NCBI RefSeq assembly: GCF_007991175.1
Contig: NZ_BJXV01000008.1
Location: forward strand, 124,001 to 188,000
DNA length: 64,000 bases
Reading direction: 5' to 3'
From: Halovibrio variabilis
GTDB lineage: Bacteria > Pseudomonadota > Gammaproteobacteria > Pseudomonadales > Halomonadaceae
The notes under the pieces are model-generated. The model was not told the DNA's origin and searched no databases. It saw only the letters and a program-made list of their open reading frames with translations. This document shows positions 1 to 64,000 of this stretch, one piece after another (position 1 is the stretch's first letter; every line of letters begins with the position of its first letter). Both the position numbers and the translations under genes were made by a program.

Positions 1-600
1 TAAGGCGATAAACGGCTTTCCTTCCCGTGGGCTGTGCTGGTGAAGCGCCAAGGCAACGCGCTCTTTACCGGTTCCCGATTCACCGTTAATTAATACCGTG
101 ATATGCGAATGGGAGAGACGGCCAATCGCCCGAAACACCTCCTGCATCGCTGGCGCTTCGCCGATAATTTCCGCGTTTAAACCTTCCGGCACGGTTACCG
201 GGCGCTGGCGTTCGCGGGCGTGAGCCACGGCGCGGCGCACCAGCGCCAGGGCTTCGTCAACGTCAAACGGTTTGGGCAGGTATTCAAACGCCCCGCCCTG
301 ATAAGAGGCCACGGCGCTGTCGAGATCAGAGTGCGCGGTCATTACAATGACCGGCAGATCGGGATGCGCTTCGCGCAATCGGGCCATTAAATCCAAGCCG
401 TCGATACCCGGCATACGAATGTCGGTGACCAACACGTCCGGGGGGCTTTCCAGCAAGCGCTCCAGCGCCGTATCGGCACGCTCAATACATTCCACGTCTA
501 GGTCGGGCTGTGCTAACGCGCGCTCTAGCACCCAGCGGATAGCGCGGTCGTCATCGACAACGACCACCCGCGCAACATCATTACGTGCAGCCTCAGTCAT
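1..600 (-). CDS. ntrC: Nitrogen regulation response regulator NtrC (partial, C-terminus beyond the window)
   Basis: The 200 N-terminal codons are visible. An N-terminal receiver domain has the acidic pocket D16-D18, the likely phospho-acceptor Asp60 in VTDIRMPG and the conserved Lys in YLPKPFD. A sigma-54-activator AAA+ domain follows and is entered at the Walker A motif GESGTGKE (residues 173-180). NtrC proteins are activated by NtrB phosphorylation under nitrogen limitation and drive sigma-54 transcription of glnA and other genes. The ATG at 598-600 overlaps the ntrB stop by 8 bp, so the two are translationally coupled. The rest of the AAA+ domain and the Fis-type DNA-binding domain lie to the left of the window. 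Confidence 0.95.
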   Translation of the reverse strand, partial: MTEAARNDVARVVVVDDDRAIRWVLERALAQPDLDVECIERADTALERLLESPPDVLVTDIRMPGIDGLDLMARLREAHPDLPVIVMTAHSDLDSAVASYQGGAFEYLPKPFDVDEALALVRRAVAHARERQRPVTVPEGLNAEIIGEAPAMQEVFRAIGRLSHSHITVLINGESGTGKERVALALHQHSPREGKPFIAL

Positions 601-1684
601 GACGCTTCTCCGGTGAAAGTAAGACCATGGGAATCAATAAACGAAATTCGGTATGTCCAGGACGTGAGTCGCATTCGATCAATCCTTGATGTTGGTGCAA
701 AATCGACTGAGCGATAGAGAGCCCCAGGCCGCTGCCTTCCGAGCGCCCCGACACCATGGGGTAAAACAGCGTTTCCTGAAGCGTATCGGGCACGCCAGGG
801 CCGTTATCGATGACGGCGACTTCGCTGACCAAACGGTGGCGCTCGGCGCCCAGGGTAAACTGGCGACGGGAGCGGGTGCGCAATATCAGGGTCGGCTCCG
901 GCGTTTGCGCATCGTTCATCGCCTGCACGGCGTTGCGCGCCACATTGAGCACCGCCTGAATCATTTGCGCTTCATCGCCGGAAAGGTCGGGCAGGCTAGG
1001 GTCGTAATCGCGGCTAATCGACACGTTGGGATGCTCGGCTATCAGCAACGCTCTCACGCGCTCAAGCACCTTGTGAATATTCACCGGCTCATGCTTGACG
1101 ATGTAGTTGGGCCCCAACATGGAGTCGACCAGGTCGCGCAGTCGGTCCACCTCTTCGACGATAATGTGGGTGTATTCGCGCAACGCCGGATCGGCTAAAT
1201 CCCGCTCCAGCAACTGCGCGGCGCCGCGAATGCCACCCAGCGGGTTTTTCACTTCATGAGCAAGGCCGCGGGCCAACACCTTGATGGTCTCTTGGCGCGT
1301 GGTCAGTGCCTCCTCGCGGGAGATTTGCATCAACCTGTCGCGGGGCTCTACTTCTAAAAGCAGCTCGTCGTCTGATAACGGCGTTACCGTGTAGTCAACG
1401 GTAAGCGGTTCGCTATTAATTAACGGCGTAATCCGCGCTTCCCGCTGGGTGTAAGGGTGAAACGCATCCCGCGCTTTCGCTAACACCTCATCAATACTGT
1501 CGTCACCGAGGAGCGTGTCCAGGCTAATGCCCTTCACACGGCTGAGGCTGACCGCCAATAAAGCTTCGGCCGCGGGGTTCATCCAACGCACGCGTAGCTT
1601 GCCATCAAGCAGCAACACAGCCGTCGTCAGGTGTTCAAGTAAGCGCTGGTGCATGGTGGTGTCCTGATAAATCGCGTCTTCCAT
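593..1684 (-). CDS. ntrB: Nitrogen regulation sensor histidine kinase NtrB (GlnL)
   Basis: The protein has 363 aa, close to the ~350 aa of enteric NtrB. An N-terminal PAS-like domain (about residues 12-115) is followed by the H box GLAHEVKNPLGG with phospho-accepting His143, an N box (NVARNAVQAM), a G1 box (DNGPGVP) and a G2 box (GSGLGLSIA). There is no membrane segment, so it is cytosolic. In the family, PII controls its kinase/phosphatase balance towards NtrC. It overlaps ntrC by 8 bp. A second in-frame Met at residue 11 is an alternative start. A perfect NtrC-type palindrome lies 153 bp upstream of the start. Confidence 0.95.
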   Translation of the reverse strand: MEDAIYQDTTMHQRLLEHLTTAVLLLDGKLRVRWMNPAAEALLAVSLSRVKGISLDTLLGDDSIDEVLAKARDAFHPYTQREARITPLINSEPLTVDYTVTPLSDDELLLEVEPRDRLMQISREEALTTRQETIKVLARGLAHEVKNPLGGIRGAAQLLERDLADPALREYTHIIVEEVDRLRDLVDSMLGPNYIVKHEPVNIHKVLERVRALLIAEHPNVSISRDYDPSLPDLSGDEAQMIQAVLNVARNAVQAMNDAQTPEPTLILRTRSRRQFTLGAERHRLVSEVAVIDNGPGVPDTLQETLFYPMVSGRSEGSGLGLSIAQSILHQHQGLIECDSRPGHTEFRLLIPMVLLSPEKRHD

Positions 1685-1836
1685 CGCCGTTACAGACCTA
1701 CAGGTGGATGATCAATGTGGCAGTTGCAAAAAGCGCGCCAATTAACCATTAGCGCCTATTTGCACGGCTTATGGGCATAGCCTTCGCGCGAGCTGACTCG
1801 TTTTAGCGCACTGACGGAAACGAACCGGCTGATTGT

Positions 1837-1853
1837 TGCACTATTTTAGTGCA
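1837..1853. promoter_or_regulatory. NtrC-type binding site upstream of ntrB
   Basis: TGCACTATTTTAGTGCA is a perfect 17-bp palindrome that fits the enteric NtrC consensus (TGCACYA-N3-TRGTGCA). It lies in the 192-bp gap between the DUF4124 gene and ntrB. Occupancy here would allow autoregulation of ntrBC, as known in enterics. The motif is seen directly; its function is inferred. Confidence 0.7.
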
Positions 1854-1876
1854 TGCTATTTTTTAAGAAGACGGCT

Positions 1877-2422
1877 TTAAGGCACCGTGATCATCACTGC
1901 CGCGGTGCGGTGCTGCAGCCGTTGGCTGCTGTCCAATAGCTCAGCCTGAAGCTTATAACGCCCCGCCGCCAGCCCCGTTAGCCAGAAAAAATCGCTGTGT
2001 AACGCTGACTGGCTGACCTCACCGTTCACCAGCAGCCGCACCTGATGGTCGTCGCGCAGCGGTGGCGCAATGGCGATTTCCACGGCGGTCATTGCCTCAT
2101 CCAATCGTGCGCCTTGCTGGGGCAAAGCAATCGAAAAGTGGTCGTAGGGCATAAACGGCTGCCCCGGTTTGCCACGCGGACGCACACCGCCTGGCGTGGC
2201 CGCTTGTCGCCTGGCCGTCGTTGCCCTTAGCGCTGGCGGCAAGCCCGGCAATGGGGCTAGCTCTAGCGCCTCGCCCCCTTGGCCGGGCTTATCGGTAAAG
2301 GTTACGTTGCCATGCTCATCGGTGACGCGGTAAACCGTTTGCCCAAACGCCGCTTCGTCGAGGTTCAATAGGCTAACCGCCAAACCCAGCGCGGCCACCT
2401 TGGCCATTCTGCTTTTCCCCAT
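1877..2422 (-). CDS. DUF4124 domain-containing periplasmic protein
   Basis: This 181-aa protein has an N-terminal signal-like hydrophobic stretch (KVAALGLAVSLLNL, residues 8-21). The DUF4124 signature follows (VYRVTDEHGNVTFTDKPG, about residues 30-47), then a Pro/Arg-rich linker and a C-terminal beta-rich domain (about 95-181) that resembles an Ig-like or bacterial repeat fold. Such genes are often found between glnA and ntrBC in Halomonas and Pseudomonas; the function is unknown. It lies downstream of the glnA terminator, so it probably has its own weak promoter or depends on read-through. An inner Met at residue 6 is an alternative start. Confidence 0.8.
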   Translation of the reverse strand: MGKSRMAKVAALGLAVSLLNLDEAAFGQTVYRVTDEHGNVTFTDKPGQGGEALELAPLPGLPPALRATTARRQAATPGGVRPRGKPGQPFMPYDHFSIALPQQGARLDEAMTAVEIAIAPPLRDDHQVRLLVNGEVSQSALHSDFFWLTGLAAGRYKLQAELLDSSQRLQHRTAAVMITVP

Positions 2423-2436
2423 ACCGCCTCTGATAA

Positions 2437-2462
2437 GAAAAAACCCCGCCGAGGCGGGGTTT
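2437..2462 (-). terminator. Intrinsic terminator of glnA
   Basis: Read on the minus strand, a GC-rich stem (CCCCGCC with GGCGGGG, 2444-2459) is extended by A/T pairs and followed by a run of Ts. It lies 28 bp past the glnA stop. Confidence 0.85.
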
Positions 2463-2490
2463 GAGCACTATTGGCTACCCACAGCGCTGA

Positions 2491-3897
2491 TTAGCAGCTG
2501 TAGTACATATCAAACTCAATCGGGTGAGTCGTCATGCGGATACGCTCAACGTCTTCCATTTTGAGCTCGACGTAAGCGTCGATCATTTCGTCGGTGAACA
2601 CGCCACCTTCGGTCAAGAACGCACGGTCAGCGTCGAGGGCTTCCAGCGCCTGATCCAGGCTGTGCGCCACGGTCGGCACCAACTTACCTTCTTCCGGCGG
2701 TAGGTCGTAGAGGTTTTTATCCATGGCATCGCCAGGATGGATCTTGTTTTTGATACCGTCGATACCGGCCATCAACATGGCAGCGAAGGCCAGGTAGGGG
2801 TTGGCGGTCGGATCAGGGAAACGCGTTTCAACACGCTTACCTTTCGGGCTTGCGGTATAAGGAATACGGATAGAAGCCGAGCGGTTACGCGCGCTGTAAG
2901 CCAGCATCACCGGCGCTTCAAAACCCGGCACCAGACGCTTGTACGAGTTGGTGGAAGCGTTGGTGAAGGCGTTCAGCGCACGGGCGTGCTTGATGATGCC
3001 GCCAATGTAGTAGAGCGCCATTTCCGACAGGCCAGCGTATTCGTCACCGGCAAACTGGTTGGTGCCATCTTTCCAGAACGACTGGTGAACGTGCATACCT
3101 GAACCGTTATCGCCCACCAGCGGCTTCGGCATAAAGGTAGCGGTTTTGCCATAGGCGTGCGCCACGTTGTGGATCACGTACTTCATTTCCTGCACTTCGT
3201 CAGCTTTCTTCACCAGCGTGTTGAATCTAACGCCGATTTCGTTCTGACCCGCGTTGGAAACCTCGTGGTGGTGCACTTCCACGGTCTGACCAATCGCTTC
3301 TAGGGTGTTACACATAGCGCCACGGATGTCGTGGAAGCTGTCTACCGGGGGCACCGGGAAGTAGCCGCCTTTAACGCGCGGGCGGTGGCCCAGGTTGCCG
3401 CCTTCGACTTGACTGTCGGTTGCCCAAGCGCCTTCGTCCGACGTGATTTTGTACATGGAGCCCTGAATGTCAGACTTCCAATGCACTTCGTCAAAGATAA
3501 AGAATTCGGGCTCAGGGCCGAAGAAAGCAGTGTCGCCTAGACCGGTTGACTGCAGGTAAGCCTCTGCACGCTTAGCGATGGAACGCGGGTCACGGTCGTA
3601 GCCCTGCATGGTGGCAGGCTCGATAATGTCGCAGCGTAGCACCAGAGTCGCGTCTTCGGTGAAGGGGTCGAGGTAGGCTGAGCCATCCTCAGGACGCAGA
3701 ATCATGTCGGATTCGTTAATGCCCTTCCAGCCATTGATGGAAGAGCCATCGAACATTTGGCCGTTTTCGAAAAACTCTTCGTCAACGTCGCGGGCTGGCA
3801 CAGTGACGTGCTGTTCTTTACCGCGGGTGTCAGTGAAACGCAGGTCTACCCACTTAACATCATGTTCTTCAATTAGCGCGATGGTCTTGGCTGACAT
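2491..3897 (-). CDS. glnA: Glutamine synthetase, type I
   Basis: The 468 aa match the length of the GSI-beta family. Visible signatures are the N-terminal FDGSSINGW loop (residues 49-57), the ATP/metal-site block with Glu in [12 protein letters not shown] (126-137), the glycine-rich [12 protein letters not shown] segment (264-275) and the adenylylation site Tyr397 in NLYDLPPEE. It makes glutamine from glutamate, ammonia and ATP in the cytosol as a dodecamer. Tyr397 implies control by GlnE adenylylation. The gene is monocistronic or leaky: a strong terminator follows, and the upstream region has a sigma-54-like promoter plus NtrC-like sites. The start is supported by the GGAGGA ribosome-binding site just upstream. 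Confidence 0.98.
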
Positions 3898-4118
3898 AGT
3901 GTCCTCCGGTATGAGCGTGGCTTAAAGCTAACGACAGTAAGCTACCGATAAATGTGTTGTTCGACAAACTACGTGCTAAACCGCACGTTTGTCATTCTTG
4001 TTCGCTCAACGTTTGCTGGCATTGGTGCACAAACCGCTCAGCGAATATTTCAAACCGGCTATCGTTTTAGCACGCCGCAGGGCTTGTGCCTACGGCCCGC
4101 TAGCCGCTGCAAATTGCA

Positions 4119-4136
4119 ATGCAGAGATTATGCCAA
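4119..4136 (-). promoter_or_regulatory. Putative sigma-54 promoter of glnA
   Basis: The minus strand reads TTGGCATAATCTCTGCAT, with the GG-N10-GC spacing required at -24/-12 (GG at 4133-4134, GC at 4121-4122). It would start a transcript about 210 nt before the glnA start, a longish leader. NtrC-like sites lie directly upstream. The final base of the -24 element is T instead of the usual C, so this is a moderate match. Confidence 0.5.
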
Positions 4137-4139
4137 CAC

Positions 4140-4156
4140 TGCACCAATATGGCATA
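4140..4156. promoter_or_regulatory. NtrC-like site adjacent to the glnA sigma-54 promoter
   Basis: TGCACCAATATGGCATA has one perfect half (TGCACCA) and one degenerate half. It sits 3 bp upstream of the putative -24 element. Promoter-proximal NtrC sites are a known feature of glnA regions; the function here is inferred. Confidence 0.45.
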
Positions 4157-4265
4157 AAAAAATGCCAACCAATTGTTTTTTAAGCTTTTAAAAATACGCC
4201 GCAATGCTTCTTCATGACGCATAAGGCCGTTATAGGGTGTTGCGCAGCGACTCAAAGCCTGTCAA

Positions 4266-4313
4266 TGCACCAAAATAAAACAAAAATAAGCGCCGTTGAC
4301 TCAAAATAGTGCA
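4266..4313. promoter_or_regulatory. Distal NtrC-like half-sites (enhancer candidate) before glnA
   Basis: Two further NtrC-like elements lie 130-195 bp upstream of the sigma-54-like promoter. One is a half-site TGCACCAAAA at 4266-4275. The other is TGACTCAAAATAGTGCA at 4297-4313, with a perfect right half. The 528-bp region 3898-4425 between glnA and the divergent gene otherwise shows no gene. Confidence 0.4.
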
Positions 4314-4425
4314 CAAAAAAGCCAACACACTTTCTTGTTTGCAAACTTTTCTCTTGCTACTTAAATAAACCAACTACTACAATAAATTACAAATTGACAT
4401 ATTTGATCACAGCTGGAGTCAGCAA

Positions 4426-5067
4426 ATGGGATCGGTTTGCTTTATCGTTGACGCCGTCGTCACGGGGTCGATGTTGCCACGGCATTTACAGTCCATTCGT
4501 GACTCTGGCGTGGCCGATCATTTATTGCCTATTTTTGTGACCGGCGCCTATACACAGCCACGTTTGGCCGATATAGAGCAGCGTTACCACACTCACTTCC
4601 TCATCACCCCGCAGCTGCCGCTCGGGGCACGGCTTAATAAAGCCGCGTTTGCCAGCCAAGCTGAATGGCTAATCATTGCGCTACAAAAACAGCCGCCCTC
4701 AGCCGCGCTATGGCACTCGCTGTATCCCCAGCTGACCACCTCAACACTCGATGCCTTAATCATTGGCCTTAAACAGCCTTCGCTTGCGGAACGTATTCTG
4801 CGACGCCTATTGGCCACTACGCTGCTATTACCGCCCTACATGGCCGTTAGGCGGGTGTGGCTTGAACGCTTAGGTGGGTTTGACCCTGAGTTTGATGGCA
4901 AAACCGCTATCGATGATTTTATACAGCGTTTACGCGCCTGCCCCACTCGGCTCAAAAACTATGATGGCCAACAGCTTAGCCAAATAAATGAGCCAGAAAA
5001 CGACACCCTGCTCAACCTACCTTGTCTTATGGCTGCATCGCCAGATGAGGGCACACACGCCCCGTGA
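4426..5067 (+). CDS. Glycosyltransferase family 2-like protein of unknown substrate
   Basis: This 213-aa protein has no signal peptide or clear membrane helix. The segment VRRVWLERLGGFDPEFDGKTAIDDF (about residues 144-168) resembles the acceptor-side region of GT2 glycosyltransferases, which usually read R-x(4)-LGGFDE followed by an acidic motif and an arginine-rich helix. The N-terminal VDAVVTG strand could be a nucleotide-binding edge, but no convincing DXD motif is visible. It is transcribed divergently from glnA and shares its 528-bp regulatory region. The family call rests on one motif and is weak. Confidence 0.45.
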   Translation: MGSVCFIVDAVVTGSMLPRHLQSIRDSGVADHLLPIFVTGAYTQPRLADIEQRYHTHFLITPQLPLGARLNKAAFASQAEWLIIALQKQPPSAALWHSLYPQLTTSTLDALIIGLKQPSLAERILRRLLATTLLLPPYMAVRRVWLERLGGFDPEFDGKTAIDDFIQRLRACPTRLKNYDGQQLSQINEPENDTLLNLPCLMAASPDEGTHAP

Positions 5068-5151
5068 TTAACCTGCCGCTATTCAGTCACTCCCCACCGG
5101 CGCATCCGTTCCCTGCAGCCTGATCCATTCAGCTGTTGAATAGATAAAGCC

Positions 5152-5176
5152 ATCGACACGTTATTGGCGTGTCGAT
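5152..5176 (+). terminator. Hairpin after the GT-like gene, possible terminator
   Basis: This is a perfect 9-bp inverted repeat (ATCGACACG / CGTGTCGAT) with a 7-nt loop and a short T-run (TTT). It lies 85 bp after the stop of the GT-like gene. The weak U-tract makes termination uncertain. Nothing else is seen between 5068 and 5386. Confidence 0.4.
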
Positions 5177-5386
5177 TTACATGATCCAGCAAACATGAAA
5201 TAAAAAACGGCCATACCGCCGTAAGCGCGCCACCAATGGATCTCTTCCTATTGGATGGTCACAATGAACCCGCCCGTAGCGGAATTAGCCGAAAACCCGG
5301 CTCGCTAAGCGTTGAAGCAGCCCGCGCTAAAGCTAAGCGAGGCGTAACGCACTACACTCAACAGACATTCATCCAGGACGGCAACG

Positions 5387-5692
5387 ATGCATCAACATAT
5401 CGAATGGGACGACCCCGGCAGCGCCAGCGTCATGCAGTACTTCAAGAACGACCCCAACCACGACGGCCAGCCTGCCCCTGGCGACATTCTCTCCGCCCGG
5501 TATTCGCGCGCCATGGTGCGTATCAAAGTAGACGCCTACCGCGAAGATGACGCCGTCAGCATTGGTGAAGTCGTCGCCATCATTGATTCAAACGGCGAGC
5601 GCCATCAGCACCATAACAAACTTGAAGTTGGCCATATCGTCCGGCTACCCGACGACAAGCGCGCCCTGGAAACACCCCCGCAAGAGGATTAG
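5387..5692 (+). CDS. Conserved hypothetical protein, 101 aa
   Basis: This small, acidic, soluble protein begins MHQHIEWDD. It has alternating hydrophobic strands (MVRIKVDAY, SIGEVVAIID, LEVGHIVRL), which suggests a small beta-barrel-like fold. The start is backed by a purine-rich stretch (AGGACGG) 6-12 nt upstream, and an intrinsic terminator follows 31 bp after the stop. An overlapping plus-strand frame from 5236 has no protein-like features and is not called. I do not recognise the family. Confidence 0.6.
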   Translation: MHQHIEWDDPGSASVMQYFKNDPNHDGQPAPGDILSARYSRAMVRIKVDAYREDDAVSIGEVVAIIDSNGERHQHHNKLEVGHIVRLPDDKRALETPPQED

Positions 5693-5723
5693 GGCTTAGC
5701 GTTTTCTAAACTCAACAGACACA

Positions 5724-5747
5724 GCCACCCAACGCGGTGGCTTTTTT
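5724..5747 (+). terminator. Intrinsic terminator
   Basis: The stem GCCACC / GGTGGC encloses a 6-nt loop and is followed by six Ts, reading on the plus strand after the 101-aa gene. It insulates that gene from the CRISPR array. The next 120 bp to the array hold no gene. Confidence 0.85.
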
Positions 5748-5871
5748 GTGGAAATTTACACAGCGCTTCAGCAATACACGCATTACAAGCCATGCACTTT
5801 CCAAGTAGCGCGTGGTAAGCCTCAGGCGCGCCCGCGGAAGCACCGCGCAGCGGTGCCATGGTAAGCCAGCT

Positions 5872-8800
5872 CTCCAAAACTGCCTGGGCGGCAGCGCACG
5901 ATGCAGCCCCGAACATATCCAGTGACGCAATTTTCTGAGCTGCCTGGGCGGCAGCGCACCGAAGGGCAACCGGACGAGGGCGCGTGGTCTTTTTCTGAGC
6001 TGCCTGGGCGGCAGCGCACGATGGCGGAGCCATCAAAGGTCAAAATCCCCATTTCTGAGCTGCCTGGGCGGCAGCGCACTTCTGGCTTTGAATATAAACG
6101 GACTATTGATTTTTCTGAGCTGCCTGGGCGGCAGCGCACGATAGCCGCCCTGTTGGGCCGCTCCATTCTGATTTCTGAGCTGCCTGGGCGGCAGCGCACT
6201 GGGGCGCCAGCCACGGCGCACCTTCCTTGAATTTCTGAGCTGCCTGGGCGGCAGCGCACATATTGAGATAACCGCTCCATGGCCTCTTGTCTTTCTGAGC
6301 TGCCTGGGCGGCAGCGCACGGACAGCGTGCGACCGGCAACTGTCATCGAATTTTCTGAGCTGCCTGGGCGGCAGCGCACCGGTATTGATCACCAACATCT
6401 ACACCGCCATTTTTCTGAGCTGCCTGGGCGGCAGCGCACGGACATGGGCCAAGAGATCATAGATCATCGAGTTCTCCTTTTCTGAGCTGCCTGGGCGGCA
6501 GCGCACAGGAACGACCTCAGACTCACCTTTGTGGTTAATTTCTGAGCTGCCTGGGCGGCAGCGCACAAAAGAAGAGCGCCGAGAAACCTAGCGGTGGTTT
6601 TCTGAGCTGCCTGGGCGGCAGCGCACACGTTGCCGAGCGCTACGACATCGCCCTGTAATTTCTGATCTGCGTGGGCGGCAGCGCACGCGTAACGTGGTTT
6701 TTGCTCGGTGTGCTGACATTTCTGAGCTGCCTGGGCGGCAGCGCACAACCCCTACTTAATGGCGGCGGGTGCCGGCATTTTCTGAGCTGCCTGGGCGGCA
6801 GCGCACGGCGGTCACGGCTTCCAGCATGGCTTGATTGCTTTCTGAGCTGCCTGGGCGGCAGCGCACATGGACATCCGTTCCTTTTCCGCCAGCAAGTATT
6901 TCTGAGCTGCCTGGGCGGCAGCGCACCAGCTAACCGTGCCTTGGAGCGGTAGCGGTGTTTTCTGAGCTGCCTGGGCGGCAGCGCACATGTTGTCAATCTC
7001 AAACGGCCCGCTGGTGGCTTTCTGAGCTGCCTGGGCGGCAGCGCACGAGTTAAAGGGTTTGATATTGCGATTAAAAATTTTCTGAGCTGCCTGGGCGGCA
7101 GCGCACTCAGAATCGGCTATGTCCAGCATTCGGCCGCTTTTCTGAGCTGCCTGGGCGGCAGCGCACCCAAATTCATCGGTTGATATAAACGTGCTCCATT
7201 TCTGAGCTGCCTGGGCGGCAGCGCACATTACTATCCCGCTGCACCTTATTTTGTGTAATTTCTGAGCTGCCTGGGCGGCAGCGCACCGATCATGGGGCAA
7301 TCGGCGCTCATGGTGCAGTTTCTGAGCTGCCTGGGCGGCAGCGCACGCACGCAAACAAGGTCGGTAAGGGTTCCGCTATTTCTGAGCTGCCTGGGCGGCA
7401 GCGCACTTACGAGCGCTTGGAAAGAACCCACTGCTACATTTCTGAGCTGCCTGGGCGGCAGCGCACTATGCCTTTGGACTATCCGGCATCATTGATGATT
7501 TCTGAGCTGCCTGGGCGGCAGCGCACAGCTTGTGCTCCCAGATAAGCGTTTCCATGATTTTCTGAGCTGCCTGGGCGGCAGCGCACATACCAGCGCGATA
7601 GCTGCTTATCAAGCCGTATTTCTGAGCTGCCTGGGCGGCAGCGCACGTGGTGTTACCGATCAAGAGGGCGTCCCGTTATTTCTGAGCTGCCTGGGCGGCA
7701 GCGCACAATACCGCCCGCAAGCGTTGCCCGCACGTTTCTTTCTGAGCTGCCTGGGCGGCAGCGCACCCCAAGACACGTTTAGCCAGTACACCGGTATTTT
7801 TCTGAGCTGCCTGGGCGGCAGCGCACGAGTAATTAAACGCACACTCTCTGAACACGTATTTCTGAGCTGCCTGGGCGGCAGCGCACGCGGTGCGTCACAA
7901 AATGCGCCTGGTCGTCATTTTCTGAGCTGCCTGGGCGGCAGCGCACAAACATCGTAATGCAGGGCGTTAAATTCTATGTTTCTGAGCTGCCTGGGCGGCA
8001 GCGCACTAATTACTACGGTGATGATAATTGTTTCGACTTTTCTGAGCTGCCTGGGCGGCAGCGCACATTCCCGGCCAGCGCTTGACCGCTGAAGATTTTT
8101 TCTGAGCTGCCTGGGCGGCAGCGCACATGCAAACAGCTTAGATTTTTTGTCTGTTGTTTTTCTGAGCTGCCTGGGCGGCAGCGCACGCTTACCACAGGTA
8201 TTGGCCCAGCTTTCCCCTTTTCTGAGCTGCCTGGGCGGCAGCGCACCAGGTGAAAGGCGGTCACTTCGCACTAGTAACTTTCTGAGCTGCCTGGGCGGCA
8301 GCGCACCTGATGACTAGCGAGGCGCTCGATACCGTGATTTTCTGAGCTGCCTGGGCGGCAGCGCACTGGTGCAAAGCGACCGCGATCACGAACCGGAGTT
8401 TCTGAGCTGCCTGGGCGGCAGCGCACGCGGTGTGCTGGTTGGGATGGGAGTCTGTATTTTTCTGAGCTGCCTGGGCGGCAGCGCACATCATTTGCCCATT
8501 GCGGCTATAGCCGTTAATTTTCTGAGCTGCCTGGGCGGCAGCGCACGTGACGCACATACAGCTCACTCGGCTAGGCTATTTCTGAGCTGCCTGGGCGGCA
8601 GCGCACGCCAAGGCGCATCGCTGGGAGAAGCAGTGTTTTTTCTGAGCTGCCTGGGCGGCAGCGCACCGCCGCAAAAAATACACCACGCCCGGTAATCTTT
8701 TCTGAGCTGCCTGGGCGGCAGCGCACCAGATCATTAGCGCCGTACAAAACGACCTTATTTTCTGAGCTGCCTGGGCGGCAGCGCACTAAAAGCTACGCTT

Positions 8801-11800
8801 CGCCATGTTTGCCGCATCTTTCTGAGCTGCCTGGGCGGCAGCGCACACGCTCACCTTGGAGCAGGTCGGCGTTCTCCTTTTCTGAGCTGCCTGGGCGGCA
8901 GCGCACCGGAAAGCAATTTAATCAATTGGCTATGGATATTTCTGAGCTGCCTGGGCGGCAGCGCACATCTGCTCGCCCTGCGCGATCTTCTGCGGGGTTT
9001 TCTGAGCTGCCTGGGCGGCAGCGCACTGCAGAGGGTGGCTACTTAGCGAATTTTGGTTTTTCTGAGCTGCCTGGGCGGCAGCGCACGGCAATTGGGAATA
9101 TGACGGCAAGCCGGTCAATTTCTGAGCTGCCTGGGCGGCAGCGCACCGAGTATTGTCATTAGCGCCCCTGGCGTTGTATTTCTGAGCTGCCTGGGCGGCA
9201 GCGCACCGCTACTTCATGGGTAAAGTGTTCGGCAACACTTTCTGAGCTGCCTGGGCGGCAGCGCACGTGGCGCGCTAGGCTTTGGCGGTGGCGAGGTTTT
9301 TCTGAGCTGCCTGGGCGGCAGCGCACATTCTTCCACGCCAGCGTTAGCGACTTGTGCTTTTTCTGAGCTGCCTGGGCGGCAGCGCACGAAGTCGTCTATC
9401 CCATCACTTATGCCGTCATTTTCTGAGCTGCCTGGGCGGCAGCGCACGGCTTAGTGTCAAGCTCAACGGTAATGTTGCCTTTCTGAGCTGCCTGGGCGGC
9501 AGCGCACGCCATGTGGCTATTGGGCGAGCGCTCGACGGTTTTCTGAGCTGCCTGGGCGGCAGCGCACCGTTCATCTCGCCAACACTAATATGCAGAGATT
9601 TTCTGAGCTGCCTGGGCGGCAGCGCACCCAGTAAACTCTTTTACCCGGTCGACGCCGTTTTTCTGAGCTGCCTGGGCGGCAGCGCACAAATGCTGGCAGC
9701 GCTGGTAACAGAGCTTGAGTTTCTGAGCTGCCTGGGCGGCAGCGCACTGCCGTTTTGCCGCCCAACTGCTGCGCCTTCTTTTCTGAGCTGCCTGGGCGGC
9801 AGCGCACGCGCCAGGCACCACATAGCCGGTGGCATTGGCTTTCTGAGCTGCCTGGGCGGCAGCGCACGGCTTTTTCCCCTTCGATCTGCACCTGTGGCAT
9901 TTCTGAGCTGCCTGGGCGGCAGCGCACCCAAGCGGTGCGCTGCTATCCGTCGTGACTATTTTCTGAGCTGCCTGGGCGGCAGCGCACACAAAAGCACATT
10001 AGTACGAATGTACATAGGTTTTCTGAGCTGCCTGGGCGGCAGCGCACCGCCCACTCGCCTTTGGTGTGAGGCAGCAACTTTTCTGAGCTGCCTGGGCGGC
10101 AGCGCACATCTCGCGGCTGCTCATTGTCGCTTGCGTAGTTTTCTGAGCTGCCTGGGCGGCAGCGCACTTTAGGCGCGCTTTTTCTTCATCTTCGCCAATT
10201 TTCTGAGCTGCCTGGGCGGCAGCGCACGCCGAGATCGCGCTAAAAGAAGGCCTGACCATTTTCTGAGCTGCCTGGGCGGCAGCGCACTGCGGTTTGGTTG
10301 GCGTCATCAATCTGCTGCTTTTCTGAGCTGCCTGGGCGGCAGCGCACGTAGAGTAGTTCGGAGAGCTGCCTGGGCGGCAGCGCACGCTGTAATTCAGGTC
10401 TTCTTCTAGCTTCGTCAGTTTCTGAGCTGCCTGGGCGGCAGCGCACGATGTCGCTAACTGGGATCAGTTCAGCTGGTCTTTCTGAGCTGCCTGGGCGGCA
10501 GCGCACCCTCTAGGATGGCGTCTGTGCTGCCTGGGGTTTTTCTGAGCTGCCTGGGCGGCAGCGCACGAGCAGACGAGGCGCCCATACCGCATGATCGGTT
10601 TCTGAGCTGCCTGGGCGGCAGCGCACTCAACGTAGCGCATGCCCGCAATACTGGAAATTTTCTGAGCTGCCTGGGCGGCAGCGCACCATAGTCTCAAGCA
10701 CCTCCGCCTGCTTAATCATTTCTGAGCTGCCTGGGCGGCAGCGCACGCTTTGCGTTCCTTCTTCTTGGCTTCTTCTTTTTTCTGAGCTGCCTGGGCGGCA
10801 GCGCACCGATAGCGCGGCGCGGGTAGTGGGCGCGGGTGGTTTCTGAGCTGCCTGGGCGGCAGCGCACGAAAGTTATCTTGATGTATTTGATGCCGAAGTT
10901 TTCTGAGCTGCCTGGGCGGCAGCGCACGCTTTCCCGTTGGCGGCGATGAAGAGTTGCATTTTCTGAGCTGCCTGGGCGGCAGCGCACCTGCATGGCACTG
11001 CCATGGTGTGGCGTGGCCCTTTCTGAGCTGCCTGGGCGGCAGCGCACTGAGAGCGCTAAGAGCAAGCCTGTAAGAACGATTTCTGAGCTGCCTGGGCGGC
11101 AGCGCACTAGCCATAGATAATAATTTAAACATTGTTTGTTTTCTGAGCTGCCTGGGCGGCAGCGCACTGGATGATTTTAACGTTTCATCATTGCTTGAAT
11201 TTCTGAGCTGCCTGGGCGGCAGCGCACATTGCTGTGAAGGGCCAGTAACACACTGGAAGCTTTCTGAGCTGCCTGGGCGGCAGCGCACGTCTAGTGATAT
11301 TCGTCGTATTTTCAGCGACATTTCTGAGCTGCCTGGGCGGCAGCGCACCTTTTCCAAGCGTGTCTTTAGTTCAGTCTTTTTTTCTGAGCTGCCTGGGCGG
11401 CAGCGCACAACTGCTGGGCAATGTCGCAGGGGGCAACGCTTTTCTGAGCTGCCTGGGCGGCAGCGCACCGTCTTTCGCGGCTGCGCCTGGGGGCGGTAAA
11501 TTTCTGAGCTGCCTGGGCGGCAGCGCACAGACCCGGTAGAACGGAAGCTGGCTCGGAACTTTTCTGAGCTGCCTGGGCGGCAGCGCACTCCGGTACAACG
11601 CTTTACTGGTCAGTCAATGTTTTCTGAGCTGCCTGGGCGGCAGCGCACCACTGCATGTGCTTTCGCTCATTCCGCATTGATTTCTGAGCTGCCTGGGCGG
11701 CAGCGCACTGCTGAGCAATGATATTATTGGTCGTGTGGGTTTTCTGAGCTGCCTGGGCGGCAGCGCACATATAACGGTATTCGCGGGCGGCAATCTGGTT

Positions 11801-14800
11801 TTTCTGAGCTGCCTGGGCGGCAGCGCACGGCGGCTATGACCGTAACGATTGCCCTGCACATTTCTGAGCTGCCTGGGCGGCAGCGCACTGCTGCAGTACG
11901 CCCAGCCAGCACATAACGGCTTTCTGAGCTGCCTGGGCGGCAGCGCACTTTGTCGTTTAGCTCTAACGCGCGCTTGAGCTTTTCTGAGCTGCCTGGGCGG
12001 CAGCGCACATCCAGGCGAAAGCCCTAACCAAAGGGCTAGCCTTTCTGAGCTGCCTGGGCGGCAGCGCACAATGCTTAGTGAGCGCTGGGGGATGACCAAG
12101 CTTTCTGAGCTGCCTGGGCGGCAGCGCACAAACTCCAAATGCGTCGCCGCAATAGATGCTTTTTCTGAGCTGCCTGGGCGGCAGCGCACGGCATTGCGCG
12201 CAGGCGATACGCTTGTTGTGTTTTCTGAGCTGCCTGGGCGGCAGCGCACTTGTCGGCATGGCGTCCCAGCTGCTCGATCACTTTCTGAGCTGCCTGGGCG
12301 GCAGCGCACATTCGCCATGGGTCTCACTCCGTTCGCTGTAATTTCTGAGCTGCCTGGGCGGCAGCGCACTCGAGGCAACGGGTAATTTTATTATCCCGGA
12401 TGTTTCTGAGCTGCCTGGGCGGCAGCGCACCGAGAACAGCCGCACTCTGGACATTGTTTGGTTTTCTGAGCTGCCTGGGCGGCAGCGCACATGTCAACTT
12501 GCTGCTGACTCCGGCGGGGATTTTTCTGAGCTGCCTGGGCGGCAGCGCACATATGGCGATTGCCCTTTGCCTGTAATACGCTTTTCTGAGCTGCCTGGGC
12601 GGCAGCGCACGAGAACTCGCGCCCGGTTACGGCTTTTATAGTTTTCTGAGCTGCCTGGGCGGCAGCGCACTCGGCAAGCGCATCAATCGCCACGTTCTTA
12701 AATTTCTGAGCTGCCTGGGCGGCAGCGCACGCACACGTACCGGCCGATAAGCATCAAGCCGTTTTCTGAGCTGCCTGGGCGGCAGCGCACGTCGAGCGTT
12801 GGCCATGAGGGGTACCCGTTCTTTTCTGAGCTGCCTGGGCGGCAGCGCACTGTGCCGGTGATGCGGACGCGGGGTTCCCATTTTTCTGAGCTGCCTGGGC
12901 GGCAGCGCACTACCCGAGTGATAACACGCTCCGTTTCTCTCGTTTCTGAGCTGCCTGGGCGGCAGCGCACGAAAAACCATTGATTTAGTGTTGTTTTGGA
13001 AATTTCTGAGCTGCCTGGGCGGCAGCGCACTATACCCGCGATGAAATGAGCGAAGCTTGCAATTTCTGAGCTGCCTGGGCGGCAGCGCACCAGATACCAG
13101 TTGTAAAAGCCAGTTTGATATATTTCTGAGCTGCCTGGGCGGCAGCGCACACTTACCGGCCTGTAAGACCTGTCTCAGCAAATTTCTGAGCTGCCTGGGC
13201 GGCAGCGCACAACAGTAGCGGCGATGCTGGGTCAATTCGTTGTTTCTGAGCTGCCTGGGCGGCAGCGCACCCACCTTCCAGAATCATCGGCTTGTGGTTG
13301 TTTTTCTGAGCTGCCTGGGCGGCAGCGCACGATCGTGAGCGCGAAGCGGGCGACGTTGTTTATTTCTGAGCTGCCTGGGCGGCAGCGCACGTTGCAGTGG
13401 GGGCAGCTCATTGCCTGCAGGTTTTCTGAGCTGCCTGGGCGGCAGCGCACGTCACTTGCTTACATGAACTCTATAGCGCGCTTTTCTGAGCTGCCTGGGC
13501 GGCAGCGCACTGGGCGCCGTGTATCCGGCGGGCAGGCGATGCTTTCTGAGCTGCCTGGGCGGCAGCGCACCATGAAGCTGACCGGCTCTTGACCATCTTC
13601 CATTTCTGAGCTGCCTGGGCGGCAGCGCACGACGTGGCGAACGTCGCCATCCAGATTGATTCTTTCTGAGCTGCCTGGGCGGCAGCGCACTCCGACCCCT
13701 CAGCGCTGGGCATGATTAACAATTTCTGAGCTGCCTGGGCGGCAGCGCACTAAGCACCTATCGGGGCTTTCTTTTTTCTATTTTTCTGAGCTGCCTGGGC
13801 GGCAGCGCACCAAGAGCACTTGATAGGGCGCGTTCTGCGAGGTTTCTGAGCTGCCTGGACGGCAGCGCACAGTGGGTGGCCGCGCATTACGGCGTGGCGC
13901 TGTTTCTGAGCTGCCTGGGCGGCAGCGCACTCTGTCAACCTGCGTACGGTCCGCCTCCTGCTTTTCTGAGCTGCCTGGGCGGCAGCGCACAATGCCACCC
14001 GCGAAGAGCGCGACGCCATATCTTTCTGAGCTGCCTGGGCGGCAGCGCACGCCAGCCGTTGAGCCTATCCCTGATTTCCAGTTTTCTGAGCTGCCTGGGC
14101 GGCAGCGCACGTGCACACGTATGAATGCGCGGGCTTTGACATTTTCTGAGCTGCCTGGGCGGCAGCGCACTCCTCCTTGATACCCATCACTAGGTTGCTA
14201 TTTTTCTGAGCTGCCTGGGCGGCAGCGCACGAGAGCCAGATGCTGACTTGCTGGTTTTTCAGTTTCTGAGCTGCCTGGGCGGCAGCGCACGTGATAACAG
14301 GTGTGCCGTGGTATTCGATATATTTCTGAGCTGCCTGGGCGGCAGCGCACTCAAGGCGAAGGGCGACGATGGCGTATGGAAATTTCTGAGCTGCCTGGGC
14401 GGCAGCGCACAGGCTCGCAAACGTATACGCACGATTTCGACTTTTCTGAGCTGCCTGGGCGGCAGCGCACCCCGGTTGCAACGGTAGCCCCGCGATTGAC
14501 ACTTTCTGAGCTGCCTGGGCGGCAGCGCACGCTTAAAAGCAAAAGCTGCTGCCGTGGGTAAGTTTCTGAGCTGCCTGGGCGGCAGCGCACAATGGCCCGC
14601 TGCACCACATGCTGGGCACCCTTTTCTGAGCTGCCTGGGCGGCAGCGCACCTGGCCGAGCTACGCCGGTTGCAGTGGGAGCTTTTCTGAGCTGCCTGGGC
14701 GGCAGCGCACGTGATTGGTTTATTGATGTGCTGCTGCCCTCATTTCTGAGCTGCCTGGGCGGCAGCGCACGCCGCCTTTGTGCCAGCATTAGCCGACGAC

Positions 14801-16030
14801 ATTTTCTGAGCTGCCTGGGCGGCAGCGCACGCTGGTAAACACCCTGCTTAATCAGTAAGTATTTTCTGAGCTGCCTGGGCGGCAGCGCACATTGCCGACA
14901 CTGAGCGCGAAGCTATCCGCCTTTTCTGAGCTGCCTGGGCGGCAGCGCACTCGGCCATGTCGAGCATTCGCCCGCTGGATTGTTTCTGAGCTGCCTGGGC
15001 GGCAGCGCACTGATCTTGAATTTGACGCGGGTCAGTCACAATTTTCTGAGCTGCCTGGGCGGCAGCGCACCAGACGCTCTGCAAGTTGGAATTGCTTGCG
15101 TTTTTCTGAGCTGCCTGGGCGGCAGCGCACGCCCTCTAGCGACTGCACGAACGTACCGAACTTTTCTGAGCTGCCTGGGCGGCAGCGCACCAAGGGGCAT
15201 CGCAAAAGCCTTGATCGCTGGCTTTCTGAGCTGCCTGGGCGGCAGCGCACGGCGCAGTATTCGCCAACGTTGACGTTCTCGGTTTCTGAGCTGCCTGGGC
15301 GGCAGCGCACACGCCGTCTTGGACGTGCTAGCGCCGGGGTATTTTCTGAGCTGCCTGGGCGGCAGCGCACCGCCGCTCTGGCCGTTTGAGCGTCAGTCAG
15401 CATTTCTGAGCTGCCTGGGCGGCAGCGCACTCAGCTTTTAATTCCTCTGCGTGGATTGATGCTTTCTGAGCTGCCTGGGCGGCAGCGCACGTGACGCTTG
15501 CTGGTTAGTTTCGCTATCTCGCTTTCTGAGCTGCCTGGGCGGCAGCGCACGGGCTGGTAATTAACGGCGGTATCCATATCGATTTCTGAGCTGCCTGGGC
15601 GGCAGCGCACCTAGACAGCTGGCAGATAAAAGCGTTTTTAATTTTCTGAGCTGCCTGGGCGGCAGCGCACGGCAAGGATCGTAAGCGGGTAGACGCGTTC
15701 ACTTTCTGAGCTGCCTGGGCGGCAGCGCACGCGCTGACGGACCCCAAAGAAGTAAAGCGTCGTTTCTGAGCTGCCTGGGCGGCAGCGCACAGTGGTCGCC
15801 GGGCCAGCAGGGCGTATCTGTTTTTCTGAGCTGCCTGGGCGGCAGCGCACGCAACATCAATGCTCGATGCGTGCATTCGGTTTTTCTGAGCTGCCTGGGC
15901 GGCAGCGCACAGAACGCCTATCGCTTCCAGGTGGTCGCCAATTTTCTGAGCTGCCTGGGCGGCAGCGCACGGTGCCACAGTACCCCAAGGGTCACGCAGG
16001 AATTTCTGAGCTGCCTGGGCGGCAGCGCAC
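5872..16030 (-). CRISPR. Type I-F CRISPR array, 170 repeats and 169 spacers
   Basis: 28-bp repeats recur every 60 bp. In crRNA orientation (minus strand) the repeat begins GTGCGCTGCC, has the stem CTGCC / GGCAG with loop GCCCA, and ends with the handle CTCAGAAA, which is typical of I-F. By hand count there are 170 repeats. Of the 169 spacers, 161 are 32 nt, six are 33 nt, one is 39 nt (6440-6478) and one is only 14 nt (10348-10361). Four repeats deviate: the terminal one at 5872-5899 (5 changes in its last 9 positions), 6659-6686 (2 changes), 10362-10385 (shortened) and 13843-13870 (1 change). The degenerate end and the cas genes place the leader at the 16030 end, so the newest spacers are near cas6f. 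Confidence 0.99.
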
Positions 16031-16077
16031 TAGAGCTTACTAAATTTAACATGCTGATTGTTAAAGAGCATTAGCCT
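16031..16077 (-). promoter_or_regulatory. CRISPR leader with IHF-like site
   Basis: This AT-rich stretch lies directly upstream (minus strand) of the first repeat. It holds an IHF-like site at 16047-16059 (minus strand AATCAGCATGTTA) with one mismatch to WATCAANNNNTTR, about 17 bp from the first repeat. IHF bends the leader during I-F spacer integration in characterised systems. No clear -35/-10 pair is visible, so the array promoter may lie further upstream, within or before the terminator hairpin. Confidence 0.6.
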
Positions 16078-16114
16078 AAAAAAGCGGTATCACCCTTTTT
16101 CGAGCGATACCGCT
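16078..16114 (-). terminator. Intrinsic terminator between the cas operon and the array
   Basis: On the minus strand the 9-bp perfect stem AGCGGTATC / GATACCGCT (16083-16114) is followed by a run of Ts (16078-16082). It lies 45 bp downstream of the cas6f stop and about 47 bp before the first repeat, so it should end the csy transcript before the array. Confidence 0.75.
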
Positions 16115-16159
16115 AAGTCACTGATTATTGGTTACCTATTTTCATGTTGAAAAAAAGGG

Positions 16160-16729
16160 TCAAAACCACGGCACGGTAGCGTTACTGCTTAATCCATAGT
16201 GGTTAAACGCTCCCGCCACCGAGCTTTCTTGAGGTTTGCTGTGTTCTATAAACAGACAAAAGCGCTGCTGGGTAGAACGGCTATTGATCTGCACAAAGGG
16301 CAGCGCAATACGGCGTTCAGCCAACTTGGCGTAAATTTTCCGCGCCTCTTCTTCTGAAACATTGTGCCGTTTGGCGTAGCGCTTGGCACGGCTTGGGCTG
16401 CCCGTATTGAACTGCTTCCGCGCGACGTTGAAGTGCTGTGCATTAGCGGGCACAACAAGCAACTCACTGACTTGAGTGTGGTCACGCATGCCAGTTAGCC
16501 AGTCAGACGCCATCAACTGCTCCAGCCGTGTCTGGGCACCATGCAAACGCAGGTGGTCACCTAACTTGCGAGCGCGAACACCTTGTTTATGGGCTGGAAA
16601 GCTAACGCCTAGCTCCGTTGCCTGTAGGTCGAACAGTGCCCGATGCAGCTTGTTGTAGAGCGCCTCCATCAGCATCGCCGGCTTAAAGTCAGGATCAGGT
16701 CTTAGTCGAATATCAATATAGTGATCCAT
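16160..16729 (-). CDS. cas6f: CRISPR-associated endoribonuclease Cas6f (Csy4)
   Basis: The 189 aa are close to the ~187 aa of characterised Csy4. The N-terminus MDHYIDIRLRPDPDF and C-terminus YGLSSNATVPWF are family hallmarks. The likely catalytic residues are His29 (NKLHRAL) and a Ser in INSRSTQQRF (Ser150, with Ser152 nearby). The arginine-rich helix SPSRAKRYAKRH (111-122) should bind the major groove of the repeat hairpin. Cas6f cuts the pre-crRNA 3' of the stem and stays bound to the crRNA in the Csy complex. It follows csy3 after 3 bp, is the last gene of the minus-strand cas operon, and precedes a terminator and the array leader. Confidence 0.97.
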   Translation of the reverse strand: MDHYIDIRLRPDPDFKPAMLMEALYNKLHRALFDLQATELGVSFPAHKQGVRARKLGDHLRLHGAQTRLEQLMASDWLTGMRDHTQVSELLVVPANAQHFNVARKQFNTGSPSRAKRYAKRHNVSEEEARKIYAKLAERRIALPFVQINSRSTQQRFCLFIEHSKPQESSVAGAFNHYGLSSNATVPWF

Positions 16730-16732
16730 AGC

Positions 16733-17788
16733 TTACCCCGCATCGCCGAATACACCGCCCCGAATCAGGGTTGCCATTACGAAATGCTGCTGCTCGACGG
16801 GCGGCACTTGGTCTTTTAATAGCCAGCTATCCAGCAGGTTGTAGAAATCTAACTTCTCTTTTCCTTTACCCGGATTGGGCTGACGGTAAGCAGTGCCCTG
16901 GGTGGTTACGGAGCCGTAAGGTTCGACGGCGATGGGGCCAAGATGACTACTGCCTTCCGGTACCGGATACCAGGTATCGATGGTGCGCAGGGCATTACCA
17001 AGTTTCTGCGAGTGGATAGCCGCTTTTTTGTCGTTACCTTCACCGATGCTGTAAAGCGTCTTGCTCTTGTCACCACGTGAGCGATCCAAAATTAGTTCCT
17101 GCGACGGAAACACTTCCTGACCGGCGCCAATACGGGCGAACGCTACGACGTCCAGTAATAAGTATTGCTTGCCTGCCAGCGCCTGGGTGATGACCGCGCC
17201 CAGCTCTTGGGTCTGTTTATTACCGGTAAAATCACGGGTGGACTGCTCGAGCGCATCGAAGGTCCAGGTCTTTTCTGGCTGGCCTCCTTTCATTTGGCTA
17301 ACGACCACTTCGACGTCCTCGGCGCCCATGCGGTTGCGCCACAGGAAACGGCCATTGGCTAGGTTGCAGGCATAACGATGGGCCAGCTCGTCGAAGCCGT
17401 GCTCGCTGACATAGCCCGAAACCGTTTGCGCCAGCTTCTTCTGGTAGTCGGCGTTGTTGCAGGCGGAAGGAGTACCGGCACCGGCCAGAACACGAAGCGT
17501 GAAGCGAACCGCCAGGGTATCGGCATCGTGAGGCAGGGTTGCGACGTCTACCGTTTGCAGATTAGGGTTCTCGATAGCTGCATCAAGCTTGAGCGGGTCC
17601 TGGTCTTTCGCCTTCAGACGATTGGAAATCGTACCGCGCACCGATTTTTCGCGTACCGGGATGAAGCTCCACTGCGCTGCCTGCGAGCGGTCTTCCCAGC
17701 TACCAGCACGGAATAGCGCATCGGATGGGTCGAGTTTGCGCTCGAAAGCGAGTACAGAGGCGGTTTTGAGCGTGTCGTTCTTGGCCAT
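16733..17788 (-). CDS. csy3: Csy complex backbone protein Csy3 (Cas7f)
   Basis: The 351 aa match the Cas7f family (about 340 aa). Family-like segments include the N-terminal [20 protein letters not shown] and the central [12 protein letters not shown]. Six copies form the helical backbone along the crRNA spacer in characterised I-F complexes, and the protein's thumbs create the six-nucleotide periodic kinks in the guide. It is 18 bp after csy2 and 3 bp before cas6f, consistent with one transcript. No truncation or frameshift is seen. Confidence 0.96.
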
Positions 17789-17806
17789 GTCGTTTCCCCT
17801 TAATGA

Positions 17807-18790
17807 TTAGTCTTGTGTCAGCGTATTGGCGTAGTCGTTTTGCAAACGATAAATCTCGCGATCCAGGTCGTTCTCCACGAACCACATCAGGTCGTCGGGC
17901 TTTTGAAAGCGATGCGGGCTGACCCACTCGCCGATGGAGTAGAGGCTTTCCACAAACTGAAACGGCACTTCGCCATCGCGAGCATTGGCGACCTCTCCAG
18001 CTGTGTACAACGCCGAGATAGCACCGTAGCCAACTGGAATCGGCACCAGCCAGCCGGGATAGGGTCGGCGAACGTCCCACCGCACGACCTCTTTTTCCTT
18101 GCCATCTTTTTCGTCCTTTACTTGCTCGACGCGGCACTCATGATTCAACCGGGAAAGGTCGAGCCAGGCATCCAAAGCGGTGGCGCTTTCGTCCTGCGCT
18201 TTTAGCGTGGCGGTATGTTTGGTCAGCAGGTCATCGCGCAGCACCAGTGCAAAGCCGGGCAGAAGGCGACGTTTGAGACGTTGCCACTGTTTTTTCCTGT
18301 CTGATTCAGTGGCACTAAAGCTAATCAACTCGGGGCGATAGCGCTGTCGAACATCAAGCGAAGGCATGACGCTGCCACCCGCAATACGCATAGCCTGAAC
18401 CTGCTCGTATAACGCTTGAGCAATGGCGCGGCGGCGCTCGGCGCTGCTGAGGTCGTCACCTTTTGACTCAACACCAATCAATAGGCTGACTTCCAGATGC
18501 GCACGCCCTTCTTCAACAATGGCGGCTGTAGAACCACTCTTGTCGACAGGATTACGCGTTAGGTGAAACGCCTTGATGAAACCACCTTCGGTCACTTGTG
18601 GCTCGATGTGGTGGCACACCACGCCAATCTCGTTAAAGACCAGCTTGATGTCGTCAGGCAGGTTGCGCTCCAGCACTTGTTGAACGCCTACAAAAGCGCT
18701 CATGGCGGGAAAGCCCCAGGTCATCGGGCTGGAAATGGCGTTGGCGTTCTGAATGCGCAGATGAGGGAGTAAAAGGAGATAATCAATCAT
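17807..18790 (-). CDS. csy2: Csy complex protein Csy2 (Cas5f)
   Basis: The 327 aa are equal or close to the Cas5f family length. The start MIDYLLLLPHLRIQNANAISSPMTWGFPAMSAF is the characteristic Csy2 N-terminus, with a RAMP-like first strand. With Csy1 it caps the 5' handle of the crRNA and takes part in PAM recognition. Its ATG overlaps the csy1 stop by 4 bp (18787-18790), indicating translational coupling and likely 1:1 synthesis. Confidence 0.95.
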   Translation of the reverse strand: MIDYLLLLPHLRIQNANAISSPMTWGFPAMSAFVGVQQVLERNLPDDIKLVFNEIGVVCHHIEPQVTEGGFIKAFHLTRNPVDKSGSTAAIVEEGRAHLEVSLLIGVESKGDDLSSAERRRAIAQALYEQVQAMRIAGGSVMPSLDVRQRYRPELISFSATESDRKKQWQRLKRRLLPGFALVLRDDLLTKHTATLKAQDESATALDAWLDLSRLNHECRVEQVKDEKDGKEKEVVRWDVRRPYPGWLVPIPVGYGAISALYTAGEVANARDGEVPFQFVESLYSIGEWVSPHRFQKPDDLMWFVENDLDREIYRLQNDYANTLTQD

Positions 18791-20175
18791 GGGGACTCTC
18801 CTGGGAGGCTTTCCTCGTCGTCGCGCAAAGCATCTTCTATATCTTCCAACTGGCGTCGGAATTTTTCCAAAACCAGCTCAACCTTGTTCGCCCAAAATTC
18901 ATGCTCCGGGTCACCCAAGATGATCTTCATACGTTTAGTCAGCGTATTTTTCAGCCAACCCGCGACTCGCTGAGAGATCTCTTCATGCCAATCAGACTGA
19001 CGTCGTGCGCTTGCAAAATCGGGGTCCAGCTCGCTTCGCCCGGGGTCGAGCCAATAGCATTCAGCCGTTACCAGACGGCACTCGCTCTCTTTTGACCAAC
19101 CCGGCGTTAAACGGTGAAGCTCATGGGTAAACATCAAAAGCTCATCGGATAGCATTGCCGTCAGGTCGTCGTGCACATCCCTGTCCTGATACGTTTTCCT
19201 TGGCGCTTTTCCAGCCAAGGCGCGCCGCTCATCCTCTTGCATATTCTGTTTTATCCAACTGACCAAATCGTTGATCAGTTGGCGGACCGGCGCTCGTCGG
19301 CCAAAGCGTGGCAGAACCGACTCCGTGCGAAGCGGCGGGGTTACGTCACGGGAAACCCAGTTCGGCGGGAGCGAGGCAAGCAGATAGTTCTGCCCGCCAC
19401 GCTCGCTGTTAAGCTGAGAAATATTCTGCGGCTTGGTGCCGCCCAGCTTCTGTACGGCCAGGTTGAGGTAATCGCTGTAGCCACCTTCGAAAGCAGCGCT
19501 ATCGCGGCGGGCCTTGCGCCCAGTTTTGGCGTGTTCGCCAAAACGTGCTTCGCTAAGCCGGGCATGAAACGGATGCGTCAAGGCGGTGGCATAAAGCGGC
19601 GCTAATAGATGATAGCTGGCGTCATCAGCAGGCTCGTCGCCCACCAGCCAGTACACCTGTTTACCCCGCGCATGCGAGCTGGGCATCCCCTTTGGCTCTA
19701 CGATATTGGCAAAGGCGTGCGCCCATTCCTGCGCTTCTTTACGGTCCTTGCTGAGCACATTGATCAGCTCACTATCCTGGTCAAGCGCCCGCTCAAGCAG
19801 TGAGCGCCCCTGCCATTGGAGCTTCAAAAACTTGTAAACATCGAGCGCGGCTGCGTTGCCGACCACGTCGCCCTGGAAGTCGTCAGGCAGGCAGTGGCTA
19901 CCTACGAGATCGCCATGGTCAATCGAGGAGGGTTCGACATAAAGATTGGTGCCCTTGGCATCCGGGTGGACCGCCTTGAGCGAGTGTGTGACGACCTGAA
20001 GCTGACTGACACGCCGCGCGGCATCAGCAAGCCATGTTGGCGGCGCGAACTGTTCTTGCAGCTTGAGATGGGCGGGATCGTCCGCCGCCATCTTATCTGT
20101 CTTGGTCGCAAAGCGGTTCTGAATGAAGGAATCAATCAGCTCCCGCAGTGAACCAGGGGGTTGGGGTTCTGACAT
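18787..20175 (-). CDS. csy1: Csy complex large subunit Csy1 (Cas8f)
   Basis: The 462 aa are slightly longer than the ~434-aa reference Csy1. Recognisable features are the start LRELIDSFIQNRFATK, the PTWLADAARRVSQLQVVTHSLK block near residues 50-72 and the C-terminal helical bundle (about 330-462). Cas8f reads the CC PAM in double-stranded DNA and recruits Cas2-3. It is the first gene of the csy operon. The 446 bp before it hold a crRNA-like RNA gene on the other strand and a protospacer for that RNA, so csy transcription may be regulated there. The Shine-Dalgarno sequence is modest (AGAGAG). Confidence 0.95.
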   Translation of the reverse strand: MSEPQPPGSLRELIDSFIQNRFATKTDKMAADDPAHLKLQEQFAPPTWLADAARRVSQLQVVTHSLKAVHPDAKGTNLYVEPSSIDHGDLVGSHCLPDDFQGDVVGNAAALDVYKFLKLQWQGRSLLERALDQDSELINVLSKDRKEAQEWAHAFANIVEPKGMPSSHARGKQVYWLVGDEPADDASYHLLAPLYATALTHPFHARLSEARFGEHAKTGRKARRDSAAFEGGYSDYLNLAVQKLGGTKPQNISQLNSERGGQNYLLASLPPNWVSRDVTPPLRTESVLPRFGRRAPVRQLINDLVSWIKQNMQEDERRALAGKAPRKTYQDRDVHDDLTAMLSDELLMFTHELHRLTPGWSKESECRLVTAECYWLDPGRSELDPDFASARRQSDWHEEISQRVAGWLKNTLTKRMKIILGDPEHEFWANKVELVLEKFRRQLEDIEDALRDDEESLPGESP

Positions 20176-20443
20176 AAGCTCTCTGCCCTAGTTGGGGTAC
20201 ATGCCAATGGCATGGCATAATGAACCCCGAAGCATTGCTGCCTCGGGGCTTGGATATGGACAGGCCTAAACCCGTCACAGGATTATTATCTTGCGGTGGT
20301 GCCTAGCCACGATGCATATCCTCCTGCCCTCACTGTCCCAGAGAGATTGGGGCCAACCCATCAAGTCAGCATTAATTCGCTTCAAAGTGGGGCACTGCCA
20401 TGCCCCACGCTTTCATCCTACATCTCTTGATATTAAATAATCA
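20176..20443 (-). other. csy1 upstream region: long leader or small toxin transcript (creT-like candidate)
   Basis: This stretch lies between the mini-CRISPR target and csy1 with no normal gene. On the minus strand there is a TTTAAT -10-like box (20432-20437), then a 14-codon frame at 20372-20416 (MKAWGMAVPHFEAN) preceded by AAGAG at good spacing, and a perfect 8-bp hairpin GTGGGGCA / TGCCCCAC (20387-20408) inside it. A 28-codon frame at 20275-20361 holds rare AGG AGG ATA codons but has no ribosome-binding site. A second hairpin CCCCGA / TCGGGG sits at about 20224-20246. CreTA modules place a small toxin RNA exactly here, but none of these candidates is convincing, and a plain 5' leader is equally possible. 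Confidence 0.3.
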
Positions 20444-20444
20444 A

Positions 20445-20477
20445 CCATTACGGCGTATTGATTTGCGATTAAAGAGA
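20445..20477 (+). promoter_or_regulatory. Putative target site of the mini-CRISPR RNA, with CC PAM, upstream of csy1
   Basis: CC at 20445-20446 is a correct I-F PAM. The adjacent 20447-20467 matches the first 21 nt of the pseudo-spacer (20541-20561) at 19 positions; the two mismatches are at guide positions 6 and 18. Beyond position 21 only 3 of 10 bases agree. Partial pairing of this kind allows binding but normally not Cas2-3 cleavage. The site abuts the TTTAAT -10-like box on the minus strand, so a bound Csy complex would block transcription towards csy1. Confidence 0.65.
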
Positions 20478-20505
20478 TAAATAAGATACTCAAATCGATT
20501 ATAGG

Positions 20506-20511
20506 TACAAT
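20506..20511 (+). promoter_or_regulatory. -10-like box for the mini-CRISPR RNA
   Basis: TACAAT matches TATAAT at 5 of 6 positions. A start about 7 nt downstream (near 20518) would begin the RNA at the base of the first pseudo-repeat stem (20519). No good -35 hexamer is seen 16-18 bp upstream. Confidence 0.45.
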
Positions 20512-20513
20512 CG

Positions 20514-20627
20514 AACTCCTGTCGCAAGACAGCTAAGAAAATTACTGCGTATTGATTCGCGGTATAGGTACTTACGTTGCCGCACAGGCAGCTACAGCCA
20601 GCTTTTATAAAGCTGGCTGTTTTATTT
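20514..20627 (+). ncRNA. crRNA-like regulatory RNA (CreR/CreA-type mini-CRISPR)
   Basis: Two degenerate I-F repeats flank a 31-nt pseudo-spacer (20541-20571). Repeat 1 (20514-20540) folds as CTGTC-GCAA-GACAG and ends with the I-F 5' handle CTAAGAAA. Repeat 2 (20572-20599) folds as GTTGCC-GCACA-GGCAGC. Both differ from the array repeats in sequence yet keep the Cas6f hairpin, so they look selected rather than decayed. The RNA reads on the plus strand, against all the cas genes, and ends in an intrinsic terminator that abuts the cas2-3 stop. Its guide matches a CC-flanked site before csy1. Such RNAs are known to direct Cascade to repress cas promoters (CreR) or a toxin promoter (CreA). The structure is seen directly; the role is inferred. 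Confidence 0.75.
20594..20627 (+). terminator. Intrinsic terminator of the mini-CRISPR RNA
   Basis: A perfect 12-bp stem (20594-20605 with 20609-20620) and a 3-nt loop are followed by a T-rich tail (TTTATTT). The T-run is only on the plus-strand side, so it terminates the crRNA-like transcript and not cas2-3, whose stop codon is at 20622-20624. Confidence 0.85.
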
Positions 20628-23600
20628 CTTCCTCACAAACCCCAGTGCAGGATGGAAGTGCCATCCGTAAGGGGCGTAGTCGGTTTTCAATCGGATGCGG
20701 CCAAAACGCTTGGCACAGCGCTCAAGAGTTATGTCCATAGCGTCCGCCTGCTCAACGAGTGCGGCCATGTAATCGGGTTCATTCCAAGGTGTGACGCGCG
20801 GGTTTTCCAGTAGCTCATCCGGTAGCCGGTCTAACTCTCTTTCCACGAGCGTCAGTGTCTCCTCAAGGCCGTTTTGCTCTACGCGGCAAAACAGATAGTC
20901 CTCTTCCGCTTCGTTCGGCATCAAAACGAACTCGCTTTCCTGAGCGTTATCATCACGAAACGGCGCGTGCTGTAGGACGATGGCGCTTAGTGTCATCGCG
21001 GCAGGTCGATAGAAAAGGTAAGCACCGAGCTCGACTTTTGACGTCTCGCCTCGTCGTTTACGGCGGCTTTGCGCGCTTGGCTGCTGCGCACCCTCGACCA
21101 TCAGTGAGGTCAGCCGTGCGTGCTCCAGGTCGACCAGCTTACCCGTGGGGTCGAGTGTTTCTGCAAGCGTCAGACGTGGGCGTGAATCGATGGGGTCGAT
21201 TTCGTTTTCACGCAGTAAGGCGGTGAGCCTGTGTGCACTCAGTGGCCAAAACTGCTCGGTCTCGAAACCTGGGTGGCTAAAGGCGGGCCGTCGTCCTTCA
21301 AGATGTTTCACGTTGGTGTCGAGCAGCGCGATATTGGGTGCATTGATAGCATCTGGACGATGGCGTCGAACGCGCCCGGCAAGCTGAATGATCGAGCGCA
21401 TGGAGGAAGGCTCGGCTATTGCCCAATCCGCATCAAAATCCCTGCCAGTTTCAATCACCGGGGAAGCCAAAACGATAAATAGATGATCCTCGGCGTTGCC
21501 GCGAAGACGACGACGAATATCGGTCAGATCAAAAACGGCGTCCGGATCACGACGATCCAGTACTTGATCCAGTTGGTGCTCCAACCGCGAGCGCAACAGT
21601 AATGGAAACTGTGAGTGATAGACGCACAGATGAATCTGCATCCCTTCGGGGATTTCCGATCGATAAAGCGCCTGTGCCACGGCGACAAGCGGCGCAATAT
21701 TGGCCATGCGCACCAGCCCGAAACTGACCCGCTTATCGCTTTGCGGGTCTTTCGTGTGATGCGCCTCGTGCAGCGCGGTGGCCTGATCAATCACTGTTTT
21801 TGCTAAGACGCCGGCAATGTCGTCGAGCGGTGAAGGCGCTGAGAAGGGAACGAGGTAGCCACGCCGCAGTGCTGGCTGCGATGCAAGCTTGGCAGCGCGT
21901 TTGCGGGCAAAGGCATCGTGCGCGGCATCGAAGTGAGCACCGTCAGCACAGTTTTCCTGCGTGCAGCCATGCTCATCGAACCAGGCGCATACCGGCTCAA
22001 CCAGCGCCCCCGGCTCGCCACGATGGCGCTGGTATTCAGCGCGGCCTTCCCTGTAGGCGTCAAACAGGCCGCGTACTAGCGCGGGCGGCAGCGTGGCGGA
22101 GGAAAGCAGCACCTTTGAGCCCAACATGCCTGCCCAATACACTAGACGTGTGAGCGCGGGCAGATCATCGATATCGAAATCATCTGGCTCATCCAGTACC
22201 AAGTCGCTACTCATCAACCTCAGCATCGGGGCGATTTGATGGCCGCCGCGTAGGCTTTCGGTGGCGGGTATCAGATGATCGATGGTGGAGACAAGGATGG
22301 GGGCACAGATCAAGGAGCGGGCGCGAGGGTCGGCAACGGCCTTGTTTAATACAGGATGCGAATTAACGTTGCCTTCGAAATGCACATGGCTTTGTTCGTC
22401 TAACAAATCAGCCCGGGAATCTGAGCCACCTTGCGACTGCTGATGTTCGAACAATGCGCGGCTGGCCGAGCCGCCCACGCGTACCGCGAGATCATCGCTA
22501 CCCAATCCCAGGCGTTCACGATAGGCCTGCCCGGTCTGTAGCGTCAGGGTACGCAGCCCCAGTGCAATTGAGAAACGCGCCCCAAGGTCAGGCTCGCTTA
22601 AGCCGTAGATGATTCGCCCGTTGGCAATCGTCTTGCCGCACCCAGTCGAGGCCATGTTGATACCAAAAAAGCCTTGGCTGCGGCTTTTCTCGCGCAAGCC
22701 TACGGCTAAATCATAGGCTTTATCCTGCCAGCGAAAACGAGGGTTTTTACTACGGGCCTTGAAACCTTTATGCCCAGCAATGCCACTCATCGCCTTGACC
22801 ATATCAGGCAGGCGGTGGGTAATTTCGCCCACTGCACGCGTAACGCCGAGTAGATGCTCCGTCAACGGCTGACTCATCTGGCGCTTGCCGTTAACCGTGG
22901 CGGTATTGGCATAAAGCACCTTTTCCCAAGGGCCGGATATCCGCCCTGCCCCAGTCAGGCTGGAATAGTGATGGTCGGCCAGCATTAATGCCATGCGTGC
23001 CAGGTGCATTACGTAAGGAGATTCAAGAGGCGGCACGTCGCTGTGGAACTCTCCTAACTGACGAGCCAAGCGCTGCGCTCGCTCTCGCCACGTTATTTCT
23101 GTTACTGGCAAGCCGTGGGGAAAGCGCCAGTAAGGAGCAATCTCTTTCTCTAAAGCGGGCTCCACCCGCTCGTTCCATGCGGCGGTGATGTCTCTTGGTA
23201 GAGTGGGCAAGTTGCCCGTATTGACCGGCGCTTTAGCGCCTGACCACTTTTGGGTGATGTCGTCATCTTCGTAAGCGGGCAACGCCGGTAGGCGGTGATG
23301 GCTGACGATCAACCAACCAATCGCCGCCGCTAAAGGGGGTAAATGGTCGAAGGGGGGCACTTGCCCTGAACCATCTAGTCCGTCACAACGCAACCGTTTG
23401 AGCCAGCTGGCATCGTCGCTTTGCGTGGGGTTTTCAAGACGTGCAAGCCACGCGGCATCGTTATCCTCGCCAACGAAGGCTTCTAACAAGCGCAGCGATA
23501 GCCATTCATGGCGATAGCGATTACGGCCTTCAAGCTTTCCCTGCAAGCGAAGCTGAAAAGCTTGGCTGGCCTTACCCAAGTCATGAAAAAGCGCGGCCAT

Positions 23601-23951
23601 GGAGGCCAGCAGGTGAATTAGCCGCCCACTGTGCCAATCGTTCTCGTCTTCTGCACGCAGGATATTACGCCGTGTGGTATTGGTCGGTGTGGCGCCGCGC
23701 CTATTAAACCGTGAGGCATCCCCCACCACCCATATCAGCTCGCTATGGTCATGACCACGAATCCAGTGGCAGGCGACGGCGGTATTCTTGCGGGCTTTTT
23801 TTCGCAGTAGTTTACGCAGCGTATCCAACCCGGCTTGGGTGATCGGTGTTTGCCAGGTGCGATCACCGCGACGTTCGGCAAACTGGTCTAGGATGCGCCG
23901 GGTCTCCTTGAGTGCGTTCTTGTTGCACTGGGAAATAAGCAGCACGTTCAT
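20622..23951 (-). CDS. cas3f: Cas2-Cas3 fusion: CRISPR helicase-nuclease and integrase subunit
   Basis: The 1109 aa are typical of the I-F Cas2-3 fusion. The Cas2 part is about residues 1-95 (MNVLLISQCN...). An HD nuclease follows with its metal-binding His-Asp at 123-124 (FHDLGKAS). The SF2 helicase has Walker A STGCGKT at 435-441 and a Walker B-type LVLDEPDD further on, and a C-terminal domain completes the protein. With Cas1 it captures spacers; recruited by the Csy complex, it unwinds and degrades target DNA. Its start overlaps cas1 by 4 bp. Its 3' end faces the oppositely transcribed mini-CRISPR RNA, so the csy genes behind it probably use their own promoter. Confidence 0.97.
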   Translation of the reverse strand: MNVLLISQCNKNALKETRRILDQFAERRGDRTWQTPITQAGLDTLRKLLRKKARKNTAVACHWIRGHDHSELIWVVGDASRFNRRGATPTNTTRRNILRAEDENDWHSGRLIHLLASMAALFHDLGKASQAFQLRLQGKLEGRNRYRHEWLSLRLLEAFVGEDNDAAWLARLENPTQSDDASWLKRLRCDGLDGSGQVPPFDHLPPLAAAIGWLIVSHHRLPALPAYEDDDITQKWSGAKAPVNTGNLPTLPRDITAAWNERVEPALEKEIAPYWRFPHGLPVTEITWRERAQRLARQLGEFHSDVPPLESPYVMHLARMALMLADHHYSSLTGAGRISGPWEKVLYANTATVNGKRQMSQPLTEHLLGVTRAVGEITHRLPDMVKAMSGIAGHKGFKARSKNPRFRWQDKAYDLAVGLREKSRSQGFFGINMASTGCGKTIANGRIIYGLSEPDLGARFSIALGLRTLTLQTGQAYRERLGLGSDDLAVRVGGSASRALFEHQQSQGGSDSRADLLDEQSHVHFEGNVNSHPVLNKAVADPRARSLICAPILVSTIDHLIPATESLRGGHQIAPMLRLMSSDLVLDEPDDFDIDDLPALTRLVYWAGMLGSKVLLSSATLPPALVRGLFDAYREGRAEYQRHRGEPGALVEPVCAWFDEHGCTQENCADGAHFDAAHDAFARKRAAKLASQPALRRGYLVPFSAPSPLDDIAGVLAKTVIDQATALHEAHHTKDPQSDKRVSFGLVRMANIAPLVAVAQALYRSEIPEGMQIHLCVYHSQFPLLLRSRLEHQLDQVLDRRDPDAVFDLTDIRRRLRGNAEDHLFIVLASPVIETGRDFDADWAIAEPSSMRSIIQLAGRVRRHRPDAINAPNIALLDTNVKHLEGRRPAFSHPGFETEQFWPLSAHRLTALLRENEIDPIDSRPRLTLAETLDPTGKLVDLEHARLTSLMVEGAQQPSAQSRRKRRGETSKVELGAYLFYRPAAMTLSAIVLQHAPFRDDNAQESEFVLMPNEAEEDYLFCRVEQNGLEETLTLVERELDRLPDELLENPRVTPWNEPDYMAALVEQADAMDITLERCAKRFGRIRLKTDYAPYGWHFHPALGFVRKK

Positions 23952-24922
23952 TGCTCACCGCTCCCCAGATCCTGAGCAACGTTCTTGAGCGTATCAATCA
24001 TGAAGTCGAGCGATTCGGTGCGGGTGAGGCGCTCAATGCAGGCCTGTCGAAACTCCTGCTCTTCGTCGCCGCGCATGGCGGAGATAAACGCCTGAGGCAG
24101 GATCACCGCGTCTTTGACCAAATCCGCCACATCAAACACCAGCCCACCCCGGCGGGTTTTACCATGCAGCACGGCAAGCCCGTGGGGAATGCCCAGCACC
24201 CAGGTGGCAGTCGCGGCCAGGCCGTAAGCCAGATAGTTGCCATGGTCGAGAAAGCGGTTGGCGGGGTCAGCGCCTAAGCCACGCTTGGCACGGGTAAAGT
24301 CGCCGTAGTCGGTGGCATTGACCGCCAACTTGAAGAGCGTTTTGGTTAAACGCGCTTCTAACGTCAGCAGATCCATGGTGCTGGGCGCTTGTGTGATCGC
24401 TTGGCGGTGGTGAATAAGTGCGCTGTGCAGATGCTCTTTATCAATGCTGAAGCCGGCATCTTTCATTACACGGTTTGTCCAAAGCGCCTCAATACGGTTT
24501 AAACGGGCTTGCTGAAATGCACGGGCAGCGTCCAGACGTTTTGCATCATCAAACCAGAAGCGCACCCAATACTGTAAATACTCCGTGGGCCGATACTCGC
24601 TTTGCGGGGTCAGCCAGGCAACATCGACATCGATCTCGTTGGCGGCAAATAGCGGCGTGCCACCGCCACCGCAAAAACCAACCAATACACCCGCTTTCGC
24701 CAGTTCGCGCATGGCCGCCTGGGTAATTGAGGTACCGGTGCCCAGCAGTATTGAGGTGGTGTTGGCAATGGGGATATTCCAGTAGCGGGATTTACTGCCC
24801 TCATCGGTGACGTACTCCACCCGGCCACCGTTGACCAGCACCCGGCAGTGCTGCAAGTAGTAGAGGTTAGCGCGCTTGGAGTGAAGAATGGTTTTTAGGT
24901 CATTGGGTGAAAAGTCATCCAT
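23948..24922 (-). CDS. cas1: CRISPR-associated integrase Cas1 (type I-F)
   Basis: The 324 aa match I-F Cas1. The N-terminus FSPNDLKTILHSKRANLYYLQHCRVLV is characteristic. The metal-binding active-site residues are Glu189 (LLTLEARL), His253 (AVLHGKTRRGG) and the acidic pair Asp264/Asp267 (FDVADL). It inserts new spacers at the leader end together with the Cas2 domain of Cas2-3. It is the first gene of the cas cluster and is coupled to cas2-3 by a 4-bp overlap. The 225 bp upstream, shared with the zinc operon, hold no other gene. Confidence 0.97.
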   Translation of the reverse strand: MDDFSPNDLKTILHSKRANLYYLQHCRVLVNGGRVEYVTDEGSKSRYWNIPIANTTSILLGTGTSITQAAMRELAKAGVLVGFCGGGGTPLFAANEIDVDVAWLTPQSEYRPTEYLQYWVRFWFDDAKRLDAARAFQQARLNRIEALWTNRVMKDAGFSIDKEHLHSALIHHRQAITQAPSTMDLLTLEARLTKTLFKLAVNATDYGDFTRAKRGLGADPANRFLDHGNYLAYGLAATATWVLGIPHGLAVLHGKTRRGGLVFDVADLVKDAVILPQAFISAMRGDEEQEFRQACIERLTRTESLDFMIDTLKNVAQDLGSGEQ

Positions 24923-25092
24923 GCGGCGCTCCTGGTTATCGTTTTACCCATCTAACCATTCTTGACCCCACCACGCCATTGACCTTCGTCATCCTTCGCT
25001 AACCCTGAATCTCCTCTCGCCTCATTTGATGTCATCGCTACACTATCAGCGTTGCCCTGCGCTACTGAGCGCGTAAAATGTGCGGCAAATTT

Positions 25093-25128
25093 TTGGCTTT
25101 TCTCAATGTTATGTTATAACTTACTTAC
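25093..25128 (+). promoter_or_regulatory. znu promoter overlapped by a Zur-like operator
   Basis: TTGGCT (25093-25098) and TATAAC (25115-25120) are 16 bp apart and make a plausible sigma-70 promoter. The -10 lies in ATGTTATGTTATAAC, which resembles the Zur box core TGTTATAACA. Zinc-loaded Zur would repress the downstream zinc uptake genes. Confidence 0.6.
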
Positions 25129-25147
25129 TATTAAGCGAGGTCGATTA

Positions 25148-25297
25148 ATGAGTGAGCATACGCACCGCCATAACAAGGAAGGACCCTGTCACTTTTCCTT
25201 GATGTCCCTGTCAGCGATTAAACGCCTGATGTTCGTGGCCGTGCCGCTAGTGGCGCTTTGGGGGTTGGTGGTTTGGGCTGGCGGGTGGTTGGGATGA
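25148..25297 (+). CDS. Small His-rich single-pass membrane protein in the zinc operon
   Basis: This 49-aa protein starts at ATG 25148, backed by GCGAGG 7 nt upstream; longer upstream starts would run through the promoter and operator. The cytosolic-like N-terminus MSEHTHRHNKEGPCHF is rich in His and Cys and could bind zinc. One hydrophobic helix follows (about residues 27-48). Its stop overlaps the znuC ATG by 4 bp (ATGA), so it is coupled to znuC. I do not recognise the family. A role in zinc handling is inferred only from the operon and the His residues. Confidence 0.6.
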   Translation: MSEHTHRHNKEGPCHFSLMSLSAIKRLMFVAVPLVALWGLVVWAGGWLG

Positions 25298-26028
25298 GTC
25301 AGCGTTCTTTATCACGCTTACAGCTGCATAACCTGCATTTAGCCCAGGCCCGCCGCACGGTGCTCGAACATATCGAAGGCGACTTTAAGCCGGGGGCGAT
25401 TACTGCACTGATCGGTGCTAACGGCGCCGGTAAAAGTACGCTGATTCAGGCGATTATGGGGGAACTTCGGCCGATTAGCGGTGAAGTGGTCTGCACCGTG
25501 CCTAAAGAGCGCCGGGCGTGGCTGCCCCAGCAGTTAGCGTTAGACCTGACCTTCCCCATGAGCGTGGAAGAGTTGGTGATGACCGGCAGTTGGCCCAGCC
25601 ACGGGGCGCTGAGCGGCTACTGTGCAGCGCATTACCGCAAAGGTCGCGAGATCATGGCGCGGCTGGGGATTTCGCACTTGGCCCACCGCCCGCTGGGCGA
25701 GCTTTCCGGCGGCCAGCGCCAGCGCGCGCTGTTCGGCCGCACGCTAATGCAGGAAGCCGAGCTGTTACTGCTGGATGAGCCGTTTGCCAATGTGGATAGC
25801 GAAACCGTGGATGTTTTGGTTCGCATTCTGCGCCAGATGGCGGATGACGGCGCAACCATTATTGTCGTGCTCCACGATATGGATCACCTGCGCCGTCTGG
25901 CCGATGAAGTGCTGATGCTAAACGGTGGCCACGGCCGCTGGGTGGCGCCCAGTGCGCTCACTCACCAACATGCCCCGGCCCAAGTAGTGCCGTTTAGCCT
26001 GGGAGGTCGCCATGTGGGAACTGCTTAA
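25294..26028 (+). CDS. znuC: Zinc ABC transporter ATP-binding protein ZnuC
   Basis: The 244-aa product starts at 25294 with MSQRSLSRLQLHN, where the ATG overlaps the previous stop. It has Walker A GANGAGKST, Q-loop WLPQQLAL, the signature LSGGQRQR, Walker B LLLLDEPFANVD and the switch His in VVLHDMDHL. It powers ZnuB-mediated zinc import at the inner membrane. The gene overlaps znuB by 17 bp. The three-gene set with the Zur-like operator favours zinc over manganese as substrate. Confidence 0.93.
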   Translation: MSQRSLSRLQLHNLHLAQARRTVLEHIEGDFKPGAITALIGANGAGKSTLIQAIMGELRPISGEVVCTVPKERRAWLPQQLALDLTFPMSVEELVMTGSWPSHGALSGYCAAHYRKGREIMARLGISHLAHRPLGELSGGQRQRALFGRTLMQEAELLLLDEPFANVDSETVDVLVRILRQMADDGATIIVVLHDMDHLRRLADEVLMLNGGHGRWVAPSALTHQHAPAQVVPFSLGGRHVGTA

Positions 26029-26902
26029 TACCTGGTTGATCAGCCCGTTTGATTACGGTTTTATGCGCCGCGCGGTGGTAGGCGGTTTAGCGCTTTCGCT
26101 GGCCGCCCCGCCGCTGGGGGTATTTTTGGTGCTGCGCGGCATGAGCCTGATTGGCGATGCCATGGCCCACGCGATTCTGCCCGGCGTGGCATTGGGCTTT
26201 CTGCTGGCGGGGTTTTCGCTGCCAATCATGAGCATTGGCGGGGTGCTGTTTGGGTTAATGGTCGCGCTGCTGGCTGGCGCCGTGTCGAAGATGGGCGGCC
26301 AGCGCGAAGATGCCGCCATGGCGAGCTTTTTCATTATCTCGCTGGCCGCCGGTGTGATGCTGATTTCGATTGGCGGCAGCAGCGTTGATTTAACCCACGT
26401 GCTGTTTGGTTCAATTCTGGCGATTAACTCCACCGCACTGCTGCTGATCGCGGGGATCAGTACGCTGATTGTATTAACCCTGGCAGTGGTGTTCCGCGCC
26501 TTGGTAGTGGAGTGCTTGGACCCGCTGTTTTTGCGAGGCCAAAGCCGCCGCAGCGGCTGGGTGCACAGCGTATTCCTGGGGCTGTTGGTGCTGAATTTAA
26601 CCGCCGGCTTTCAAACCCTGGGCACACTGATGGCGGTGGGTCTGATGATGCTACCGGCCACCTCGGCACGCTTTTGGAGCAAACGCTTGGAGGGCTTGAT
26701 CGGCATCGCGATCGTGCTGGCCATGGTGGCGAGTACCGGCGGCTTACTGCTGTCGTTTCATCTTGATATCCCCTCGGGCCCGAGCATTATTTTGCTAGCC
26801 GGGTTCGGCTATCTGTTCTCGGCCCTGTTTGGTCGCTACCACAGCTTGGCTGCCAAGCTGCGACGTAAAACAACGCCACTGGAAGTCGAGCACGGCGCCT
26901 AA
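26012..26902 (+). CDS. znuB: Zinc ABC transporter permease ZnuB
   Basis: The 296 aa belong to the ABC-3 permease family. There are about eight hydrophobic segments, with the conserved region LRGMSLIGDAMAHAILPGVALGF (about residues 42-64) and GFQTLGTLMAVGLMMLPATSARF (about 199-221) typical of zinc/manganese permeases. The start lies inside the 3' end of znuC, and the product forms the inner-membrane channel with ZnuC. Confidence 0.93.
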   Translation: MWELLNTWLISPFDYGFMRRAVVGGLALSLAAPPLGVFLVLRGMSLIGDAMAHAILPGVALGFLLAGFSLPIMSIGGVLFGLMVALLAGAVSKMGGQREDAAMASFFIISLAAGVMLISIGGSSVDLTHVLFGSILAINSTALLLIAGISTLIVLTLAVVFRALVVECLDPLFLRGQSRRSGWVHSVFLGLLVLNLTAGFQTLGTLMAVGLMMLPATSARFWSKRLEGLIGIAIVLAMVASTGGLLLSFHLDIPSGPSIILLAGFGYLFSALFGRYHSLAAKLRRKTTPLEVEHGA

Positions 26903-26938
26903 CTGTTATTCCGCATGCTTAATCGTAAGGAGTGTTGT

Positions 26939-28018
26939 ATGTCTTTTGCCTGTTTATCATATCGGTCGTCGCGTTGGTTAGTGGGCGTTTCCGCGATGCT
27001 GGCGCTGCCTGCTGCCATGGCTAATGAGCGCGTTCAGGTGGTTACCAGTTTCTCCATTCTCGCGGACATGGTGGAAAACGTAGGCGGCGAGCATGTCGAG
27101 GTGACCTCACTGGTCGCTGCCGATGGCGATGCCCACGTTTACTCCCCGAGCCCCGGCGATGCCCGCTCCCTGGCGAACGCTGATTTAGTGGTGTTTAACG
27201 GTCTGCTTTTCGAGGGCTGGATGGAGCGTTTAATTAGCGCCAGCGACTATTCAGGCGCGCTGGTCACCGCGACCGATGGCATTGAAGCTCTCTCTTTCGC
27301 TGAGCATGAAGACCATAACGAGCACGGCCATGAGGATCATGACGAACACGCCCACGAAGAGCACGGCCACGACGATCACGAAGCACATGAAGAACACGCT
27401 GGTCACGAGCATGGCAATCAAGACCCGCATGCCTGGCAGGATATGCACCAAGCCGAGGTGTACGTTGCCAATATTCGCGATGGGTTAATCGCCGCCGATG
27501 CCGATAACGCCGATGCTTACCGCGCCAATGCTGAGCAGTATTTACACGAGATGGCCGAGGTAGACGCCGAGATTCGTACGCTGATTAATGAGATTCCTGC
27601 CTCCACCAGCGTGATTACCGGCCACGACTCCTTTGGCTACTTCTCAAGCGCTTACGGTGTGCATTTCCTCTCGCCCGTAGGGCTTTCCACGGAAGCTGAC
27701 CCCAGTGGCGCCAGCATGGCGGCGCTAGTGGATGTGATTGAGCAGGAGAACGTGAAGGCGCTGTTCCACGAGAACATGACCAATCAGTCGATCATTACTC
27801 AGCTCGCCGAAGAGACCGGCCTGCCGATCGCGGGTACGCTCTACGCCGATGCGCTGGCAGCAGAAGGCGAAGCGAGTACCTACCTGGGTATGATGCGCCA
27901 CAATGCGCATGTGCTGAACGATGCGCTGGCAGAACCTGGTCATGACGAGCACGGACATGACGATCATGAGCAGGTTCACGAAGACCATGACCACAGTGAG
28001 CATAGCCACAGCCACTAA
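26939..28018 (+). CDS. znuA: Zinc ABC transporter substrate-binding protein ZnuA
   Basis: The 359-aa product starts at ATG 26939, preceded by AAGGAG at 6 nt; an upstream ATG at 26915 has no such site. A signal peptide ends near AMA-NE (about residue 28). The cluster A-I fold is marked by VTSFSILADMVENVGG and by the metal-site histidines in DGDAHVYSPSPGD, DPHAWQDM and ITGHDSFGYF. Two His/Asp/Glu-rich stretches are present: the usual central loop (about residues 121-161) and an additional C-terminal tail ending HSHSH. It captures periplasmic zinc for ZnuBC. Confidence 0.94.
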   Translation: MSFACLSYRSSRWLVGVSAMLALPAAMANERVQVVTSFSILADMVENVGGEHVEVTSLVAADGDAHVYSPSPGDARSLANADLVVFNGLLFEGWMERLISASDYSGALVTATDGIEALSFAEHEDHNEHGHEDHDEHAHEEHGHDDHEAHEEHAGHEHGNQDPHAWQDMHQAEVYVANIRDGLIAADADNADAYRANAEQYLHEMAEVDAEIRTLINEIPASTSVITGHDSFGYFSSAYGVHFLSPVGLSTEADPSGASMAALVDVIEQENVKALFHENMTNQSIITQLAEETGLPIAGTLYADALAAEGEASTYLGMMRHNAHVLNDALAEPGHDEHGHDDHEQVHEDHDHSEHSHSH

Positions 28019-28171
28019 GTCTTACCAAGCCTATATTGATGCCGCTTTCGGGCGGCATTTTTAATCGCGATATGGCTAAGACCCTACAACCGAAAGTTGC
28101 ATTTTTTGCTGCCAATAAGGAAACTATACCCCCTCCCCGTTACTCACCTTCACTGCGAAGAGCCCTTTCCA

Positions 28172-28837
28172 ATGCGTCTAAACGCCGATTTTAGCCACTT
28201 TGCCTGTGTTACCCCAGAACAGTATCAGTGGACCAACTCCCCCAGTGCGGGCGTAGAACGCATGATGTTTGACCGCATTGGCGATGAAGTTGCCCGTGCC
28301 ACTAGCCTTGTCCGCTACGCTCCCCATACGCAGTTTGAGCGGCATAGCCACGGCGGCGGCGAGGAAATTTTGGTGCTAGAGGGTGTCTTCGCCGATGAGC
28401 ATGGCCGCTACCCGGCGGGCAGCTATCTACGCAACCCCATCGGCACCGGCCATACGCCGCAGATTGGCGAGGAAGGCGCGCTGATTTTTGTCAAATTGCA
28501 CCAGTTCGACCCCAACGACTCGCTGCAGTTGGCGGTGCCTGCCCACCGGCTTCCCTGGCAGCCGGACCGGCGCCCTCGCATTGCCTACAAAATGCTGCAT
28601 ACCTTTAAACAAGAGCGCATCAGCCTCGAGCGCTGGTCGTCGGGCACGTCTATTGCGTACCCCACACTGCTGGGTGGGCTGGAGTTTTTAATCCTGGAAG
28701 GTGCGCTCAGCGATGGCGAGCAGAGCTACACCGCAGGCACCTGGTGCCGCTACCCAAGCGGGTCGGCACCGGCGTTAACCGCCGGTGATGAGGGCGTCAT
28801 GATGTACCTCAAACGCGGCCACCTGCCTGCGGCTTAG
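28172..28837 (+). CDS. ChrR-like cupin domain protein
   Basis: This 221-aa protein starts at ATG 28172 (MRLNADFSHFACV). It has two cupin half-domains. The first carries the metal-binding pattern HSHGGGEEILVLEGVF plus a later His in GTGHTP (about residues 53-105). The second repeats the fold (LEFLILEGALSDG) without the histidines. This resembles the C-terminal cupin of anti-sigma factor ChrR, but no zinc-finger anti-sigma domain is present and no sigma factor is adjacent. The role is unknown. It converges on the next gene with a 4-bp overlap. Confidence 0.75.
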   Translation: MRLNADFSHFACVTPEQYQWTNSPSAGVERMMFDRIGDEVARATSLVRYAPHTQFERHSHGGGEEILVLEGVFADEHGRYPAGSYLRNPIGTGHTPQIGEEGALIFVKLHQFDPNDSLQLAVPAHRLPWQPDRRPRIAYKMLHTFKQERISLERWSSGTSIAYPTLLGGLEFLILEGALSDGEQSYTAGTWCRYPSGSAPALTAGDEGVMMYLKRGHLPAA

Positions 28838-29202
28838 CTGCGCGATAAACCGAGAAACGGCAATACCGTGAGGGCCACGATGAGGCCTACCGCCAGCAGG
28901 ACCAGCACGACTTGCAACGGGTGAGCGGCCAAGCGTTTCCAAAGGGTCATTTGCTCACCCCGCTCGGCCGCCGCCTGGTGCTCGCGCTGAGCGCGTTCGA
29001 GGCGCCCCGCTTGATAGGCGTTTAATGCCGCGACAGCGGCGTCATGCTGATACGGATTGCGCAGCCAGATGGCATCGACCCCCAGGCGGAAAAACCCCGC
29101 CTGGGTTTCATAAGTATCAAAGCCGTGCGCAGCCAACAAGTCGCGCACTTCCATGGCTTCTTCGTCAGTCACATGACGCAACCGGAACAGTAGTTCAGCC
29201 AT
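28834..29202 (-). CDS. DUF6164 family membrane-anchored protein
   Basis: The 122-aa protein has an N-terminal soluble alpha/beta domain (MAELLFRLRHVTDEEAMEVRDLLAAHGF) and one C-terminal transmembrane helix (VVLVLLAVGLIVALTVLPFL, about residues 98-117). Family members are found in Halomonas and Pseudomonas with no assigned function. It lies 12 bp downstream of gloA and is probably co-transcribed with it. Confidence 0.75.
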   Translation of the reverse strand: MAELLFRLRHVTDEEAMEVRDLLAAHGFDTYETQAGFFRLGVDAIWLRNPYQHDAAVAALNAYQAGRLERAQREHQAAAERGEQMTLWKRLAAHPLQVVLVLLAVGLIVALTVLPFLGLSRS

Positions 29203-29214
29203 TGGCTTGCCTCA

Positions 29215-29748
29215 TCAGTCGCTCTTTCCTACCATCAAGTCAGCCTGAATGACTTCAATCCAGTAGCCATCGGGGTCTTTAATGAAGATAACGTCTTGCA
29301 TTTTCCCTTGGTCGGCACGCTTAACGAAGGTGACGTCGTGCTCGTCAAACCACGCCTGGGCCGCCGCCAAGTCCGGCACGCTAAAGCAGATATGGCCAAA
29401 GCCCTGGGGTTCGGCGTTGCCATCATGGTAAGCGAAATCCTGCTGGTTTTCGGTGCCCCAGTTGTGGGTTAGCTCTAACAGCCCTTTCTGGCTAAAGGTC
29501 CAGGCGGTGCGCGCGTGGGTATCCTCAGGCACGCTATCGCTGGCCTCCAGGTTGGCCAGGAAATACAGCGAGAACTGCATTTCCTCGAAATCTAACCGCC
29601 GCATTACCTGCATACCCAATACCTTAGAGTAGAAGGCTAGCGCCCGCTCGGGGTCTTTCACCCGCAACATGGTGTGGTTTAAGCGAAACCCTTGGGTTTG
29701 GGGCGGCGTGGCAACGATGCCGGGATGCTGCTCACCTTGAAAACTCAT
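29215..29748 (-). CDS. gloA: Lactoylglutathione lyase (glyoxalase I)
   Basis: The 177-aa protein is of the longer, human/Pseudomonas type of glyoxalase I. Metal ligands can be placed at His25 (LNHTMLRVKD), Glu92 (LLELTHNWGTE), His119 (FGHICFSVPD) and Glu165 (DGYWIEVIQ). It converts the methylglyoxal-glutathione hemithioacetal to S-lactoylglutathione in the cytosol. The first ligand is His, where the human enzyme has Gln33. The start MSFQGEQ follows AGGAG. It is divergent from the DUF2237 gene across 205 bp that hold no further gene. Confidence 0.95.
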   Translation of the reverse strand: MSFQGEQHPGIVATPPQTQGFRLNHTMLRVKDPERALAFYSKVLGMQVMRRLDFEEMQFSLYFLANLEASDSVPEDTHARTAWTFSQKGLLELTHNWGTENQQDFAYHDGNAEPQGFGHICFSVPDLAAAQAWFDEHDVTFVKRADQGKMQDVIFIKDPDGYWIEVIQADLMVGKSD

Positions 29749-29953
29749 GCGCTGCTCCTTTGAATAACCTACGACATTAACTTAATTTATTTTTTGACAA
29801 AACTGATACGCTGTACAAGTATCAATGCGGGCTAGCATACGCGTGAACGGCAACTGCTAATCACCCGTACTAACCCTAATCACCCGTACGAACAACTGTT
29901 TACCATGAGGGCTTAGACGCGATAATTCTAGCCCTAACTGCTTAGGAGGCCTT

Positions 29954-30328
29954 ATGCCGCGTGATCGTAATGTGTTGGGAGAGCCGCTAACGCCTTGCTG
30001 CCATTCGCCTAAGACGGGGTTTTATCGCGATGGTTTTTGCCGTGTTGGCGCCAATGACCTTGGCGTTCACTCCGTTTGTGCGATGGTCACCGAGGAGTTT
30101 CTGGTCTTCTCTAAAGCACAAGGCAATGATTTGTTAACACCTCGCCCTGAATTTGGTTTTGCAGGCTTACAGCCTGGTGACCGTTGGTGTTTGTGTGCCC
30201 GCCGCTGGCAAGAAGCGGCTCAAGTGGGCTTAGCGCCGCCGGTAATTTTATCGGGCACCCATGAAAAAACCTTAGAAATCATACCGCTTGAAAAGCTACA
30301 GCAACACGCCCTGGATGCACTACATTAA
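29954..30328 (+). CDS. DUF2237 family protein
   Basis: The 124-aa product shows the family signature NVLGEPLTPCCHSPKTGFYRDGFC near the N-terminus, then VCAMVTEEFLVFSKAQGNDL and a conserved GDRWCLCARRW. Several Cys residues (C14, C15, C28, C42 and the CLC pair) could bind a metal. The function is unknown. AGGAGG stands 7 nt before the start codon. Confidence 0.85.
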   Translation: MPRDRNVLGEPLTPCCHSPKTGFYRDGFCRVGANDLGVHSVCAMVTEEFLVFSKAQGNDLLTPRPEFGFAGLQPGDRWCLCARRWQEAAQVGLAPPVILSGTHEKTLEIIPLEKLQQHALDALH

Positions 30329-30454
30329 AAGGTGAAAGCTGACTGGAAATCTTTCACAAACCCCCTACACTGATTGCTCAAACCCTTTACACTGTATTGG
30401 TTTTCATACAAAGCTTACGGATGCCATATTGAGGGCGTCTACCAGGAGTTTTCC

Positions 30455-30799
30455 ATGCCTGCGATTGATATGACTCTCGGCGACCAGTTGACGCTTAAAC
30501 AATTGTCTCATGTCCTTCACAACGGTTTTTCACCGATTGTGGAAGTGGAGTCAATGGACGGTATCTACAAAGTCCGCTTTCACCACGCTAACGGTGTTTC
30601 GGACCTAAGCGATCCCAAGGGCTGCGTGTGTACTTTCACGGGTACGGGGGAAATACGCGATATGCTTGGGCGGCTGGGCCTTACCCATGGGGTGCTTACG
30701 TTTGCCGACCAGTGCGGCGACGAGATGATTGGCGTAGCGGGTAAAGCCATGACGCCTAACGAAATGCTGACTTACGGTACGCGTATCTCCTTTCGTTAG
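30455..30799 (+). CDS. Conserved hypothetical protein (DUF6482-like)
   Basis: The 114-aa product starts at ATG 30455, preceded by AGGAG at 6 nt; an upstream in-frame ATG at 30374 lacks a ribosome-binding site. It is a soluble alpha/beta protein with a core strand pair (IVEVESMDGIYKVRF) and a C-terminal segment EMIGVAGKAMTPNEMLTYGTRISFR. It resembles small Halomonas/Pseudomonas proteins labelled DUF6482, but that assignment is tentative. Confidence 0.55.
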   Translation: MPAIDMTLGDQLTLKQLSHVLHNGFSPIVEVESMDGIYKVRFHHANGVSDLSDPKGCVCTFTGTGEIRDMLGRLGLTHGVLTFADQCGDEMIGVAGKAMTPNEMLTYGTRISFR

Positions 30800-30938
30800 A
30801 CCTCAGGCACCCAGCGGGGCGTTTATAGCTGGCAAAGCCGTTGGTGACTGATATCTACTAATGGCTGCCAAGGCATGTTGCAGCGCGGGTCTTTTGACCA
30901 GGACTTTACAGCGCTCGCTTTGCAAAGGATAGTAGGAT

Positions 30939-31049
30939 CACGACAGGGGCGCCCTACTCACGTTGGGCTGAGAAGCACCCTTTGAACCTGAACCGGATAA
31001 CACCGGCGTAGGGAGTCGTGGTGCTGCTCACCACCTCCCTGCCGGGAGG
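30939..31049 (+). promoter_or_regulatory. TPP riboswitch with Shine-Dalgarno-masking hairpin
   Basis: The aptamer (30939-31020) carries the conserved thi-box elements GCTGAGAA and CCCTTTGAACCTGA, then CGGATAACACCGGCGTAGGGA. Its P1 helix is a perfect 6-bp pair, CACGAC with GTCGTG (30939-30944 / 31015-31020). Downstream, GTGGTG / CACCAC (31018-31034) shares bases with the P1 3' strand, and CCTCCC-TGCC-GGGAGG (31034-31049) buries the thiM Shine-Dalgarno sequence. TPP binding should therefore reduce translation of thiM-thiE. The exact switch geometry is inferred. Confidence 0.95.
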
Positions 31050-31054
31050 ATGCT

Positions 31055-31864
31055 ATGACCTTATCCCCGCTTGGCGATTACCTTAAAACGCTGCGTGCAG
31101 AGACCCCACTGGTCCACTGCATTACCAACTATGTCGCGATGAACAGCACCGCCAACCTGCTGTTAGCCACTGGCGCATCGCCCGCCATGCTGCATGCTCA
31201 AGAAGAGGTTGCCGAGTTCACCGCCCTCTCCGCGGCGCTCTCCATTAATATAGGCACGATTTCGCCTCACTGGGCCGATGCCATGCTGACCGCTACGGCA
31301 GCCGCCAATCAGCACGCCATCCCCTGGGTGTTAGACCCCGTCGCCGTCGGGGCCACGCGCTACCGTCAAACGCTGTGCGCGAAGCTGCTTGATGCACAAC
31401 CAACCGTGATTCGCGGCAATGCCTCTGAAATCCTCGCGCTTTATGGCCTGGCAGGCCAGGCACGCGGCGTGGATGCAACGGCCACCACCGGTCAAGCCTT
31501 GGCGACAGCGATCGCGCTGGCGAAGCGGCAGCGCTGCGTGGTGGCCATGACAGGCGAGCAGGATGTGATTACCGATGGCAACACCCACTTCACCTTAGCC
31601 GGCGGGCACCCCTTAATGCCCCGCGTCACCACCCTGGGCTGTGGCCTTAGTGCGCTGGTGGGCGCTTTTGTGGCGGCCAATACCGCCGCGCCGCTGGGCG
31701 CCAGTGCCGCTGCCCTGGCCTGCTTTGCCGTGGCGGGGCAGCGAGCGGGCAACCTTGCCCAGGGGCCGGGCAGCTTCCAAGTGGCATTGCTGGATGCGCT
31801 GTATCAACTCACCCCTGACGACCTTAGCCACCATGCGCAGTTGGAGGCCCTCCATGCCGCTTGA
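31055..31864 (+). CDS. thiM: Hydroxyethylthiazole kinase
   Basis: The 269-aa protein belongs to the ribokinase-like ThiM family. Signatures are PLVHCITNYVAMNSTAN (residues 18-34), the substrate-site WVLDPVAVG and the catalytic loop VTTLGCGLSALV with Cys196. It phosphorylates 4-methyl-5-(2-hydroxyethyl)thiazole for thiamine salvage in the cytosol. The start codon is 6 bp after the sequestered GGAGGA site, so it is controlled by the TPP riboswitch. It overlaps thiE by 11 bp. No thiD is present here. Confidence 0.95.
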   Translation: MTLSPLGDYLKTLRAETPLVHCITNYVAMNSTANLLLATGASPAMLHAQEEVAEFTALSAALSINIGTISPHWADAMLTATAAANQHAIPWVLDPVAVGATRYRQTLCAKLLDAQPTVIRGNASEILALYGLAGQARGVDATATTGQALATAIALAKRQRCVVAMTGEQDVITDGNTHFTLAGGHPLMPRVTTLGCGLSALVGAFVAANTAAPLGASAAALACFAVAGQRAGNLAQGPGSFQVALLDALYQLTPDDLSHHAQLEALHAA

Positions 31865-32486
31865 TCTCTCGCTTTATTTGGTCACCGATGCGGCGCTGTG
31901 CGGCGATGCTGGTCTGGAGAAAACCGTTGCGGCGGCGGTAAGCGGCGGCGTGACCCTGGTTCAACTGCGCGATAAGCACGCCAGCGATGCGCAGATGATC
32001 GCCCAGGCCAAACGCTTGAAGACGCTGCTGGCAGGAAGTGGTGTGCCATTGATTATCAACGACCGCTTGTCGGTGGCGTTGGAAAGCCAGGCCGACGGGC
32101 TACATGTCGGCCAAAGCGACACCCTGGTGCAAGCAGCCCGTAACGCCATGGGCCAAGGGGCGATTATTGGCCTGTCGATTAATACCCTGGAACAGCTGCA
32201 AACAGCGCCCATTGAGCTGCTTGATTATGTCGGACTGGGTCCGGTATTTGCCACGGTGAGCAAGCAGGACCATGCTCAGCCGATCGGCTTTGACGGCTTA
32301 GCGTCGCTGGCTAAGGCGTGCCCACTGCCCTGCGTGGCCATCGGCGGCCTGAAAGCCGAACACGCCGCACGGGTAAAAGCCGCCGGGGCAGACGGTATCG
32401 CGGTTATTTCCGCGATTTGCGGCCAGCCCGATCCCTATCAGGCCGCGCGGGCGTTTCAGGTTTCCCAAGCCGTTTCGGCATCATGA
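31854..32486 (+). CDS. thiE: Thiamine-phosphate synthase
   Basis: The 210-aa product starts at ATG 31854 inside the end of thiM (MPLDLSLYLVTDAAL). It is a TIM barrel with VQLRDKHASD (pyrophosphate site), INDRLSVALESQADGLHVGQSD and GLGPVFATVSKQDHAQPIGFDGL, then AIGGLKAEHAARVKAAGADGIAVISAI. It couples HMP-pyrophosphate and HET-phosphate to give TMP. Translational coupling to thiM puts it under the same riboswitch. Confidence 0.95.
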   Translation: MPLDLSLYLVTDAALCGDAGLEKTVAAAVSGGVTLVQLRDKHASDAQMIAQAKRLKTLLAGSGVPLIINDRLSVALESQADGLHVGQSDTLVQAARNAMGQGAIIGLSINTLEQLQTAPIELLDYVGLGPVFATVSKQDHAQPIGFDGLASLAKACPLPCVAIGGLKAEHAARVKAAGADGIAVISAICGQPDPYQAARAFQVSQAVSAS

Positions 32487-32579
32487 ATCAGTATCGCCCC
32501 TCAGTATATACACACATTCAGCCCAGATTACTCTTTACCCTATCCGCCAGGGCAATCGCACATTATCAATAATTCCCAT

Positions 32580-32862
32580 TTTAGCGAGGCCACCTCAGCG
32601 GTGGTTAGACACTTCGACGAAGGGTTCTGCAAGCACTCCTTAGTGTTATCCGGCGGGTAGCCACACACATTCGCGAGCTGAAGCTCCCTCCCACAAGGGC
32701 TCCCCCCACAAGGGCTGCAAGCGCCTCTTGATCTCATCAAACTCAGAACTATTGTGGGAGGCCGCTTCAGCGGGCGAAGGGTGCTGAAAGCACCCCTTAG
32801 CGTCATCAGCCGGGTAGCCCACACATTCGTGAGCTCAAGCTCCCTCCCTCAAGGTGTCGCGA
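32580..32862. repeat. REP/BIME-like intergenic repeat cluster
   Basis: Two imperfect copies of a roughly 110-bp segment are seen (about 32583-32695 and 32755-32853). Each contains REP-like palindromes. CGCGAGCTGAAGCTCCCTCC (from 32675) and its relative near 32828 read in one orientation, and GTGGGAGGCCGCTTCAGCGG (from 32755) reads in the other. This alternation is typical of bacterial interspersed mosaic elements after operon ends in Pseudomonas and Halomonas. The 590 bp from 32487 to 33077 hold no convincing gene; a 91-codon frame at 32754-33029 is made of repeat sequence. Confidence 0.7.
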
Positions 32863-33077
32863 GGGCGCTACTTTCGCATCTGACTGCGATGGATAGCGGA
32901 AATGCCGACATTACCGGGAACATTTTACCGGCCATGGCGAAAGACCCGCGCGTTACCTATCACCGACACCAGAAAACGGCCTTGAACGAGACGCTTTCAC
33001 CACGTGCGATTTCCCTTGCCTATCCTTAAGGATGGAACTTAGCAGAGAAAGGGCACATCCCACAAAGCGTGGGCTGA

Positions 33078-33224
33078 TTACCCACTTTTGCCAAATAAAA
33101 AAGCTGCTATAGCGGCGGCTCCCAGAAGACAAACTATGATAACGATTAAGAATCCCGGAGGGATAAAAGCTATCGCCGCAGCCAAAAATACCAAAAAAAT
33201 AAACGCAGCTACAAAAACACCCAT
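33078..33224 (-). CDS. Very small hydrophobic membrane protein, 48 aa
   Basis: The frame begins MGVFVAAFIFLVFLAAAIAF and encodes two hydrophobic helices (about residues 3-20 and 24-43) ending FGKSG. AGGA lies about 10 nt before the ATG. It is 9 bp downstream of the 223-aa membrane protein gene in the same direction and with the same AT-rich base use, so the two are likely a pair. No family is recognised; coding status is inferred from the clean hydrophobic pattern. Confidence 0.5.
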   Translation of the reverse strand: MGVFVAAFIFLVFLAAAIAFIPPGFLIVIIVCLLGAAAIAAFLFGKSG

Positions 33225-33233
33225 AAATAAATC

Positions 33234-33905
33234 CTATTTAGTTTCATGTCTTTCTTGAAAAGCAAAATGTCGACCTAGCTCATCAAAAGCTATCTTGAAA
33301 TCAGCAGACTCAAATGGTGCCCGCAGAAAGAAGTACAACAACCCACACACAGGGGCCAAGTACAAATAGACAAAGGTCGACTCCACAAATAGCAAGCGCA
33401 CGACAACCAATGCGATAAAAGCTAGCATCGCTATCCTGCTAAATGTCCGCATCCCAAAGAAGACAACACCTGCAATAAATGCACCAAGGTAATAGAAACT
33501 CTCTATCGCTCCTCCTCCGTAGACTAAAGACGTAACTAAAGCACTTATTAAAATAAAGTCAGATAGCAAAAAAAAGATAAAAAGTGTATTTAGGTTTTGT
33601 GGGTAGTAAAACAAGCCACGGAAAGCCATAAAAACAACGCTGATAGCAGCGATAACACCGACTACCGCTGAAGGCGTTACCCACGCAATATTTCCATCAC
33701 CACCGAACCCCCAGAAAGCGTCCCAAAAGCCATTTTCATAAGACCTCTGCCATAGTGGAAGCAAAAACGAGTCGCTCTCCACTCGCCTACTGCTTACAAC
33801 TAGCGCGAGAAGAGCAACCAACACTGAAACGACCATTCTCACCCACATAGCCCACGGAGAGTTCATAGCATAAGAAAGTCGTTTCATAAAACTTGACTGT
33901 GTCAT
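33234..33905 (-). CDS. Multi-pass inner-membrane protein of unknown function
   Basis: The 223-aa protein has an N-terminal helix (about residues 20-39), an extracytoplasmic loop rich in Trp/Phe (LWQRSYENGFWDAFWGFGG), then four or five helices (about 75-95, 107-130, 137-155, 157-177, 180-195) and a charged C-terminus. The gene is clearly AT-richer than its neighbours, suggesting recent acquisition. It is followed by the 48-aa membrane protein. No known family could be assigned. Confidence 0.6.
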   Translation of the reverse strand: MTQSSFMKRLSYAMNSPWAMWVRMVVSVLVALLALVVSSRRVESDSFLLPLWQRSYENGFWDAFWGFGGDGNIAWVTPSAVVGVIAAISVVFMAFRGLFYYPQNLNTLFIFFLLSDFILISALVTSLVYGGGAIESFYYLGAFIAGVVFFGMRTFSRIAMLAFIALVVVRLLFVESTFVYLYLAPVCGLLYFFLRAPFESADFKIAFDELGRHFAFQERHETK

Positions 33906-34257
33906 TTCTTGCCCTCAAAAATCTCCCAAGATAACCGGCAATTTTCATTCCGCTTCGGGTAGAAAAGCAGTATCTTTTACCGCTAGCTAATTCCAGCTGA
34001 GCCGCCAGAGAGTATGCTCTAAGTGAGTTTTGGTTTCCATGCTCTTAGCCAAATGTAGTTTTCTTACCGAGAACGTCCCAGCTCTTTTTGCGCTTGAGAA
34101 GTCTGGTCTTGATGAGGAGTAAGGCGGCGGCACCGCCCTGCTACTTGGCGTGTATACTCGCTGGGTATTAAGCCCCCGCTTCGCCTAAATCTACCTCCTA
34201 CCCTAATCTTACCCCCTAACCCTATCGTCAGCGCTAGCACTGCGCTGGAGATTCCTC
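33906..34257. other. Intergenic region without a recognised gene
   Basis: These 352 bp separate the AT-rich membrane gene pair from the dioxygenase pseudogene. No complete gene, RNA or strong hairpin is seen. A short plus-strand frame ending at about 34123 could be a remnant but is too short to name. Confidence 0.5.
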
Positions 34258-34982
34258 ATGTTACCTAGTCTGTTTATCTCCCATGGTTCGCCCATGCTGG
34301 CACTTAATAAAACCCCGACTCACGATTTTCTCCGCGAGCGGGGCAAGCAGCTGTCGCCCAGAGCAGTGGTCATGGTGTCGGCACACTCGGAGAGCCTGAC
34401 GCTCAAGGTCAGCACCAGCGCCAATCTGGAAACCATCCACGACTTTGGCGGCTTTTCGAGTGCCAGCATTCCGCCCCTGGTGAACCGGAACTGGCTGAAC
34501 GGCTTGCCCTGTTACTGGGCGCCGAGCGGGTAGAGCGTGGCCTTGATCACGGCGCCTGGGTGCCCCTTTCATTGCTATTCCCTGATGCCAATGTGCCGGT
34601 TGTTTCGCTGTCGCTCCCGGTGCGCTGGAGCAATGCGGAGCTGGTGGCACTGGGCGAACGCCTGTCGGCACTACGGGAAGAAGGAATTTTAGTTATCGGC
34701 TCGGGCAGCCTGACCCATAATCTTTATGAAATCATGCCCCTGGAGAGCCCAATGCCCGCCTGGGTCGATGCGTTCGCCACCTGGGTGAGCGGCCGCCTTA
34801 TTGCCAATGATCGCGACGCACTGCTTAGCTGGGAGCGCGCGCCCAACGCCCAGAAGAACCATCCAACCCCTGAGCATTTTCAGCCGTTGCTGGTAGCCAT
34901 GGGGGCGGGAGGCGAAGCGATCCAGCTGCACCACAGCGTGGAGCACGGGGTGCTTGCGATGGACGCTTATGCCTTTAGCTGA
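34258..34982 (+). pseudogene. DODA-type (YgiD-like) aromatic ring-opening dioxygenase, frameshifted
   Basis: The first frame (34258-34533) gives MLPSLFISHGSPMLAL...VSAHSES...TIHDFGGF, the N-terminal half of the extradiol dioxygenase family with its metal-site His residues. After DFGGF the family continues as YPAPG-x-PELAERL; here that sequence (SAPGEPELAERLALLLGAERV, then GLDHGAWVPLSLLFPDANVP) is in another frame and runs to 34982. About 10 bp appear to be missing near 34455-34475. The rest, including the catalytic GLDHGAW region and the C-terminus, is intact, so the break looks recent. A sequencing error cannot be excluded. The 3' end overlaps trhP by 16 bp. Confidence 0.8.
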
Positions 34983-36346
34983 TCAGCTACCTCTAGCGAT
35001 TTAGGTTGTGCTGCTGTGGAAGGCGTGAGATCACGCATTAATAGCGCAAACTCAAGCTGTTCGGGGATAATGCTGGCATTAGGGATGGGGATACGCACGC
35101 GATATCCCGATCCAGGTGCTGCACTTTGCGCTTCGCCTCGTAAGTTCTCGATATGGTCGAGCACGAAGCGGTGATTGCCACCAGGCAGCATAAGCTCCAT
35201 GCCATCCCCCACTTCGAAACGGTTTTTAACCTCTACCTCCATGGTTCTGCGAACCGGGTCATAACCTAGCACTTCACCGACAAATTGCTGGTGCACACCA
35301 ATGGAGTGCCCCTGCTCATAACTTTGGAACTCGCCGTGGACATGGCGCTGATAAAAGCCTTCGGTGTAGCCTCTATTCGCCAGGTTCTCAAGTTCATCCA
35401 TTAGCCGTTTATTAAAGGGCCGCCCAGCGACGGCGTCATCAATGGCTTGCCGATAGACCCGTGTTGTACGCGCGACGTAATAATGGGATTTGGTGCGCCC
35501 CTCGATCTTTAACGATGCCACGCCCATTTGCGTCAGCCGAGCCACGTGCTGCACCGCGCGCAGATCCTTGGAGTTCATGATGTAGGTGCCGTGCTCATCT
35601 TCATACATAGGCATCAGCTCGCCAGGACGGGAAACGTCTTCAATCAGCGCCGAGAGCTCGCCCTGGTTGGCGGCCGCTGGGATGCCAGTTTCCTGGGCGG
35701 CGATTAAGTCGCCCGTGTCATCGTGGGTCGCCGCTATGGTGTTATATTTCCAACGGCACGCGTTGGTGCAGGTCCCCTGGTTAGGGTCGCGATGATTGAA
35801 ATAGCCCGACAGCAGGCAGCGCCCTGAGTAGGCGATACACAGCGCGCCGTGAACAAAGGTTTCGATCTCTAAGCCTGGACACTTGTCGCGTATTTCGCCG
35901 ATTTCTTCCAGTGACAGCTCCCGAGACAAAATGATGCGGCTAATACCCTGCTGTTGCCAAAACTGGGCGGCCGCCCAGTTGACGACATTGGATTGCACCG
36001 AGAGGTGGATGGTTTGCTCCGGCCAGCGTTCGCGCACCATCATAATCAAGCCAGGATCCGACATAATCAGCGCATCGGGCCCTGCTTCAATCACCGGCGC
36101 CATATCCTGAAGGTAGGTTTTCAGCTTGCTGTTGTGGGGGGCGATATTGGATGCCACATAAAACTGCTTGCCCCGTGCATGAGCGTACTCAATACCGCGG
36201 TGTAAGTTATCAATTTTAAAATCGTTGTTGCGCACCCGCAGAGAGTAGCGCGGCTGACCTGCGTAGACCGCGTCAGCCCCATAGGCAAACGCGTAACGCA
36301 TGTTTTTGAAGGTGCCGGCAGGGGAAAGGAGTTCGGGGGGTTGCAT
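34967..36346 (-). CDS. trhP: tRNA 5-hydroxyuridine modification protein TrhP (U32 family, YegQ)
   Basis: The 459-aa protein belongs to the U32 family long annotated as a peptidase. It begins with PELLSPAGTFKNMRYAFAYGADAVYAG. The U32 signature ETFVHGALCIAYSGRCLLSGYFNHRDPNQGTCTNACRW (about residues 163-200) contains the cysteines that could hold an Fe-S cluster. A C-terminal beta-barrel follows. Its homologue takes part in making ho5U34 of some tRNAs from prephenate. The gene is single, with short flanks. Confidence 0.92.
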   Translation of the reverse strand: MQPPELLSPAGTFKNMRYAFAYGADAVYAGQPRYSLRVRNNDFKIDNLHRGIEYAHARGKQFYVASNIAPHNSKLKTYLQDMAPVIEAGPDALIMSDPGLIMMVRERWPEQTIHLSVQSNVVNWAAAQFWQQQGISRIILSRELSLEEIGEIRDKCPGLEIETFVHGALCIAYSGRCLLSGYFNHRDPNQGTCTNACRWKYNTIAATHDDTGDLIAAQETGIPAAANQGELSALIEDVSRPGELMPMYEDEHGTYIMNSKDLRAVQHVARLTQMGVASLKIEGRTKSHYYVARTTRVYRQAIDDAVAGRPFNKRLMDELENLANRGYTEGFYQRHVHGEFQSYEQGHSIGVHQQFVGEVLGYDPVRRTMEVEVKNRFEVGDGMELMLPGGNHRFVLDHIENLRGEAQSAAPGSGYRVRIPIPNASIIPEQLEFALLMRDLTPSTAAQPKSLEVADQLKA

Positions 36347-36456
36347 AGACAGTCACCGTGGGAAAAGGCTGGATTATAACCAGCCCACCTTCACTGTCTT
36401 GCGTAGCGCGCGGCTTCCATGACCTGGATCAAAAAGTAACAGCAGAACGCCTTTAG

Positions 36457-37332
36457 CTAAGCAGTGGGGCGGCGTTTAAGGGTGGTTCTACGGTCGTGGT
36501 ACGCCACCGCTAACCCGCTGCCTATTATCAAGGCGCTGCCTACCCAGACCCAGATATCCGGCATTTCGCCCCAGAACCACCAGCCCAATAGCACCGCCCA
36601 GAGCATGGCGGTGTAATCAAACGGCGCGGCGATGGCCGCTGGCGCAAAGCGAAAGGCCAAGGTGATAAACGCGGTAGCGGCGACGCCCAGCACCCCAGAC
36701 GCCAAAAACCCCAGCCAATGCCACGGCTGGGGCGTTTGCCATACCCACGGCAGCGTTAGCGCGGTCACCACCAAGGGCACAGCGGTCATGTAGAACAACA
36801 TCGCCCAGAGGTGCTCACGGCTGCCGTAACGGCGTGCGGTAATCATCATCAAGGCATAAAACAGCGCCGCGCCGACCAACATCAAGGCGCCCAGTTGAAA
36901 CGCATCGCTACCCGGGCGCACCACGATCAGCACGCCAACAAACCCCACAAGCGATGCAGTGAGCACCGGCGGGTCGATACGCTCCCCCAGCAAGGGTACC
37001 GACAGCAGGGTCACAAACAGCGGCGCGACGAAGGCAATTGCCGTGGCTTCTGCCAGGGGTAGCAGCGTTAAGCCCCCTACAAAACACACCATTGTGGCGG
37101 TATAAAACAAACCACGCAGTAGATGCACCCGCGGGCGTTTAGTCCGCAGTTTGCGCAAACCGCCGGCAAAGTAGGCGAGGAAGGCAATTAGCGGCATGGA
37201 GACGAGCGCACGGAAAAAGATGATTTGCAGCGGCGAATGCGTTTCCCCCAGCCATTTAGAAACAGCGTCGCCTAAGGCAAGAAACAAAACGCCCAAACAC
37301 ATGCAGAGAATGCCTTTCAGCGAGGTTGTCAC
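36457..37332 (-). CDS. EamA/DMT family transporter
   Basis: The 291-aa protein has ten hydrophobic segments in two five-helix repeats. The motif GVLFLALGDAVSKWLGE in helix 1 and ATAIAFVAPLFVTLLSVPLLGERI at helices 4-5 are typical of the EamA fold, and FDYTAMLWAVLLGWWFWGEMPD is the matching block in the second half. It is probably an inner-membrane metabolite exporter; the substrate cannot be read from the sequence. It follows the dac terminator and is likely independent. Confidence 0.85.
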   Translation of the reverse strand: MTTSLKGILCMCLGVLFLALGDAVSKWLGETHSPLQIIFFRALVSMPLIAFLAYFAGGLRKLRTKRPRVHLLRGLFYTATMVCFVGGLTLLPLAEATAIAFVAPLFVTLLSVPLLGERIDPPVLTASLVGFVGVLIVVRPGSDAFQLGALMLVGAALFYALMMITARRYGSREHLWAMLFYMTAVPLVVTALTLPWVWQTPQPWHWLGFLASGVLGVAATAFITLAFRFAPAAIAAPFDYTAMLWAVLLGWWFWGEMPDIWVWVGSALIIGSGLAVAYHDRRTTLKRRPTA

Positions 37333-37376
37333 TGCGATCTCCCTATTAACAGCTCACTATTAGCTGGCCCAAAAGC

Positions 37377-37407
37377 AAAAAACCCCGCCAACGAGCCATT
37401 GGCGGGG
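37377..37407 (-). terminator. Intrinsic terminator of the carboxypeptidase gene
   Basis: On the minus strand the 9-bp stem CCCCGCCAA / TTGGCGGGG with a 7-nt loop is followed by six Ts, 20 bp beyond the stop codon. Confidence 0.9.
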
Positions 37408-37427
37408 TGATTAAGTACACCACCTTA

Positions 37428-38768
37428 TTACAGGCTGGCGTTTACCACCATGCAGTCCATCCCCTGGGAGTGCAGTGCGCGACACGCCTGATGGGCGCGC
37501 TGCTCGTCTAGCGCCATTAAGCGGGCACGATAAACCGGGCGTTGGCCCTCTACCGTGTCGACAGCCACGCGGCCTCTTAAATTCTGGGCGATGCGTTGCG
37601 CCGCCTGCTGGGCCAATTGACGGGCCTGCGCTTCCTGGCTGAAAGCGCCTACTTGAACGCCCCAGCCGTCGACCGCTTCATTGGCGGCGAGCGTCTGTTC
37701 TCGTTCAATAAACGCTTGCAGCGGATCGGGTTGCGATGGCGTTACTGGCGGACGCTGAATCGTCTTTATATCGGCTAACTGGGCTTCTAGGTTCGCTTCT
37801 AGGCCCGTTTCGACGACCGCCATCAACGGCTGGCGTGGCCTAGGATTGGCTGGCGCCACTGGCTGAGCGGGAGGGGCAAAGGCCATAAACTCGCGCGAGA
37901 AGCTCGTATCGGCCATCCAGCTTTGCTGGTCACGCAACGACGCGCGCAGAAAACTACGGTCGAGCAGATTGGCCATATGGGTGTCCCGTGACTGGGACGA
38001 AAATCCGCCCATCACCACCCCTACCAAACGTCGGTTACCGCGCACAGCCGTGGTCGCCACGTTAAAACCAGAAGCGCGAATGAACCCGGTTTTTAAGCCG
38101 TCTGCCCCTGGGTAGTCGCGCACTAGCCGATTGTGGCTGGTATGCCGCTTGCCGCGGTAGCTGAACTCCTGCAGGCCAAAATAATGGTAGTACTGGGGGA
38201 AGTCCTGCATGACGCGGACCGAGAGCGTCAGCATATCCCGGGCGGTGGTGATCTGGCCATTGTCCGGCAGGCCAGAGGCGTTGCGAAAGGTAGTGGCGTG
38301 CATGCCCAGCTCGCGCGCTTTGCTGGTCATCATTTGCGCAAACCGTGCTTCACTGCCGCCTAGCGCTTCGGCAACCACGGCGGCAACGTCATTCGCCGAG
38401 CGAACGGCAAGCGCGCGGATAGCGGTATCCACCGGGATAGCGCTACCGGCAGCCAGCCACAGTTTTACCGCAGGCTTGGCAGCCGCATAAGGGGAGACAG
38501 GCAAGGGTTGATCTAGACGCAGCGTACCATTTTCTAACGCTTCAAAGGTTAGATACAGCGTCATCATTTTGGTGAGCGAGGCGGGATAGCGCTGGTCATC
38601 AATATTCTCCGCATACAGCACTTCGCCATTATCTAAATCCACCACGACCCCCGCGTAGCGAGGGTTAGCGGCTTGAGCGCTAGTGACCATTGCCAGTATC
38701 AATAGCACGGCCATACTCCATGGCCATACGCCAGGCGCTCCAGCGGCGCTTTTTACCCTCGCATACAT
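37428..38768 (-). CDS. D-alanyl-D-alanine carboxypeptidase with C-terminal SPOR domain
   Basis: The 446-aa protein has a signal peptide/anchor (about residues 15-33, cleavage near AQA-AN). An S11-type penicillin-binding domain follows, with the SxxK motif SLTK (Ser64, Lys67), SxN SAN (124-126) and KTG (226-228). After a Pro-rich linker comes a SPOR domain (about 365-446, GWGVQVGAFSQEAQARQLA), which binds denuded septal glycan. It should trim pentapeptides in the periplasm with a bias to the division site. The SPOR domain replaces the amphipathic C-terminal anchor of PBP5-like enzymes. Confidence 0.92.
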   Translation of the reverse strand: MYARVKSAAGAPGVWPWSMAVLLILAMVTSAQAANPRYAGVVVDLDNGEVLYAENIDDQRYPASLTKMMTLYLTFEALENGTLRLDQPLPVSPYAAAKPAVKLWLAAGSAIPVDTAIRALAVRSANDVAAVVAEALGGSEARFAQMMTSKARELGMHATTFRNASGLPDNGQITTARDMLTLSVRVMQDFPQYYHYFGLQEFSYRGKRHTSHNRLVRDYPGADGLKTGFIRASGFNVATTAVRGNRRLVGVVMGGFSSQSRDTHMANLLDRSFLRASLRDQQSWMADTSFSREFMAFAPPAQPVAPANPRPRQPLMAVVETGLEANLEAQLADIKTIQRPPVTPSQPDPLQAFIEREQTLAANEAVDGWGVQVGAFSQEAQARQLAQQAAQRIAQNLRGRVAVDTVEGQRPVYRARLMALDEQRAHQACRALHSQGMDCMVVNASL

Positions 38769-39005
38769 ACCTGCCCCTTCGTTGTTATCAACGCACTAGT
38801 TGTAACCACTGATTAACCCGCCTATAACTGCTTAGTTACCTTGCCACACTCAAGGCGCAGCGCAAGGCTTTCCCTTCGCGATATGACGCCGCTTTTGCGT
38901 TCATCACAAACAGACTATCTATCATAAACAGAGTATAGACGCAGTTAAGCGTAGAATAGGACAAAATAAAGGCGAGAAACGTGCGGGTAGCCGATAGGCA
39001 TAAAC

Positions 39006-39033
39006 AAAAAAACCGACCCCAAGGGGTCGGTTT
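39006..39033 (-). terminator. Intrinsic terminator of the alpha operon
   Basis: On the minus strand, the palindrome ACCGACCCC / GGGGTCGGT with flanking A/T pairs and a run of seven Ts lies 34 bp after the rplQ stop. It closes the long ribosomal protein transcript. Confidence 0.9.
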
Positions 39034-39066
39034 TCATTCGCTGCTAAACACGCTTAGCGCAGAGCA

Positions 39067-39453
39067 TTACTCTTCTGCGGCGACGTCTTCAACGACCGGA
39101 CGGTCAACTAGCTCGACGAACGCCATAGGCGCGTTGTCGCCGGTGCGGAAACCGCACTTGAGAATACGGACGTAACCGCCCGGACGCTCGGCATAACGCG
39201 GGCCTAGTTCGTTGAACAATTTACCGACGGCTTCTTTAGAGCGCGTACGGGAAAACGCCAAACGACGGTTAGCAACGCTATCCTGCTTAGACAAGGTGAT
39301 CAGCGGCTCGATAACGCGACGCAGCTCCTTGGCTTTGGGCAGGGTTGTCTTAATGACTTCATGTTCGACCAGCGAGACAGACATGTTCTTGAACATGGCC
39401 TGACGATGCGAGCTGGTGCGATTCAGATGACGACCACTCTTACGATGACGCAT
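39067..39453 (-). CDS. rplQ: 50S ribosomal protein L17
   Basis: The 128 aa begin [24 protein letters not shown], the L17 signature. L17 lies near the exit tunnel and binds 23S rRNA. It is the last gene of the alpha operon, 39 bp after rpoA, and is followed by a terminator. The C-terminal tail (VEDVAAEE) is acidic. Confidence 0.97.
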
Positions 39454-39492
39454 GGTTGTAATTCCTTACCAAACTGGGACTCAAGTCGACGC

Positions 39493-40488
39493 TCACGCGG
39501 AGGCCTTGTCGTCCTTCAGGCTTGCCGGTGGCCAATGTTCCAACCGCATGCCGAGGGACAAGCCGCGCGCTGCCAATACATCTTTGATTTCATTCAAAGA
39601 TTTTTTACCGAGATTCGGTGTCTTCAACAGCTCAACTTCTGTGCGCTGGATAAGATCACCGATGTAGTAAATATTCTCGGCTTTTAGGCAGTTCGCGCTG
39701 CGAACGGTCAACTCAAGATCGTCTACGGGGCGCAATAGAATTGGATCAACTTGATCCTCTTCCTCTTCGACTTCCTGTTCTTTATCAGCTTCCAGGTCGA
39801 CGAAGGCGGCCAGCTGCTCTTGCAGGATGGTCGCACTGCGACGGATAGCCTCTTCCGGATCCAGGGTACCGTCGGTTTCCAAATCGATAATTAGCTTATC
39901 GAGATCGGTGCGCTGCTCAACACGAGCGGCTTCAACCGAGTAGGAAACACGGCGGACAGGGCTGAAGGTGGCATCCAGCTGCAGGCGGCCAATAGCACGC
40001 GTCTCTTCATCAGAGCCGCGCGCGTCAGCCGGTTCGTAGCCACGACCCAGCGCTACCTTAAGCTGAATTTTCAGCTCGGCACCTTCATTGACATGAGCAA
40101 TGATGTGGTCCGGGTTGACGATTTCGACGCTATGATCAAGCGCAATGTCGCCAGCGGTGACGACGGCTGGGCCCTGCTTGTTCAGCGTGAGCATCGCCTC
40201 ATCGCGGCTGTGCATCTTGATCGCAACATCTTTCAAGTTCAGGAGGATTTCAATAACATCTTCCTGCACCCCTTCGAGGGCACTGTACTCATGCTCTACA
40301 CCGGCGATTTCAGCCTCTACCACGGCACAGCCGGGCATTGACGAAAGCAGAATGCGACGCAGTGCATTCCCCAGGGTGTGACCAAAGCCACGCTCGAACG
40401 GTTCGAGCACGATTTTGGCATGATGTGCGCTGATTTCTTCGACCTTAATATCACGGGGACGAAGAAACTCTGTCACTGAACGCTGCAT
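39493..40488 (-). CDS. rpoA: RNA polymerase subunit alpha
   Basis: The 331 aa form two domains. The N-terminal dimerisation domain (about 1-235, with [23 protein letters not shown]) is followed by an acidic linker ([11 protein letters not shown], about 240-250) and the C-terminal DNA- and activator-binding domain (about 252-331, [22 protein letters not shown]). It scaffolds the core enzyme. It lies 99 bp after rpsD; that gap carries a hairpin. The start is supported by GGTGTTC and the conserved [11 protein letters not shown]. Confidence 0.98.
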
Positions 40489-40537
40489 ATGAACACCTTT
40501 CAGGCTGCCAAACGGATACTTGGTACTCGGTTACGAG

Positions 40538-40564
40538 CTGGCGCTGGCAAAAAACCGGCGCCAG
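40538..40564 (-). other. Hairpin in the rpsD-rpoA gap
   Basis: A 7-bp stem CTGGCGC / GCGCCAG encloses an A/T-rich loop (minus strand CGGTTTTTTGCCA). It could be a processing or attenuation element; there is no U-tract after the stem. Confidence 0.35.
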
Positions 40565-40587
40565 ATCGACAAGAAACAGGAAACTGC

Positions 40588-41208
40588 TTACTTGGAGTAC
40601 AGCTCGACGATCAGATTTTCGTTGATGTCGGCAGACAGGTCACCGCGTTCAGGCAGAGCCTTGAAAGTGCCTTCCATCTTCTTGGCGTCGATTTCGATCC
40701 AAGCGATGTCGCCACGGTTGGCCGCAATGGACAACGCGCTTTGAATACGTACTTGGTTCTTCGCCTTCTCGCGAATGGAAACAACGTCACCCGGCTTCAC
40801 TTGATAGGAAGCGACGTTAACGCTGCGGCCATTGACGGAAATCGCCTTGTGACTGACCAGCTGACGCGCTTCAGAGCGAGTCGAGCCGAAGCCCATGCGG
40901 TAGACGACATTATCCAGTCGGGATTCGAGCAACTGCAACAATACCTCACCGGTCGCGCCTTTAAGGCGGGCGGCTTCTTTGTAGTAGTTACGGAACTGTT
41001 TTTCGAGTACGCCATACATGCGACGTACTTTTTGCTTCTCGCGAAGCTGCAAGCCGTAGTCTGAAAGACGCTGACGACGCTGGCCGTGTACACCCGGGAT
41101 CTGCTCGGATTTACACTTTTTCTCGAAGGGAGTCACACCACTCTTTAAAAAGAGGTCGGTGCCTTCACGACGAGACAATTTGCACTTCGGTCCAATATAA
41201 CGGGCCAT
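40588..41208 (-). CDS. rpsD: 30S ribosomal protein S4
   Basis: The 206 aa match S4. They begin [24 protein letters not shown] and contain the S4 RNA-binding domain [32 protein letters not shown]. It is a primary 16S rRNA binder and, in enterics, the translational repressor of the alpha operon. It is 12 bp after rpsK. The zinc-site cysteines of some S4 forms are reduced here (C9 and C32 only). Confidence 0.98.
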
Positions 41209-41220
41209 GAATCTGTCTCC

Positions 41221-41607
41221 TTAAACGCGGCGTTTCTTCGGCGGACGGCAGCCATTATGGGGAATGGGCGTCGCGTCTACGATGCTTTGCACGCGGAAGC
41301 CGGCGGCATTCAGTGCGCGCACGGCGGATTCACGACCGGGACCTGGGCCTTTAACCAGTACGTCTACGTTTTTCACACCATACTCGGCTGCAGCAGTTGC
41401 TGCACGTTCGCTTGCCACTTGAGCAGCGAACGGGGTGCTCTTGCGAGAACCACGAAAACCCGAACCACCGGCAGTCGCCCATGACAGAGCGTTGCCCTGG
41501 CGGTCTGTGATCGTCACGATCGTGTTGTTAAAAGAGGCATGGATATGCGCAATCGCGTCCACTACCTGCTTTTTAACCTTTTTACGGTTACTACGCGGGT
41601 TAGCCAT
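41221..41607 (-). CDS. rpsK: 30S ribosomal protein S11
   Basis: The 128 aa include [44 protein letters not shown] and the C-terminal [16 protein letters not shown]11 forms the platform of the small subunit with S6/S18. It is 52 bp after rpsM and 12 bp before rpsD. Confidence 0.98.
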
Positions 41608-41659
41608 GTTGATGTCTATTCCTGTCGTTACGCCGGCTCTCTATTAAAGAGCCTGCGTA

Positions 41660-42016
41660 TTATTTGCGGATCGGCTTACGCGGGCCCTTACGGGTGCGCG
41701 CGTTAGTCTTAGTCCGCTGACCACGCAGCGGAAGACTACGACGATGACGCAGACCACGGTAGCAACCTAAGTCCATGAGACGCTTAATGTTAAGCGTGAC
41801 ATCACGACGAAGGTCGCCTTCTACGGTGTACTTGCCAACTTCAGAACGCAGGGTGTCGACTTCTTCAGAAGACAGGTCCTGGATCTTGGCATTCATGGCA
41901 ATACCTGATGCTGCACAGATGTGCTCAGCACGGGTACGGCCAATACCGAAGATGTAGGTCAGCGAGATCGCCGCATGCTTGTTGTCCGGGATATTGACGC
42001 CTGCAATACGGGCCAT
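41660..42016 (-). CDS. rpsM: 30S ribosomal protein S13
   Basis: The 118 aa begin [34 protein letters not shown] and end [16 protein letters not shown]13 sits in the 30S head and contacts the P-site tRNA and L5. It is the first gene after rpmJ and follows a 123-bp gap with a long hairpin, where enteric bacteria have the S4-controlled alpha leader. Confidence 0.98.
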
Positions 42017-42072
42017 CAGCTTACTCCGAAATTTGAGCGGCTTGCTCGTTTGTTCATCTATAAAAGGCGCAA

Positions 42073-42113
42073 CAGCATACCCCTTTAAACGCCCTAAGGC
42101 AAGGGGTATGCTG
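42073..42113 (-). promoter_or_regulatory. Long hairpin in the rpmJ-rpsM gap (alpha operon leader candidate)
   Basis: CAGCATACCCCTT (42073-42085) pairs perfectly over 13 bp with AAGGGGTATGCTG (42101-42113) around a 15-nt loop. It lies 57 bp before the rpsM start. In E. coli, S4 represses a leader at this place; whether this structure serves that role, or acts as an attenuator, is inference. Confidence 0.5.
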
Positions 42114-42139
42114 GCACCCGCTTAATACAACCCAGGCTA

Positions 42140-42253
42140 TTAACCCTGGCGCTGTTTGTGCCGTGGTTCGCTGCAGATGACGCGGACAGCGCCATTGCGA
42201 CGAATGATCTTGCAGTTACGGCACATTTTCTTTACGGAAGCTCGAACTTTCAT
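42140..42253 (-). CDS. rpmJ: 50S ribosomal protein L36 (zinc-binding form)
   Basis: This 37-aa protein begins [15 protein letters not shown] and ends [10 protein letters not shown]. The zinc ligands Cys11, Cys14, Cys27 and His32 are all present, so this is the zinc-containing C+ form. It sits in its usual place between secY (64 bp) and rpsM (123 bp). Confidence 0.97.
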
Positions 42254-42317
42254 CGATCTTTCTCCAAAAACCGGCTCGCGGCGCGCCTCTCTCTAAGGTA
42301 AGAGAAAAGACGGCGCC

Positions 42318-43649
42318 TCAGCGCGTAATACCGCCGCTACCGTAGCCTTTCAGGTTGGACTTCTTCATCACTGAGTCATACTGGCTCGACATGAGATGCG
42401 ATTGCACCTGGGCCATGAAGTCCATGATGACCACGACTACGATTAACAACGAGGTACCGCCGAAAAAGAACGGCACGTTCCACGCTACAATCAAGAACTG
42501 GGGCATCAAGGAAACCGCAGTGATATACAAGGCACCGAACAGGGTCAAACGTGTCATGACCTTGTCGATATAGCGAGCGGTCTGCTCGCCGGGGCGAATG
42601 CCCGGCAGGAAAGCGCCTGACTTTTTAAGATTGTCAGCCACATCCTTGGGGTTGAAGACCAGCGCTGTGTAAAAGAAGCAGAAGAATACCACTGCCGCCG
42701 CGAAAAGCAAGATGTAAAGCGGTTGACCTGGGCCTAATGCCTGAGATGCACGCTGCAACCACTCCATACCTTCGCCAGCACCCACCCACTGACCGATAGA
42801 GGCCGGGAAGAGCAGAATACTGGAGGCAAAAATCGCCGGAATAACGCCGGCCATGTTGACCTTCAAAGGCAGGTAGCTACTTTGGCCTGCATACATCTTA
42901 TTGCCCACTTGTCGCCGCGGGTAGTTCACCTTGAGGCGGCGTTGGCCGCGCTCGATGAACACCACAAAGGCAACAGTCGCAATACCTAACACAGACAGCG
43001 CTAACAGCGGCAGAACATTCCAGGCCCCTTCATTACGGGCAAGCTCGAAAGCCTGGCCCACGGCACTGGGCAGTCCAGCGACAATACCGGCGAAGATCAG
43101 CAGCGAAATACCGTTGCCGATGCCCTTCTCGGTAATCTGCTCACCTAGCCACATCATAAACACCGCACCCGATACAAAGGTAACCACAGCGGTGAAGAAG
43201 AAGCTAAAGTCAGCGGTGTACGCGATGCCTTGGCTAGCCAGACCGACAGACATGCCGGTAGCCTGGACAAACGCCAGTATCACGGTGCCGTAGCGGGTGT
43301 ACTGGCTAATCTTGCGGCGGCCAGCCTCACCCTCTTTCTTGAGTTGTTCAAGATGAGGGGAGACCGCAGTCATGAGCTGCATGATAATCGACGCCGAAAT
43401 ATAGGGCATTATACCCAGGGCGAGGACACTCATGCGCTCCAGAGCACCGCCCGAGAACATGTTAAACATGCCCAGGATGGTGCCCTGTTGCTCCCTAAAC
43501 AAGGCAGCAAGCTGGTCAGGATTGATACCGGGAACGGGAATGTGGGCACCAATACGGTACACCACGATGGCGAGGAGCACGAAGCGCAAACGCGCCCACA
43601 GTTCACTCAGACCGCTGCCCATCGCCGGCATTTTTCCTGACTTGGCCAT
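42318..43649 (-). CDS. secY: Protein translocase subunit SecY
   Basis: The 443-aa protein has ten transmembrane helices. Family blocks include [19 protein letters not shown] (about residues 33-51), [38 protein letters not shown] and the C-terminal [18 protein letters not shown]. It forms the SecYEG channel of the inner membrane. Its start codon immediately follows the rplO stop on the minus strand, so the two are probably coupled. Confidence 0.98.
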
Positions 43650-44084
43650 TTAGTCCTCTACCTTGCCGCCAGCGGCTTCGATCGCTTCACGGGCACCTTT
43701 GGTGACCTTGATTCCGCGAACGGTAACCGCCGTTTTCAATTCGCCAGAAAGGATAATCTTCGCGTGTAGCGTTGAATCCTTCAGCACGTTGGCATCTTTC
43801 AGCGTTTGCAGTGTGACGTCGCCACCGGCCACTTTCACCAGTTCAGCCACACGCACTTCTTCAGAGACCAGCGACTTGGCAGAGGTGAAACCGAATTTCG
43901 GCAGACGACGCTGCAACGGCATTTGACCGCCTTCGAAACCGGGCTTCACGCTGCCGCCACTACGTGCTTTCTGACCTTTGTGACCCCGGCCGCCGGTCTT
44001 ACCAAGACCGGAGCCGATGCCACGACCAACGCGCTTTGCAGCGTGCTTGGAGCCCGGAGCCGGGCTTAGGCTATTGAGTTTCAT
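43650..44084 (-). CDS. rplO: 50S ribosomal protein L15
   Basis: The 144 aa begin [44 protein letters not shown], the glycine/basic extension of L15, and end with AAGGKVED. L15 is a late-assembling large-subunit protein. It is 3 bp after rpmD and abuts secY. Confidence 0.98.
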
Positions 44085-44087
44085 GGA

Positions 44088-44270
44088 TTACTCTCCCTCA
44101 ACGCGCACAAGGTAGTTCACCTTGTAGATCATGCCGCGTACGGCAGGGGTGTCTTCCAGTTCAACCGTATGACCGATGCGACGCAGACCCAAGCCCTTCA
44201 TGTTGGCTTTGTGCGTGGGCCTGATGCCGATGGTGCTGCGGATCTGGGTAACCTTGATCGTTGCTGCCAT
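44088..44270 (-). CDS. rpmD: 50S ribosomal protein L30
   Basis: The 60-aa product ([36 protein letters not shown]) has the standard short bacterial L30 form. It is 6 bp after rpsE and 3 bp before rplO within the spc operon. Confidence 0.98.
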
Positions 44271-44276
44271 GGTGCC

Positions 44277-44777
44277 TTACCCCGTGATCGCTTCGACAGA
44301 CAGACCGCGCTTGGCGGCCACGTCTTCCGGTGCTTGCATGGAGGAGAGACCTTTGACAGTCGCCCGTACCACGTTAACCGGGTTGGTGGAACCGTAGCAC
44401 TTGGCCAGTACGTCGTGGACACCGGCGAGCTCTAATACAGAGCGCATGGCGCCACCGGCGATAATACCGGTACCTTCAGAGGCCGGCTGCATGTACACCT
44501 TGGAAGCACCGTGACGGGCTTTTACCGGGTACTGCAGCGTGTGGCCAGCAAGGTTCACCTTGACCATGTTGCGACGAGCTTGATCCATTGCCTTCTGGAT
44601 CGCGACAGGCACTTCACGCGCCTTGCCACGTCCAAAACCGACACGACCTTTACCATCACCAACGACGGTCAGCGCGGTGAAGCCGAAAATACGACCACCC
44701 TTGACCACCTTGGCGACGCGGTTGACCTGCACTAACTTCTCTTGCAGATCACCGCTTTGCTGTTCGTTCTTCGCCAT
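44277..44777 (-). CDS. rpsE: 30S ribosomal protein S5
   Basis: The 166 aa contain the S5 RNA-binding domain ([47 protein letters not shown]) and the C-terminal domain with [33 protein letters not shown]5 shapes the mRNA entry and decoding fidelity; spectinomycin and ram changes map to this protein. It is 11 bp after rplR. Confidence 0.98.
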
Positions 44778-44788
44778 CGTAAAACCCT

Positions 44789-45139
44789 TTAGAATTCCAG
44801 GCCGCCTTCACGTGCGGCGTCGGCCAGCGCCTTGACGCGGCCGTGATACTTAAAGCCAGCACGGTCGAAGGCCACCTGGGTGATGCCTGCTTCTTTAGCG
44901 CGTTCGGCAATCATAGCACCTACTTTAGAGGCCGCATCTGAGTTGCCGGTCGCACCCTCGCGCAGTGCTTTGTCTAGCGTAGAAGCACTGGCTAACACTT
45001 TGCCACCATCAGGCGAGATAATCTGCGCATAGATGTGACGCGGGGTACGGTTGACGCACAGGCGATACACGCCCAGCTCGCGGATCTTGGCGCGAGCGCG
45101 GCGGGCACGACGGAGACGAGATTCTTTCTTCGCGTTCAT
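44789..45139 (-). CDS. rplR: 50S ribosomal protein L18
   Basis: The 116 aa include [47 protein letters not shown] and the C-terminal [26 protein letters not shown]. It binds 5S rRNA with L5 and L25. It is 9 bp after rplF. Confidence 0.98.
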
Positions 45140-45148
45140 AACCCTGCC

Positions 45149-45679
45149 TTACTTCTTCTTGGCTTCTTTGCGACGCACCTGCTCGTCGGCGTACCGGACA
45201 CCCTTGCCTTTATACGGCTCGGGCGGACGGAAAGCGCGGATTTCCGCGGCGCACTGACCGAGCTGCTGCTTGTTCGCGCTTTTCAGCACGATCACGGTGT
45301 TTTTCGGCGTTTCCGCTGAGACACCTTCAGGCAGTTGGTAGTCGACCGGGTGCGAGAAGCCCAGTGAAAGATTGAGCGTCTGGCCCTTAGCTTGGGCACG
45401 ATAACCGACGCCAACAATTTCGAGAGATTTTGTAAAACCCTCGGATACGCCCGTTACCAGGTTCTGAACTAAGGCGCGGGTAGTACCGGCCATGGCCCAG
45501 CTCTTGGCAGATTCGCTCGGGGCGAAGGTCAGCTGGCTATCTTCCTGACCCACCACTACATCGGAGTGGATAGTCATAGATAGTGTGCCTTGGCCGCCCT
45601 TGGCGGTCAGCTGGTCGGCATCGATTTTAATCTCAACGCCGGCAGGCACTTTAACCGGATATTTCGCTATGCGGGACAT
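45149..45679 (-). CDS. rplF: 50S ribosomal protein L6
   Basis: The 176 aa begin [33 protein letters not shown] and carry the L6 signature [24 protein letters not shown] at the C-terminus. L6 binds near the factor-binding site of 23S rRNA. It is 9 bp after rpsH. Confidence 0.98.
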
Positions 45680-45688
45680 TCCAGCCTC

Positions 45689-46081
45689 CTAGAATACGGT
45701 GCAGATGACTTCGCCACCGACACCGGCTTGGCGCGCGGCACGATCGGTCATGACACCATTGGATGTGGTGACAATCGCGATACCCAGACCATCGGCGACC
45801 TTAGGCAGATTGTCCTTGCCTTTATAACGGCGCAGGGACGGCTTGGAAACCCGCTGAATGTGCTCAATAACCGGCTTACCCTCAAAGTACTTGAGAGTCA
45901 CGGTCAGCTCGGGCTTAACGCCCTCCGCTACCGTAAAGTCGGCAATGTAGCCTTCTTCCTTTAGCACTCGGGCCACTTGCACTTTCAGCTTGGAGGACGG
46001 CATGGTTGCCGCCTCCTTGGTGGCCATCTGCGCATTGCGGATACGGGTAAACATATCCGCCAGAGTGTCTTGCATGCTCAT
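45689..46081 (-). CDS. rpsH: 30S ribosomal protein S8
   Basis: The 130 aa begin [46 protein letters not shown] and end [32 protein letters not shown]8 organises the central domain of 16S rRNA and, in enterics, represses the spc operon by binding the rplE region. It is 32 bp after rpsN. Confidence 0.98.
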
Positions 46082-46113
46082 TTAATGTGCGCTCCTGATG
46101 ATTCTACGTGGCG

Positions 46114-46419
46114 TTACCAACTGGACTTCTTCAGTCCAGGAACGTCGCCACGCATGGCGGCTTCACGCAGCTTGTTACGGCCGAGGCCGAACTTGTTGTA
46201 AAAGCCGTGCGGACGACCGGTGATACGGCAGCGGTTACGCTGACGTACCGGGCTTGAGTCGCGCGGCAGTTGCTGCAGCTTCAGCGTCGCCTCGAAGCGG
46301 TCTTCCTCAGTCGTATTCACGTCTGAGATGATCTTCTTGAGCTCAGTGCGCTTGGTGGCATACTTCGCCACCAATTGTGTACGCTTAAGCTCACGCTCTA
46401 CCATACTTTTCTTAGCCAT
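46114..46419 (-). CDS. rpsN: 30S ribosomal protein S14 (zinc-independent form)
   Basis: The 101 aa are the long S14 form without the CxxC zinc knuckle ([72 protein letters not shown]). It lies in the 30S head near the decoding site and is 10 bp after rplE. Confidence 0.98.
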
Positions 46420-46429
46420 GATCCCACCC

Positions 46430-46969
46430 CTATTTCTTGAACGGGAAGCTCAGCGCGGTTAATAGCGCACGACCTTCCTCGTCGGTTTTGGCGGTCGTGG
46501 TGATAGTGACATCCAACCCCCGGATTCGATCGATTTTATCATACTCGATCTCCGGGAAGATGATCTGCTCACGCACACCCATTGAGTAATTGCCGCGACC
46601 GTCGAAGGACTTCGGGTTGAGACCACGGAAGTCACGCACGCGGGGAATCGCGATGTAAACCAAGCGGTCCAAGAAGTCCCACATGCGCTCAGCGCGCAGG
46701 GTCACCTTGATGCCGATAGGCCAACCTTCGCGCACCTTGAAGCCCGCGATGGACTTACGTGCCTTGGTCACCAGCGGCTTTTGCCCAGAGAGCTTCTCTA
46801 GATCGCCGATGGCATTGTCAATCAACTTTTTATCGTTGACTGCTTCGCCGATACCCATGTTCAGAGTCACTTTCGTGATCCGGGGTATCTGCATAACGTT
46901 GGCATAGCTGAACTCTTCTTTGAGTTGAGCTGCTACCTCGTTTTGATAACGTTCTTTCAAGTTCGCCAT
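46430..46969 (-). CDS. rplE: 50S ribosomal protein L5
   Basis: The 179 aa include [28 protein letters not shown], the L5 signature, and the C-terminal [28 protein letters not shown]5 binds 5S rRNA and bridges to S13. It is 18 bp after rplX. Confidence 0.98.
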
Positions 46970-46987
46970 TTTGCTACCCGACTCGCG

Positions 46988-47302
46988 TTAGGCGTCGATC
47001 TGCGTCTGCGTCGACTTGTAGATACGTACCTTGGTACCGTCTTCCTTCACCTGGAAGCCGACGCGATCCGCCTTACCGGTCTCCGAATTGAAGATGGCTA
47101 CGTTGGACGCGTGAATCGGAGCCTCACGCTCGACGATACCGCCCTGATTTCCCGCCATGGGATTTGGCTTGGTGTGACGTTTAATCATGTTCACACCGGA
47201 CACCAAGAAGCGGCTTTCTAATACCCGCTTAACAGTGCCACGCTTGCCTTTATCCTTCCCGGCGATGACGATGACTTCATCGTCACGTTTGATCTTTTGC
47301 AT
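46988..47302 (-). CDS. rplX: 50S ribosomal protein L24
   Basis: The 104 aa start with a KOW motif ([22 protein letters not shown], about residues 8-29) and [36 protein letters not shown]24 initiates 50S assembly. It is 14 bp after rplN. Confidence 0.98.
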
Positions 47303-47316
47303 ATCCGCCTCGCTCC

Positions 47317-47688
47317 TTACAGCACTTCAGGCGCTAAGGAAATGATCTTCATGAACTTTTCATTACGAAGTTCACGAGTCACCGGCCCAAAAATACGGGT
47401 ACCGATGGGCTGTTCGTTGGTGTTATTCAACAAAACCGCCGCATTTCCATCGAAACGGATGAGCGAACCGTCGGGACGACGGACGCCACTACGGGTCCGG
47501 ACCACGACCGCTTTTAGCACCTGGCCTTTTTTGACCTTGCCACGCGGAATCGCTTCCTTAACCGTGACCTTGATGATATCACCTATACGAGCATAGCGAC
47601 GGTGTGAACCGCCTAACACCTTGATGCATTGCACCCGGCGCGCTCCGCTGTTATCGGCGATATCCAGCATTGTCTGAGTCTGAATCAT
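47317..47688 (-). CDS. rplN: 50S ribosomal protein L14
   Basis: The 123 aa begin [33 protein letters not shown] and include the L14 signature [29 protein letters not shown]. It contacts 16S rRNA at an intersubunit bridge. A 49-bp gap separates it from rpsQ, where the enteric spc operon promoter lies. Confidence 0.98.
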
Positions 47689-47737
47689 CGGTTTTCTCCA
47701 AACCTAATCTGACTGCACTGATTGACACGCGAGGGGA

Positions 47738-47998
47738 TTAACCCTTGACGTGAGCAACCACCTCGACCAGCGTCCAGGCTTTCAACTTGGAAAGCGGACG
47801 GCATTCCTGAATGGAAACCGTATCGCCTGCCTTCGCCTGGTTCGCCTCATCATGGGCGTGCAGCTTGGTGGAGCGCTTAACGTATTTTCCGTAGATCGGG
47901 TGACGCTCGCGCCGCTCGATCATGACGACGATGGACTTGTCCATCTTATCGCTCACCACTTTACCGGTGAGCGTACGCTTTGTGTTTTCTTCGGCCAT
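47738..47998 (-). CDS. rpsQ: 30S ribosomal protein S17
   Basis: The 86-aa product starts at ATG 47998 ([25 protein letters not shown]); a longer in-frame extension to 48043 would run into rpmC and is not conserved. The signature [22 protein letters not shown] is present. S17 binds the 5' domain of 16S rRNA. One base separates its start from the rpmC stop. Confidence 0.97.
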
Positions 47999-47999
47999 C

Positions 48000-48194
48000 T
48001 CAATCACCTGCCTTCTCGTTGAGCAAAGTCTTGACGCGGGCAATATCCCGGCGGACCTGCTTGAGCAGATGAGTCTGGCTCAGTTGGCCAGTGGCCTTCT
48101 GCATGCGCAGGTTAAACTGCTCGCGGAGGAGTTCGAGGAGTTGCTCCTGGAGCTCTCCTGCGGACTTGTCACGAATTTCCTGGGCTTTCATCAC
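48000..48194 (-). CDS. rpmC: 50S ribosomal protein L29
   Basis: The 64 aa ([58 protein letters not shown]) form the helical L29. It sits at the exit tunnel next to L23. It overlaps rplP by 4 bp (ATGA). The true start may be the second Met. Confidence 0.97.
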
Positions 48195-48604
48195 ATCACC
48201 GTCCGTTTCGCAAAGGTGGTGGATAAGGGCATTTTCTGTGCGGCAAGATCAAACGCTTCACGTGCGAGCTCTTCCGACACGCCTTCAATTTCATACAGGA
48301 TCCGACCCGGTTGGATCTGGGCAACCCAGTACTCAACAGAACCTTTACCTTTACCCATACGAACTTCGAGCGGCTTCTTGGAGATCGGCTTATCAGGGAA
48401 GACGCGGATCCAGATTTTACCGCCACGCTTAACGTGACGTGTGATCGCACGACGGCCGGCTTCGATCTGGCGCGCAGTAATGCGGCCACGACCGGTCGCT
48501 TTAAGGCCGTATTCCCCGAAGCTGATCTTGCTTCCGCGATGCGCCAGGCCACGGTTGCGGCCTTTCATCATCTTGCGGAATTTCATACGCTTGGGCTGTA
48601 ACAT
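48191..48604 (-). CDS. rplP: 50S ribosomal protein L16
   Basis: The 137 aa begin [36 protein letters not shown] and contain the L16 signature [37 protein letters not shown]16 positions the A-site tRNA. It is 15 bp after rpsC and overlaps rpmC by 4 bp. Confidence 0.98.
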
Positions 48605-48619
48605 CGACTCGCTCTCCCC

Positions 48620-49324
48620 TTACCTGGAACCTTTCTTCTTGGGTGCGTTGCCGGAAGGCTGCTGCTGCTTAGCCTTGGCACGTACTTCCTCGATACCGCC
48701 GAGGATTTCACCCTTGAAGATCCACACTTTGACGCCGATAACGCCATAGGTGGTGTGAGCTTCGTAAGTGGCGTAGTCGATATCCGCACGCAACGTGTGC
48801 AACGGAACGCGACCCTCGCGGTACCATTCGGTACGTGCGATTTCAGCGCCACCAAGACGACCTGACAGCTGAATCTTGATGCCACCAGCGCCAAGACGCA
48901 TTGCGTTCTGTACCGCGCGCTTCATAGCACGACGGAACATCACGCGACGCTCAAGCTGACCCGCTACGTTAGCAGCGACTAGCTTGGCATCCAGCTCCGG
49001 CTTGCGAACTTCTTCGATGTTCACATGCACGGGAACGCCCATCATCTGGGTGAGATCGCGACGCAAACGGTCGACATCTTCACCTTTCTTACCAATCACG
49101 ATACCCGGACGGGCAGTGTGAATGGTGATGCGGGCATTGTTCGCCGGACGCTCGATGTGGATGCGGCTAACAGAGGCGCTTTTAAGACGCTCTTCCAGGA
49201 AGCTACGCACTTCGAGATCATTATTGAGCTTATCGGCGTAAGCGCCGCGCTCAGCATACCAGACAGAAGCATGGTCTTTGACGATGCCCAGTCGAATGCC
49301 TGTTGGATTGACTTTCTGACCCAT
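48620..49324 (-). CDS. rpsC: 30S ribosomal protein S3
   Basis: The 234 aa begin [25 protein letters not shown] and contain the KH domain [18 protein letters not shown] and the C-terminal signature [16 protein letters not shown]3 lines the mRNA entry tunnel. The basic C-terminal tail ([15 protein letters not shown]) is of ordinary length. It is 10 bp after rplV. Confidence 0.98.
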
Positions 49325-49334
49325 CGGTCGACTC

Positions 49335-49667
49335 CTACTTCTCTGCTACCTTGACGGTGATGTGGCACGTGCGCTTCAAGATACGATCCGCCCGCCCTTT
49401 GGCACGCGGCTTGATACGCTTGAGCGTCATGCCCTCATCGACGCAGATGGTCGAGACACGCAGCTCGTCAATATCCATGCCGTTATTTTCTTCCGCGTTT
49501 GCTATGGCGGATTGAAGCACCTTCTTAACCAGCTTGGCAGCCTTCTTCGGTGAGAAGGTCAGCAGGTCGAGTGCCTCGGCGACCGGTTTACCGCGCACCT
49601 GGTCAGCCACCAAACGGGCCTTCTGGGCGGATAAACGAGCGCCAAGCAGCTTAGCTGTGACTTCCAT
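49335..49667 (-). CDS. rplV: 50S ribosomal protein L22
   Basis: The 110 aa ([47 protein letters not shown]) include the beta-hairpin [22 protein letters not shown] that reaches into the exit tunnel, where macrolide-resistance changes arise. It is 18 bp after rpsS. Confidence 0.98.
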
Positions 49668-49685
49668 CTCTCAATCCTCTCTGGC

Positions 49686-49967
49686 TTACCGTTTGGCTTT
49701 CTTATCCGCCACGTGCCCACGGTAAGTGCGGGTGGCAGCGAATTCGCCCAATTTGTGGCCAACCATTTCCTCGGATACGTGCACCGGGATGTGTTGGCGA
49801 CCGTTATGGACCGCGATAGTGAGGCCTACCATAGTTGGCAGGATCATCGAACGCCGCGACCAGGTCTTGATCGGTTTACGGTCGTTCTTCTCCACTGCAG
49901 CCTCTACCTTCTTCAAAAGATGAAGGTCAATGAAGGGACCTTTCTTAAGTGAACGTGGCACAGCCAT
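49686..49967 (-). CDS. rpsS: 30S ribosomal protein S19
   Basis: The 93 aa begin [24 protein letters not shown] and contain the S19 signature [35 protein letters not shown]. It forms a complex with S13 in the head. It is 27 bp after rplB. Confidence 0.98.
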
Positions 49968-49994
49968 TACCCCTTAATGTCTTGGCAATTTCGA

Positions 49995-50825
49995 TCAACG
50001 TGTCTTATTACGACGACGAATGATCAGCTTGTCGGTGCGCTTATTCTTACGCGTCTTATAACCCTTCGTTGGTACACCCCATGGGGTGACCGGGTTACGA
50101 CCACCGCTGGTGCGGCCTTCGCCACCACCGTGCGGGTGATCCACCGGGTTCATCGCGACACCGCGAACCGTCGGACGCACACCTCTCCAGCGCTTCGCAC
50201 CGGCCTTGCCAAGTTGACGCAGGCTGTGCTCGGAGTTGCTCACTTCACCCAAGGTTGCGCGGCACTCGGCCAACACTTTACGCATTTCGCCAGAGCGAAG
50301 ACGTAGCGTGGCGTAGTTACCTTCACGCGCTACAAGCTGGGCGCTTGTACCGGCACTGCGAGCAATCTGCGCGCCTTTACCCGGCTTGAGTTCGATGCAG
50401 TGCACCGTGGAACCCAACGGGATGTTGCGCAGCGGCAAAGCATTGCCTTTCTTGATGGGCGCGTTAACACCAGACTCCAGCACGGTACCCGCGCTGACAC
50501 CTTTCGGTGCGATGATGTAACGACGCTCGCCATCAGCGTATTTCAGCAGTGCAATGTGCGCACTGCGGTTCGGGTCGTGCTCTAGGCGCTCAACGCTGGC
50601 AGGAATGCCATCCTTGGTGCGCTTAAAGTCGATCAGCCGATAGTGGTGACGATGACCACCGCCCACGTGACGGGTGGTGATGCGACCGTAGTTATTCCGG
50701 CCACCGGACTTGGACTGTTTTTCTAGCAGCGGTGCATAAGCACGGCCCTTAAACAGTTCCTCGCCAACGATCTTGACGACGTGGCGACGACCGGCGGAAG
50801 TTGGTTTGGTCTTGACGATTGCCAT
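49995..50825 (-). CDS. rplB: 50S ribosomal protein L2
   Basis: The 276 aa include [45 protein letters not shown] and the C-terminal active region [23 protein letters not shown] with the conserved His of the peptidyl-transferase support. It is 17 bp after rplW. Confidence 0.98.
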
Positions 50826-50842
50826 TATCCGTACTCCTGCCC

Positions 50843-51139
50843 TTATTCGGCGCCTGTGAAGTCTTCGAGCGTTTCGCCCGCAGCCAGGGTCACATACGCT
50901 TTACGGTAACCCTTACGCAGGCCGATGCCGTTCGCAGTACGCTTTGTTTTACCCTTGATGTTCAATACTTGAACACCGCTGACCTTCTTGCCGAACAGTG
51001 CTTCAACGGCTTTCTTGATCTCGGGTTTGGTAGCATCAGATGCCACCTTGAAAACGTACTGGTTGCGCTCGGCTGCCATCGCGGCTTTTTCGGTCACGTG
51101 CGGTCCAAGCAGAACCTTGAATACGCGTTCCTGGTTCAT
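50843..51139 (-). CDS. rplW: 50S ribosomal protein L23
   Basis: The 98 aa ([50 protein letters not shown]) are standard L23, the docking site for trigger factor and SRP at the tunnel exit. It overlaps rplD by 4 bp, implying coupled translation. Confidence 0.98.
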
Positions 51140-51741
51140 GCCAGCTTCTCCTCGAATTTACGCAGGGCGGAGACGGTAATCAGGACCTTATCAAAGGCTA
51201 CCAGGCTTACCGGGTCAGCTGCCGCGACATCCACCACGTCAACGTGGGGAAGGTTGCGTGCGGCCAAATAGAGCTTTTCGTCAATGTCTTCAGTGACGAT
51301 CAACACTTTCTCAAGGTCGAGCTCTTTCAGCTTGGCAGCTACCTGCTTGGTCCTAGGCGCATCGACGCTGAACTCTTCAATCGCGATTAAACGCTCTTGA
51401 CGTACAAGCTCAGACAAGATGGAGCGCATCGCTGCGCGGTACATCTTGCGGTTAACCTTCTGAGTGTAGTCTTGCGGACGCGCCGCGAAGGTTACGCCGC
51501 CGCCACGCCATAGCGGAGAGCGGATAGTACCGGCACGTGCACGACCGGTGCCTTTCTGACGCCACGGCTTTTTACCACCACCACGCACATCGGAACGACT
51601 CTTTTGTGCGCTAGTTCCCTGACGACCAGCTGCCAGATAGGCAGTGACCACTTGGTGAACGAGCGCTTCGTTGAATTCTTTGCCAAAAGTGGCGTCGGCT
51701 ACTTCAACGGTACCCGCGCCTGCAGCAAGATTCAGATTCAT
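51136..51741 (-). CDS. rplD: 50S ribosomal protein L4
   Basis: The 201 aa have the tunnel-lining loop [35 protein letters not shown] (about residues 47-81). In enterics L4 also represses the S10 operon by acting on its leader. It is 15 bp after rplC. Confidence 0.98.
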
Positions 51742-51756
51742 TGGTAATTATCCCCT

Positions 51757-52395
51757 TCAGCCTGCTTTCACGGCGCTGCGAACGATAACGTCACTACCAG
51801 GAGCACCCGGTACGGCGCCTTTAATCAGCAGCAGGTTACGCTCGACGTCGACACGGACGATCTCAAGGCTTTGCACGGTGCAACGGGCGCTACCCATTTG
51901 ACCGGCCATTTTTTTGCCTTTGAAAACGCGACCCGGCGTCTGACACATGCCGATGGAACCCGGCGCGCGGTGCGACAGAGAGTTACCGTGGGTCATGTCC
52001 TGGGTACGGAAATTCCAGCGCTTAACAGCACCCTGGAAGCCTTTACCCTTAGAGGTGCCGGTCACGTCAACCATTTGACCAGCTTCGAAGAGGGATACGG
52101 TGATTTCGCCACCCACTTCAGGAATCGTTTCGCCTTCTGCAAGACGAAATTCCATCAGTGCGCGACCAGCTTCAACACCCGCCTTGGCAAACTGTCCAGC
52201 TTGCGCTTTGGTGAGGTGCTTAGCTTTACGAGAGCCAGATGTGACCTGAACCGCTGCGTAACCGTCAGACTCGACGGATTTAACGCGTGTAACACGGTTA
52301 GGATCCACTTCAATAACGGTTACGGGCACGGATGCGCCGTCTTCGGTAAAGACACGGGTCATCCCGGCCTTGGTACCGACTAAACCGATAGTCAT
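51757..52395 (-). CDS. rplC: 50S ribosomal protein L3
   Basis: The 212 aa begin [30 protein letters not shown] and carry [56 protein letters not shown], with the Gln (Gln in GMCQTPG) methylated by PrmB in relatives. A rather long 147-bp gap separates it from rpsJ; that gap shows GC-rich inverted repeats (for example GCGCCTCACGGCGC) but no gene. Confidence 0.98.
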
Positions 52396-52542
52396 ACTCA
52401 GTCTCCTATAGTGTACGGGGCTATCACCCGCTATGGCTGCCCTTTCCAGAGCATTCCACTAGCACATTGTATGGCGCCTCACGGCGCGGCGGCTGCTGCT
52501 CATGCTGACTTATGAGCGCTGGGCCGCAAGTGACTAGTGTAA

Positions 52543-52854
52543 TTAGTTGAGTTTGATTTGCACGTCAACGCCAGCGGCGAGATCAAGTTTCATCAAAGCA
52601 TCAACAGTTTTCTCGGTCGGCTCAACGATGTCGAGCACACGCTTGTGCGTACGAATCTCATACTGGTCACGCGCATCTTTGTTGACGTGCGGCGAGATCA
52701 GAATGGTGTAACGCTCGCGATTGGTCGGCAGCGGGATCGGCCCACGAACCTGAGCACCAGTACGCTTAGCGGTTTCAACGATCTCCGCTGTGGACTGATC
52801 GATCAGGCGATGGTCGAACGCTTTCAACCGAATGCGAATCTTTTGGTTCTGCAT
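52543..52854 (-). CDS. rpsJ: 30S ribosomal protein S10 (NusE)
   Basis: The 103 aa ([52 protein letters not shown]) are the standard S10, which also serves as NusE in transcription antitermination. It is the first gene of the S10 operon. The 114 bp between it and the tuf terminator must hold the S10 promoter and leader. Confidence 0.98.
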
Positions 52855-52968
52855 TTGCCCTAAACTCCAATGGATGTCGACGGCGCGAGCCGTCTACCCA
52901 CGCATTCAAAGGATGCGCATTATAGGCACGCCACAAGCCAATGTCAAACATTTGCTGATGGTGCGCAG

Positions 52969-52994
52969 AAAAGGGGGCTCACCAGAGCCCCCTC
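52969..52994 (-). terminator. Intrinsic terminator of tuf / end of str operon
   Basis: On the minus strand AGGGGGCTC / GAGCCCCCT with a 4-nt loop is followed by TTTTC, 19 bp after the tuf stop. It separates the str and S10 operons. Confidence 0.88.
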
Positions 52995-53013
52995 TATCAT
53001 TCAAGCAACTAGC

Positions 53014-54207
<1,194 letters not shown>

Positions 54208-54236
54208 TGCTATAACCTCTTTACGTTAGCTAACGG

Positions 54237-56360
54237 TTAACCGTTTTGATTGATGACGGCTTCAACGACGCTGGAGGGCGCCTCGTCGTACTTCGAGAAC
54301 TCCATGGAGTAGCTCGCACGGCCCTGGGTCTGTGAGCGCAGATCGGTAGCATAACCGAACATCTCGCCCAGTGGCACCGTTGCACGAATGACTTTACCAG
54401 AAGAAGAGTCATCCATACCCTGCACCAGGCCGCGACGACGGCTCAGGTCGCCCATGACGTCACCCATAAAGTCTTCGGGGGTCACGATTTCGACCTTCAT
54501 CACCGGCTCCAGCAGCACGGCCTTGGCCTTCCTGGCACCTTCTTTTACTGCCATAGAAGAAGCAATCTTGAACGCAGTCTCGTTCGAGTCTACGTCGTGG
54601 AAAGAGCCGTCGAACAGCGTTACTTTAACGTCAATCATCGGATAACCCGCGATGACGCCGTTTTTGAGCTGCTCGTAAGCCCCTTTCTCAACCGCAGGGA
54701 CGTATTCCTTAGGAACCGCACCGCCTACGATTTCAGAGTTGAATTTGAAGAAGATTTCTTCGTCGCCTTCACCCTTTTCTTCAGCAGTCAGCGGTTCGAT
54801 GCGCAACCAAACGTGACCGTACTGACCACGACCGCCCGACTGACGTACGAACTTGCCTTCTTGCTCAATATTGCCGCGGATGGTTTCGCGGTAGGCAACC
54901 TGCGGCTTACCGATATTGGCCTCAACCTTAAACTCGCGACGCATACGGTCAACGAGGATGTCGAGGTGAAGCTCACCCATACCGGAAATAATCGTCTGGC
55001 CGGTTTCTTCGTCGGTTTTAACCTGGAAAGAAGGGTCTTCCTGGGCAAGCTTGCCCAGCGCAACGCCCATTTTCTCTTGGTCTGCCTTCGACTTCGGCTC
55101 TACGGCCACCGAAATAACCGGGTCCGGGAACTCCATGCGCTCGAGAACAATTTTGTTATCGATATCGCACAGGGTGTCACCGGTAGTGACGTCTTTAAGA
55201 CCGATACAGGCGGCAATATCGCCCGCCAAGACTTCTTTGATCTCTTCACGAGAGTTGGCATGCATCTGAACGATACGGCCAACGCGCTCTTTCTTCTGCT
55301 TAACGGAATTATACACACCGTCACCAGATTTCAGAACGCCCGAGTAGACACGGATAAAGGTCAGTGTGCCCACGAACGGATCGGTAGCGATCTTAAACGC
55401 CAGCGCGGCGAACGGCTGATTATCGTCCGCTTCACGGGTATCGATCGTGCCGTCTTTATCGTCGAGCTCACCTTCGATCGCCTTAACTTCCGTCGGCGAG
55501 GGCATGTACTCGATAACGCAATCCAGTACCGCCTGAACGCCCTTGTTCTTAAAGGCAGAACCACAGGTAACCAAAACGATATCGTTAGCCAGGGTGCGCG
55601 CGCGCAGACCGGCCTTGATCTCTTCAACCGTAAGCTCGTTACCGTCGAGGTACTTCTCCATCAGCTCGTCAGAGCCTTCGGCAGCCGCTTCGACCATCTC
55701 TTCGCGGTATTTCTCGGCGGTTTCTTGCAGCTCAGCCGGGATGTCCGCGAGGTCATAATTCATACCCAGACTTTCCTCATCCCACAGGATAGCCTTCATC
55801 TGAATCAGGTCGATAACGCCTTTAAAGTTTTCTTCTGTGCCCCAGTTGATCTGGATCGGCACAGCTTTGGCACCCAGGCGCTCTTTCAACTGCTCAACGA
55901 CCATGAAGAAGTCGGCGCCGGTACGGTCCATCTTGTTGACAAAGACCATGCGCGGGACTTCGTACTTGTTGGCTTGGCGCCATACGGTTTCGGTCTGCGG
56001 CTGAACGCCGGAAGAACCGCACAGTACAACAACCGCGCCATCAAGCACGCGCAGAGAACGCTCAACTTCAATGGTGAAGTCAACGTGCCCCGGGGTGTCG
56101 ATAATGTTGATACGGTGCTCATCAAACTGCTTGTTCATGCCCTGCCAGAAACAGGTAGTCGCAGCTGAGGTGATGGTAATACCACGCTCCTGCTCCTGCT
56201 CCATCCAGTCCATGGTCGCAGCACCGTCGTGCACTTCGCCCACTTTATGGGAAAGGCCAGTGTAAAACAGTACCCGCTCAGTCGTCGTGGTTTTACCCGC
56301 GTCGACGTGAGCGACAATACCGATATTGCGATAACGCGTAAGTGGTGTCTTGCGTGCCAC
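54237..56360 (-). CDS. fusA: Elongation factor G
   Basis: The 707-aa protein has G1 [15 protein letters not shown] (residues 17-31), the switch-[17 protein letters not shown]3 DTPGHVDF and G4 [10 protein letters not shown], followed by domains II-V with [15 protein letters not shown] and the C-terminal [27 protein letters not shown]. It drives translocation. The 245-bp gap to rpsG, unusually long, carries a 15-bp tandem repeat. Confidence 0.99.
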
Positions 56361-56518
56361 GGTGAAACTCCCGTTTGTTGGCGATGCTCGTTAATATAGC
56401 GGCGTAGGCAAGCGAGGCTTATGCGACCGCCGCCACCCCAGCAGGGTAGCGGGTAGGTATTTCAACATAGCGACTCAGCAGACACTTCGCGATGCTGAAC
56501 AACGTGCATATGTACACC

Positions 56519-56623
56519 ATAAAGCCGTACTTAGAAACGCCGTGCTTAAAAACGCCAATGCTAGAAACGCCGATGTTAACAACGTCGATGTTAGGAACGA
56601 CGCTATTAAAAACGGTAGTGCGA
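56519..56623. repeat. 15-bp tandem repeat (minisatellite) abutting the rpsG stop codon
   Basis: Seven consecutive 15-bp units with about 60-85 percent identity are seen, with a consensus near GAAACGCCGATGTTA (for example 56534-56548, 56564-56578, 56579-56593). The sixth unit ends exactly on the rpsG stop codon (56606-56608), and the seventh is the last rpsG coding bases. It lies in the fusA-rpsG transcript gap and encodes no apparent gene. Confidence 0.75.
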
Positions 56624-57076
56624 GAAGGCCTTGTTGGCTTCTGCCATACGGTGCACGTCTTCGCGCTTCTTAACGGCAGAACCTTTGCCTTCTGCAGCAT
56701 CCAGCATTTCGCCTGCCAGACGCAGCACCATGGTTTTCTCACCGCGACGACGCGCCGCGTCTACCAGCCAGCGCATGGCTAGCGCCTGGCGACGAGACGG
56801 ACGTACTTCAACCGGCACCTGATAGGTCGCACCACCCACGCGGCGCGACTTCACTTCGACCATCGGCTGGATAGCTTCCAGCGCTTTGTCGAAGATCTCC
56901 AGCGGCTCTTCTTTACTACGCTCGGCAACCTTGTCCAGCGCACCGTAGACGATACGCTCAGCTATGGACTTTTTACCGCTGAACATCAGGTGGTTCATGA
57001 ACTTCGCCAGACGCTCACTTCCGAACTTAGGATCCGGCAGGATTTCGCGTTTAGCTACTACTCTTCTTCTAGGCAT
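56606..57076 (-). CDS. rpsG: 30S ribosomal protein S7
   Basis: The 156 aa begin [47 protein letters not shown] and end [11 protein letters not shown]7 nucleates the 30S head and, in enterics, represses the str operon. It is 163 bp after rpsL, a gap without a visible gene. Confidence 0.98.
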
Positions 57077-57239
57077 GATAAGCCCTCAATTAAGGATCTT
57101 TCAGGTAAACCCGGAACTCGTGCTGCGTACAAGACGCACTGCGCCGCCCGACCTTACTCTTATCAGACCGTCAAATTCGTGATAATCGTTACTCAGCACA
57201 CCCAACAGCTCGACTGTGCTGTACAGCCACCCTATCGTC

Positions 57240-57614
57240 TTAAGACTTAGGACGCTTAGTACCGTATTTAGAACGACCCTGACGACGGTTTTGAACGCCG
57301 GAGGTGTCAAGGGCGCCACGGACGGTGTGATAACGCACACCTGGCAAATCCTTTACACGGCCGCCGCGAATCAAAACGACAGAGTGTTCCTGAAGGTTGT
57401 GACCTTCACCACCGATGTAAGAAGCCACTTCAAAGCCATTCGTCAGGCGCACACGGCAGACCTTACGCAGGGCCGAGTTAGGCTTCTTCGGGGTGGTAGT
57501 GTAAACGCGCGTACATACGCCGCGCTTTTGCGGACAGGCCTGCAGCGCGGGCACATCACTTTTAGTGACGGGGCGCTTGCGCGGCTTGCGCACTAGCTGA
57601 TTAATCGTTGCCAT
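57240..57614 (-). CDS. rpsL: 30S ribosomal protein S12
   Basis: The 124-aa product starts at ATG 57614 ([19 protein letters not shown]); an in-frame extension to 57689 is not conserved. Lys43 in [12 protein letters not shown] and the VRYHTVRG block are the streptomycin-sensitive wild type. S12 monitors decoding. It is the first gene of the str operon. Confidence 0.98.
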
Positions 57615-57733
57615 GGTGTTTAGCTGACTCCAATGGTTGCCTGGCCTTTTAACAAATACGTTCAGTGGCTGCAGGCGTACCCACCCCACTGTTAAAGGCT
57701 GCGCATTCTAAAGGCTGACCCTAGGTGGCGTCA

Positions 57734-57763
57734 AGCCTTGCCGGCGGTTTTACCGGCAAGGCT
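57734..57763 (-). other. Strong hairpin between rpoC and rpsL
   Basis: AGCCTTGCCGG (57734-57744) pairs over 11 bp with CCGGCAAGGCT (57753-57763). The minus-strand side is followed by TTGACG, not a T-run, so it may be a partial terminator of rpoBC or an RNA-processing site. Confidence 0.5.
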
Positions 57764-57859
57764 GCGCTTTTCAGGTCAGCTACTCGTTTTACTTACTTTC
57801 TCACTTACGTATTTTAACTACTATTTGCAGGCACTTGATGGGTGCCATTTGCGCCAGAT

Positions 57860-60800
57860 TTACAGCTCGTCGTCAGTATCGAGAGCGGTTAACTGAGCGC
57901 CCAGCTCCTGCTCCACCTCGGTAGCCGAGGGGTTGAACTGTTGCTCAACGTCTTCGCGCTTGCGACGACGCTCGGCATGGTGGGTCAAGCCGGTACCTGC
58001 CGGAATCAACCGACCCACAACGACGTTTTCTTTCAGGCCGCGCAGATAATCGCGCTTGCCGGTTACCGCTGCTTCGGTCAGTACGCGGGTTGTCTCCTGG
58101 AAGGAGGCCGCGGAAATGAACGACTCGGTAGCCAAGCTGGCCTTGGTGATACCCAGCAACATGCGTTGGTACTTGGCTGGGAATTTCTGCTCTTTTTCGA
58201 GACGAATATTCTGTTCCAGCACGCGTACCAGCTCTGCCTGATCGCCGGTGATGAAATTCGAATCGCCCGAGTCAGTAATCTCTACCTTGCGCAGCATCTG
58301 ACGCACAATCACTTCAATGTGCTTATCGTTGATGCCAACGCCCTGCAGACGATAAACGTCTTGCACTTCGGCCGTGATGTACTTGGCCAGTTCCTCGACA
58401 CCCAGCAAACGCAGGATATCGTGGGGATTGCTCGGGCCATCGGAAATCACTTCGCCCTTCTCGACGGTTTCACCTTCGAAGACCGCAATTTGACGCCACT
58501 TGGGAATCAAGGCTTCGAACGCATCGCCAGATTCCGGGGTAATCATCAAGCGACGCTTGCCTTTGGTCTCTTTACCGAAGCTAACCACGCCGCTGATTTC
58601 GGCCAGGATAGACGACTCTTTCGGCTTACGCGCTTCGAACAAGTCAGCCACCCGTGGCAGACCACCGGTGATATCTTTGTTCGCCGACGCCTCTACCGGG
58701 ATACGGGCGACCACTTCACCCACACCGATGGTGACGCCATCGTCGACCGAGATAATCGAGTTGCCTGGCAGCAGGTACTGCACCGGGGTATTAGAGCCCG
58801 AGACAGAGACGTACTCGCCGGCGCTGTCCTGCAACATGACCATGGGGCGCTTGTCGCGTCCGGCCATAGGCCGAGCCGCCGACTCGATAACCTCGATGGA
58901 CGACAGGCCAGTCATCTCGTCGACGCTGCGGTGCATGGTGACACCTTCGTCGAGGTCGATAAACTGCGCCTTGCCTTCTACTTCGGCAACGATCGGGTGA
59001 GTGTGCGGATCCCACTTGGCCACAATGGCACCGGCATCCACAACGTCGCCGTCGCGCACGGAGAGCTCAGCGCCGTAAGGCAGCTTGTAGTACTCACGCT
59101 CGCGGCCATGGTCATCGGCAACGGCCAAGGCGCTTGAGCGCGATACCACGACCAACTTACCGTCAGCACGCTCAACGTTTTTAATGTTGTGCAGACGAAC
59201 CTTACCGCCGTGCTTCACCTGGACACTATCGGTAGCCGAAGACCGTGACGCTGCACCACCAATGTGGAAGGTACGCATGGTCAGCTGGGTGCCCGGCTCA
59301 CCAATCGACTGAGCGGCAATAACACCGACCGCTTCACCGATATTAACCTGGTGGCCACGGGCCAAGTCACGGCCGTAGCAGGCCGCACACACGCCGTGAG
59401 CGGTCTCACAGGTAATCGTGGAACGCACGACGATCTCGTCGACGCCCATGGTGTCGAGCTCGGCACACCACTTCTCGTCCAGCAAGGTACCTTTAGCGAG
59501 CTGCACGTCACCACTGCCAGGATGAATAACATCCTGAGCGACCACACGACCCAGCACACGCTGGGAAAGCGGTACGATAATGTCGCCGCCTTCGATGATC
59601 GGGTGCAGCGTCAGACCGTTCTCGGTGCCACAGTCGACTTCAGTGATCACCAAGTCTTGCGCTACGTCAACCAGGCGACGGGTCAGGTAACCGGAGTTGG
59701 CGGTTTTAAGCGCCGTATCCGCAAGACCTTTACGCGCACCGTGGGTCGAGATGAAGTACTGCAGTACGTTCAGACCTTCACGGAAGTTGGCGACGATCGG
59801 CGTTTCGATGATCGAACCATCCGGCTTGGCCATCAGGCCACGCATACCCGCCAGCTGGCGGATCTGGGCAGCACTACCACGGGCACCGGAGTCGGCCATG
59901 ATAAACACGCTGTTGAACGAGTCCTGCTCGACTTCGTTACCATCGCGATCGATGACGGTCTCTTTCGAGATGCCCACCATCATCGCCTTGGCGACTTTAT
60001 CGTTGGCTTTCGACCAGATATCGATAACCTTGTTGTACTTCTCGCCGGCAGTTACCAGGCCAGAAGAGAACTGGTCTTCGATCTCTTTGACTTCCGCTTC
60101 CGCGGCGTCAACGATCTCGGTTTTGGCGTCGGGGATAACGAAGTCGTTAACACCGATAGAGGCGCCGGACCAGGTCGCTAAGCGAAAGCCGGTATACATC
60201 AGCTGGTCAGCGAAGATGACGGTCGGCTTGAGGCCGGCACGACGGTAAACTTCGTTGATCAGGCTGGAGATCGCCTTCTTCTTCATCGGCTGATCAATCA
60301 GCTCGAACGGCACCCCTTCAGGCAGGATGCGGAACAACAACGCACGGCCTACGGTAGTGTCGTAAATACGCCGGTGGAAACTGCGCGCGCCGGTCTCTTC
60401 TTCAATGTCGGTTTCGTCCAAGCGCACTTTAACGCGGGCGTGCAGCGATACCGACTGCGTACCAAAGGCGCGCTCAACCTCGTTGAGGCCTGAGAACACC
60501 ATGCCTTCGCCTTTGGCGTTGATCTTTTCCCGGGTCATGTAGTAAAGACCCAGAACAACGTCTTGCGACGGCACGATGATCGGCTCGCCGTTAGCGGGCG
60601 ACAGCACGTTGTTGGTGGCCATCATCAGCGCGCGGGCTTCGAGCTGGGCTTCCAGCGTCAACGGTACGTGTACCGCCATCTGGTCACCGTCAAAGTCGGC
60701 GTTGTAAGCGGCACATACCAGCGGGTGCAGCTGAATCGCCTTGCCTTCGATCAACAGCGGCTCAAACGCCTGGATACCCAGGCGGTGCAGCGTGGGCGCG

Positions 60801-62074
60801 CGGTTCAGCAGTACCGGGTGCTCGCGGATAACATCAGCAAGGATATCCCAGACTTCCGGCAGTTCGCGCTCGACCATCTTCTTGGCGGCTTTGATCGTTG
60901 AGGCGTAGCCCAGCGACTGCAGCTTGGAGTAGATAAACGGCTTGAACAGCTCAAGGGCCATTTTCTTGGGCAAACCACACTGGTGCAGGCGCAGCGTCGG
61001 ACCCACGGTAATCACCGAACGGCCCGAGTAGTCGACGCGCTTACCCAGCAGGTTCTGACGGAAACGCCCCTGCTTACCTTTGATCATGTCGGCGAGCGAT
61101 TTCAGCGGGCGCTTGTTAGAGCCGGTGATCGCACGGCCGCGACGGCCGTTATCCAGCAGTGCATCGACGGCTTCCTGCAGCATGCGTTTCTCGTTGCGCA
61201 CGATGATATCCGGCGCATTAAGATCAAGCAGACGCTTCAGGCGGTTGTTACGGTTGATCACACGACGGTAAAGGTCGTTAAGATCGGAGGTCGCGAAGCG
61301 GCCGCCATCGAGCGGTACCAGCGGACGCAAATCCGGCGGCAGCACGGGCAGCACTTCCATGACCATCCACGCCGGCGCATTGCCGGAATGGTAGAAGGCT
61401 TCAAGCAGTTTCAGGCGCTTGGAGAGCTTCTTGATCTTGGTTTCAGAGTTGGTCTGCGGGATTTCTTCGCGCAGGTGGTTAATCTCTTCTTCCAGATCGA
61501 TGTCTTTGAGCAGCTCTTGAACGGCTTCGGCGCCCATGCGGGCATCGAAGTCGTCGCCAAACTCTTCCAGCGCTTCAAAATACTGCTCGTCGTTCAACAG
61601 CTGACCACGCTCCAGCGTGGTCATGCCGGGATCAATCACCACAAAGCTTTCGAAGTAGAGCACGCGCTCGATATCACGCAGGGTCATATCCAGGAACATA
61701 CCGATACGCGACGGCAGTGACTTCAGAAACCAGATGTGGGCGACCGGCGAGGCAAGCTCGATATGCCCCATGCGCTCACGGCGCACGGCGGCTTTGGTCA
61801 CTTCAACGCCACATTTCTCGCAGATGATGCCACGGTGCTTCATGCGCTTGTACTTGCCGCACAGGCACTCGTAGTCCTTCACCGGGCCAAAAATCTTGGC
61901 GCAGAACAGTCCATCCCGTTCCGGTTTAAAGGTACGGTAGTTGATGGTCTCGGGCTTCTTCACCTCGCCAAACGACCAGGAGCGAATCATGTCCGGCGAC
62001 GCCAGGGTAATCTTGATCGCGTCGAACTCTTCGGACTGAGACTGCGATTTGAGTACTTTCACCAAATCTTTCAT
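57860..62074 (-). CDS. rpoC: RNA polymerase subunit beta'
   Basis: The 1404 aa match gammaproteobacterial beta'. The zinc-ribbon cysteines ([23 protein letters not shown], about residues 70-92), the catalytic [12 protein letters not shown] with its three Asp residues (about 458-469), the trigger loop [28 protein letters not shown] and the second zinc site [20 protein letters not shown] are all present. It is 10 bp after rpoB. Confidence 0.99.
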
Positions 62075-62084
62075 GGGACGGCTC

Positions 62085-64000
62085 CTAGCTCTCTAACTCG
62101 ATATCGATGCCCAGCGAGCGGATTTCCTTCACGAGTACGTTAAAGGATTCCGGCATGCCTGCCTGCATGGTGTGGTCGCCATCCACGATGTTTTTATACA
62201 TCTTGGTGCGGCCTTCGACGTCGTCCGACTTGACGGTGAGCATCTCTTGTAGCGTGTATGCGGCACCGTAAGCTTCCAGCGCCCACACTTCCATCTCACC
62301 GAAGCGCTGACCACCGAATTGCGCCTTACCACCCAAGGGCTGCTGGGTCACCAGCGAGTAAGAACCGGTAGAACGCGCGTGCATCTTGTCGTCTACCAAG
62401 TGGTTAAGCTTCAGCATGTACATGTAGCCAACGGTGACCGGACGATCAAAGGCGTCACCGGTACGGCCATCGAACAGGGCCATCTGGCCCGACTCGGGAA
62501 TGTCAGCAAGCTTCAGCAGATGCTTGATTTCGTGCTCTTTGGCACCGTCAAACACCGGCGTTGCCATCGGCACACCCGCTTTAAGGTTTTTCGCCAGGGC
62601 AATGACTTCGTCGTCGGTCAAGGAATCAATATCCTCAACGCGAGTGCCTGGCGTGTTGTACACCTGCCCCAGGAAGTCACGGATCTCGGCGACTTGCTGG
62701 CCGCGTGCATCGCGCAGCATGGCGTCAATCTTGACACCCAAACCTCGCGCGGCCATACCCAAGTGGGTCTCCAAAATCTGACCAACGTTCATGCGTGACG
62801 GCACGCCCAGCGGGTTCAGTATCACGTCGACCGGCTCGCCCTTCTCGTCGAACGGCATGTCTTCGATAGGCATGATCGCTGAGATAACACCTTTGTTACC
62901 GTGACGACCGGCCATCTTATCGCCCGGCTGGATACGACGCTTCACGGCCATGTAGACCTTGACGATTTTCAGCACGCCGGGCGCGAGATCATCGCCCTGG
63001 GTCAGCTTGCGCTTTTTATCTTCAAAGCGCTCATCCATCTCTTTACGACGGATTTCCAGCTGCTCATCGGCCTGTGCTAGCAGTTCGTTAAAGGACTCAT
63101 CCTGCAGGCGCAGTTTGAACCACTGCTGACGCGGCAGTTCATCCAGATAGGCTTCGTCAAGCACATCGCCTTTCTTGAGGTTCGGGCCGCCGTTAACGGC
63201 CTGACCATCCAGGGTACGCTTAAGGCGCTCAAAGGTGGCGTCTTCGGCGATACGGTAAGTTTCTTGCAGGTCCTTGCGCACCTCATCAAGCTGCATCCGC
63301 TCGATGGTAAGCGCGCGGGAATCCTTCTCGACGCCGTCGCGGGTGAATACCTGCACGTCAATCACCGTGCCCTTCATACCGGTCGGCGCGCGTAGCGAGG
63401 TGTCTTTAACGTCAGACGCTTTCTCGCCGAAGATGGCACGCAACAGCTTTTCTTCCGGCGTCAGCTGGGTTTCACCCTTGGGTGTTACCTTACCGACCAA
63501 AATATCGCCGGGGCCGACTTCGGCACCGATGTACACCACGCCCGCCTCGTCCAGCTTGGACAGCGCTGACTCGCCGACGTTGGGAATGTCAGAGGTAATC
63601 TCTTCTGAGCCCAACTTGGTGTCACGTGACACACAGGTCAGTTCCTGAATGTGGATCGTGGTGAAACGATCTTCTTGGGCCGCCCGCTCAGACAGCAGGA
63701 TCGAATCCTCGAAGTTATAGCCGTTCCAGGGCATAAAGGCGATGCGCATGTTCTGACCCAGCGCCAGATCGCCCATATCCACCGACGGGCCGTCGGCAAG
63801 AATATCGCCACGCGCCACGTTATCGCCAGGCCGCACGATGGGGCGCTGGTTCATACAGGTGTTCTGGTTCGAGCGGGTGTACTTGGTCAGGTTGTAGATA
63901 TCCACCCCGGCTTCACCGCCGATGATTTCATCTTCGTTGACCCGCACCACGACACGGCGTGCATCAACCGAGTCAATCAGGCCACCCCGACGCGCTACCG
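62085..64000 (-). CDS. rpoB: RNA polymerase subunit beta (partial, N-terminus beyond the window)
   Basis: About 638 C-terminal codons are visible and remain open to the window edge (upstream residues [19 protein letters not shown]). Key blocks are [51 protein letters not shown], the catalytic-site lysines around [15 protein letters not shown] and the C-terminal [42 protein letters not shown]. The rifampicin-site region lies outside the window. Confidence 0.99.

What the first reader, a model, noticed from the sequence alone, without database searches (positions are those of the whole stretch)
20445..20627. A crRNA-like mini-CRISPR aimed at the csy1 upstream region with a correct I-F PAM
In the cas2-3/csy1 gap, two degenerate I-F repeats flank a 31-nt pseudo-spacer on the strand opposite to cas. 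Guide positions 1-21 match 20447-20467 at 19 of 21 bases. The only mismatches are at positions 6 and 18, where every sixth guide base is flipped out in Csy/Cascade structures. CC, the I-F PAM, directly precedes the match (20445-20446). Pairing stops after position 21, which favours binding without Cas2-3 cleavage. The RNA has a TACAAT -10-like box and its own intrinsic terminator. CreR (cas autorepression) and CreA (toxin repression) RNAs are established classes built this way. This would be a Halomonas I-F member; I cannot tell whether it has been reported.
Basis: partly seen in the sequence, partly recalled or inferred. Interest (0 to 1): 0.96.

Follow-up and report, generated by a model that had tools for sequence, protein, structure and literature searches.

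The report
CRISPR-guarded RNA toxin with swappable codons
Between two genes of a Halomonas-type CRISPR system lie a tiny guide-RNA gene and, beside the DNA that its guide matches, a conserved toxin-like mini-gene with two rare codons in a row, so the CRISPR machinery is predicted to keep this poison switched off and cells that lose it would likely stop growing.

Summary
In the cas2-3/csy1 gap a two-repeat mini-CRISPR carries a guide matching a CC-flanked site at 19 of 21 bases; the next best CC site in the 64 kb has 13. Such pairs, sparing positions 6, 12 and 18, occur in 32 of 49 family loci with gaps of at least 120 bp and in none of their shuffles. The reading changes. Between target and csy1 lie a Shine-Dalgarno box, an 11-codon mini-ORF with tandem AUA codons and a stem-loop. 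In relatives the same mini-ORF carries a tandem rare pair, AUA, AGA, AGG or UUA, at codons 8-9 in 25 of 27 scanned hits. These are hallmarks of tRNA-sequestering CreT toxins (PMC8501985), in the operon slot of the Acinetobacter I-F CreTA (PMC10097628). Best explanation: a CreTA addiction module in which CreA-Csy would repress a CreT RNA predicted to sequester tRNA-Ile(CAU). Pure csy autorepression (CreR) is less likely here but fits relatives without the mini-ORF. Toxicity and repression are untested. New variant of a known kind.

The parts
20506..20511 (+). creA -10-like box TACAAT (putative); no good -35 by eye
   Evidence: sequence; weakly conserved in 41 loci
20513..20540 (+). psiR1: degenerate I-F repeat, stem CTGTC/GACAG, 5' handle CTAAGAAA
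20541..20571 (+). psiS: 31-nt guide of CreA; positions 1-21 match the target at 19
20572..20599 (+). psiR2: degenerate I-F repeat, 18 of 28 identical to the array repeat
20533..20591 (+). predicted mature CreA RNA (59 nt) after Csy4 cleavage
   Evidence: inferred from repeat anatomy; full-length csy4 present
20594..20620 (+). intrinsic-terminator-like hairpin after creA
   Evidence: folds
20445..20467 (+). CC PAM (20445-20446) and target 20447-20467
20439..20444 (-). predicted creT -35 TTGATT, abutting the PAM
   Evidence: promoter score at least 8/12 at this place in 18 of 28 creT loci, 2.5% at other offsets; 8/12 here
20415..20420 (-). predicted creT -10 TAGGAT (18-bp spacer)
20498..20527 (-). 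alternative sense promoter TTGCGA-18-TATAAT upstream of the target (10/12)
20387..20408 (-). 5' hairpin at the predicted start of CreT RNA
20320..20325 (-). Shine-Dalgarno AGGAGG of creT
20275..20310 (-). creT mini-ORF, GTG start, 11 codons + TGA (MARHHRKIIIL)
20284..20289 (-). tandem rare codons AUA-AUA (codons 8-9)
   Evidence: AUA 2.9 per thousand codons
20223..20250 (-). stem-loop after the mini-ORF (weak terminator-like)
   Evidence: 1 of 40 shuffles as good
18787..20175 (-). csy1
   Evidence: TIGR02564
17807..18790 (-). csy2
16733..17788 (-). csy3
16160..16729 (-). csy4 (Cas6f), predicted processor of CreA
20622..23951 (-). cas2-3
   Evidence: TIGR02562
23948..24922 (-). cas1
   Evidence: TIGR03637
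5932..16030 (-). CRISPR array, 166 exact repeats found, 162 scored spacers

Best explanation
The cas2-3/csy1 gap holds a CRISPR-like guide RNA gene (creA) that matches, at 19 of 21 bases beside a CC PAM, a site next to the predicted promoter of a conserved 11-codon mini-ORF with two AUA codons in a row, and the pair likely works as a CreTA addiction module in which Csy-bound CreA would repress a CreT RNA predicted to sequester the rare tRNA-Ile(CAU). Shown by sequence: mini-CRISPR, target, PAM, SD, mini-ORF, tandem rare codons, stem-loop, full-length csy1-4, and the same set of elements in many relatives. Inferred: Csy4 matures CreA (about 59 nt); Csy-CreA binds without cutting because pairing stops at about 21; binding blocks the -35 (or elongation from the upstream sense promoter); when Csy is lost or inhibited, CreT is made, ribosomes stall on AUA-AUA, the single-copy tRNA-Ile(CAU) is tied up and growth stops. 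Relatives appear to aim the same scaffold at tRNAs for AGA, AGG or UUA.
For: Guide-target match far above chance. The same scan finds a pair in 32 of 49 family gaps of at least 120 bp, 0 of 49 on the other strand, and 0 of 49 in each of 5 shuffle rounds. Positions 6, 12 and 18, not used to pick the pairs, match in 4, 8 and 12 of 32; own pairs agree at 13.9 of 15 core bases (13 was the threshold), swapped pairs at 5.0. The creT scan hits 27 of 42 family and order loci with gaps >=350 bp on the cas strand, 0 on the other, mean 0.13 and at most 1 in 100 shuffle rounds; the tandem pair is at codons 8-9 in 25 of 27, 6-7 in 2. A 3' stem-loop follows in 29 of 29 listed loci, with 2 or fewer of 40 shuffles as good in 27 of 29. 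AGA and AUA are the two rarest sense codons in the window; one tRNA-Ile(CAU) gene among 48 tRNA matches. The class-A creT pattern has 6 hits in GTDB-220 species genomes, all about 150 nt upstream of csy1. Experimental precedents: AUA-AUA and AGA-AGA CreT (PMC8501985); I-F CreTA in the same gap of Acinetobacter (PMC10097628).
Against: No RNA or toxicity data. The promoter in the window is weak (8 of 12), and a stronger sense promoter (10 of 12) lies upstream of the target, so the start of CreT is uncertain. 10 of 28 creT loci score under 8 of 12 at that place. The start codon is GUG; an ATG at 20317-20315 opens a 4-codon ORF instead (ACG in L004). The tail after the stem-loop before csy1 is poor in T (3 in 10), so CreT RNA may run into csy1. 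L003, a near relative, pairs only 14 of 20; L060 has a creT but no scored CreA pair. 17 of 49 family gaps of at least 120 bp gave no pair, 15 of 42 gaps of at least 350 bp no creT hit (L020 and L028 of these were added by eye). The stem-loop of L012 is no better than shuffles (13 of 40). 9 of 79 csy1-positive family genomes were not fetched, and L040 could not be measured.
Confidence: 0.84

Rival explanations
1. CreR: the RNA guides Csy to repress the csy operon itself, and the mini-ORF is incidental.
For: The target lies upstream of csy1; relatives with a pair but no mini-ORF have the target 7-76 nt from csy1 (L031, L035, L045, L048, L051, L070, L160). In Haloarcula the gap that holds creTA carries a strong promoter for the downstream cas genes (PMC9458426 passages).
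Against: Here 269 nt with SD, mini-ORF and stem-loop lie between PAM and csy1; the mini-ORF is conserved with paired rare codons, which CreR does not need.
Confidence: 0.1
2. Leader-peptide attenuator: ribosomes stalling on the tandem rare codons would switch the stem-loop and so control csy1 read-through, with no toxin.
For: SD, short ORF, tandem codons and a stem-loop precede csy1 in 29 of 29 listed loci (SD and codons were part of the selection of 27 of them).
Against: The pair changes between Ile, Arg and Leu codons in loci of one operon type; in L029 the cassette starts 547 nt from csy1 and ends in a 16-pair stem-loop; it does not need a guide RNA at its promoter.
Confidence: 0.04
3. CreT is the toxin but acts through another route, such as its peptide or a hairpin around the start codon as in Acinetobacter WCHA45.
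For: The WCHA45 CreT in the same gap works through a start-codon hairpin, not through rare codons (PMC10097628).
Against: Paired rare codons at a fixed place with changing amino acids point to codons, not peptide; the WCHA45 start-codon hairpin was not looked for here.
Confidence: 0.12

Closest known systems
Acinetobacter sp. WCHA45 I-F CreTA (Wang 2023, PMC10097628; abstract, sections 6, 8-11, 15, 29 and passages read)
   Same: Same I-F cas3-csy1 gap of about 400 bp, creA divergent from the mini-ORF, two psi-repeats, CC PAM, pairing over about 20 bases with mismatches at 6 and 18 (there also 11)
   Different: Its CreT is a bactericidal hairpin RNA not acting by rare codons; the predicted -35 here abuts the PAM, while its mapped TSS lies upstream of the target
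Halobacterium hubeiense and Haloarcula hispanica CreTA (Cheng 2021, PMC8501985; abstract, passages, sections 15 and 18 read)
   Same: CreT mini-ORF with two consecutive AUA or AGA codons and a stem-loop; strong start signals (SD in H. hispanica); CreA for which positions 6 and 12 do not matter (H. hubeiense). A homolog with AGA in place of AUA was reported there too
   Different: Archaeal, type I-B; here bacterial, I-F, with one scaffold carrying AUA, AGA, AGG or UUA pairs, mostly at codons 8-9
CreR cas-regulating RNAs (Liu 2023, Cell Host Microbe; paper not seen, known from passages of PMC12737573 and PMC13131331 and recall)
   Same: Mini-CRISPR guiding the effector to a nearby promoter
   Different: CreR targets a cas promoter and has no toxin; here a toxin-like gene lies between

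Membership tests
CreTA (type VIII toxin-antitoxin) | creA: degenerate repeat(s) plus a guide partly matching a nearby PAM-flanked site | tested here: met
CreTA (type VIII toxin-antitoxin) | Target in or next to the creT promoter | tested here: inconclusive
   predicted -35 abuts the PAM, 8 of 12 here; the promoter is not proven and a second candidate exists
CreTA (type VIII toxin-antitoxin) | creT: strong start signals, mini-ORF with tandem rare codons, stem-loop (tRNA-sequestering kind) | tested here: met
CreTA (type VIII toxin-antitoxin) | CreT RNA is toxic when the effector is lost | not testable with these tools
   needs expression assay
CreTA (type VIII toxin-antitoxin) | CreA plus effector represses creT | not testable with these tools
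   needs reporter assay
CreR | Guide targets a cas promoter | tested here: inconclusive
   target 269 nt from csy1 with creT between; read-through into csy1 possible
CreR | No toxin gene linked | tested here: not met
   creT-like mini-ORF lies between target and csy1; its toxicity is predicted
I-F CreTA of WCHA45 type | CreT with start codon inside a short stem, no rare-codon need | not tested
   start-codon hairpin was not searched for; the rare-codon pair is present

The most novel reading that the evidence does not exclude
I-F CRISPR-Cas loci of Halomonas relatives carry a re-aimable addiction cartridge: one conserved mini-ORF scaffold in which two adjacent codons switch together (AUA, AGA, AGG, UUA) so that the guard RNA can hold hostage whichever tRNA is scarce, including a leucine-tRNA type not found in the papers searched, while the same guide RNA also tunes the csy operon, and whole cartridges are swapped, lost or replaced by protein toxins in the cas3-csy1 slot.
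Probability: 0.4. Interest if true: 0.82.

Novelty: new variant of a known kind. Interest (0 to 1): 0.74.

Why it matters
If true, bacterial I-F CRISPR-Cas loci house a family of tRNA-sequestering RNA toxins of the sort shown so far, in the papers I could read, in haloarchaeal I-B systems. Comparative sequence alone suggests that the codon pair, not the peptide, is under selection. It gives a simple signature (gap length, guide-target pair, tandem rare codons at 8-9) for finding more, would explain why such CRISPR loci are hard to lose or inhibit, and makes retargeting of tRNAs by an RNA toxin directly testable.

Tried and rejected
Rfam on the gap: one sub-threshold match (DUF3800-I RNA, E 0.64, 21.9 bits against a gathering score of 44.2), rejected. 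A 14-codon ORF starting near 20416 (-) was considered as creT and dropped: it overlaps the predicted -10 and the 5' hairpin and has no counterpart in L003 and L010 (by eye; not scanned). The class-B creT pattern was sought in viral contigs: 0 hits. The 223-224-bp gap class (10 loci) gives no creA or creT hit. A fixed creA -10 was tested over 41 loci: weak (best mean 2.5 of 6). L026, L027, L120, L126, L153 and L156 have a scored pair but no creT hit and were not resolved. Class-level search: 34 of 369 genomes with csy1; 28 new loci were handled (where no cas3 was found in the locus, 700 nt upstream of csy1 were used): creA pairs in 9 of 28, tandem AGA mini-ORFs in 2 (L169, L174). A later print of eight of these was in the wrong orientation for most and nothing was drawn from it.

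Papers: the survey by Shmakov 2023 is not held under its DOI; the CreR paper (Liu 2023) and the CrePA paper (Shu 2025) were not opened. Searches for a prior report: (capped listings).

Full report
Observation. The cas genes are all on the minus strand and full length by NCBIfam: cas1, cas2-3, csy1, csy2, csy3, csy4. The nearest Csy1 with a name is from Halomonas citrativorans (88%); the host itself is not named. The array lies at 5932-16030 with 166 exact repeats. In the 446-bp gap between cas2-3 and csy1, on the plus strand, lie psiR1 (20513-20540), a 31-nt psiS (20541-20571), psiR2 (20572-20599) and a terminator-like hairpin (20594-20620). The guide matches 20447-20467 at 19 of 21, mismatches at 6 and 18, next to CC. 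In both strands of the window the next best CC-flanked sites have 13 of 21; in 1000 shuffles of the gap the best is 15, once. In the whole own genome the CC-plus-guide pattern has one exact hit, the one here, and one hit with one mismatch.

Conservation. Csy1 was found in 79 of 275 genomes of the same family. 70 loci were fetched, 69 could be measured (L040 gave no cas3 on the same strand). Gap length is split: 20 loci have under 100 bp, 49 have 120 bp or more. In 32 of these 49 a guide after an I-F handle matches a CC-flanked site in the same gap, always on the strand opposite to cas; the same scan gives 0 of 49 on the cas strand and 0 in each of 5 shuffle rounds. Pairs were picked on 15 core positions (1-17 without 6 and 12, at least 13 alike), so agreement there is partly by choice: 32 of 32 at positions 1-5 and 7, 24 to 31 at the others. 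Not used in the choice: position 6 agrees in 4 of 32, 12 in 8, 18 in 12, 19-21 in 18, 15 and 18, 22-32 in 8 to 14. The guides differ (29 distinct 17-mers, median 10 of 15 core differences), yet each fits its own target (13.9 of 15) and not those of others (5.0, at most 14). This is what guide-target coevolution would look like. PMC8501985 reports that positions 6 and 12 of an archaeal CreA do not pair and can be changed freely, and PMC10097628 that the Acinetobacter CreA pairs at 17 of 20, not at 6, 11 and 18.

What is repressed. The target's PAM side is 269 nt from csy1 in the window. The stretch between holds AGGAGG (20325-20320), a GTG-started ORF of 11 codons (20310-20275) with AUA-AUA at codons 8-9, and a 12-pair stem-loop (20250-20223). 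The folded stretch 20408-20215 is more stable than 199 of 200 shuffles (z -3.0). A scan for SD, start, short ORF and two identical rare codons hits 27 of 42 family and order loci with gaps of 350 bp or more on the cas strand, none on the other strand, and 0.13 per round in 100 shuffle rounds. Two more (L020 with a long frame, L028 with AGG-AGA) were added by eye. Of these 29: AUA-AUA 12, AGA-AGA 12, AGG-AGG 2, UUA-UUA 2, AGG-AGA 1. The pair is at codons 8-9 in 25 of the 27 scanned hits and at 6-7 in L066 and L068. A stem-loop follows in all 29, with at most 2 of 40 shuffles as good in 27 of 29; L012 (13 of 40) and L068 (3 of 40) miss that mark. The scaffold (start, Val/Ile/Ala, Gly/Ser/Arg, Tyr/His) is shared by most, while the pair changes between Ile, Arg and Leu codons. 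Selection on the peptide would hardly do this; selection on the codons would. In the window AGA (2.8 per thousand) and AUA (2.9) are the rarest sense codons of 30 ORFs, and among 48 tRNA matches one tRNA-Ile(CAU) was recognised (told from the two Met kinds by its sequence, from recall). The class-A pattern occurs 6 times in the GTDB-220 species genomes, each time about 150 nt upstream of a csy1 already held here (the window's own genome and near ones may be left out of that scan).

Promoter. A -35 like box starts 0-2 nt after the PAM complement. At that place the best promoter reaches 8 of 12 or more in 18 of 28 creT loci, against 2.5% at other offsets. In the window it is TTGATT-18-TAGGAT, 8 of 12. 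A second sense promoter (10 of 12) lies upstream of the target, as the mapped start does in Acinetobacter. Either way a Csy complex on the target would hinder CreT. Which one is used is not known.

Mechanism. H. hispanica CreT needs a strong SD, AUG or GUG, two AGA codons and a stem-loop; H. hubeiense CreT uses AUA-AUA against tRNA-Ile(CAU); a GUG start works when an SD is present. All these parts are here. I therefore take it as CreTA: CreA-Csy represses CreT, and loss or inhibition of Csy frees CreT, which would tie up tRNA-Ile(CAU). No step of function has been tested.

CreR-like relatives. L031, L035, L048 (target 7-11 nt from csy1), L045, L051 (75-76 nt), L070 (70 nt) and L160 (66 nt) have the pair but no mini-ORF by the scan. 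In the window both effects may coexist, since the stem-loop before csy1 looks like a weak terminator.

Evolution. On a csy1 tree of 85 rows the states need 32 changes (weak loci of the order search were left out by hand, 15 names, and L063 as too short). L001 (AUA) and L002 (no module, 33-bp gap) are neighbours (support 95/70, not starred), and L019 (AUA) and L020 (AGA) are well supported sisters (100/98), so cartridges seem to come, go and be swapped. In L026 the mini-ORF is not found and ParDE genes (Pfam) sit between creA and target.

Novelty. Papers seen: PMC10097628 (abstract, sections 6, 8-11, 15, 29, passages), PMC8501985 (abstract, sections 15, 18, passages), PMC9458426, PMC12737573, PMC13131331, PMC10651486 (passages). 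The main texts of PMC10097628, PMC8501985, PMC9458426 and PMC10651486 do not contain the word Halomonas. In the listed rows no CreTA paper names Halomonas (the joint hits are Cretaceous and the like), and none holds 'UUA codons' with CreT. The supplement with 19 more I-F modules was not readable, so priority is open. PMC8501985 already reports an AUA-to-AGA exchange between archaeal relatives. I call this a new variant of a known kind.

Noticed in passing
5932-16030 (-): Very long I-F array: 166 exact repeats, 162 scored spacers (156 of 32 nt).
   Followed up: partly
L026, L027 (cas3-csy1 gap, 1133 bp each): ParE and ParD genes (Pfam, L026) antisense to cas between creA and its target; creT mini-ORF not found by the scan in either locus: a protein toxin-antitoxin pair may have taken the slot.
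   Followed up: partly
L044, L045, L059 (same genus; L051 has a gap of similar length): A HicB-family gene (Pfam, L045 copy; the others alike by eye) and an 83-aa ORF without Pfam hit before it (HicA-like by eye), antisense to cas in the gap, next to repeat-like sequences.
   Followed up: partly
L126, L127 (other family, order search): In place of creT an ORF of about 69 aa (L126 copy: no Pfam hit), with a creA-like pair in L126 and a weaker one in L127; possible protein toxin.
   Followed up: partly
L107, L109: Similar-looking small ORFs (72-78 aa; the L109 copy has no Pfam hit) in the same gap next to repeat-like stems, no scored guide-target pair.
   Followed up: no
L039, L041, L043, L047, L049, L052, L053, L055, L056, L057: 223-224-bp gap class of the same genus without creA or creT hit; L039 and L041 look like a HicB-gene remnant by eye.
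   Followed up: no
L066, L068 (gaps 507 and 501 bp): The guide matches two tandem target sites, 18 and 24 bp apart.
   Followed up: no
27313-27996 (+): Repeated His/Asp/Glu-rich coding stretches in a gene not far from the cas locus, looking like a metal-binding loop.
   Followed up: no
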